In this document: one piece after another, positions 1 through 33,126 of the stretch
Position numbering within the stretch: the stretch's first letter is position 1
How the letters are laid out: each line of letters opens with the position of its first letter
Source: Lachnospiraceae bacterium P6B14
Lineage (GTDB): Bacteria; Bacillota; Clostridia; Lachnospirales; Lachnospiraceae
Length of the DNA stretch: 33,126 nucleotides
Direction of reading: 5' to 3'
Assembly: GCA_000687695.1 (NCBI GenBank)
Contig: JHWZ01000020.1
Span: 1 to 33,126, forward strand
Program-made: the position numbers and the translations under genes
Notes under the pieces: generated by a model
The model's input: only the letters and a program-made list of their open reading frames with translations
What the model was told of the DNA's origin: nothing
Databases searched by the model: none

Positions 1-64
1 CAAATCTATGTGTCAATCCTGTATTCTCACTGCATTTCGACGTGAGCGAAAAGCAAAGAGAAGT

Positions 65-1087
65 TTACGCCGGAATCTCCGTTACTGCTACGCCTGTCAG
101 CGTTTCTGCGACGCTTACAGTCGCTTGCGGAACCTTTTCAACGATAATTGCTGCTGTCGAATTACCGGTAAGCGAGGTATTAGACGTTTTGAGTGCTCTC
201 ACTTTGGATACGGTAGATCCGAAGTTCGCATCAACAGAAACGTTTGCACCTATCGCGGATATTTCGATCAATCCGATCTTTGACGAATCCGCAGTGGCCT
301 TAATATCTGCCGGTGCTATATCCTTAACAAAAATATTGGATACAGATCCGATAACCTCTATGGTTTGAACTCCGGTGGAAACCGAGCCGGAAAGAGTTAT
401 ACTGTTTACACTATATCCCGCATTTACTACAAGCTTAAGTGCTGCAGTAGACTCGAGCGTAAAGGAGTTTCCACTAGCCTGTTCGTCCCACTTTTCATCC
501 TTCATCGCTTTGATCGTTATAGAGCTAAATGTCGCGTGGTTTACAATCTTAGCATTTGGAGCATTTATAACAAGATTTACTTTTGAGTAAGATGCCTTAG
601 GTATCTCAAAAGAGCCTTCCTCAGGTGAATTCAGAGTGACAGATCCACCATTCTTCTGCATTGACTCGAGCGCTCCGTTTAACTCACTAAATGACGTGAT
701 AGATATACTTGTGGTCTTAACTTTTTTTACGGTCACCTTTGTCTTTAGTTTGAAATTCTTTATGGTTTTTCCCTTTCTGGCACGTACGGTTGTTGTTATG
801 GTGCAGCTTCCTTTCTCTCTACCGGTGATCACAACACGACTGTTAACGTTCTTTACAGAAGCAACTATCGAATTAGATGATTTTGGCTTAATTCTGGTAA
901 TAACGTATCCATTCGCGTTGACTTCAAGGGTTTTGGGTGTTCCTATCTCTACGGTAGCTTTTTTTGCAATCGTTGGCTTGGATGCTGCCAAGCTAGGATG
1001 TTGCGTGGTAGATGCCAGTGGAGCTATCCCCAACATGGCAATGAGGCAACAACAAGCACAACGAATTCTTGTATTTTTAATATTCAT
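65..1087 (-). CDS. Secreted surface protein with N-terminal Ig-like domain
   Basis: Predicted secreted protein of 340 residues, function unknown. The start is the ATG beginning MNIKNTR, because AGGAG lies 10 bases upstream; an ATG three codons earlier is too close to that site. Residues 1-35 form a signal peptide with a Cys-rich stretch (CACCC) and a hydrophobic core. Residues 40-125 form a Lys/Val-rich Ig-like (BIG_2-type) domain with the 'ITGREKGSCTITTTV' pattern. The rest is rich in Ser, Thr, Val, Ile and Ala with short repeated beta-type segments (SITLSGSVS, IEVIGSVS), which could be a beta-helix or beta-sandwich. No LPXTG or SLH anchor is visible. It follows the larger surface protein gene on the same strand with a terminator between them, so it probably depends on readthrough. 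The coding call is firm; the role is not known. Confidence 0.85.
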   Translation of the reverse strand: MNIKNTRIRCACCCLIAMLGIAPLASTTQHPSLAASKPTIAKKATVEIGTPKTLEVNANGYVITRIKPKSSNSIVASVKNVNSRVVITGREKGSCTITTTVRARKGKTIKNFKLKTKVTVKKVKTTSISITSFSELNGALESMQKNGGSVTLNSPEEGSFEIPKASYSKVNLVINAPNAKIVNHATFSSITIKAMKDEKWDEQASGNSFTLESTAALKLVVNAGYSVNSITLSGSVSTGVQTIEVIGSVSNIFVKDIAPADIKATADSSKIGLIEISAIGANVSVDANFGSTVSKVRALKTSNTSLTGNSTAAIIVEKVPQATVSVAETLTGVAVTEIPA

Positions 1088-1106
1088 TTTGATCATTCTC
1101 CTAGTC

Positions 1107-1140
1107 AAAAAAATGGGAGACAACACATGGTTGTCTCCCA
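1107..1140 (-). terminator. Rho-independent terminator between two surface-protein genes
   Basis: Read on the minus strand, an 11-base perfect stem (TGGGAGACAAC / GTTGTCTCCCA) with a 5-base loop is followed by a run of seven T. It begins 17 bases after the end of the 813-residue surface protein gene. It ends about 20 bases before the start of the next gene, leaving no room for a separate promoter. Partial readthrough would set a low ratio of the second protein to the first. Confidence 0.9.
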
Positions 1141-1156
1141 AATAGTCAGTTAAAAA

Positions 1157-3598
1157 TTATGCTGCAGCAATTGTAAGTGTACCGAACGGATCGGTAGTAT
1201 TTGTCCATCCCTTAGCTGCGTCTATTGCCGTCGGAACAGAAGCCTTAAATGTAAACTTCATTCCGCCTGCGGTAGCAGTGTACTCTTTGCCGGTTACAGC
1301 AGAATGAGCGTCAACTGCGATATAAGTTCCACCAGCAGCACCAGCAACGATTCTGAGAGTAACCTCTGTGTTGTCGCCCTCACCATCAGCTGCTTTCTTG
1401 AGTGTATACTCTTTTGCAATCGAAGCGCGGGTTGCACTAATAGCGATAGCGTTGGTATACTGATCTTTTACAACAAGCGTATCTACTGCCTGACTCGCCG
1501 GTGCAGAGAAACTCGGGTCAATCAATGTATCTGTTGTAGATGAAAGTGTATAATACCAGAAGCCAGTAGTAGTTGTTGTTTTAATGTTGGTGTAGTTCAC
1601 AGCGCTCTTAAGCTCGAACTTAGTTATCTTCTGCTGAAGCACACCGTCGCTCTTCTTAACCATACCAAAGTTGTTCATATCCTTCGGTACGATGATCACG
1701 CCGTAAGTATTTGCTTTATCAACCTGTGCAGGAGTCTGATTTCCTTCAGGAAGAAGAACCTTCTCAAAAGCACCCTCGATGGTAGCTTTCTCACTGTTCT
1801 TTGCGATCTCTACAGACTTAACGTTTCCCGGATTTGCAGGATCAAAGCTCTCGATGTTATCAGTGGCCGATTTTCCTGTGTTGTTATCCTTGTCGTATGA
1901 ACCTGTGATAAAGTATACAGTTGCATCTGCACGAACGTTACTGAACTCAAGTGTAAGGTTCTTCGGATCTGTAGCAGGCTCCATCTTCGTGATATTGCCT
2001 ACTACATCAGCGTTTGTGCTTGCAGCCTTAGAAGTAAGAGGAACATCAGCTGCACCATAGACATCCTTCTTAAACTTAGCTGTTGCGATATAGTTGCTCT
2101 TTCCGTTGAATGTTGCAGGAGCTGCAGCACTATCAGCTTTTGCTGTAGTCTTGATAACACCCTTTACAACCTTGTTAGTTGTGTTGGCGGATGCAATTTC
2201 TTCTTTTGTTCCACTCTTATCTGATACAGCGCTTGAAGTGTCAGCAAATACCTTCACTTCAGAGATTCCAAGATCTCCAATCGCATTTCCTGCATCTGCA
2301 AAAGCACCGAGCCACTCTAATTTCTTGCCTTCAGCATCAACAAAGTCAACCTTGATCGGCATATCCTTTGAAATCGGCTCGATTGAAAGAGCTGCAGGAG
2401 CGGTAACATAAGGAGCTGTAAATGCATTTGTGATGTTAGGTGTTGCAGAGTTCTCATCATCATCGATTACGTTTGTCTGGTCAAACAGAGCAACATATGA
2501 TGAACCACGCTTGAATCCACCTGCAGCAGATGCAACGAAGAAACGATATGTAACTGAACCATCTTTGTTGGTAACCTTGTTGATTCCAGTATTTGATACA
2601 GCCTTTGTGTTAGCACCTACAGGAGCATTTGCAGCTACCTTTGTAGTATGCGGATCTGCATAGAGTGCATGATTTGTGAACTTCTCAGTTGATCCAGCAT
2701 ATGTATATGTAAGCGGGTTTTGCTGAGTTATAGGATTACCCTTAACTACATCAACTGTCGCAACGGTTGTTTTGTTTGAAATCTTACCATCCTTCTCAGC
2801 GAAGAACCTGAATGTTCCAGCATAGTCTTTGCTAAGAGTAATATCTACAATAGCCTGACCATCCTTGTCATCAAAGTCGATGTTTGAATCCTCATAATCA
2901 TCTGCGATTGCAAAACCGCTAACAGTAGCACGAGTCTCTTTGTCCGAAACAGTGACTGAATCAGATGAATATGTTGTTCCCTTTGTTGTGACAACTCGAG
3001 CTACCCATACACCAGCTTTTGTAGCTCCATGAATACTATCATCACCCTCTGAGCTTGATGTTGAATCAAGTTTATCATCGATATACCAGTTAATACGATC
3101 GATGGTACCGATTGAAGCAGGGATCTGAACCTGGAGACGGTCGCCGATTGCAGCTGTACCATCTGTCTGATAACCATCAAGGTCAACAACCTTAAGTGAC
3201 TCAGTTACTACAGTACCGTCATCGTCTGTTGCTGCCTTAGCAACTTTAACTGTGATGTTCTTCTTAAGAGTCTTAGTCTTCTTGCCAGACGTATACTTGA
3301 TTGTTACAACTACCTTTGTCTTACCAGCTTTTTTACCAGTAATCTTGATAGCCTTCTTGCCAACTGCTTTTGCAGAAGCAACCTTAGAGTTCTTTACCTT
3401 AACGGTCACTTTCTTGACAAGCTTGTAGTTCTTGATTCCTACCTTTACGGTTTTCTTAGCCTTTACTGAAACAGATGTCTTCTTCAGTGAAGGTTTTGCT
3501 GCCGCAGAAGCGTCAGTGCTAACTGTTGCCACTGAGAATGCCATAGCAAGTGAAAGTGCTACAGCAGCCGCCTTGCGGAGTGTACGTGACTTAGTCAT
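1157..3598 (-). CDS. Large secreted surface protein with Ig-like N-terminal domain, S-layer-like
   Basis: Secreted protein of 813 residues. The start is the ATG beginning MTKSRTLRK, with AGGAGG about 8 bases upstream; in-frame ATG codons further upstream lie before this site. Residues 1-33 are a classic signal peptide ending near DASAAAKP. Residues 35-120 form a very Lys/Val-rich Ig-like domain containing 'ITGKKAGKTKVVVTI', related to the domain of the adjacent secreted protein. The rest is acidic, rich in Ala, Thr, Val, Asp and Asn, with several beta-type modules. I see no cysteine in the mature chain and no LPXTG or SLH motif. A strong ribosome binding site, its own terminator and the composition suggest an abundant surface or S-layer-type protein. 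Position next to a glycan locus makes it a candidate glycan acceptor. That role is inference. Confidence 0.9.
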   Translation of the reverse strand: MTKSRTLRKAAAVALSLAMAFSVATVSTDASAAAKPSLKKTSVSVKAKKTVKVGIKNYKLVKKVTVKVKNSKVASAKAVGKKAIKITGKKAGKTKVVVTIKYTSGKKTKTLKKNITVKVAKAATDDDGTVVTESLKVVDLDGYQTDGTAAIGDRLQVQIPASIGTIDRINWYIDDKLDSTSSSEGDDSIHGATKAGVWVARVVTTKGTTYSSDSVTVSDKETRATVSGFAIADDYEDSNIDFDDKDGQAIVDITLSKDYAGTFRFFAEKDGKISNKTTVATVDVVKGNPITQQNPLTYTYAGSTEKFTNHALYADPHTTKVAANAPVGANTKAVSNTGINKVTNKDGSVTYRFFVASAAGGFKRGSSYVALFDQTNVIDDDENSATPNITNAFTAPYVTAPAALSIEPISKDMPIKVDFVDAEGKKLEWLGAFADAGNAIGDLGISEVKVFADTSSAVSDKSGTKEEIASANTTNKVVKGVIKTTAKADSAAAPATFNGKSNYIATAKFKKDVYGAADVPLTSKAASTNADVVGNITKMEPATDPKNLTLEFSNVRADATVYFITGSYDKDNNTGKSATDNIESFDPANPGNVKSVEIAKNSEKATIEGAFEKVLLPEGNQTPAQVDKANTYGVIIVPKDMNNFGMVKKSDGVLQQKITKFELKSAVNYTNIKTTTTTGFWYYTLSSTTDTLIDPSFSAPASQAVDTLVVKDQYTNAIAISATRASIAKEYTLKKAADGEGDNTEVTLRIVAGAAGGTYIAVDAHSAVTGKEYTATAGGMKFTFKASVPTAIDAAKGWTNTTDPFGTLTIAAA

Positions 3599-3794
3599 TG
3601 TACATCTTCCTCCTTTTTTTTGTTTTTTCATACCTTGTGCCACGATAGGCCCACGTGTCGCCAACCGGTGACACCGAGGTATGGATCGTTAGTTTTCCAT
3701 AATCCCAGCCATACCATATAAACACTAAAATGAGTATAAAAATAGGCGATTTGTGAGCCGAGACAATCCAGCCAAGACGGTAGGGCGATACTAT
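3599..3794. promoter_or_regulatory. Divergent intergenic region with an inverted repeat
   Basis: This stretch separates the surface protein gene (leftward) from the glycan operon (rightward). It must hold the leftward promoter, but I find no well-spaced -35/-10 pair on the minus strand; TATACT-like and TATTTT-like -10 candidates near 3734-3744 lack a good partner. GGTATGG (3678-3684) and CCATACC (3709-3715) form a 7-base inverted repeat, and GTGTC/GACAC lies nearby (about 3655-3674). Both could fold in the leader RNA of the surface protein gene. The AGGAGG site of that gene is at its left end. No open frame here looks real. Confidence 0.4.
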
Positions 3795-3823
3795 TTGACA
3801 AAACCACCGAATAAGTGTATAAT
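3795..3823 (+). promoter_or_regulatory. Consensus sigma-70/sigma-A promoter of the glycan operon
   Basis: TTGACA at 3795-3800 and TATAAT at 3818-3823 are separated by exactly 17 bases, so both hexamers match the consensus perfectly. Transcription would start near 3830. That leaves a leader of about 60 bases before the TTG start at 3891, with GAGGAG at 3875-3880. It is the only strong promoter I can see for the long rightward gene series. Confidence 0.9.
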
Positions 3824-3890
3824 ACTATAAACTTGGGTGTTTGTGTCCGACGATACTGAAAATAACGAAAAATCGAGGAGATATAGAGTT

Positions 3891-5930
3891 TTGAAAGCAA
3901 CGAAAAACACGCCGAAGAGGAGCGGTCAGGCGAACACAGGAAAAACCAGCGCGGATCAAAAAGGCAAAGCAAATACAACAGCGCTGGAGTATATCCCTTC
4001 CAACAAATGGTTCATCCCGCTCATCATCGCACTCGCAGTAGTCCCGCTCATCGTGATGGCGCATTTGTACGACCATGGACTGGGCAAATACACATGGTTT
4101 TCCGGCGATGCATACGCAATTGACTTCTTTATGTACTATAAGGGAGTTGTGCTCCAGTTAGTTGCCGGCGTGATGATCTTCGTCATGTGCTACTTGGCGA
4201 CTAAGAGCAAACCGAGTTTTATAACAGATAAAAAGAGCCTTTCTCCGATGATCGCGGCAGGGCTATTTGCTGTGATGACGCTGGTATCTTCAATCCTGTC
4301 AAAGCATCCGAAGGATGCGTTCTTTGGCGGATACGAGCAGTTTGAAGGTTGCCTGACCGTGTTGTCATATGTCGTATGTTTTATGATGGCATTCGGCTTC
4401 GCGAGAAGTGAGGACATCATAAAATACGTCCTCAACGCCCTTGTGATCGGAGCCCTCATCGTTGGCTTGATTGGTGCGCTCCAGACCTTCGGGCTGAACA
4501 TCTTTGCGACCCCGCCGGTAAAAGGCATCATATCACTGTTTGAATTTATGAACCGCGACTTCGATGTGAACAACTCAATGGACGTTGTGTTTTCCACACT
4601 ATACAACCCGAACTACGTAGGTTCTTATGTTCCGTTGGTTTTGCCATTTACGCTGTATCTCACGATATGTGGCGAAAATCTTTCGAAAAAGATACTTGCC
4701 GGTGTGACGAGTGTATCACTCATCATCTCGCTTTACGGCGCAATGTCGCTCGCAGGTCTCATCGGAACCGCAGTAGCCGTAGGTGTTGCGTTTATCCTGT
4801 TCCTGCCGCGCGTCAGAAAGGCAATACGTATCGGGGCGATCGCAGCCGCATCAGTAGCGGTTGTCGGAGCACTCGTCATCGTGATATCAGGTGGATATAT
4901 CGATAGATTTCTCGGAGAAAAGGAATCCCGGGTTATCGAGAACATAAAGACCGATGGCTATGGTCTGACCATAACGACAGAAACCGGCAAAAAGATCCGC
5001 GCACAGCTCGACGAGGAACTCCTGAAGACTATGGGATGGTCGCAGGACTATCCGATAGAAGAAAAGTTTACTGTCACGGATAAGGATACCGATGAAAAGA
5101 TCGCCACAAAGATAGAAGACATCGAAGAGAAAAATGAACAGACCGGCGAGGTTACCGGAACGAAAAAGCATGTTACGATAGACCAGGAGGGTTATCCTGC
5201 GATATCATTTTATATAGACATGGGCCAGGTTGCACCCGAGTTGGATCCGCAGGGATTTGGTTTCCTGTATGATCGGTTCCATGTAGTTGAACCATCGCAG
5301 GGTACTGATTGGTCGTTCTCAGGCGAGGATGACGGGTCATTGAGGTTATGCGCAGATGCGGTCGGAAAGCTTGCGAAGCTGAAAGATGTCGAGCGCGCCG
5401 GTTTTGAGGGTAGATATACTTTCGCCAGCGGTCGAGGATACATCTGGGCCTGCACCATACCGACTTTGAAAAAATATATCTTCGCCGGTGCCGGACCCGA
5501 TAACTTCGTATATGCCACCCCGAATGACGACTTCATCGGAAAAGACAACTGGGGATATCATGGTCTTATCAATACTAAACCGCATAATATGTTCCTTCAG
5601 ATATGGGTGCAGGATGGATTGATCGCTTTGCTTGCATTCCTGGCACTTTACCTGATCTTCATCATACGAGCACTGAAACTCAGTTTTGGAAAGAATAAGG
5701 CTAAAGCAGCTGGAAAGGCTTTCTCAGCATGGGGGGTAGTAGCGATGACGGCAATAGGCACATCTGCATACATGGTTGCCGGAGTGGCGAACGACTCAAT
5801 AGTCTGCGTGGCGCCAGTATATTGGATATTGCTTGGAATCGGGTATGCTGCAGAGCATATCTGTCGCACTCAGAAAGATGTATCGATGCCCACTACGGAG
5901 GAAGAAAACACGGAAGCTGAGCTGGCATAA
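3891..5930 (+). CDS. O-antigen ligase/polymerase family (Wzy_C) membrane protein
   Basis: Integral membrane protein of 679 residues, of the Wzy_C family that joins lipid-linked glycans to each other or to an acceptor on the outer face of the membrane. I chose the TTG start because GAGGAG lies 10 bases before it; a GTG at 3837 in the same frame falls almost on the predicted transcription start. A Lys/Thr/Ser-rich cytoplasmic tail (about 1-30) is followed by some ten membrane segments. The family-type motif NPNY is near residue 239, and a second conserved block has RGYIW near 515, GAGPDNF near 533 and HNMFLQ near 565. Between them is an unusually large soluble insertion, about residues 340-510, probably extracellular. 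It is first gene after a consensus promoter and is transcribed away from the surface protein gene. It could be a polymerase, a ligase or a protein oligosaccharyltransferase; sequence alone cannot decide. Confidence 0.9.
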   Translation: MKATKNTPKRSGQANTGKTSADQKGKANTTALEYIPSNKWFIPLIIALAVVPLIVMAHLYDHGLGKYTWFSGDAYAIDFFMYYKGVVLQLVAGVMIFVMCYLATKSKPSFITDKKSLSPMIAAGLFAVMTLVSSILSKHPKDAFFGGYEQFEGCLTVLSYVVCFMMAFGFARSEDIIKYVLNALVIGALIVGLIGALQTFGLNIFATPPVKGIISLFEFMNRDFDVNNSMDVVFSTLYNPNYVGSYVPLVLPFTLYLTICGENLSKKILAGVTSVSLIISLYGAMSLAGLIGTAVAVGVAFILFLPRVRKAIRIGAIAAASVAVVGALVIVISGGYIDRFLGEKESRVIENIKTDGYGLTITTETGKKIRAQLDEELLKTMGWSQDYPIEEKFTVTDKDTDEKIATKIEDIEEKNEQTGEVTGTKKHVTIDQEGYPAISFYIDMGQVAPELDPQGFGFLYDRFHVVEPSQGTDWSFSGEDDGSLRLCADAVGKLAKLKDVERAGFEGRYTFASGRGYIWACTIPTLKKYIFAGAGPDNFVYATPNDDFIGKDNWGYHGLINTKPHNMFLQIWVQDGLIALLAFLALYLIFIIRALKLSFGKNKAKAAGKAFSAWGVVAMTAIGTSAYMVAGVANDSIVCVAPVYWILLGIGYAAEHICRTQKDVSMPTTEEENTEAELA

Positions 5931-6013
5931 GGCGGCGGAAGAGGCCGAGAACCGAGACGAAGAGAGTAAAAGAAGAGAGATAAAACCGGGATATAGGAGA
6001 GGACCTGAGAGGT

Positions 6014-7171
6014 ATGGAGATAGAGAAAAACGGACATGTGGAGGTCCGTAGATGGATCTTTCGCATATTACTATTTCTATATGACGCACTGATTGTAAAC
6101 TTCGCCTATTTCATGGCGATCATCATCAGGTTTTACATCGAGTACAGATGGCATGATATGGGTGCGCAGTACATCGAGATGCTGTGGAAATTTGCGCCGT
6201 ATTACACGGTAGTCAGTCTGCTTATTTTCGTACTGTTCCAACTGTACAGGGGAGTGTGGAGATACATTGGTATAAATGATGCGCAGAAGCTGATACTTGC
6301 GAATGTGTGCACGTGTGTGTTTCAGGTAATCGGTGGCCTGCTGATCGTAGGAAGAATGCCGATAACCTACTACTGCATCGGAGCCGGTCTACAGTTCGTA
6401 CTGATGAGTATCCCGAGAGTGGCACCCAGATTCATCCTAGAAGCATTCGGAAGAGCCGATGTGGCAGCGGACAGAGATGGTTCTACTACCGGGGGGATAG
6501 ATTCTACTACACGAAACAGTGGTGGCAAGGGCGCTCGCACAACGATGCCTATGATGATCATTGGTGTCGGTGAGAATGCTCGAATCATACAGAGAATAGT
6601 ATCAAAGGATAAGAGCAGCATTCTGAGGGCTGTGTGTGTCGCCGATTTTACAGGACGCTACAGCGGTAGTGCGTTTAACGGACTCCCTGTCGTGTCAAAC
6701 ATGAAAGACATAGAGATCGCAGTCGTTAAGTATGATATCAAATGTGTAATAATGTCGGATGATCGCCTTTCTGCAAGTGTAGAAAACAATATCCGTGATA
6801 TCTGTGATAAACATGATATCGAGTTAAGGAGCTTCTCGATGAAGGCGGAGCATCGCGGCGGAGGAATGCGTTTGAGTGATTTGCTGCGAATGATAGATGG
6901 GCCGGTGAGGATCATCGGAGACGTGACAGAAAATGAAAGTGGTCAGGTTGGTGAGAACCAAGACCAATCATCCGAAGGGGAAGCCTTTTCTACTGGAAAA
7001 GATGCCCTTGAGAAATACCATTATAATTATGTGGTGGACGGCATCTCATCATCTAATGATGCTACGTGCGTGAAGATTCACAGGATTCTAACTTCGTCAA
7101 TACCACAGGATGAAGAGTGGGTTAAAAAGATTAAAGAGGAGAATGGCGGGGAAGTTAGCTTCTTCGTTTGA
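6014..7171 (+). CDS. PglF/FlaA1-like membrane module lacking the dehydratase domain
   Basis: This 385-residue protein matches only the N-terminal half of membrane-bound UDP-GlcNAc 4,6-dehydratases (PglF, FlaA1, WbpM, CapD type), which are usually about 600 residues. Four membrane segments lie in residues 14-132. A Rossmann-like domain follows, with IIGVGENARIIQR at about 182-194. It then ends in the linker 'RMIDGPVRIIGDV' near 292-304, where full-length members continue into the SDR domain. The TGxxGxxG dinucleotide motif and the catalytic SDR residues are absent. Residues 305-385 are hydrophilic and of unknown type. The frame is open and the stop lies 9 bases before the next gene, so this does not look like a recent frameshift. 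A purine-rich site (GAGAGGA) 10 bases upstream supports the ATG. It may be a regulatory or partner subunit, or a shortened relic. Confidence 0.85.
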   Translation: MEIEKNGHVEVRRWIFRILLFLYDALIVNFAYFMAIIIRFYIEYRWHDMGAQYIEMLWKFAPYYTVVSLLIFVLFQLYRGVWRYIGINDAQKLILANVCTCVFQVIGGLLIVGRMPITYYCIGAGLQFVLMSIPRVAPRFILEAFGRADVAADRDGSTTGGIDSTTRNSGGKGARTTMPMMIIGVGENARIIQRIVSKDKSSILRAVCVADFTGRYSGSAFNGLPVVSNMKDIEIAVVKYDIKCVIMSDDRLSASVENNIRDICDKHDIELRSFSMKAEHRGGGMRLSDLLRMIDGPVRIIGDVTENESGQVGENQDQSSEGEAFSTGKDALEKYHYNYVVDGISSSNDATCVKIHRILTSSIPQDEEWVKKIKEENGGEVSFFV

Positions 7172-7180
7172 GGATAGACA

Positions 7181-8503
7181 ATGGATTTCGAGAATGATGA
7201 GCGTTTCGCAGGCATAAGCCCTCTTGAAAACCGAATATGGCTTGCCAGCCCTACGATGCACGGTGAGGAACGACGATTCATCGACGAGGCATTCGACACA
7301 AACTGGGTGACGACTGCCGGAAGTAATATCGTAGCTATCGAGGAAGCCGTAGCTGAGTATGTGGGTTGTAAGTATGCTGTGGCACTCGCGTCGGGTACAT
7401 CCGCCCTTCACTTGGCAACTAAGCTTGCTGGAGAAACCTTGTATGGACAAGCTGCACCGGATATGGGAACACTTGCCGGGAAAAAGGTTTTCTGTACGGA
7501 TGTTACATTTGATGCATCGGTTAATCCTGTGGCTTACGAGGATGGAGAAGCAGTGTTTATCGACTCCGAGTATGAAACCTGGAATATGGATCCAGATGCT
7601 CTGAAAAAAGCCTTTGAGATATATCCTGATGTAAAGCTGATAGTCATTGCCCATCTTTACGGTACGCCGGCAAAGATGGAGGAAATACGGGCGATAGCGA
7701 ATGAACATGGTGCGCTAATCGTAGAGGATGCCGCGGAGAGTTTGGGCGCCAAATATCGCATCGGAGATATATGGTATGAAATAGGTGCTCTAGGCGACTT
7801 CAATGCCATATCATTTAATGGTAATAAGATAATTACGGGCAGCTCAGGAGGTATGTTCCTTACCGACTCTCAGGCAGATGCCGACAAGGTTCGCAAATGG
7901 TCCACGCAGAGCCGTGAGACCGCACCGTGGTATCAGCATAAGGAAGTTGGTTACAACTACCGCATGAGTAACGTCATAGCAGGCGTAGTAAGAGGTCAGC
8001 TCCTGTACTTACAGGATCACATAGACAGAAAAAGGGAAATATATGAGCGGTACAAGGAAGGTTTCAAAGACCTCCCTGTGCAGATGAATCCATATGACAA
8101 GGAAAAGTCTATACCTAACTTCTGGCTCAGCTGTATGGTAATCAATCATGAAGCAATGAGCGAGCAGGTCAGAGGCGACCTGGATTATATGTACAAAAGG
8201 GAGCTTGGCAAGACCTGCCCTCATGAGATACTCGATGCGCTGAATCACTTCGGCGCTGAAGGTCGCCCGATATGGAAACCGATGCATCTTCAACCGATTT
8301 ATGCTTCGCATAAGTTTGTCACAGTGAGTGAGAACAACCATGTATCATCTAACGCTACTAACACGGCTGGTGCAGGCGAGTGCATTGATGTCGGCACCGA
8401 TATATTCCGCCGAGGCATATGTCTGCCTAGCGATATCAAGATGACGGATACAGAGCAGGATGTGGTGATAGAAGTAGTGAAGAGGTGCTTCAAAGAACGG
8501 TGA
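7181..8503 (+). CDS. DegT/DnrJ/EryC1 nucleotide-sugar aminotransferase (PglE-like)
   Basis: A PLP-dependent sugar aminotransferase of 440 residues, predicted to convert a UDP-4-keto-6-deoxy sugar to the 4-amino sugar in the cytoplasm, using glutamate. Motifs include SGTSALHLA (71-79), EDAAESLGA with the cofactor-binding Asp (182-190), SFNGNKIIT with the Schiff-base Lys at about 216, and GYNYRMSN. GAGGA 7 bases upstream supports the ATG. It is somewhat longer than the usual 370-400 residues, with extra segments near 85-105 and 360-395. The PglF-like module lies before it and PglC- and PglD-like genes follow, so UDP-bacillosamine synthesis is the best guess. Exact substrate is inferred. Confidence 0.92.
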   Translation: MDFENDERFAGISPLENRIWLASPTMHGEERRFIDEAFDTNWVTTAGSNIVAIEEAVAEYVGCKYAVALASGTSALHLATKLAGETLYGQAAPDMGTLAGKKVFCTDVTFDASVNPVAYEDGEAVFIDSEYETWNMDPDALKKAFEIYPDVKLIVIAHLYGTPAKMEEIRAIANEHGALIVEDAAESLGAKYRIGDIWYEIGALGDFNAISFNGNKIITGSSGGMFLTDSQADADKVRKWSTQSRETAPWYQHKEVGYNYRMSNVIAGVVRGQLLYLQDHIDRKREIYERYKEGFKDLPVQMNPYDKEKSIPNFWLSCMVINHEAMSEQVRGDLDYMYKRELGKTCPHEILDALNHFGAEGRPIWKPMHLQPIYASHKFVTVSENNHVSSNATNTAGAGECIDVGTDIFRRGICLPSDIKMTDTEQDVVIEVVKRCFKER

Positions 8504-8516
8504 TTGGGGTAGAAAG

Positions 8517-9485
8517 ATGGGAGAACTTGGTGAAGTAATTAAGTCAATCAGTAAACCTGCTGAAAAGTTGATTGATGCGATTCGGGCTGCTATAGGTGTT
8601 GCGTATGAACCGCACCATCATAAGAAGATGACTGAAGCTGAAGTGTATCGTACAGAAGAATACTTGAGAATTATTCGCGAGAATAGTGATTTGCCTATCG
8701 AATATAAGGGTGGTGATATCAGGGTTAATATAGTTGATTCTGATGCATTGGTTAAACGGACTGGATGCAGAATTGCTTACCAAGAACTATATAAACAACA
8801 AAACCTTGAGACTGTATTTGATAAGGCCATTGATGTATTAGATGACAAGCAAGTAGCTTCAGATGAAGAGATTCTACCTGAGTGGATGATTCGGTTTATA
8901 AACTTGGCTGGAGAGATTAGCACAGAAGAGATGCAGGACATATGGTCTAGAGTTTTAGTTGGGGAGGTATTGGATCCTGGTTCGTTTTCTATGAAGACGC
9001 TATCGGTACTGAGGAGTATGAGTGCAAACGATGCAAAGCTGTTTAGCGGGTTATCTCGCTTTATTATTTCCGAGAGATTCTTGTTCCAAGATTACTCTTT
9101 AAATAGCAAGTTTGGCTTTAGTTATAATGATATTTTGAGCATGGATGAGATTGGATTGATTAATTCCGATGGAGAAATACATTTATCTGTAGAGGTGGGT
9201 CAGAAACCTCAAGTGTTGATGGAGTTTGGTGATTATTTGTTACTTGCTTCATCAAAGAAAACCATGAGCGTTAGGTTTAATCATTTTCCGTTATCTCGTG
9301 CTGGAAGAGAGTTACTATCGGTGGTAATGAAAAGAGATGATTCTGACAAAATGCCAAATGATTATATGATGGCTGTTGTAGGTGTGCTAAAAAAGAAATA
9401 TGATATGGTGAAGTTCGAGATTCATATAGTTTTAGCGAGAGATGGAGATAGAATAACATTTGATGATAATGAGTATAACCCGTAA
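8517..9485 (+). CDS. DUF2806-like protein of unknown function
   Basis: A soluble 322-residue protein with no signal peptide or membrane segment. The N-terminal part (KLIDAIRAAIGVAYEP) and the central block around residues 121-168 (PEWMIRFI, EEMQDIWSRVL, GEVLDPGSFS, TLSVLRSM) resemble what I remember of the DUF2806 family, whose role is not established. It shows no sugar-enzyme motif. It splits the otherwise continuous bacillosamine-type gene set and starts only 13 bases after the aminotransferase gene. Its base composition is clearly lower in GC than the genes just before it (a line near 8641 is about 37% against about 50% near 7441), which fits a later insertion. The family call is from memory and moderate. 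Confidence 0.75.
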   Translation: MGELGEVIKSISKPAEKLIDAIRAAIGVAYEPHHHKKMTEAEVYRTEEYLRIIRENSDLPIEYKGGDIRVNIVDSDALVKRTGCRIAYQELYKQQNLETVFDKAIDVLDDKQVASDEEILPEWMIRFINLAGEISTEEMQDIWSRVLVGEVLDPGSFSMKTLSVLRSMSANDAKLFSGLSRFIISERFLFQDYSLNSKFGFSYNDILSMDEIGLINSDGEIHLSVEVGQKPQVLMEFGDYLLLASSKKTMSVRFNHFPLSRAGRELLSVVMKRDDSDKMPNDYMMAVVGVLKKKYDMVKFEIHIVLARDGDRITFDDNEYNP

Positions 9486-9506
9486 AATGATGATTTATAG
9501 TTTGAG

Positions 9507-10253
9507 ATGATGGATATGATGAAGAAAATAATTAGTTTGTTTGCGATTATGCTCTCAGTCTGTTTTACGCTTGGATTCTTTGTGAGTATGATTGAAAAGA
9601 AAAACAGTAAGTTGGGCTGGGTAGAAGGCCATAAGCTCTATGGACCATATGAAGAACATGTAAAGCGTCCGATCGACTTTGCACTGACTCTATTTGCTGT
9701 GATTCTGGTTTGGCCGATTCTTCTAATTGTTGCCGTCGCTGTGAGGATTAGCATGGGGAGTCCCGTGCTGTTTAAGCAGGACAGGCCAGGACTTGGAGGA
9801 AAGATATTTAAGATATATAAGTTCCGTACGATGACTAATGATAGGGATGCTGAGGGAAATCTTTTGTCAGACGAAGATAGATTGACTAAAGTTGGAGTGA
9901 TATGCAGAAAATCCTCACTTGATGAGATTCCGAGCGTCGTTAATGTGCTAAAAGGTGATCTTGCCTTGGTCGGTCCGAGACCACTATTATCGGATTACCT
10001 TGATCGATACAACGAAGAACAGGCTCATAGGCATGACGTAAGACCTGGGCTAACTGGATTTGCTCAGACAGGGGGAAGAAATCTCTGTAGTTGGGATGAA
10101 AAGTTCAAGAAGGATGTGGAATATGTAAATCATATTACATTCTTTGGGGATTTGAAGATATTAATAAAAACCATAAAAGTCGTACTAAAAAGAGAAGGTA
10201 TCAGTTCCGAGACAAGTGCGACTATGGAGGCATTTACTGGAAATGAAAAATGA
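9507..10253 (+). CDS. Initiating sugar-1-phosphate transferase (PglC-like monotopic PGT)
   Basis: Predicted to transfer a sugar-1-phosphate from a UDP-sugar to undecaprenyl phosphate, the first committed membrane step of glycan assembly. The 248-residue protein has the bacterial sugar transferase core: the re-entrant membrane helix (about 55-80, with a Pro in VWPI), GSPVLFKQDRPG, KIYKFRTM, the catalytic dyad in SLDEIPS (D139, E140) and LVGPRPLL. An additional hydrophobic segment at residues 7-28 precedes the usual small-PGT core. The start codon is uncertain among several close ATG codons (9507, 9510, 9516, 9519) because no strong ribosome binding site is seen. The gene overlaps the acetyltransferase gene by 11 bases, which fits translational coupling. 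UDP-diNAc-bacillosamine is the expected substrate by context. Confidence 0.93.
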   Translation: MMDMMKKIISLFAIMLSVCFTLGFFVSMIEKKNSKLGWVEGHKLYGPYEEHVKRPIDFALTLFAVILVWPILLIVAVAVRISMGSPVLFKQDRPGLGGKIFKIYKFRTMTNDRDAEGNLLSDEDRLTKVGVICRKSSLDEIPSVVNVLKGDLALVGPRPLLSDYLDRYNEEQAHRHDVRPGLTGFAQTGGRNLCSWDEKFKKDVEYVNHITFFGDLKILIKTIKVVLKREGISSETSATMEAFTGNEK

Positions 10254-10905
10254 ATTGAAACCGTTGTATATAGTTGGGGCTGGTGGTTTCGGACGAGAAG
10301 TAATTTGGCTAGCAGAGACCATTAATGAAAAAAAGAAAAAATGGGACATTAAGGGGTTTGTGGATGGAGATTCTGCACTTTGGGGGAAAGAGATAGATGG
10401 GTATCCTGTATATGGTGATTTGAATCTTCTTGAAAAGGTGGATTTCGATGTGTGGTGTGTGATAGCCGTCGGAAACTCTAAGACACGCAGAAAGCTTGCC
10501 GAAAGGCTTGAATCATATCCACATATCATATTTGCTACATTGATTGCTCCTGATGTAAAATTGGGGATTAACAATGTCGTAGAGGAAGGATCTATGGTAT
10601 GCGCTGGAAGCATTATTACTGTAGATGCCCACATAGGTAAGCATAACATCGTTAATCTGGATTGTACAATTGGACATGATGCAACCCTCAGTGATTATGT
10701 GACGCTGTATCCGAGTGTAAATGTGAGCGGAAATGTTAGTATAGGAACAGCTACTGAAATAGGTACAGGAGCTCAAATAATACAGGGGATTAATATTGGG
10801 AGTTGTTCGATTATAGGAGCTGGAGCTACAGTTATAAGAAATATTGAAGACCATGTTACGGCTGTTGGAAATCCTGCTAGAATTATAAGTAAGAAGATGG
10901 TTTAA
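10243..10905 (+). CDS. PglD/NeuD-like sugar N- or O-acetyltransferase
   Basis: A 220-residue acetyl-CoA-dependent acetyltransferase of the PglD/NeuD/VioB type. The N-terminal part has the nucleotide-sugar-binding Rossmann-like fold (YIVGAGGFGREV, residues 9-20). The C-terminal part (about 100-215) is a left-handed beta-helix of hexapeptide repeats ending in VTAVGNPARII. His145 in TIGHDATLSDY sits where PglD has its catalytic base. The start is the ATG beginning MKNELKP, inside the end of the preceding gene, with GGAGG 12 bases upstream. With the PglE-like aminotransferase and the PglC-like transferase it makes a bacillosamine-type set. The substrate is inferred from context only. Confidence 0.92.
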   Translation: MKNELKPLYIVGAGGFGREVIWLAETINEKKKKWDIKGFVDGDSALWGKEIDGYPVYGDLNLLEKVDFDVWCVIAVGNSKTRRKLAERLESYPHIIFATLIAPDVKLGINNVVEEGSMVCAGSIITVDAHIGKHNIVNLDCTIGHDATLSDYVTLYPSVNVSGNVSIGTATEIGTGAQIIQGINIGSCSIIGAGATVIRNIEDHVTAVGNPARIISKKMV

Positions 10906-11063
10906 CGATTATGAGTTTTTGCAATGATATTGATTACGAAGATGCATAGAGCCACTTGTATAGGTGATCGTATTTAGTATAGATGTGAAGTATGAATAAT
11001 GATACTAATAATAACAGTTTGGGAATGTGTATCGTCGTTCCAACAAAGGTTAAGGATTAAGAC

Positions 11064-12329
11064 GTGAAAATTTGGTTGATGAATCATTATGCTTCGGATA
11101 TGTTTAGGGATCGTGCCGGAAGGCACTACTGGTTTGCGAAGCAGCTGTCAAATCGGGGTTATGATGTGACAGTGTTTTGTGCTTCGACATATCTGAGCGG
11201 AGAATATGCGGTTGATCTCGGGAAAAACACATTTGCTATAAAAAGACAGAATTCAATTCCGTTTGTTTTTGTAAAAACTACGTCGTCTCAGGGGAATGGT
11301 ATCGATCGTATCAAAAATATGGGGTTATTCTTCTCAAATCTGTTTCCCGCAACTAGAGTATATTCCAAGAACTATGGAAAACCAGATGTGATCGTGGCTT
11401 CCTCGGTTCATCCTTTGACTATGATTGCGGGTGTAAAGATAGCTAGAAAAATGAAGATACCTTGTATCTGTGAAGTTCGCGATCTCTGGCCGGAAGCAAT
11501 ATTTCAGTTTGGAAAAGCAAAAGAGAATAGTGCGCTTGGAAAAGCATTAATCAAGGGCGAGCATTGGATTTATAAAAATGCGGATGCGCTTATTTTTACC
11601 AAAGAAGGAGATACCGACTATCTTAAAGAACGTAGATGGACAATCGATCAGGGTGGGGATATTGATTTGAAAAAGTGCCATTATATCAATAATGGAGTGG
11701 ATATAGCGACTTGTGATGAAAGAAGTCAAACCAGGATATTGGATGATAAAGACTTGAATGATGATTCAAAATTCAATATCACTTATGTGGGAGCAATTCG
11801 CCCGGTCAATAATGTTGGCAATCTTCTCGATGCGGCATCGATTCTTAAAGGAGAAAAAGGATATGAGGATGTACAGTTTCTGATTTATGGTGATGGCAAT
11901 CAGCTTCTTGATTTAAAGAAACGAGTGGAAAAAGAGAGCATGGTTTCCGTAAAACTCAAAGGTTACGTCAATCGACAATATGTGCCATATATCCTAAGTA
12001 GATCGTCTGTCAATATGCTGAATTACTCTCAGGGGCAGTATAATTGGTCGAGAGGAAACAGTTCAAATAAACTGTTCGAATATATGGCGAGTGGCAAACC
12101 GATAATCAGTACTGTTCACATGGGGTATTCGATTATAAAACGATACGATTGTGGTGTTGAATTGGATGAGGATACACCGGAAGCCCTTGTGAAAGAGATT
12201 AAAAGATTTCATGATATGAGTCAAGAAGATCGAAGAAGGATCGGGAAAAATGCGAAAGTGGGTGCCAAAGATTTTGATTTTGCCGTGTTAACAGATAAAT
12301 TGGTTAATGTGATAGAAAGTGTATTGTGA
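11064..12329 (+). CDS. GT4 family glycosyltransferase (WbuB-like)
   Basis: A 421-residue retaining glycosyltransferase of family GT4 with a GT-B fold, acting on the cytoplasmic face of the membrane. The N-terminal half has the acceptor-side motifs GRHYWFAKQL and EVRDLWPEA. The C-terminal half has NITYVGAI, FLIYGDG and SSNKLFEYMASGKPII, the donor-binding block containing the E-x7-E region. The pattern is like WbuB-type transferases. The start is GTG with AAGGA 7 bases upstream. A 158-base gap before it has no real gene; a 22-codon frame at 10992-11060 ends 3 bases before this start and is probably chance. The next gene overlaps by one base. Donor sugar is not known. Confidence 0.9.
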   Translation: MKIWLMNHYASDMFRDRAGRHYWFAKQLSNRGYDVTVFCASTYLSGEYAVDLGKNTFAIKRQNSIPFVFVKTTSSQGNGIDRIKNMGLFFSNLFPATRVYSKNYGKPDVIVASSVHPLTMIAGVKIARKMKIPCICEVRDLWPEAIFQFGKAKENSALGKALIKGEHWIYKNADALIFTKEGDTDYLKERRWTIDQGGDIDLKKCHYINNGVDIATCDERSQTRILDDKDLNDDSKFNITYVGAIRPVNNVGNLLDAASILKGEKGYEDVQFLIYGDGNQLLDLKKRVEKESMVSVKLKGYVNRQYVPYILSRSSVNMLNYSQGQYNWSRGNSSNKLFEYMASGKPIISTVHMGYSIIKRYDCGVELDEDTPEALVKEIKRFHDMSQEDRRRIGKNAKVGAKDFDFAVLTDKLVNVIESVL

Positions 12330-14182
12330 TGTCTGATATAAGAATGATTCGATCAATCCTCAAAGAGTATGGACTCCGATGGATGACGGATCGTATGCTG
12401 TATAGTGCTAAGCTAAAGCTTCTACGGATTTTTCCAATTGTGGAGAAACTATTTGAGCGCAAGACCTCATTTCCGACGCGACTTAATCTATTCGAAATAA
12501 ATGTTCAGTCTATTCGCAAGATACTTGAGAGTCTGAATGGTAAGGAAAAAGAACAGCTTATAGGTACGGCCGACAGAATACTCGAAGGCGTTATACCTGG
12601 ATTTTCGTCGATAGATCTTAATTATGGAATGCCTATGGATTGGCAATTGAATCCTGTTACTGGAGAACGTTGCAGTGAAAAACAAAAATGGTATCTAATT
12701 CCTGATTTTGATAAAAGGCGAGGAGATATAAAAGTAGTTTGGGAAGCATCGAGATTTTCATGGATGATTACTATAACTCGTGCTTATATACTTACAAAGG
12801 ATGAAAAGTATTACTTGTTCTTTTCTGATGTGATTAAAAACTGGCTATCAGAGAATCCGTATGGCTATGGTGCCAATTATAAATGTGGTCAGGAATGCGC
12901 TTTAAGGATGGTCAATACACTTCTGGTCTATTCTGTCTTTCGAGAGGATGGCCTAACAAAAGATGTTGATGACGTCCATGTGAAGGATCTAGTCGACAGG
13001 TGCTATCGTAGGATTTTAGGCAATTTCTTTTACGCCTACCGTTGTATCAAAAACAATCATACTATATCAGAACTTATGGGGATGATTGTTGGTGCATGGT
13101 GTTGTGCGGATGATAAACAAATGACAAATGCGTATGAATTGCTGAATGAGGTTGTTGATGAGCAGTTTACATGTGATGGTGGATACTGTCAGCATTCGTT
13201 TAATTATGAACGATTAGCGATTCAGGATTTGAATTGCATACTGAGTATATCCAAAAAGACGGGCATGGATCTTTCGAAGCGAAACAAAAGAAAGATCCGA
13301 AATGCAGCATTGTTGATGTATCAATGTCAAGATGATAGTGGAGATATGCCAAATTATGGAGCTAATGATGGTGCGCTTGTATTTCCGCTTACGAATTGTG
13401 GATATCGGGATTTTAGGCCGACTATAAATGCTTCATTTGCTCTTTTAACAGGAAATCAGTTGTATGATGATGGCGCGCATCAAGAGGAACTCATATGGTT
13501 CTCAGGAAATAAGAATAATCAAAACTATAAGAGAATTCATATAAATCGCACATCAAAGAGCTTCAGTGGTACCGGACTTTATACTGTGCGGAAAAACACC
13601 TCATGGGGAATGATGATTTGCAACCGATATCGCACGAGACCAGGACACATGGATCAGTTGCATTTTGATTTGTGGGTAGATGGCGTTAATGTATTATGTG
13701 ATGGTGGAACATACTCTTATGTGAGCGATGAAGGAAGACAGCTTGTTTTAAATGAAAGCCATAATACGGTAACAGTTCCCGGAAAGACTCAGATGAGTAC
13801 TCACGGCGCGTTTATGATTTACGATTGGCCGAAGAGAGGAAGGATCAAGAATACTAGTAATATGATGCATGGTGAATACTGTGCGAAAAACGGATACTTT
13901 CATCGGAGAACAGTCGCTATTACTGATAAGGGATATCGAATAATTGATGCAGTGGGCAAAAAATGTGAGATCAGATTTCATACTCCTTGCGATGTTGAGA
14001 AAACAGAGGCAGGATATGAGTTAAGTTGGAAAGGGAGAACAATTTGTCGGATCATTTCTTGTAGGGATAGTCGTGTTGAGGCATCGATTAGAAGCGTGTA
14101 TTATCTAAAAAGGGAAAAGATTAGTTGCGTTGTGATAGATGGGATAAAAGGTAAAACTGTTACGGAAATAGAGGTTTTGTAA
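12329..14182 (+). CDS. Heparinase II/III-like protein, no signal peptide
   Basis: A 617-residue member of the heparinase II/III-like family: an alpha-helical toroid domain (about 90-385) followed by a beta-sandwich domain. Family enzymes are polysaccharide lyases that act on uronic-acid glycans, and related folds include uronyl C5-epimerases. Candidate catalytic residues are present: NNH (His243), FNYERLA (Tyr293), PNYGANDGA (341-349) and GHMDQLHFDLW (His440, His445). There is no signal peptide, so it seems cytoplasmic, which is odd for a lyase of a polymer finished outside the cell. The start is ATG overlapping the previous stop by one base; a GTG one codon earlier is possible. It sits between a GT4 gene and the UDP-ManNAc dehydrogenase gene. 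It may modify lipid-linked intermediates rather than degrade polymer; this is inference. Confidence 0.88.
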   Translation: MSDIRMIRSILKEYGLRWMTDRMLYSAKLKLLRIFPIVEKLFERKTSFPTRLNLFEINVQSIRKILESLNGKEKEQLIGTADRILEGVIPGFSSIDLNYGMPMDWQLNPVTGERCSEKQKWYLIPDFDKRRGDIKVVWEASRFSWMITITRAYILTKDEKYYLFFSDVIKNWLSENPYGYGANYKCGQECALRMVNTLLVYSVFREDGLTKDVDDVHVKDLVDRCYRRILGNFFYAYRCIKNNHTISELMGMIVGAWCCADDKQMTNAYELLNEVVDEQFTCDGGYCQHSFNYERLAIQDLNCILSISKKTGMDLSKRNKRKIRNAALLMYQCQDDSGDMPNYGANDGALVFPLTNCGYRDFRPTINASFALLTGNQLYDDGAHQEELIWFSGNKNNQNYKRIHINRTSKSFSGTGLYTVRKNTSWGMMICNRYRTRPGHMDQLHFDLWVDGVNVLCDGGTYSYVSDEGRQLVLNESHNTVTVPGKTQMSTHGAFMIYDWPKRGRIKNTSNMMHGEYCAKNGYFHRRTVAITDKGYRIIDAVGKKCEIRFHTPCDVEKTEAGYELSWKGRTICRIISCRDSRVEASIRSVYYLKREKISCVVIDGIKGKTVTEIEVL

Positions 14183-14183
14183 A

Positions 14184-15392
14184 ATGGTAAACGTTATAGG
14201 GCTTGGCTACATTGGACTACCAACTGCTTTAATGCTAGCAAGCCATGGTGTAGATGTAATTGGGACAGATTATAACAGGGAGCTTGTTGATACGTTAAAT
14301 GCCGGACATACGACATTTAAGGAGAATGGCTTAGAGGGGCTTTATCAAGACGCTACAGAAAAAGGAATCAAATTCACCTCGGAATATCAGGTAACTGAGA
14401 CCTATATCATATCAGTGCCAACTCCTTATGACAAGTTCAGCAAAAAAGTTGATGCAAAATACGTAATAGCCGCCCTAAAGGATGTACTGAATGTTGCCCC
14501 GGAAGGCGCGATTATCGTAATTGAATCAACGATCAGCCCCGGGACGATTGAAAAGAGTGTTCGTCCCGTTCTAGTACAGGAAAAGAGAGAAGACCTGAAA
14601 CTTGTACATGCACCGGAGCGTATTATACCGGGAAATATGATTTACGAGCTCATCCACAACAACCGAACGATCGGGGCGGATGACAAAAAAGCCGGCGAGA
14701 AGATAAAACAGATGTATGCGTCATTTTGTCAGGGAGAGATAGTTGTTACCGACATAAGGACCGCAGAGATGACCAAGGTGGTAGAAAATACCTATCGTGC
14801 GGTCAATATTGCATTTGCTAACGAGTTGATGAAAATCTGTCACCATGACAATCTTGATGTATATGAGATTATAAAGATTTGTAATATGCATCCGAGGGTG
14901 AACATCCTTCAGCCGGGGCCTGGTGTAGGTGGACACTGTATTTCGGTAGATCCGTGGTTTTTGGTAGGTGATTATCCCAGTCTTGCTAAGGTGATCGATG
15001 AATCTATGAAGACGAATGATGCTATGCCCGCCTTTGTTCTTCACAGGATTTATGACATTATGAAGGAAAGGGGCATGACGGATCTGGGGCGTGTAGGATT
15101 ATATGGGCTTACGTACAAGGAAAATGTTGATGATATGAGAGAGTCTCCGACGTTGCAGCTTCTAGAAAGTCAGGAAAAACATTTGGGAGATCCTCTAAAG
15201 GTGTATGATCCGTTAATCACAGAGGATAAGGTTGCAAACCAGTATCATGATTTGGATGTTTTTTTAAATGATGTTGACTTTGTGGTGATTATGGTTGCGC
15301 ATGATGAGTTAAAAGGCAACATGGATAAGTTCAGAGATAAGATAGTACTTGATACAAGGCATGTTTATGATGGGGTGTGCTATCATCTATAA
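14184..15392 (+). CDS. UDP-N-acetyl-D-mannosamine dehydrogenase (WecC-like)
   Basis: A 402-residue nucleotide-sugar dehydrogenase, predicted to oxidise UDP-ManNAc to UDP-ManNAcA with two NAD+ in the cytoplasm. It has the NAD motif VIGLGYIGLPTA at the N-terminus, ESTISPGT, APERIIPG, EMTKVVENTYRAVNIAFANEL and the catalytic block GPGVGGHCISVDPWF with Cys252. 'HPRVNILQPGPG' just before that block is characteristic of the WecC branch rather than of UDP-Glc dehydrogenases. AGAGG about 10 bases upstream supports the ATG. No UDP-GlcNAc 2-epimerase (WecB) gene is in the window, so UDP-ManNAc must come from elsewhere. It gives the uronic acid that the heparinase-like neighbour would be expected to act on. 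Confidence 0.92.
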   Translation: MVNVIGLGYIGLPTALMLASHGVDVIGTDYNRELVDTLNAGHTTFKENGLEGLYQDATEKGIKFTSEYQVTETYIISVPTPYDKFSKKVDAKYVIAALKDVLNVAPEGAIIVIESTISPGTIEKSVRPVLVQEKREDLKLVHAPERIIPGNMIYELIHNNRTIGADDKKAGEKIKQMYASFCQGEIVVTDIRTAEMTKVVENTYRAVNIAFANELMKICHHDNLDVYEIIKICNMHPRVNILQPGPGVGGHCISVDPWFLVGDYPSLAKVIDESMKTNDAMPAFVLHRIYDIMKERGMTDLGRVGLYGLTYKENVDDMRESPTLQLLESQEKHLGDPLKVYDPLITEDKVANQYHDLDVFLNDVDFVVIMVAHDELKGNMDKFRDKIVLDTRHVYDGVCYHL

Positions 15393-15423
15393 TGAAATAG
15401 TCTAGAAATGTGAGGTCGAAGAT

Positions 15424-17544
15424 TTGAAACAGTTGTTTTTGTCAGTAAGTGATGGGTCTATGTCGGTTGTGGATACTCCAGCACCGACAATTAAGGATAA
15501 TACTGTAATAGTTGAGTCCCTTTACTCTGTTGTATCTGCGGGCACCGAACGTAGTTTGGCTTCCTTTGGAGGCAAAAATCTGATTCAGAAGGCGATGGAA
15601 CGTCCGGATCAAGTGAAAAAAGTAACTGAAAAAATGTCTACGGATGGGATTCTTACAACAATAGAGTCAGCGTTTGGAAGATTAAAGGACCCTATGCCTA
15701 TGGGGTATACAGCAGTGGGAAGAGTGACTGATGTTGGCAGAGGGGTTACAGATATTTCTGTTGGTGATATTGTGGCCGAGGTTGGTCAGGCCTATCACGC
15801 AGAGGTTAACAGGGTAGGAAAAAACTTGGTTGTAAAAGTTCCGGATGAGCTTGAGGATAAAAGACAGGCGGCGTTTTCTGCACTTGGAGGAATAGCGCTT
15901 GAAGGAATTCATCAGGCAGAAGTGATGCCCGGTGAAACAGTTGCCGTTATCGGACTTGGATTATTAGGACATATCACGGCTAGAATATTGTATGCCTATG
16001 GATGCGATATAATTGGGTTTGATATAGCGGACAAGACGCTCCCTGATACGAAGTTGAAAGCGTTTATCAATTCGAACGATGATAGTGCTGTAGATACTAC
16101 AAAAGCCCTTACTAGGGGGAGAGGTGTTGATAAAGTAATTATCACTGCGGCGACGGATTCCAATGCTCCCATCGAGTTGTCACAGGAAATAGCCAGAGAT
16201 CGTGGTATCATTTGTATGATTGGCGTGACTCAGTTAAATTTGGATCGTCGATCTTTTTATGAAAGAGAGTTGACGTTCAAGATAGCGCGATCTTATGGAC
16301 CGGGGCGTTATGATACTTCGTATGAGGATGATGGCGTAGACTATCCGATAGGATATGTACGCTTCACGGAAGGACGAAATGTTGAGGAGTTCCTTCGGCT
16401 TTTGGCGACAAAACGGTTGAATATTTCGGATCTTATTACCCATGAGATGCCGTTTGATGAGGCTAGAAAAGCTTATGAAATGATTACGACAAACCCTAAC
16501 CATGAGCGATATATAGGTGTTTTGCTTCGATATATTGATAACAATAATAAATGGGATAGTATAATTCGACAGAAAAAACAGAACGTCACCAAAAATAGAA
16601 ACATAGAAATCGGTGATAGGATTGGTTTTGGATTGATTGGTGCCGGAAACTTCGCTAGAGCAACAATGCTTCCGATTATGAGTTCATTGAGAATGTATGA
16701 TTTTGTAGGACTTGCTACAACCGGTGGTGTGGCTGCTGCTCAGGCAAATGAGGTGTTTCGTTTTAATTATACAACAAATGATTATCGAAAGCTACTATCA
16801 GATGATAGGATAGATCTGGTAGGTATATCCACTCAGCACAACACTCATGCAAAGTTTATCATTGATGCACTAGAGGCCGGTAAGAGTGTGTACTGCGAGA
16901 AACCATTATGCTTGACTTTGGATGAACTCGACAGAATTGAAGAAGTTTATCAAAAGAGCGAGGGCGAACTGTTTTGTGGACTTAATCGTCGTTATGCTCC
17001 ACTTATCCAGGAAATCAAGCGTGAATTGAAAACAGATCAGATTCCGGCTGTATATGATTATATCGTAAATGCCGGATACATTCCGAATGACCATTGGACT
17101 CAGGATGAAAAGAGGGGTGGCGGAAGAATTATTGGAGAGGCCATCCATTTTGTAGATACAATTCTGTATCTTGATGGAAGTGATTTGGTTGACTTAAATG
17201 TGGATTTTGTTGAGAATCCAGCATTTCCAAAGAAAGATAACGCGATTATCAGGTTGAAGTTTTCGTCCGGAGCCATAGGAACTATCTTGTACACATCAAT
17301 GGGATCAAAGAAGTATCCAAAAGAGCAGTTAAGAGTGTTTTCAAATGGGACTGTGTATGAGATGGATAACTATGTAAGCATGAGAAAGTATGGAAGCGTT
17401 AGGAAAAAAAATGTTAATCCAAGGCAAGATAAGGGAATTAGTAATGAATATCGAGCAATTGCGGATGTACTTGCCGGAAAACAGAATAACGCATCAATAG
17501 ATGATTCATTTGTCTCACACAGGATGCTTTTAAAGGAACTATAA
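15424..17544 (+). CDS. Two-domain oxidoreductase (medium-chain dehydrogenase plus Gfo/Idh/MocA)
   Basis: A 706-residue fusion of two NAD(P)-dependent oxidoreductases, predicted cytoplasmic. Residues 1-370 are a medium-chain alcohol-dehydrogenase-like domain with cofactor motif VIGLGLLG (175-182). The catalytic zinc Cys expected near 'SAGTERS' is absent. Residues 397-706 are a Gfo/Idh/MocA domain with IGAGNFAR (405-412) and the CEKP motif (491-494). This arrangement is known in annotated genomes as a bi-domain oxidoreductase, often beside heparinase-like and WecC-like genes in polysaccharide loci. The start is TTG with a GAGGT-like site about 9 bases upstream. It may oxidise and re-reduce a sugar ring, for instance for epimerisation. 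The reaction is not known. Confidence 0.9.
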   Translation: MKQLFLSVSDGSMSVVDTPAPTIKDNTVIVESLYSVVSAGTERSLASFGGKNLIQKAMERPDQVKKVTEKMSTDGILTTIESAFGRLKDPMPMGYTAVGRVTDVGRGVTDISVGDIVAEVGQAYHAEVNRVGKNLVVKVPDELEDKRQAAFSALGGIALEGIHQAEVMPGETVAVIGLGLLGHITARILYAYGCDIIGFDIADKTLPDTKLKAFINSNDDSAVDTTKALTRGRGVDKVIITAATDSNAPIELSQEIARDRGIICMIGVTQLNLDRRSFYERELTFKIARSYGPGRYDTSYEDDGVDYPIGYVRFTEGRNVEEFLRLLATKRLNISDLITHEMPFDEARKAYEMITTNPNHERYIGVLLRYIDNNNKWDSIIRQKKQNVTKNRNIEIGDRIGFGLIGAGNFARATMLPIMSSLRMYDFVGLATTGGVAAAQANEVFRFNYTTNDYRKLLSDDRIDLVGISTQHNTHAKFIIDALEAGKSVYCEKPLCLTLDELDRIEEVYQKSEGELFCGLNRRYAPLIQEIKRELKTDQIPAVYDYIVNAGYIPNDHWTQDEKRGGGRIIGEAIHFVDTILYLDGSDLVDLNVDFVENPAFPKKDNAIIRLKFSSGAIGTILYTSMGSKKYPKEQLRVFSNGTVYEMDNYVSMRKYGSVRKKNVNPRQDKGISNEYRAIADVLAGKQNNASIDDSFVSHRMLLKEL

Positions 17545-17547
17545 TCT

Positions 17548-18894
17548 ATGGATAAAATGGATGTGTATAACCGCCTTCCGATTTGGGGGCAAAACTTGGC
17601 ATGTTATGTAGAGGGCATGCGAATTAAGAATACTAGATACGGTAAATGCTTTTGGAAAAAGCTGAAGGAGTATGAAGAACGAGATGGGTGGAGTTATGAG
17701 CAAAAATGTGAGTATCGTGACAGAAAACTTCACAATATGATACATCATGCTTATAACACAGTGCCTTACTATCGAAGATTATTTGATGAACGAGGGATTA
17801 ATCCAGATAGTATACGCAGATTGGACGATATCAAAGTGTTGCCTGTGTTGACTAAGGAGATCGTGAATAATAATCCAGAGGATTTCTTGTCGGTAGGTTT
17901 TCCTAAGAAATACATGATTTCAGCTCACACGAGTGGTACAACAGGTGCTGGATTTATGTTTAAGACGACGCAGGAGGCAATATGTGAGCAATGGGCGGTA
18001 TGGTGGAGATATCGAAGAAGACTTGGGATTGGGATGAATACATTGTCTGGTAACTTTGGAACGAAGTTTGTTGTTCCCTCAAAGCAAAAGAAACCGCCAT
18101 TTTGGAGATACAACAAGCCTTGTAATCAGATATACTTTAGTGCTTTTCATGAAAAACCAGAGTATCTTAAAGATTATATTCAAGAGATTGTAGATAAAAA
18201 AATATCATGGATACATGGATATCCATCGTTGCTATCCGAATTAGCTAGTGAGGTGATTAGGGAGGGAAATAAAAAACTACGAAACCAAATTAGATTTGTG
18301 ACAATTGGTGCTGAAAACTTACTGGATTACCAAGCTGTAAATATTGAGAGAGCTTTTGGAGTCCATGTATATCAGCATTATGGATTGTCAGAGGGGGTAT
18401 CAAATTTTTCAGAGTATCCTGATGAGGTAATGTATATTGATGAGGATTTTGCTGCAACTGAATTTGTTGAAGAGAATGGTGTTGCTAGAATAATTGGATC
18501 GAATCTGGTAAACTATGCCATGCCATTGTTGAGATGGGATACAAAAGACGTTTGCGAGTTTACAGAAAACCAAACGGGAAGGAAGATTATTTCATTAGAT
18601 GGGAGAATTGAAGATTGTGTTGTTCTCCCGAGTGGAAAGAAGATTGGAAAATTGGATCATGTATTTAAAGATGCTGTGAACTTAAAAGAGGTGCAAATCA
18701 AGCAGTTAAAAAATTATGATTTAATCGTTTATTATGTTCCTAGAGGCGTTGGGTTTAGAGTTGATATCGAGCATTCGAGAAAACTGTTTAACCAGACATT
18801 TGGTGAACAAATTCATATAGAATACGAGAGAGTTGACGAGATTGAAAAGTCAAAAAGTGGTAAACTTCGATTTATTGTAAGTGAAATAAACTGA
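17548..18894 (+). CDS. CapK/PaaK-like adenylate-forming enzyme
   Basis: A 448-residue protein of the phenylacetate-CoA ligase/CapK type. The AMP-binding loop is HTSGTTGAGF (127-136), HYGLSEG (277-283) matches the second adenylation motif, and a small C-terminal domain follows. The 'YNTVPYYRRLFDERGI' region near residue 70 is typical of CapK proteins in capsule loci. It would activate a carboxylate as an acyl-adenylate or thioester in the cytoplasm. In this locus that could be an acyl group for an amino sugar or the carboxyl group of the uronic acid; neither is shown. It begins 3 bases after the previous stop, with AAAGGA upstream, so it is certainly in the same operon. Confidence 0.88.
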   Translation: MDKMDVYNRLPIWGQNLACYVEGMRIKNTRYGKCFWKKLKEYEERDGWSYEQKCEYRDRKLHNMIHHAYNTVPYYRRLFDERGINPDSIRRLDDIKVLPVLTKEIVNNNPEDFLSVGFPKKYMISAHTSGTTGAGFMFKTTQEAICEQWAVWWRYRRRLGIGMNTLSGNFGTKFVVPSKQKKPPFWRYNKPCNQIYFSAFHEKPEYLKDYIQEIVDKKISWIHGYPSLLSELASEVIREGNKKLRNQIRFVTIGAENLLDYQAVNIERAFGVHVYQHYGLSEGVSNFSEYPDEVMYIDEDFAATEFVEENGVARIIGSNLVNYAMPLLRWDTKDVCEFTENQTGRKIISLDGRIEDCVVLPSGKKIGKLDHVFKDAVNLKEVQIKQLKNYDLIVYYVPRGVGFRVDIEHSRKLFNQTFGEQIHIEYERVDEIEKSKSGKLRFIVSEIN

Positions 18895-18924
18895 GATTAT
18901 TATGTTATAATAGGAGAGCGAGAA

Positions 18925-19953
18925 TTGATTTTTGTTGGGGATGTCGCGATTCCTGCGAATGTATGTATTGAAAATGTTGAGTTACCAGATGCTTTTATGA
19001 ATGCTCCGGTAATAGCAAACCTTGAAGGGGCAATTGTGGCTGATGGTATAGTTTCAACGTCAGACCGTTGTGTTTTTAGCAACGATGTGGTTGTGAGTCA
19101 TTTAAAGTCATGGAATGTTAAAGGCGTAACAATGGCAAATAACCATATTACTGATATTCCAGATGCATTTGTTAGAACAAAAGAGCTACTTGAAAGAAAT
19201 GGTATCAACTATTGTGGAGCTGGGCGCGAAGAAGAAGCGAGTGAACCCATGTGGATTGAGGATAATGGGGAGCGAGTTTGCGTTTTTTCGTATGGTTGGG
19301 AAGTAATAGGTTGTAAGCCCCCGAATAAGAAAAGAATCGGAGTTAATTCGCTTGAACCAAAGCATATATTGAGCGATATTAGTTCATTTAGGCACGAGTA
19401 TTCAAGTGAACGGTTATATGTGACCTTACATTGGGATGTTGAATTGGAAAGATTTCCTATGCCTGCACACAGAGCACTTGCAAGGAAAATGGTTGAAGCT
19501 GGGGCGGATGCTGTTATTGGGCATCATCCCCATTGTGTTCAATCGTATGAACTACACATGGGAAAACCTATTTTTTATAGTATTGGGAATTGGATGTTCC
19601 CACAAGGAGTATTCAATAAAGGAATGGTTCGATATCCGGAATATAGTTTCAAGCAAATGGCGGTCGAAATAAGAAAAGAATGTGTGGTTGTATATGGTTT
19701 TAGATATGATATTGAAAGCAATTCTGTTTTTTTTGAACAAGAAAGACATATTCCTATGGAAAAAAAGTCATATATAAGCGATGATTATCTAGGTATGTCA
19801 GATAAGGATTACGTGAAGTGGTTTAAAAAAAACAGAATTAAGAATAAGATTCTTCCGGTCTATAAGTATTACAATAATGAATTGGAAAATAGGATTAAAG
19901 ATAGATTTGTGAGGATTAGACAAATGGCTATTAGAATCATGAGGCATGTTTAA
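18925..19953 (+). CDS. CapA/PgsA-type metallophosphatase-fold protein, without membrane anchor
   Basis: A 342-residue protein of the CapA (poly-gamma-glutamate capsule) family with a calcineurin-like metallophosphatase fold. Metal-binding motifs are in order: GD (5-6), NLEG (32-35), ANNH (71-74), LHWD (168-171), GHHPH (199-203) and YSIGN. The start is TTG with AGGAG 8 bases upstream, so the protein begins directly at the first metal motif. CapA and PgsA usually carry an N-terminal membrane anchor, which is missing here. It follows the CapK-like gene and abuts the next glycosyltransferase gene exactly. A phosphatase or ligase-partner role inside the cell is possible; the true activity is unknown. 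Confidence 0.88.
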   Translation: MIFVGDVAIPANVCIENVELPDAFMNAPVIANLEGAIVADGIVSTSDRCVFSNDVVVSHLKSWNVKGVTMANNHITDIPDAFVRTKELLERNGINYCGAGREEEASEPMWIEDNGERVCVFSYGWEVIGCKPPNKKRIGVNSLEPKHILSDISSFRHEYSSERLYVTLHWDVELERFPMPAHRALARKMVEAGADAVIGHHPHCVQSYELHMGKPIFYSIGNWMFPQGVFNKGMVRYPEYSFKQMAVEIRKECVVVYGFRYDIESNSVFFEQERHIPMEKKSYISDDYLGMSDKDYVKWFKKNRIKNKILPVYKYYNNELENRIKDRFVRIRQMAIRIMRHV

Positions 19954-21048
19954 ATGGATCACGATAGAAGAGATGGCGAGCGCTTGATTATTGCTGTTGT
20001 TGATGTAGCTGCCGAAAAAGGAGGAGCGCTAACCGTATTAAATGATTTTTATAATTATGTTAAAAACAATATGAAAACGGGTGTTTATTGGGTTTTTTTT
20101 GTTTCGGTAGTTGATTTAGATGATTGTAAAAATATAATGGTAGTAAAGTGCCCAGAGATTAAGAGGGGATGGATGGCCAGATTGAGGTGGGAACACAAGG
20201 TGTTTCCAAGATTGATTGACAAGTATCGTATAAATAGGGTATTATCGTTGCAGAATAAAGCGCTTCCTGTGGCGGGGGTGCGTCAATATGTTTACTTTCA
20301 TAATGCGATTCATTTTTTTCCTTTGTTCGATTTTTCTATAATTGATAGAACAGATAGGAGAAATTTTGTTTATAGGTTGATTGTGACGCCGTTAACTATG
20401 AGATCACTTCAGAAGGCTGATAAGGTTTTTGTACAGACTGATTCTGTTAGAGAGATGTTGTATAATAAATCTAAAGTGTTGGCGGAGGATATAATTGTAA
20501 TTAGACTTGGTGTCAATATTAATTGTAATGGTCAAGGGGAATCCAGAGATATAAAAGGGTATATATATCCATGTGGTCCAGTGACTTATAAGAAGCATGA
20601 AATAATTGTTGATGCCGTACGAAAAGCGGGAGATCTATTTGATGGGGAAGTTTTGTTTACGATAGAAGGGAATGAAAATGGATATGCAAAGAAGATAAGA
20701 AAAAAGAGTAGGAATTTGTTGAATGTCAGATTTGTTGGGCGTCTAGAAAGAGAGAGATTATTGAGTATGTATACCGAGTATGGTCTGATATTTGCTTCCG
20801 AAATAGAAACTGTCGGGATTCCCTTTTTGGAGGCCATGTCATATGGAAGTCCTGTTATTGCAAGAAACGTAGGCTATGCTAGAGAAGTGTTAGGTGAATA
20901 TGATAACGTTTATTATTATAATGACGCCAATGAATTGGCTGAGCTTATAAAGAAGTATAAATCCATGCAAAGAGGTGAAAGAATTCAATCAAATAGTGAG
21001 TCTGAATGGGGAAAGATTATGGAGATGGTTGCGGATGATGAATTGTAG
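19954..21048 (+). CDS. GT4 family glycosyltransferase
   Basis: A 364-residue glycosyltransferase, probably GT4. The N-terminal half has VVDVAAEKGGALTVLNDF and QYVYFHNAIHFFPL. The C-terminal half has VRFVGRLERERL and the donor-site block IETVGIPFLEAMSYGSPVIA, with the two Glu of the E-x7-E motif. It starts immediately after the CapA-like stop and its end overlaps the flippase start by 14 bases. No membrane segment is seen. GC content is low. Donor and acceptor cannot be predicted from sequence. Confidence 0.85.
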   Translation: MDHDRRDGERLIIAVVDVAAEKGGALTVLNDFYNYVKNNMKTGVYWVFFVSVVDLDDCKNIMVVKCPEIKRGWMARLRWEHKVFPRLIDKYRINRVLSLQNKALPVAGVRQYVYFHNAIHFFPLFDFSIIDRTDRRNFVYRLIVTPLTMRSLQKADKVFVQTDSVREMLYNKSKVLAEDIIVIRLGVNINCNGQGESRDIKGYIYPCGPVTYKKHEIIVDAVRKAGDLFDGEVLFTIEGNENGYAKKIRKKSRNLLNVRFVGRLERERLLSMYTEYGLIFASEIETVGIPFLEAMSYGSPVIARNVGYAREVLGEYDNVYYYNDANELAELIKKYKSMQRGERIQSNSESEWGKIMEMVADDEL

Positions 21049-22597
21049 GAGAATCGGCTCCGCCGGACGAGCAATGATATGGGGGATGGCTAATAGGACA
21101 CTATGCTTTGTCATGCCTATTGTTGTAAGAACTGTGTTATTGTATTGTGTTGGAATTGAGTATGTTGGATTGAATAGTCTGGCGAGTTCCTTTTTTTCAT
21201 TTACAAATCTTGGAATTGAAAGTGCGCTTGCGGCAGGCGCGTATTTAGTTTGGAATAAATACGAATATGACAAACTTCGAGAAATGCTGCGCTATTACAG
21301 AAAGGTATGTTTGACGGTTGCATGTGTTATTATGATAATCGGTCTTGCTTTTTGCCCTTTTTTGGGGATGTTTGCTCAAAAGGATGTACCAAATAATGTA
21401 AACATATATATTGTTTTTTTGATTTGGCTGTCAAATACGGTAATAGAATATGGTGTTTTTTGCTATAAAAAGGTGATACTTTATTGTGCTAAGCAAACGG
21501 ATGTTTCATTTAAAGTGTTGTTGCTTTTTAATTCTATTTGTTATGTTTCTCAGATTGTGGTTGTGTTAATTGTAAGGAATTACTATTTGTATGCGGTTAT
21601 GCTACCTTTGGTGACTTTGGTTAAATGCTTGGTTCTTGCACGCGTGATCGATAGACTGTATCCTGATTTGAAACTATCGAAAGAGAAGAATGACGATGTG
21701 GCGGGAGGTGTTGAAAAAGATGATAGACGTTTTGTGGCACAGAATACAAAAAAGAGATTAGCAGGGGTGTTTCTGCAACATGTTGGAGAAGTTCTTTTTC
21801 AAAGTGTTCCGCTGCTTATAATATCTCGCTATTTGGGAATGAAAACCCTAGGCGTGTTTGATGGATATTACATATGTATTACCGCTGTTTTTAGAATTAT
21901 TGATACAGTAAAGAACTCTATTGTTCCCACCGTTGGTAATGATATGGCTACAGAAGATATTGAATATAATAATATAAAGTTTATGAGAGTAAACTTTATA
22001 TACTTGTGGGCGCTATCTATTGGAACCATGTTAATGCTAGTCTTTATTCAACCAGTGATAGGTGTTTGGCAGGGAAAACAGAATACATTTGAAATGTCTT
22101 TTGTAATATGCCTTATTGTATTTATGTATGTTTATAAGGTTGGAGATATGGCGTTGACATATAAAGAAGCGGGAGGCTTGTGGTGGAGAGGAAAATGGGT
22201 TCCTCTATTAAGTGGGATGATTTCCCTAACGTTGTCGTTTGCTGTGGCTAAGTTGTTTGATGTTAGCGGAGTGATGATCGTAATGTCAATAGTTGCAACG
22301 CTTGTATATTTGCCAATGAGTACATTTATTTTGTTTAAATATTATTTTAAATCAATTGTTTGTTATAAGGCATTCTTGCTTACAATCTGTAAATGGACTG
22401 CATTTACTTTTGTTGTATGCTTGTTCATACTGATTGTGAGGGTTCTATTCTCTCTTGACTATTGGTGGGAATTTGCCATGGTGGGTTTTTTGTGTTGTCT
22501 CGTTGGTAATGTGTTATTGATTGTTATTAACCGAAACAATGATTTATTGACATATTGGAAATCCATAGTTTGCAAAAGGGTTCATCATTTATGTTAG
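21035..22597 (+). CDS. wzx: Wzx-type polysaccharide flippase (MOP superfamily)
   Basis: An integral membrane protein of 520 residues with about 12-14 hydrophobic segments, predicted to flip the lipid-linked oligosaccharide from the cytoplasmic to the outer face of the membrane. The N-terminal region (CFVMPIVVRTVLLYCVGIEYVGL) is typical of oligosaccharide flippases in Gram-positive capsule loci, and the Lys/Asp-rich mid loop (about 205-235) is typical of the family. The start is ATG at 21035 with GGAG 10 bases upstream, inside the end of the preceding gene. It is the only flippase in the window, so it should serve the whole pathway. The C-terminus overlaps a possible upstream start of the next gene. 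Confidence 0.88.
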   Translation: MMNCRRIGSAGRAMIWGMANRTLCFVMPIVVRTVLLYCVGIEYVGLNSLASSFFSFTNLGIESALAAGAYLVWNKYEYDKLREMLRYYRKVCLTVACVIMIIGLAFCPFLGMFAQKDVPNNVNIYIVFLIWLSNTVIEYGVFCYKKVILYCAKQTDVSFKVLLLFNSICYVSQIVVVLIVRNYYLYAVMLPLVTLVKCLVLARVIDRLYPDLKLSKEKNDDVAGGVEKDDRRFVAQNTKKRLAGVFLQHVGEVLFQSVPLLIISRYLGMKTLGVFDGYYICITAVFRIIDTVKNSIVPTVGNDMATEDIEYNNIKFMRVNFIYLWALSIGTMLMLVFIQPVIGVWQGKQNTFEMSFVICLIVFMYVYKVGDMALTYKEAGGLWWRGKWVPLLSGMISLTLSFAVAKLFDVSGVMIVMSIVATLVYLPMSTFILFKYYFKSIVCYKAFLLTICKWTAFTFVVCLFILIVRVLFSLDYWWEFAMVGFLCCLVGNVLLIVINRNNDLLTYWKSIVCKRVHHLC

Positions 22598-22598
22598 T

Positions 22599-22605
22599 GG
22601 GGGGG
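22599..22605 (+). repeat. G7 tract in the translation-start region of the second wzy-like gene
   Basis: Seven G lie between two in-frame ATG codons (22591 and 22609) and just upstream of the likelier one. Slippage would change the ribosome-binding region or put the upstream ATG out of frame while leaving the downstream ATG untouched. A regulatory effect is possible but speculative. Confidence 0.5.
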
Positions 22606-22608
22606 AAA

Positions 22609-23844
22609 ATGAGATTTATTTCTTGCAGGGTTGGGCATGATAGCCTGGTTCGGATAATGATTATCATTGTTGGGTTATCCTCTGTTATGCCGGTAACTAG
22701 AGTAGGGGTTTCAATAAGAGTGTGCGCGGTTGTGTTGACAGTATTGATTGCATCTGTTGGTCCAGAGTGCACTTTGAAACTGGATAGAAGTAGATTGATG
22801 ATTATTGCATGTATGGGTTTGGCAATGCTGGTTTCAGTGTCGTATGGAATTGTTCAGTTTGAATTCATTAATTCTAATCTTGTTGTTCATGAGATTTCGA
22901 GATTTGGATATATTGCATTGATACTATTTATGCTATCGCAAACTGAAATAGAGATTGGAACGGTCCATTTAATGATACTTATTATAGCATTTTTTACTAT
23001 TTTTATAGGATTCATTCAGTATTTTTATCCGGATGTTGCAAATGATTTCATAATGAAGTATTATGTTGAGGGGGATGAAATGCCAATCCATATGCAAATA
23101 TCGTATTATCGGGATAAGAGGATTGGCTCCTTATTTATAAATCCTAATATTGGGGGGGCTGCAATAGTGTTATGCATGCCTTACTTTATTCACTATTTTA
23201 TTGAAAAAAAAAGATTATTAGACGGTTTTATGGTTGTTTTGTCCGTGGTTTTTATAGTTATGACTGGTTCTAGAACGAGTTTAGCAATTGGCTTGGCAAT
23301 CATAGGTTATACAATGATTGTGGAAAGACGATCTTTTTGGCTTAAAGTATCGATAGTGATTGTTTTGGCAGCTTTGTTTTGTTTTGTTTTTTATTCTTTG
23401 TTTTACGATGTTGGTGGAATAAGGATATTAAAGTTTGGTAGTGGAATTAGAGAAGGTGGATCCTTAAGGATAAAGATTCAGATTCTTGATGAATATATCA
23501 GAGATAGCAATTTCTTTTCACTGTTTTTTGGATCAATTACAGATTTGGGTTTTGAAGGTGCAGATTCGGAGTGGGTATATGTATTCTCGTTGTTTGGTTT
23601 ATTTGGACTATGTTGGTATATTATTCTTCTTAAACAAATATGGACGAATTACTGTATTCCAAAATTGATTCGTCACATGTATGTAATTATTATTGCATTG
23701 GCAGGATTAACAGAAAGCATTATATTCTGTATGCCAATCTTGCCCATGACATTAGTTGCATCGTTGTGTAGGCAGAGAAAACATGATTGGAGGAATTCGA
23801 ATGAGAATATTGGTATGTGCTACGGTTGTTCCAAACGATTATGA
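22609..23844 (+). CDS. wzy: Wzy-type polymerase / O-antigen ligase family membrane protein
   Basis: A membrane protein of 411 residues with about 10-12 hydrophobic segments, predicted to polymerise flipped repeat units on the outer face of the membrane. Family-like marks are NPNIGGAAIV near 180, MTGSRTS near 220 and a hydrophilic loop with REGGSLRIKIQILDEYI near 285. It is shorter than the Wzy_C protein at the operon start and lacks the large insertion. ATG at 22609 is favoured because the purine-rich G7 tract precedes it by a few bases; ATG at 22591 is the alternative. A second G7 tract (23152-23158) encodes part of the NPNIGG motif. The next gene begins inside its 3' end with a 44-base overlap. 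Confidence 0.85.
   Translation: MRFISCRVGHDSLVRIMIIIVGLSSVMPVTRVGVSIRVCAVVLTVLIASVGPECTLKLDRSRLMIIACMGLAMLVSVSYGIVQFEFINSNLVVHEISRFGYIALILFMLSQTEIEIGTVHLMILIIAFFTIFIGFIQYFYPDVANDFIMKYYVEGDEMPIHMQISYYRDKRIGSLFINPNIGGAAIVLCMPYFIHYFIEKKRLLDGFMVVLSVVFIVMTGSRTSLAIGLAIIGYTMIVERRSFWLKVSIVIVLAALFCFVFYSLFYDVGGIRILKFGSGIREGGSLRIKIQILDEYIRDSNFFSLFFGSITDLGFEGADSEWVYVFSLFGLFGLCWYIILLKQIWTNYCIPKLIRHMYVIIIALAGLTESIIFCMPILPMTLVASLCRQRKHDWRNSNENIGMCYGCSKRL
23152..23158 (+). repeat. G7 tract inside the second wzy-like gene
   Basis: Seven G encode Gly-Gly and the first base of Ala in the NPNIGGA motif. Loss of one G would give a TAG stop four codons after the preceding Ile. Gain of one G would give a TGA stop about 17 codons on. 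Seven is short for frequent slippage, so this is a weaker candidate than the G9 tracts. Confidence 0.6.
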
Positions 23845-24895
23845 AAATATGATTGAAGGAGTTTCTGTTGCAGGAAACAGGTTTTTAAACAATTTAATTC
23901 GAGAGCTCGAATTAGAGAATGAAGTCTTGGTTCTTGCGTATCTAGGATATGGCGTGGATGACAAAAACTGGAATCGCCTTGTTTTAGACAAGAAAGATGG
24001 ATGGTTTTATGTAAATGGGCGAGTTCCAAAGATTAAGAGTATTATAGAGTATAGAAGAAAAATGAAGAGAGAGATTCAAAGATCTGAATATGTCATTGTA
24101 TATAACCCGACTTATTGCTATTTGGGGTTTGCTCGTTTGGCGCGAAAGAGTAATGTGAAATCTGTGATGGTCTTAGCGGATTATTCGCCGGAGAGTGCTT
24201 ACCGCAATTTGCTTAGAAAGTTTTATTCTAAGATTCAAAGAAAAGATATTAGGAGTTATGATAAAGTCGTTGCTTTGTCCGATTTTTCAAAAAAAATGCT
24301 AAATAAAAAGCAAGAATTTGTTTGCATGGAGGGCGGCATTAATCAGAAGGTGTTTGAATTCTTTAATGAAGAAAAAAAATCGGAGGAGAAACTTGTTTTA
24401 ATGTATGCAGGGCTGTTAAGCGGATCAACGGGGGTGGACATGTTGCTTGAGGCGTTTAGTAAGTTTGAAAGACCTGATGTTGAACTGTGGATTAGCGGTA
24501 AAGGTCCATTAAAGGAATTTGTCTGCGATTATGCTAAGAGCGACAAGAGAATAAAGTTTTTTGGAGTCATGGAATATAAGGATTACTTGGTTAAGCTCGG
24601 AGAAGCATCTGTATTAGTTAATCCTAGGAATATGAACTATCCTGAGAATGCATTCAATTTTCCTTCTAAGATATTTGAGTATCTTGCCACGGGAAAACCA
24701 ATTATTTCAACAAAGTTTTATGGCTGGGAGAGGTTTAGAGAATATATTTGGTTTTACAATTCGACAGCTGATGATCTAAGAGATGGATTTGAAATGATAG
24801 ATAGAGAATCAGATATTGGGTTTGAGAAACGACGTAAGTTTGCAGAAACTTATTTATGGGAGAGACAAGTTAAGAAAGTTATTGACACGGATTGA
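23801..24895 (+). CDS. GT4 family glycosyltransferase
   Basis: A 364-residue GT-B-fold glycosyltransferase, GT4-like. The start is the ATG beginning MRILVCATV, with GGAGG 7 bases upstream, inside the end of the wzy-like gene. The C-terminal half has LVLMYAGLLSGSTGVDMLLEA, ELWISGKGPL, IKFFGVMEYKDY and the donor block FNFPSKIFEYLATGKPIIST. No membrane segment is present. Strong coupling to the polymerase gene by overlap argues that it acts on the same repeat unit. Donor and acceptor are unknown. Confidence 0.87.
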   Translation: MRILVCATVVPNDYENMIEGVSVAGNRFLNNLIRELELENEVLVLAYLGYGVDDKNWNRLVLDKKDGWFYVNGRVPKIKSIIEYRRKMKREIQRSEYVIVYNPTYCYLGFARLARKSNVKSVMVLADYSPESAYRNLLRKFYSKIQRKDIRSYDKVVALSDFSKKMLNKKQEFVCMEGGINQKVFEFFNEEKKSEEKLVLMYAGLLSGSTGVDMLLEAFSKFERPDVELWISGKGPLKEFVCDYAKSDKRIKFFGVMEYKDYLVKLGEASVLVNPRNMNYPENAFNFPSKIFEYLATGKPIISTKFYGWERFREYIWFYNSTADDLRDGFEMIDRESDIGFEKRRKFAETYLWERQVKKVIDTD

Positions 24896-24973
24896 AATAT
24901 GGGTATTTGTAGATGATTGGGAATTGAAGTTATATGAATCGTTGTGCAATGGACTGAATAAAAAGGGAGAGAT

Positions 24974-26278
24974 ATGATTAAGGATAATAACCACAAATTA
25001 AAGAATGGAAATACAAGTCATAGGCGACCTTGCGTTCTTACGTTGGGGGTGTATTTAGAAAAGTATTCTCCTGAGATTGGTGGCTCTGCAAGCCTTTCAG
25101 CCACGGTTTTGTCTGATCTTATTGATAAATACAAGAATAATATGTGTCAATTTAGAATGGTAGTTCTTTTTAAAGGGAAACTATCCGAAAAAGGTTTCGT
25201 TGATGAAAATGGTATAGGTTATATCAACATAAATAGATTTAAGATGAAATCAGTTTTAAATTGTTATGCCGTTCAGACAGTGTATGCAATCAGAAACATA
25301 AAAAGACGGCTATGGTTGAGAACGCCTATAAAAGCGAGGGCATCTTGGTTGGACATGTTGGCAAAAAAGGAGAATATCGATTTGTTTTGGTTTGTATCAC
25401 CGGTTTTGGAACACTTACAGACACCATATATATATACTGTATGGGATTTGGGACATCGAGATTTTCCTGAGTTTCCTGAGATGCGAGGAGATACTTATAA
25501 ATGGAACTTGAGAGAAATGACTTATATGGAGATGCTTCCGCGAGCCAGTTATGTTTTGACAGGGAACGAACAAGGAAAGAGGGATATTATTGAGAACTAT
25601 CCGTTGCCTGAAAAACGATTAAGGATTGTGCCTTTTATGATTTCTTCTTTTTGCAATAAAAAAGAAAAAAAACCATCATATGAATTGCCATGTGATTATT
25701 TTGTTTATCCTGCACAGTTTTGGGCTCACAAAAACCATATAAGAATTGTTCAAGCTGTTGATATACTTAAAAACGAATATGGAATCAAAGCAAATATTCT
25801 TTTTACTGGCAGAGATTATATAAACAAGAATTATTTGATTGATGAAGTAAAAAAAAGAGGATTAGAGGATAATATCTTATTTCTTGGTTTTGTGCCGGAT
25901 GAGGAGTTGCACTGGATATATACACACTCTTTAGGAATGATTTATGCATCGTTAATGGGACCGAATAATCTTCCGCCAATAGAGGCGTGTTATTTGGAAT
26001 GTCCTGTAATCCTCTCTGATCTAGTTGGACATAGAGAAGAAATAGGTGACGCGGCTTTGTATTTTGATGGATATGACGCAAAATCGCTTGCAGAATGTAT
26101 GAAGAGGTTGTATTCTCCGTCAGAGAGAAAAGAATTAATTAAAAGGGGAAAGGCTGTATCAGAAAGGTTTAATAATTGTGGTTATTCGACGCCTATCATA
26201 AAAATAGTTGATGAGTTTTCAAAAAAACTTGAGTGCTGGAAGGGGGTGTCGAACAGTGGAAAAGATCAAGTCGGATGA
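24974..26278 (+). CDS. GT4 family glycosyltransferase
   Basis: A 434-residue glycosyltransferase of the GT4 type. Motifs are GGSASLSATV near residue 36, a mid region with YTVWDLGHRDFPEF, then FVYPAQFWAHKNH, ANILFTGRDY, ILFLGFVPDEELHWIY and GPNNLPPIEACYLECPVI in the donor domain, with the usual C-terminal helix. The 'AQFWAHKNH' and 'NLPPIEA' motifs are typical of mannosyl- and rhamnosyl-transferase-like GT4 members. GGGAGAG about 5 bases before the ATG supports the start. A 78-base gap separates it from the previous gene; I see no strong promoter there. The cupin gene overlaps its end by 23 bases. Confidence 0.87.
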   Translation: MIKDNNHKLKNGNTSHRRPCVLTLGVYLEKYSPEIGGSASLSATVLSDLIDKYKNNMCQFRMVVLFKGKLSEKGFVDENGIGYININRFKMKSVLNCYAVQTVYAIRNIKRRLWLRTPIKARASWLDMLAKKENIDLFWFVSPVLEHLQTPYIYTVWDLGHRDFPEFPEMRGDTYKWNLREMTYMEMLPRASYVLTGNEQGKRDIIENYPLPEKRLRIVPFMISSFCNKKEKKPSYELPCDYFVYPAQFWAHKNHIRIVQAVDILKNEYGIKANILFTGRDYINKNYLIDEVKKRGLEDNILFLGFVPDEELHWIYTHSLGMIYASLMGPNNLPPIEACYLECPVILSDLVGHREEIGDAALYFDGYDAKSLAECMKRLYSPSERKELIKRGKAVSERFNNCGYSTPIIKIVDEFSKKLECWKGVSNSGKDQVG

Positions 26279-26705
26279 TGGAGAAGTATTAGCATTGGTT
26301 GTCAGAGGGGATTATGATAGAGAAGGAATCACTTTTTTTACGCCTGATGATTATTCTCAACAGATTGCGTACATGCACCATCCGAAGGGTCATATTATAA
26401 TGCCTCATGTACATAACGAATTAAGAAGAGAGGTTTTATACACTAAAGAGACTATATTCATGAAAAAGGGACATATGCGGTGTGACCTGTATTCTGAAAT
26501 GAATGTTTATCAGGAGTCAATCCGTTTAGACGCAGGAGACGTGCTTCTATTGGTTTCGGGTGGACATGGTTTTGTGTGTGAGACGGAAACGGAGTTTTTT
26601 GAGATTAAACAAGGACCATATGCTGGTGATGGGGATAAGACGAGATTTGATCCGTATTGTGGCGAAGTAATTATAAGAAAAAGAAGAGAGGACAAAGATG
26701 AATAA
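26256..26705 (+). CDS. Small cupin-fold protein
   Basis: A 149-residue single-domain cupin, soluble. The start is GTG with AAGGGGG 9 bases upstream; an ATG at 26208 lies further inside the preceding gene and lacks such a site. Likely metal ligands are His51 and His53 in MPHVHN, with His104 in SGGHGF; a conserved-looking end is EIKQGPYAGDGDK. It overlaps both the glycosyltransferase before it (23 bases) and the aminotransferase after it (8 bases), which argues for a shared function. Cupins beside DegT aminotransferases can be sugar 3,4-ketoisomerases (FdtA/QdtA) or epimerases, but the sequence does not match those closely. The role is unknown. Confidence 0.82.
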   Translation: MEKIKSDDGEVLALVVRGDYDREGITFFTPDDYSQQIAYMHHPKGHIIMPHVHNELRREVLYTKETIFMKKGHMRCDLYSEMNVYQESIRLDAGDVLLLVSGGHGFVCETETEFFEIKQGPYAGDGDKTRFDPYCGEVIIRKRREDKDE

Positions 26706-27825
26706 GAAGAGAATACCTGTATGTGTCCCTATGCTTGATGGAAACGAATTAGAATATGTTTCGGATGCAGTGAGAACCGGGTGGATATCAAGTAGTGGAG
26801 AGTATGTAGAAAGATTTGAAAAATCGTTTGCAGAGTATTGTGGCTGCAAGCATGCGATTGCTGTAACAAACGGGACGGTTGCATTACATTTAGCTTTACT
26901 AGCATGTGGAATAGGGAAAGGCGATGAAGTAATAATACCTTCATTTACGATGATTTCATCTGCTTTTGCGATTTGTTATACCGGGGCTATGCCCATATTT
27001 GTTGATGTGGATCCAAAAACATGGGATATAGATGTTAATAAGATTGAGTCGAGTGTAACACCAAATACAAAGGCTATTATGCCGGTGCATGTTTTTGGGA
27101 ATCCTTGTGATATGGACGCTATTGTTGATATTTCAGAAAAACATGGCCTTTATATAGTTGAGGATGCAGCTGAGGCACATGGAGCCGAATATAAAGGGAG
27201 AAAAGTTGGAAGATTTTCTTCTGTGGGTGCATTTAGTTTTTTTGCAAATAAGAATATTACAACGGGAGAGGGAGGTATATGCGTTACAGATAATGATCTC
27301 ATGGATGAGCGGTGCAGATATTTTAAAAACCTGTGTTTTCCTGTGGGAGGGCCAAGGAACTACATCCATGAAGATATTGGATTTAATTACAGAATGAGTA
27401 ATCTTCATGCGGCTATTGGACTAGCGCAGGTAGAACTTGCAGATGTGTACAAAAAGAAACGGATAAAAAACCACAGGATATATGTGGAAAAACTAAGAGA
27501 TTGTCCTGGGATTGTTTTTCAGATGGATACAGAGTCTTCGCTGAATGTGAATTGGATGAATGCTGTTGTGGTTGATGAAAAAGAATTTGGAAGAAACAGA
27601 GATGAATTAGGAGACGAGCTTAGAAAAAGAGGTATTGAAACAAGAGTTTTGTTCAAGAGTATGGCAAGGCAACCATCTCTGAAAAAATATGGGTGCAATT
27701 GTGATGACAATTATCCGGTAACCGAGTGGTTGTCTGAGTGTGGATTGTATCTCCCTAGTGCTTCATCTCTGACATATGAAGAAGTATCTTATATATGTGA
27801 TTCAATTATTGAATGTGCAAGGTAG
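26698..27825 (+). CDS. DegT/DnrJ/EryC1 sugar aminotransferase (perosamine-synthase-like)
   Basis: A 375-residue PLP-dependent sugar aminotransferase. Motifs: TNGTVALHLAL (57-67), EDAAEAHGAEY (155-165), FSFFANKNITTGEGG with the Schiff-base Lys at about 185, and GFNYRMSNLHAAIGLAQ. The FFANKNITTGEGG form resembles GDP-perosamine synthase (Per/RfbE), which makes the 4-amino sugar from GDP-4-keto-6-deoxymannose. No GDP-mannose dehydratase gene is in the window, so the substrate must come from elsewhere or be a different 4-keto sugar. The gene starts inside the end of the cupin gene. It is the second aminotransferase of the locus and only distantly like the first. Confidence 0.92.
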   Translation: MNKKRIPVCVPMLDGNELEYVSDAVRTGWISSSGEYVERFEKSFAEYCGCKHAIAVTNGTVALHLALLACGIGKGDEVIIPSFTMISSAFAICYTGAMPIFVDVDPKTWDIDVNKIESSVTPNTKAIMPVHVFGNPCDMDAIVDISEKHGLYIVEDAAEAHGAEYKGRKVGRFSSVGAFSFFANKNITTGEGGICVTDNDLMDERCRYFKNLCFPVGGPRNYIHEDIGFNYRMSNLHAAIGLAQVELADVYKKKRIKNHRIYVEKLRDCPGIVFQMDTESSLNVNWMNAVVVDEKEFGRNRDELGDELRKRGIETRVLFKSMARQPSLKKYGCNCDDNYPVTEWLSECGLYLPSASSLTYEEVSYICDSIIECAR

Positions 27826-27842
27826 ATGGAAGGAGAGTTGAG

Positions 27843-28781
27843 ATGAGTTTAAAAAGGATGATAAAAAACGAAATAAAAAGGGTGAGATATCAAGAGAGTT
27901 CTTCGCATGATATTGATAAACTAGCATTGGCAGAAATAATGTTGGGTATCAAAATGAATCTATGGGACTCTGATAAGTTGAGATTTACACCTGAGAATTG
28001 GGGGGAGTATGGCTTTAAAGCTTTTTCGCAGAATAATGAGGATGGTTTGCTTCAGTATATTATTCATCATACAAAAATACAGAATGAGACATTCATTGAA
28101 TTTGGTGTAGAGAGTTATAATGAATCAAATACCAGGTTTTTATTGTTACATAATTGTTGGTCGGGTTATATTCTGGATTGTTCCAAGGAGTATATGAAGA
28201 ATGTAAAAAAAGAGTGGTATTATTGGCGTCGAAATATTAATAGTAAAGTTGCTTTTATTACTAAAGATAATATCAATAGATTACTATCCGAGTCGGGATT
28301 TGACAAAAAAGTTGGTTTGTTGTCAATTGATATTGACGGGAATGATTATTGGATTCTCAAGAGCATAAATGAATATGACCCAACAATAGTAATATGTGAG
28401 TACAATTGCATATTTGGTTCGAAAGAGAGTGTATCAATACCATATAGCGACTCTTTTATTAGGTCGAAGGGCCATTATTCTAATCTTTATTGGGGTGCTT
28501 CTCTTAAAGCGTTTTTAGATCTTCTGAGTGGGAGGGGTTATAAGCTTGTTTGTTTAAATAATATTAGAAATAATGCATTTTTTGTAAAAAAAGGATTGTG
28601 TGATTTGCCAGAGATTTCAATCGACGATGTTTGGAAAGAGGGTATATATAATGAAACGAGGGGTGAGGGTGGAGAACTAACGTATTTGCCAATAAATATG
28701 GGCAGAAAACTGATTTCGAGTCTTCCGGTGATTGATGTAAACACAGGGAAAATGAAAAGGGTTAAAGACATATTGCTATGA
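27843..28781 (+). CDS. FkbM-like methyltransferase-fold protein
   Basis: A 312-residue soluble protein resembling a group of FkbM-related SAM-dependent methyltransferases in glycan loci. The first conserved block is FIEFGVESYNESNTRFLLL (84-102), in place of the usual GxG-type SAM loop. The second is LLSIDIDGNDYWILKSI (159-175), and CEYNCIFGSKESVSIPY follows. The ATG start has AAGGAGA 8 bases upstream. If active, it would O-methylate a sugar; it might instead act on another group. The family call is from remembered motif patterns and is moderate. A second, unrelated methyltransferase follows directly. Confidence 0.8.
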   Translation: MSLKRMIKNEIKRVRYQESSSHDIDKLALAEIMLGIKMNLWDSDKLRFTPENWGEYGFKAFSQNNEDGLLQYIIHHTKIQNETFIEFGVESYNESNTRFLLLHNCWSGYILDCSKEYMKNVKKEWYYWRRNINSKVAFITKDNINRLLSESGFDKKVGLLSIDIDGNDYWILKSINEYDPTIVICEYNCIFGSKESVSIPYSDSFIRSKGHYSNLYWGASLKAFLDLLSGRGYKLVCLNNIRNNAFFVKKGLCDLPEISIDDVWKEGIYNETRGEGGELTYLPINMGRKLISSLPVIDVNTGKMKRVKDILL

Positions 28782-28813
28782 TGTGAGAGAGTTAAAGAAA
28801 GGATTTGTATAAA

Positions 28814-29560
28814 ATGGAAGCATTTAACGATTATGGCAAATACTATGATTTATTATATCAAGAAAAGGAATATGAACTTGAGGCTGGACAGGTTCATAAA
28901 CTGATTCAAAAATATAGTGTAAATAGAGTCAAATCAATAATCGACATCGGATGTGGAACTGGGAGGCATGACTATACACTAAGCAAATATGGATATAAAC
29001 TAATGGGGATTGACATGTCTGAAACAATGGTGGAGATTGCAAAAAAGCGCGGGGGGGGGCGTTATGTTGTTGCTGATGCAAGAACGTTTAGAGTAGATAA
29101 TTCATTTGATGCGGCGATTTCTCTTTTTCATGTGATTAGTTATATAAACAACAATCAAGATTTATTAAAAGCATTTCAGTCAATCAGAGAGGCGGTTTGC
29201 TATGATTCCATATTTGTTTTTTCGGCATGGTATGGTTTTGGGGTATTAACAGATCTTCCTGAAACCCGATACAAGGAAGTTGAGGATGATAATATACGAA
29301 TCATGAGAATTGCAGAGCCTGTTCTTCATAATGACCAGAATGTTGTTGATGTAAACTATACCATTCAAATAGTTGATAAGAATACTGCGAAAACAAATCG
29401 TATAAAAGAGAAGCACTGTATGAGATATTTTTTTAAGCCTGAAATCGAATTGATGTTAGATATATCGGGATTTAGATTGATTGATGTGCTTGATGAAAAA
29501 ACACTGGGCAAACTGGATTGTTCTTCGTGGACATGCTATTTTGTAGCCAGAGCAATTTGA
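28814..29560 (+). CDS. Class I SAM-dependent methyltransferase
   Basis: A 248-residue class I methyltransferase. Motif I is IIDIGCGTGRHD (42-53), the acidic ribose-binding strand is LMGIDMSETMV (63-73), and post-motifs VVADARTF and FDAAISLFHVISYI follow. AAAGGA about 10 bases upstream favours ATG 28814; a TTG at 28805 is only a few bases from that site. A tract of nine G (29051-29059) encodes Gly80-82 at the surface between motifs. A slip of one base either way truncates the protein after about 85-95 residues. It probably methylates a sugar of the glycan, so slippage would switch methylation on and off. Confidence 0.9.
   Translation: MEAFNDYGKYYDLLYQEKEYELEAGQVHKLIQKYSVNRVKSIIDIGCGTGRHDYTLSKYGYKLMGIDMSETMVEIAKKRGGGRYVVADARTFRVDNSFDAAISLFHVISYINNNQDLLKAFQSIREAVCYDSIFVFSAWYGFGVLTDLPETRYKEVEDDNIRIMRIAEPVLHNDQNVVDVNYTIQIVDKNTAKTNRIKEKHCMRYFFKPEIELMLDISGFRLIDVLDEKTLGKLDCSSWTCYFVARAI
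29051..29059 (+). repeat. G9 homopolymer in the methyltransferase gene
   Basis: Nine consecutive G read CGC-GGG-GGG-GGG-CGT (Arg-Gly-Gly-Gly-Arg) in frame. With ten G a TGA follows after about five codons; with eight G a TAG follows after about a dozen. In an AT-rich gene such a tract is unexpected by chance. It has the form of a slipped-strand phase-variation site. Confidence 0.85.
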
Positions 29561-29623
29561 TTCTAACAAATATAAAAGATGTTGTTTTTTGAGGTAGATG
29601 TAATATCAAGATAAGGATTTAAT

Positions 29624-30559
29624 ATGAATTATGCACCGGTGGCTGTTTTTGTTTATAATAGACTAGATCATACTAAACGAACTATAGAAGCATTGCTCAA
29701 TAATGAGTTGGCTGAAAAAAGTGATATATTTGTGTTTTCCGATGGACCGAAGTATGGAGATGAGGATAGAGTTAATTGTATTAGGGAGTATTTAAAGGGG
29801 GTACACGGGTTTGGCTCCATAACAATTATCGAACGAGGTAATAATTGGGGTCTATCTAGGAATATAGTTTCAGGAGTATCTCAATTGTCTGAAATGTACG
29901 GAAGAGTAATTGTTATTGAAGATGATATAATCACGTCGCCTTTGTTCCTGACATATATGAATACATCTTTGGAGATTTATGAAAACGATTTGGATGTCAT
30001 GTGTGTTTCTGGATGTTCATATTTGAAATTATACTTGAAAGAATTCCCCCAAGTGTTTTTTGTAAAAGGTAAAGGCGAGTGTTGGGGCTGGGCAACATGG
30101 CGTAGAGCATGGGAGAAATATTACAAGAATCCCGGTGATATTATTAAAAGAATGAGTTTGCGTGAGGCAATTAGATTTGATGCCGAGGGGGGATTTATTC
30201 AAGTAATGTTGAATTATCTTGGATTGATGGATACATGGGCGGTTTTTTGGGATTATTGTATTTATGAGAATTCTGGCAAATGTCTGCATGTAAGAGATTC
30301 TCTTGTTTGCAATATTGGTTTTGATGGAAGCGGAGACCACTGTGGTGATGGAGGATTCTCGTTTGATATCAATACACCATGTGATAACGAATCTATATTG
30401 AGCTATTTAAAGAAGACAAAGTATAATTCTGAAATAGATAAATTGTATACAAAGGCTATAAAAAAACACTTTAAAACAGGTGTTATTCGTCGAAGTGTTC
30501 ATTGCATAAGATGGCTAAAACTATATTATAAGTGCATAAAAAGAATAAAAAGTGAATGA
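29624..30559 (+). CDS. GT2-like (GT-A fold) glycosyltransferase
   Basis: A 311-residue protein resembling GT-A-fold glycosyltransferases. The N-terminus APVAVFVYNRLDHTKRTIEAL is the nucleotide-binding start. FSDGP (about 39-43) and VIVIEDDI (94-101) give the acidic metal-binding cluster. GKGECWGWATWRRAW near 150 is a conserved acceptor-side block in this group. The C-terminal tail is basic (KKHFKTGVIRR to KRIKSE), possibly for membrane contact. AAGGAT about 6 bases upstream supports the ATG. It differs from the GT4 enzymes of the locus and uses an inverting mechanism if it is true GT2. The transferred sugar is unknown. Confidence 0.85.
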   Translation: MNYAPVAVFVYNRLDHTKRTIEALLNNELAEKSDIFVFSDGPKYGDEDRVNCIREYLKGVHGFGSITIIERGNNWGLSRNIVSGVSQLSEMYGRVIVIEDDIITSPLFLTYMNTSLEIYENDLDVMCVSGCSYLKLYLKEFPQVFFVKGKGECWGWATWRRAWEKYYKNPGDIIKRMSLREAIRFDAEGGFIQVMLNYLGLMDTWAVFWDYCIYENSGKCLHVRDSLVCNIGFDGSGDHCGDGGFSFDINTPCDNESILSYLKKTKYNSEIDKLYTKAIKKHFKTGVIRRSVHCIRWLKLYYKCIKRIKSE

Positions 30560-30595
30560 AAACATTTGTTTTGATTTCATGTATGGAGGAGTCTA

Positions 30596-31573
30596 ATGAT
30601 AACAGAGTCGGAATTTGAACGATTAAAATCGGAATATAATCGTCTTAACGATACATTTTGTGATATCGTTTGTTTTCATGTTGGATGTGTAGCTGGATTT
30701 CATTCCGAAGTTGACGCGATGATGCAATGCATGTTATGGTGTTTTTCTCGTAGGATAAGATTTGTGTTGTATGCTGATGATGCAAATTTTGCCGGAGGAA
30801 ATGGATGGAGTGAGTTTTTTATGCCGTTTTGCGAATTGAATCACTCAACTTTAAACAAGAGTTTTAACAGAAGGAACAAGCTTTCTATTTCTGCAATCAT
30901 TAGAAAACCTTTCTTGATTTTTGAACCTATTGTTCGTATTTATATGAAAAAAAAGTATGGTATTAAATATTTGACCCAGGATGTTTTTGATAAAGCGATA
31001 GATAGAAGAGTATCACAAACAGAAGTTGTTTTATGGGATTTGTTTAGTATTAATGGATGCACTCTTGATGAATTTGGGAAAATAAGTTGTCTAGCAATGC
31101 GGTATAATAGAATAACATTGGAAGAGATGAATATTCGAATTGAATCTATTCATTTACCTAAAATCTTTTATTCTACACAATTAAGGGGGGGGGATAAGAT
31201 AACGGAGGTCGAATGCTTGCATTCGGTCGAAGACACTATACAGAGAATTGAGACGTCTGATATATATAATTCGGAATGTAGGGCTGTTTTTGTTCTTTCA
31301 GATGACTATAGACTCATAGAAGTAATGCGAGAGTTACGACCTAAATGGAGTATATATACTTTGACTAGGCCAGATGAAACTGGTTACTACAATTTTTCAT
31401 TTCAAAAAAAATCTTGGGATGAAAAAAGAAATGAAATGATTAAACTGTTTTCAATGGTTGAGATTTGTTTAAACTCTATATGTCACTTTGGAAATGGACA
31501 AAGTTGCTTAAACAATTATATACGATCGATGAGACTTGGAGACGGATATGTTGACTTGTTCAATGAATACTAG
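30596..31573 (+). CDS. GT23/O-FucT-like putative fucosyltransferase
   Basis: A 325-residue protein with the layout of the alpha-1,6-fucosyltransferase/NodZ (GT23) group, by remembered motif order. GFHSEVDAMMQCMLWC (34-49) matches the 'G...Q' start. STQLRGGDKITEVE (193-206) matches the family HxRxxDK donor loop. VFVLSDDYRLIEVM (231-244) matches the following strand. SICHFGNGQSCLNNYIRSM (294-312) matches the C-terminal SQ-type motif. The first loop His is replaced by Gln, and RGG replaces the more usual RRx. A G9 tract encodes exactly that Arg-Gly-Gly. GGAGG about 6-7 bases upstream fixes the ATG. GDP-fucose is the expected donor. The call is moderate because overall identity is clearly low. 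Confidence 0.75.
   Translation: MITESEFERLKSEYNRLNDTFCDIVCFHVGCVAGFHSEVDAMMQCMLWCFSRRIRFVLYADDANFAGGNGWSEFFMPFCELNHSTLNKSFNRRNKLSISAIIRKPFLIFEPIVRIYMKKKYGIKYLTQDVFDKAIDRRVSQTEVVLWDLFSINGCTLDEFGKISCLAMRYNRITLEEMNIRIESIHLPKIFYSTQLRGGDKITEVECLHSVEDTIQRIETSDIYNSECRAVFVLSDDYRLIEVMRELRPKWSIYTLTRPDETGYYNFSFQKKSWDEKRNEMIKLFSMVEICLNSICHFGNGQSCLNNYIRSMRLGDGYVDLFNEY
31185..31193 (+). repeat. G9 homopolymer in the donor-binding loop of the GT23-like gene
   Basis: Nine G read A-GG GGG GGG G-AT, encoding Arg-Gly-Gly-Asp in frame. With ten G the next codons are GGA TAA, an immediate stop. With eight G they are ATA AGA TAA, a stop after two codons. Slippage would therefore remove the last third of the enzyme, including part of the donor site. 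Confidence 0.85.
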
Positions 31574-31591
31574 TATTTTTGGAGGGTGAAA

Positions 31592-32470
31592 ATGATTATT
31601 GCATTTGATGGTATGCTTGGTAATCAATTATTTCAGTATGCTTTTTTTCTGCGAATAAAGCATAGATATCCTGAATATAATGTAACAATGGATAGGGACT
31701 ACATTGATAAGATTGAAATGGAGTGGCCTTGTATAGAAAGAGCGTTTGATGTAGAAATCCCGTATTGTAGTTCGCGAGATCGTATTAAGAGTGTAAAAAC
31801 CTTGAAATATGTTCCTTCGAGGATTAGTTCAAAACTTGGATACCCGAAATATGGGGCAAATGTTTTGGTTGAAAACGAGATAAATGGACGACAAATTGAT
31901 AAAGAAAAGAAAATAAATGAGAATAGTTATCTTTTGGGCTATTGGCAGAGCGAATCATTTTTTTATGATGCAAAGGAGGAAGTTCTGGAAAAACTAAGAT
32001 TTAGAAGAATAAATGATAGCCTTAATCTAACAACCATTGAAGAAATCAATGATTCAGAGTCAGTTGCTGTGCATATAAGAAGAACAGATTATCTTTCTTT
32101 GGATGGGATGAGGCAGTATAAGTGTTTGCAGAATACAAAGTATTATAAAAATGCCTTTGATAAGATTTTTAAAGATTCTGATAAGTGTAAGGTGTTTGTT
32201 TTTTCTGACGACATAGAATGGTGCAAGAAATACTTTATTGACGAAAGATTTGAATTTAGGTATATAGGTTTTAACACCGGCCTTGATTCGTGGAAGGATT
32301 TGTATTTAATGAGTATATGTGATAAATGCATTATTGCAAATTCTTCATTTTCCTGGTGGGGAGCGTATCTTAACGAAAAACAGGACATTTACGTTCCTGA
32401 TTATATTGGCGAACACTCTATAATGTACCCGGATTATTATCCTGAAAGATGGAAAAGAATAAGCATATAA
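31592..32470 (+). CDS. GT11 family alpha-1,2-fucosyltransferase-like protein
   Basis: A 292-residue glycosyltransferase of family GT11. The family N-terminus GMLGNQLFQYAF (7-18) is clear, as are the GDP-fucose-binding motif HIRRTDY (161-167), KVFVFSDD (200-207) and the C-terminal motif IIANSSFSWWGAYL (247-260). It is expected to transfer L-fucose in alpha-1,2 linkage from GDP-fucose in the cytoplasm. GGAGG 6 bases upstream favours ATG 31592 over GTG 31586. It is the last gene of the rightward series. It follows a GT23-like gene, so the glycan may carry two fucose-type residues or one at a time. No GDP-fucose synthesis genes are in the window. Confidence 0.93.
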   Translation: MIIAFDGMLGNQLFQYAFFLRIKHRYPEYNVTMDRDYIDKIEMEWPCIERAFDVEIPYCSSRDRIKSVKTLKYVPSRISSKLGYPKYGANVLVENEINGRQIDKEKKINENSYLLGYWQSESFFYDAKEEVLEKLRFRRINDSLNLTTIEEINDSESVAVHIRRTDYLSLDGMRQYKCLQNTKYYKNAFDKIFKDSDKCKVFVFSDDIEWCKKYFIDERFEFRYIGFNTGLDSWKDLYLMSICDKCIIANSSFSWWGAYLNEKQDIYVPDYIGEHSIMYPDYYPERWKRISI

Positions 32471-32868
32471 TGATGACTTCTGCGATATGGTGTGTCATTG
32501 GCTAGAAAACAGTGATAAAGTCTAGTTTAAGTGAATCAAGTATTGAGATCAACACACAGATTCTATCTCCGCCATTGCAGATCCTCAATATTTTGACAAG
32601 ATTACCTGCTACATCATCAAGTTCGCTTTCGGATGCTAGTCCATCTTCTGAGATACCCAATTTAGTAGATGTTTCATATGATGGCGGTGGTATACACGTG
32701 TTGAGTCAATCAAACTGAAATGAGTACTGTGGTCGCAGTTTCTGAGTTTAGTAAATTGTATATAAAAAAAGACTAACTATTAAATGTCAAGAGGAAATTA
32801 AAAAAATTTTGATAAAAATGCAGAAATGTATTTTTATAGATTTGATCTTTGAAAACTGCATGGCAAAC
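32471..32868. other. Gene-poor region between glycan locus and IS110 element
   Basis: About 400 bases hold no convincing gene. Two overlapping open stretches exist: a 68-codon GTG-started frame on the plus strand (32512-32718), rich in Ser, Leu and Pro, and a stop-free 67-codon stretch on the minus strand (32502-32705) with no ATG, GTG or ribosome binding site. The latter has a more protein-like, acidic composition and could be a remnant of a lost gene. The part from 32750 to 32850 is very AT-rich. I see no clear terminator for the glycan operon here. Confidence 0.5.
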
Positions 32869-32890
32869 AGAGCATCTGAACAGATGCTCT
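32869..32890. repeat. Perfect inverted repeat near the IS110 element end
   Basis: AGAGCATCTG and CAGATGCTCT face each other with only two bases between them, giving a stem of about nine pairs and a tetraloop. It lies 24 bases beyond the stop codon of the transposase gene. No T-run follows on either strand, so it is not a standard terminator. It may be part of the non-coding end of the insertion sequence. Confidence 0.7.
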
Positions 32891-32914
32891 CAGAAAAGGT
32901 ATAGAGAGGCAAGA

Positions 32915-33126
32915 CTATCCTCGATATGCTTCGCCTGTCATCTCCATACGGTAGATAGTACGAACGAGCTTTTTGGCAGCATGGGATATCGCCACGTTGT
33001 AATGCTTACCTTCAGCGCGCTTCTTGGATAGGTAATTTCTAAACTCAGGAGTATACATACAGACAAACTTTGTGGCATTTATTATAGCGTACCGCAGGTA
33101 TCTGGATCCTCGCTTCTCCATATGTG
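32915..33126 (-). CDS. IS110-family transposase, C-terminal part (runs off the window)
   Basis: The minus-strand frame is open to the right edge and ends with a stop at 32915-32917; only about 70 residues are visible. KRGSRYLRYAIINATKFV, the following 'YTPEFRNYLSKKRAEGKHY' and the HAAKKLVRTIYRM segment are the conserved C-terminal part of IS110-family transposases (Transposase_20 domain with the catalytic Ser region elsewhere). The end GEAYRG fits a normal C-terminus, so the gene is probably intact at this side. The N-terminal DEDD half lies outside the window. IS110-group elements move by a DEDD recombinase guided by a structured RNA made from the element's non-coding end. Confidence 0.88.
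   Translation of the reverse strand, partial: HMEKRGSRYLRYAIINATKFVCMYTPEFRNYLSKKRAEGKHYNVAISHAAKKLVRTIYRMEMTGEAYRG

Follow-up and report, generated by a model that had tools for sequence, protein, structure and literature searches.

Heparinase III/PL12 lyases such as HepC and BT4657 are secreted degraders, and the ManNAc3NAcA pathway (WbpA/B/E/D) combines a nucleotide sugar dehydrogenase with a Gfo/Idh/MocA oxidoreductase acting on an aminouronate. Human DS-epi1 acts during biosynthesis at C5 of a uronate within a glycan, using an active site with two Tyr residues and a loop His, and also has a manganese site (accessible text of PMC8006597). Asn, Tyr and His residues of this kind serve both heparinase-fold lyases and the C5-epimerase DS-epi1, a Tyr and a His acting as bases on opposite C5 configurations (accessible sections of PMC11848413 and PMC8006597). 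Among bacterial polysaccharides, Vibrio cholerae VPS contains GulNAcA as a glycine amide, with the carboxyl group amidated and vpsB as the dehydrogenase gene, and in the available part of the report the authors suggested that this sugar comes from D-ManNAcA by C5 inversion (PMC3901696). L-GulNAcA occurs in bacterial polysaccharide, its C5-epimerase being called unknown in the available portion of a 2015 review, and the accessible text of the papers cited here leaves C5-epimerases for bacterial L-configured aminouronic acids unassigned. In the exopolysaccharide region SCO0381-SCO0400 of S. coelicolor, genes for a glycosyl transferase, a dehydrogenase, an asparagine synthetase and a 'bi-domain-containing oxidoreductase' are adjacent and show similar expression changes (PMC3610822, available text); by product names the layout resembles that of one locus in our set (L028), whereas it differs from the locus described below in carrying asnB in place of CapK.

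The window analysed here, a 33,126-nucleotide stretch from Lachnospiraceae bacterium P6B14, carries six open reading frames of a polysaccharide locus (A to F) at 11064-19953 on the + strand, encoding proteins of 421, 618, 402, 706, 448 and 342 amino acids in gene order, with intergenic gaps of at most 31 bases. The tightly linked set named by the original prediction is thus present, all six on one strand. Upstream on the same strand lie a DegT/LegC-type aminotransferase (7181..8503) that probably serves a 2,4-diamino starter sugar, a polyprenyl-phosphate sugar-1-phosphate transferase for the starter (9507..10253; PF02397 3e-57; TIGR03025 223.7 bits, below cut-off) and a NeuD/PglB-type sugar N-acetyltransferase (10216..10905; TIGR03570 205.7 bits, above the cut-off of 160.8). 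The idea that the six genes form a unit did not survive comparison with other loci, in which CapA was near D in 2/29 cases, CapK in 7/29, and GT4-B-WecC also occurred without D. We therefore dropped the six-gene unit in favour of a core with optional partners; the conserved unit is GT4-B-C-D, a recurrent module. A search of the literature returned no described pathway for this module and no published test of its function, in agreement with the earlier view that no established pathway covers the whole.

Of 14 close relatives, 13 preserved the order GT4-B-C-D and the remaining one was interrupted by a contig end; a GT4 gene occupied the slot before the Hepar gene in 13/14 close loci. Parts of the module were seen in four phyla, including on plasmids of Bacteroidota, Actinomycetota and Pseudomonadota; among 61 related genomes, D was found in the window's own genome only. 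The original prediction would have failed if the families co-occurred no more than expected; among 398 genomes, D was present in 10, B in 39 and both in 9, against 0.98 expected (Fisher p 3e-9), though this search used a B profile to which 8 of the 10 D-positive genomes had contributed their own B proteins, a bias towards detection there. B was near D in 23/29 D loci by script, or 24/29 counting the annotation of the L028 record; our ORF filter missed the Hepar gene of this high-GC record, and it enters the counts only where stated. Five of the 29 D loci had no B in reach, two of them on contigs cut near D and one with a B about 11 kb away, and GT4-B-WecC occurred without D in 8/8 strong D-less B loci. 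Phage records gave a single partial match, to the Gfo half of D, in an unannotated record. Across the 14 close loci, C-D (r 0.73) and GT4-B (r 0.75) co-varied more closely than the cross pairs (0.23-0.41), as would be expected if the glycan is the substrate of GT4 and B and the free nucleotide sugar that of C and D; over all 21 four-gene loci the cross correlations were higher (0.42-0.53), so shared descent accounts for part of this pattern. Loci L032-L040 and L002-L015 were counted separately, and some may share species; L016 (a weak match of 123 residues), L056 (overlapping L039), and L001 and L017-L026 (fragments from genomes already represented) were left out of the counts.

A (11064..12329) is a GT4 glycosyltransferase (PF00534, 2e-17; PF13439), which we propose would attach a ManNAcA-type sugar to a lipid-linked starter. 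C (14184..15392) is a WecC-like UDP-ManNAc 6-dehydrogenase that scored well above cut-off with TIGR03026 (409 bits, 2e-122) and 342.2 bits with the curated WecC model PRK11064, under its cut-off of 459; its best solved relative was S. aureus Cap5O (336 bits; next best 244). WecB was near D in 8/29 D loci, an arrangement that points to UDP-ManNAcA as the predicted product, and together with the WecC clade of C it favours the ManNAcA-type precursor of the original prediction. For the supply of UDP-ManNAc, the window's own genome carries WecB, encoded on other contigs. D (15424..17544), named 'bi-domain-containing oxidoreductase' by NCBI, joins an MDR domain (residues ~1-375; PF00107 1.6e-7, just at cut-off) to a Gfo/Idh/MocA domain (~400-706; 9e-20). 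Both NAD motifs, Lys493, Glu572, His575 and Asp578 were invariant across 18 D sequences, including Gly406/Gly408, Lys493 and His575, which we take to be the Gfo/Idh/MocA NAD motif, the Lys of the EKP motif and the His of the C-terminal domain, respectively. With regard to the Cys/His/Glu ligands of zinc MDR alcohol dehydrogenases, the N-terminal domain had no invariant Cys and an invariant His125 in these 18 sequences, one of which was partly masked. The structural model of D (pLDDT 56.6, pTM 0.45) was too poor and was not used.

B (12326..14182), which overlaps the A reading frame by four bases, has the (alpha/alpha) toroid and beta sandwich of Hepar lyases by Pfam domains (Hepar_II_III C 1e-16, N 2e-11), model and Foldseek. 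Its profile matched heparinase III chains at 5e-50, and the best Foldseek matches of its model were to heparinase III (~2e-14), with DS-epi1 weaker at rank 30 (E 3e-8); DS-epi1 was absent from the 27 sequence matches of the profile. Conservation was assessed in 37 B proteins, a set that excludes B of L028 and L059 and includes weaker relatives (L053-L058) that may not belong to the module. The fold-stabilising Asn244 (37/37) and adjoining His245 (36/37; codons 13055..13060) align with the Asn-His of heparinase III, and the acid/base Tyr294 (13205..13207) was present in 37/37, as expected of Hepar-fold lyases; Arg194 was likewise invariant (37/37). A second Tyr, Tyr465 (13718..13720), was also found in 37/37, giving two active-site Tyr as in DS-epi1-type epimerases, and we placed it through its alignment with a Tyr of heparinase III and, by inference, through equal spacing to the PL33 residues in the accessible part of PMC11848413. 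His245 may correspond to the base His described in the available text of PMC11848413 and PMC8006597; for the catalytic His205 of DS-epi1, Asn244 and His245 are both candidate counterparts. The Tyr-activating His of the HxH loop divided these proteins, being present in 19/37 (kind I) and absent in 18/37 (kind II), among them the window's B, in which Pro439 replaces it and a new His446 stands seven residues further (motif at 13640..13675). The new His was found in all 18 kind II proteins and 1 of 19 of kind I, and the His two residues before Asp443, at an inferred metal site, was missing in 10 of the 18. Kind I, which retains the full lyase residue set, accounts for 13 of the 23 B proteins near D. 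The model of B was of moderate quality (pLDDT 67.9) and fell below 50 at residues 434-442.

B resembles heparinase III/PL12 lyases in its two-domain fold and in the positions of the Asn, Tyr and second Tyr, whereas those enzymes retain the loop His that kind II B has lost. B also differs from them in its biosynthetic locus and in an N terminus that, by a rough measure, was not secretion-like in 36/37 proteins, and it seems to act in the cytoplasm. With DS-epi1 it shares the fold and the two active-site Tyr, and the reaction that we propose for B is, like that of DS-epi1, a change at C5 of a glycan-borne uronate during biosynthesis; unlike kind II B, DS-epi1 keeps a loop His, and it has a manganese site (DS-epi1 residues from the accessible text of PMC8006597). 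The substrate of DS-epi1 is a GlcA-containing polymer, whereas that proposed for B is lipid-linked ManNAcA. The Agl32-type epimerase was dropped as a model for B, as that enzyme is AGE-like in the available text of PMC13308652. The proposal shares with Vibrio cholerae VPS the sugar, the suggested C5 inversion and a dehydrogenase, a likeness at the level of the sugar. GT4-B-C-D differs from the ManNAc3NAcA pathway in lacking a core aminotransferase (DegT is near D in 6/29 D loci: the window, L012-L014, L029 and L034) and in the fusion of D to an MDR domain.

We propose, with a probability of about 0.45, that GT4-B-C-D can pass between Wzx/Wzy-type polysaccharide loci as a cassette that would make a modified ManNAcA residue changed at C5. 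From gene content, recurrence, conserved residues and, by the rough measure above, the lack of export signals, we infer every reaction of this scheme. WecB would supply UDP-ManNAc, which C would oxidise to UDP-ManNAcA, and D would work with C on the nucleotide sugar, one of its domains probably oxidising a ring hydroxyl and the other carrying out a reduction. The upstream sugar transferase, aminotransferase and acetyltransferase would build the starter on lipid, to which GT4 would add the sugar. B most likely changes the lipid-linked uronate at C5; judging by its fold and residues, it would remove the C5 proton in the cytoplasm and return it on the opposite face (D-ManNAcA to L-GulNAcA type). 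Where CapK is present it may block the carboxyl group, as may an asnB-type amidotransferase instead, and the repeat unit would then be flipped and polymerised. The uronate-modifying module and the C5 chemistry of the original prediction are both supported to this extent at the level of sequence, the latter as a natural action of the B fold. A bolder version, which we regard as doubtful, would make kind II B a new class of heparinase-fold C5-epimerase, its catalytic His moved from the HxH loop to a neighbouring strand, converting lipid-linked ManNAcA in the cytoplasm to L-GulNAcA or to some further epimer. In D, a hydride passed between its two sites would bring about inversion at C3 or C4 of UDP-ManNAcA, CapK would add an amide cap, and the whole would form an undescribed route to L-aminouronates.

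Several observations weigh against the cassette reading: among proteins of solved structure, those nearest to B in sequence are lyases rather than epimerases, DS-epi1 was found by fold alone, kind I proteins near D keep their lyase residues, and B-less D loci and strong B loci without D both exist. We know of no glycan structure for any module-bearing strain. The alternative that we take most seriously, though unlikely, is that B is a true lyase retained in the cytoplasm to clear lipid-linked ManNAcA glycans that are wrongly assembled or have stalled. Degrading enzymes are encoded in other polysaccharide loci too, heparinase III-type lyases are the closest B relatives with structures, and 19/37 B proteins retain the lyase residues, the Tyr-activating His among them; against this, the finished polymer lies outside while the N terminus of B is not secretion-like, and 18/37 have lost the loop His. 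Co-variation of B with the glycosyltransferase suits an assembly step, but would also suit a lyase matched to its substrate. That kind II B is instead an inactive or binding relative, holding the glycan for the glycosyltransferase and no longer a uronate enzyme, would accord with the lost loop His and with the missing His before Asp443; the invariance of Asn244, Tyr294, Tyr465 and Arg194 and the new His in 18/18 are unlike a decayed active site, and we consider this quite improbable.

The sugar might also be another uronate (for example GlcNAcA- or GalNAcA-derived), with C a WecC-clade enzyme of other substrate and B giving the matching L-sugar. C does score less than the 459 bits required of a WecC equivalog (342 bits), and WecB is near D in only 8/29 loci, but a WecB-family gene above cut-off was found in 10/10 D-positive genomes (also in 11/14 controls) and the records of L027, L029, L030 and L059 name a nearby gene wecC, leaving another uronate improbable. 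Very improbable is an ordinary polysaccharide locus whose genes travel together without sharing a pathway, each serving a residue of its own: the patchy distribution (D in the own genome only among 61, and in 10/398 genomes) is usual for capsule genes, and B without D and D without B both occur, but the order fixed in 13/14, the pairwise co-variation and the recurrence across phyla argue otherwise. On the cassette reading, the module yields named C5-epimerase candidates for the L-aminouronic acids of bacterial polysaccharides, testable singly, whose strengths are a recurrent set, an apparently intracellular heparinase-fold protein, fixed residues and a two-way active-site split. If it is true, the lyase/epimerase switch of human DS-epi1 would have a bacterial biosynthetic branch, and it would become easier to predict sugars from capsule loci whose genes now bear only the labels 'alginate lyase family protein' and 'bi-domain-containing oxidoreductase'. 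On the bolder version, the kind II B/D/CapK route would supply the step that is missing for GulNAcA and similar sugars.

The last two reading frames lie outside the core. E (17548..18894) is a CapK/PaaK-like adenylate-forming enzyme (TIGR02155 2e-22, far below cut-off; PaaK match in the PDB) in which Gly130-Gly133, Tyr278, Glu282, Asp334 and Lys439, presumably the SGTTG loop, YG-x-SE motif, Asp and C-terminal Lys of PaaK/CapK enzymes, are conserved in 7/7 E proteins. CapK is an occasional, optional partner of the module that may either amidate or acylate. CapK and asnB were each near D in 7/29 D loci and shared none, which, with a 0.11 chance of zero overlap, only hints that they exclude each other there. 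F (18925..19953) is a CapA/PGA_cap metallophosphatase-fold protein (PF09587 1.5e-41, 143 bits against a cut-off of 27), with 8gq9 as best solved relative and MslH, far below cut-off, as sole NCBIfam match; its presence near D in only 2/29 D loci ruled it out as part of the module. At genome level, CapK matched at E 1e-30 in 26/398 genomes, five of them also B-positive and three of those five being rows of the CapK profile; once such seeds were removed there was no enrichment with B (2/23 against about 2 expected). In both non-seed genomes with CapK and B (G112 and G121), CapK lay at most 2.5 kb from B.

The surface polysaccharide genes of the window form a + strand run (3837-32470) in a genome of 35 contigs and 2.69 Mb. 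Its 5' part encodes a Wzy_C-type protein, an aminotransferase, a sugar-1-phosphate transferase and an acetyltransferase, followed by the six genes A to F (11064-19953, + strand): a GT4 protein (A), a heparinase II/III-fold or Hepar protein (B), a WecC-like dehydrogenase (C), a fused MDR and Gfo/Idh/MocA oxidoreductase (D), a CapK/PaaK-like protein (E) and a CapA/PGA_cap protein (F). ORF and domain/family scans of the window bore out the six reading frames and family assignments of the original prediction; the frames of A and B share four bases. The genes downstream encode more glycosyltransferases, a protein weakly resembling flippases, the second DegT enzyme of the locus, a methyltransferase and fucosyltransferase-like enzymes, two of which close the 3' end (30596-32470), a FUT8-type match below cut-off followed by a GT11. 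A sigma-70-type promoter, by consensus match only (3795-3823; TTGACA, spacing 17, TATAAT, 12/12), directly precedes the first + strand gene at 3837. GC content drops from 0.49 to about 0.34 along 4501-33126, as in recently acquired capsule genes. A 385-aa protein (6014-7171) was weakly similar to the PglF/CapD-type dehydratases of relatives and had no Pfam domain, and a DUF2806 protein (8517-9485), unusual in a polysaccharide operon, sat amid the sugar-starter genes. Two secreted-looking proteins with hydrophobic N termini are encoded divergently from the locus (65-3664, - strand), the 835-aa one with a pilus-formation N-terminal match slightly under cut-off.

Close relatives of D were mostly labelled Clostridia and Lachnospiraceae. 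Searching contigs with D returned 15 loci. Once L016, a weak and partial match, had been excluded, 14 were left, and 13 of them kept the order GT4-Hepar-WecC-D on one strand; the exception, L010, lies on a contig starting 0.2 kb before D. At E 1e-60, D was found in the genome carrying the window alone among 61 genomes, and was absent from all 36 other genomes of its genus. Across 398 genomes of the phylum, D occurred in 10 (E 1e-80) and B in 39 (E 1e-5). The co-occurrence proposed for these families was seen for B and D, which were found together in nine genomes against 0.98 expected (Fisher p 3e-9), in a test biased towards its result by a B profile that included B proteins from eight of the 10 D-positive genomes; the same profile also matched in 30 D-less genomes, so it finds B elsewhere too. 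B lay within 4 kb of D in 8/10 D-positive genomes; in another (G402) it was in pieces about 11 kb away, and in G235 the profile search (E 1e-5) found no B.

Within 10 kb of D at 29 loci (the window, L002-L015 and L027-L040), neighbours were WecC (24), Hepar (23, or 24 if L028's own annotated gene is counted), GT4 (22), a sugar transferase (19), WecB (8), CapK, asnB and PglD-type genes (7 each), DegT (6) and CapA (2). Among the five D loci without B, L010 and L038 sit on contigs that break off near D, and in L039 a B (L056) lies about 11 kb off; L040, one of those without WecC, has a dehydrogenase match slightly past 10 kb. B also occurs without D: of the 30 B-positive genomes that lack D, we sampled 12, which gave 13 B regions. 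In all eight strong-scoring loci WecC lay no more than 1.4 kb away and GT4 was nearby; the seven genomes carrying them each had between 1 and 6 matches to nucleotide sugar dehydrogenases, so this closeness of B and WecC is not expected by chance. WecC adjoined B in L055, a weaker WecC lay less than 6 kb away start-to-start in L053, and none was found nearby in L054, L057 and L058. The smallest recurrent unit is GT4-B-C, with D as a common extension, CapK or asnB as a rarer one and CapA as a local addition, so the six-gene module originally proposed is too large. In L005 (12136-13254), L006 (12121-13239) and L007 (12182-13306), a separate gene of about 372 aa, 25-31% identical to part of D, directly follows D.

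With D included, the unit appears to vary as two halves. Over 14 close loci including the window, mean pairwise identity was 0.77 for C, 0.73 for D, 0.41 for GT4 and 0.33 for B, and co-variation was strongest for GT4-B (r 0.75) and C-D (r 0.73), against 0.23 to 0.41 for the four cross pairs, two of which likewise lay above all 2000 permutations. Over 21 loci the values were 0.76, 0.91 and 0.42 to 0.53, the higher cross-pair values implying that shared descent contributes. This is consistent with C and D sharing one nucleotide sugar as substrate, and with GT4 and B being matched to a particular glycan. Judged from sequence, that precursor is most likely UDP-ManNAcA, given the scores and relatives of C and the presence of WecB: C scored 409 bits to the general nucleotide sugar dehydrogenase family and 342 to WecC (curated cut-off 459), its solved relatives were Cap5O (336 bits), an archaeal UDP-ManNAcA dehydrogenase (244) and others at 127 or less, and a WecB-family gene was present in 10/10 D-positive genomes, but also in 11/14 controls. 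Neither WecB nor a full-length dehydratase was seen among the scanned window proteins; on contig C9 of the same genome, WecB lies near a full-length PglF/CapD-type dehydratase (L060:8939-10831) and another nucleotide sugar dehydrogenase.

E retained PaaK-type adenylate-forming motifs in 7/7 sequences. An asnB-type amidotransferase gene lies near D in L006, L015, L028, L030, L037, L039 and L040. In the neighbourhood of D it never occurred together with CapK, each being present at 7 of 29 loci (probability 0.11 of sharing no locus by chance), which would fit two alternative ways of amidating a carboxyl group. PMC3901696 describes glycine on the GulNAcA carboxyl of Vibrio cholerae VPS, which makes a carboxylate-activating enzyme a plausible neighbour of such a pathway. 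The nearest solved relative of F (18925-19953), a PGA_cap protein, is 8gq9, annotated as a poly-gamma-glutamate synthesis protein, and its sole NCBIfam match, to the lasso peptide Trp epimerase MslH, scores far under cut-off; together these raise the question of whether F is an epimerase rather than a phosphatase.

Across 18 D sequences from four phyla, both NAD-binding motifs and the Gfo Lys and His were kept, and the MDR half had a series of invariant residues in the range 290-319 and no invariant Cys. These features favour a protein in which both active sites are functional and the MDR half contains no zinc. We would guess that D inverts a ring carbon by redox chemistry. In a Streptomyces coelicolor transcriptome paper, an excerpt places SCO0387 ('bi-domain-containing oxidoreductase') beside the asparagine synthetase SCO0386 within an exopolysaccharide gene run, with like expression changes (PMC3610822).

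B grouped with heparinase III in profile searches (5e-50), and a fold comparison of its model (pLDDT 67.9) gave about 2e-14 for heparinase III and, at rank 30, 3e-8 for human DS-epi1. Extracts of PMC11848413 and PMC8006597 name for this fold an Asn, an acid/base Tyr, a His activating it and a second Tyr, describe the Tyr and another His as the bases used with opposite configurations at C5, and suggest that small changes may suffice to turn a lyase into an epimerase. Asn244, Tyr294, Tyr465, Arg194, Asp443 and His479 were invariant in 37/37 B proteins, and His245 in 36/37. By heparinase III alignment and equal spacing, Tyr465 may correspond to the second Tyr; His245 would be the base His. At the position of the activating His, four residues N-terminal of Asp443, 19/37 proteins kept His (kind I) and 18/37 had lost it (kind II: Pro in 16, Phe in one, Ala in one), and a His three residues past Asp443 was present in 18/18 of kind II versus 1/19 of kind I. 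Kind II included the window B, all eight strong D-less loci and 10/23 B proteins near D, so kind does not track the presence of D. By a rough test, N-terminal hydrophobicity of 36/37 B proteins was below that of the two secreted-looking window proteins, so B most likely stays inside the cell.

A heparinase-fold protein and nucleotide-sugar enzymes are thus combined in a recurrent biosynthetic arrangement. Our literature search, with most subscription journals outside its scope, found no description of the gene set and no function for B or D. Portions of PMC4432689 call the C5-epimerase and glycine-adding enzyme unknown and elsewhere suggest that VpsB itself may epimerise; GulNAcA also occurs in another Vibrio polysaccharide, the excerpt in PMC7600630 not giving its genes. 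The only identified bacterial glucuronyl C5-epimerase, according to a section of PMC13308652, is that of Bermanella, likened to GlcE. The original prediction of a modified ManNAcA-type sugar, made for example by C5 epimerisation and amidation or acylation before export, points in a good general direction, but for a smaller unit and with reactions of B and D that we infer.

D was also found in seven of 72,556 plasmid records, each match covering at least 80% of its length, one each in Parabacteroides, Sphingobium and Thalassospira and four in Streptomyces; five of the seven neighbourhoods were inspected. The Parabacteroides plasmid encodes GT4, D, an 'alginate lyase family protein', wecC, wecB and GT4. 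Streptomyces KN37 has asnB, D and an 'alginate lyase family protein', and HUAS 15-9 has wecC, D and asnB, with B not annotated within the stretch. On the Thalassospira plasmid a UDP-GlcNAc 2-epimerase lies about 3 kb past D, and neither wecC nor B is annotated beside D. The Sphingobium AntQ-1 plasmid carries wecB, wecC, two 'hypothetical' genes (the second a CapK relative), D, a heparinase-family protein, GT4, a sugar transferase, an acetyltransferase and DegT, a set nearly equal to that of the window, and another Sphingobium plasmid has almost the AntQ-1 set (heparinase-family protein, GT4, wecB and wecC) without D.
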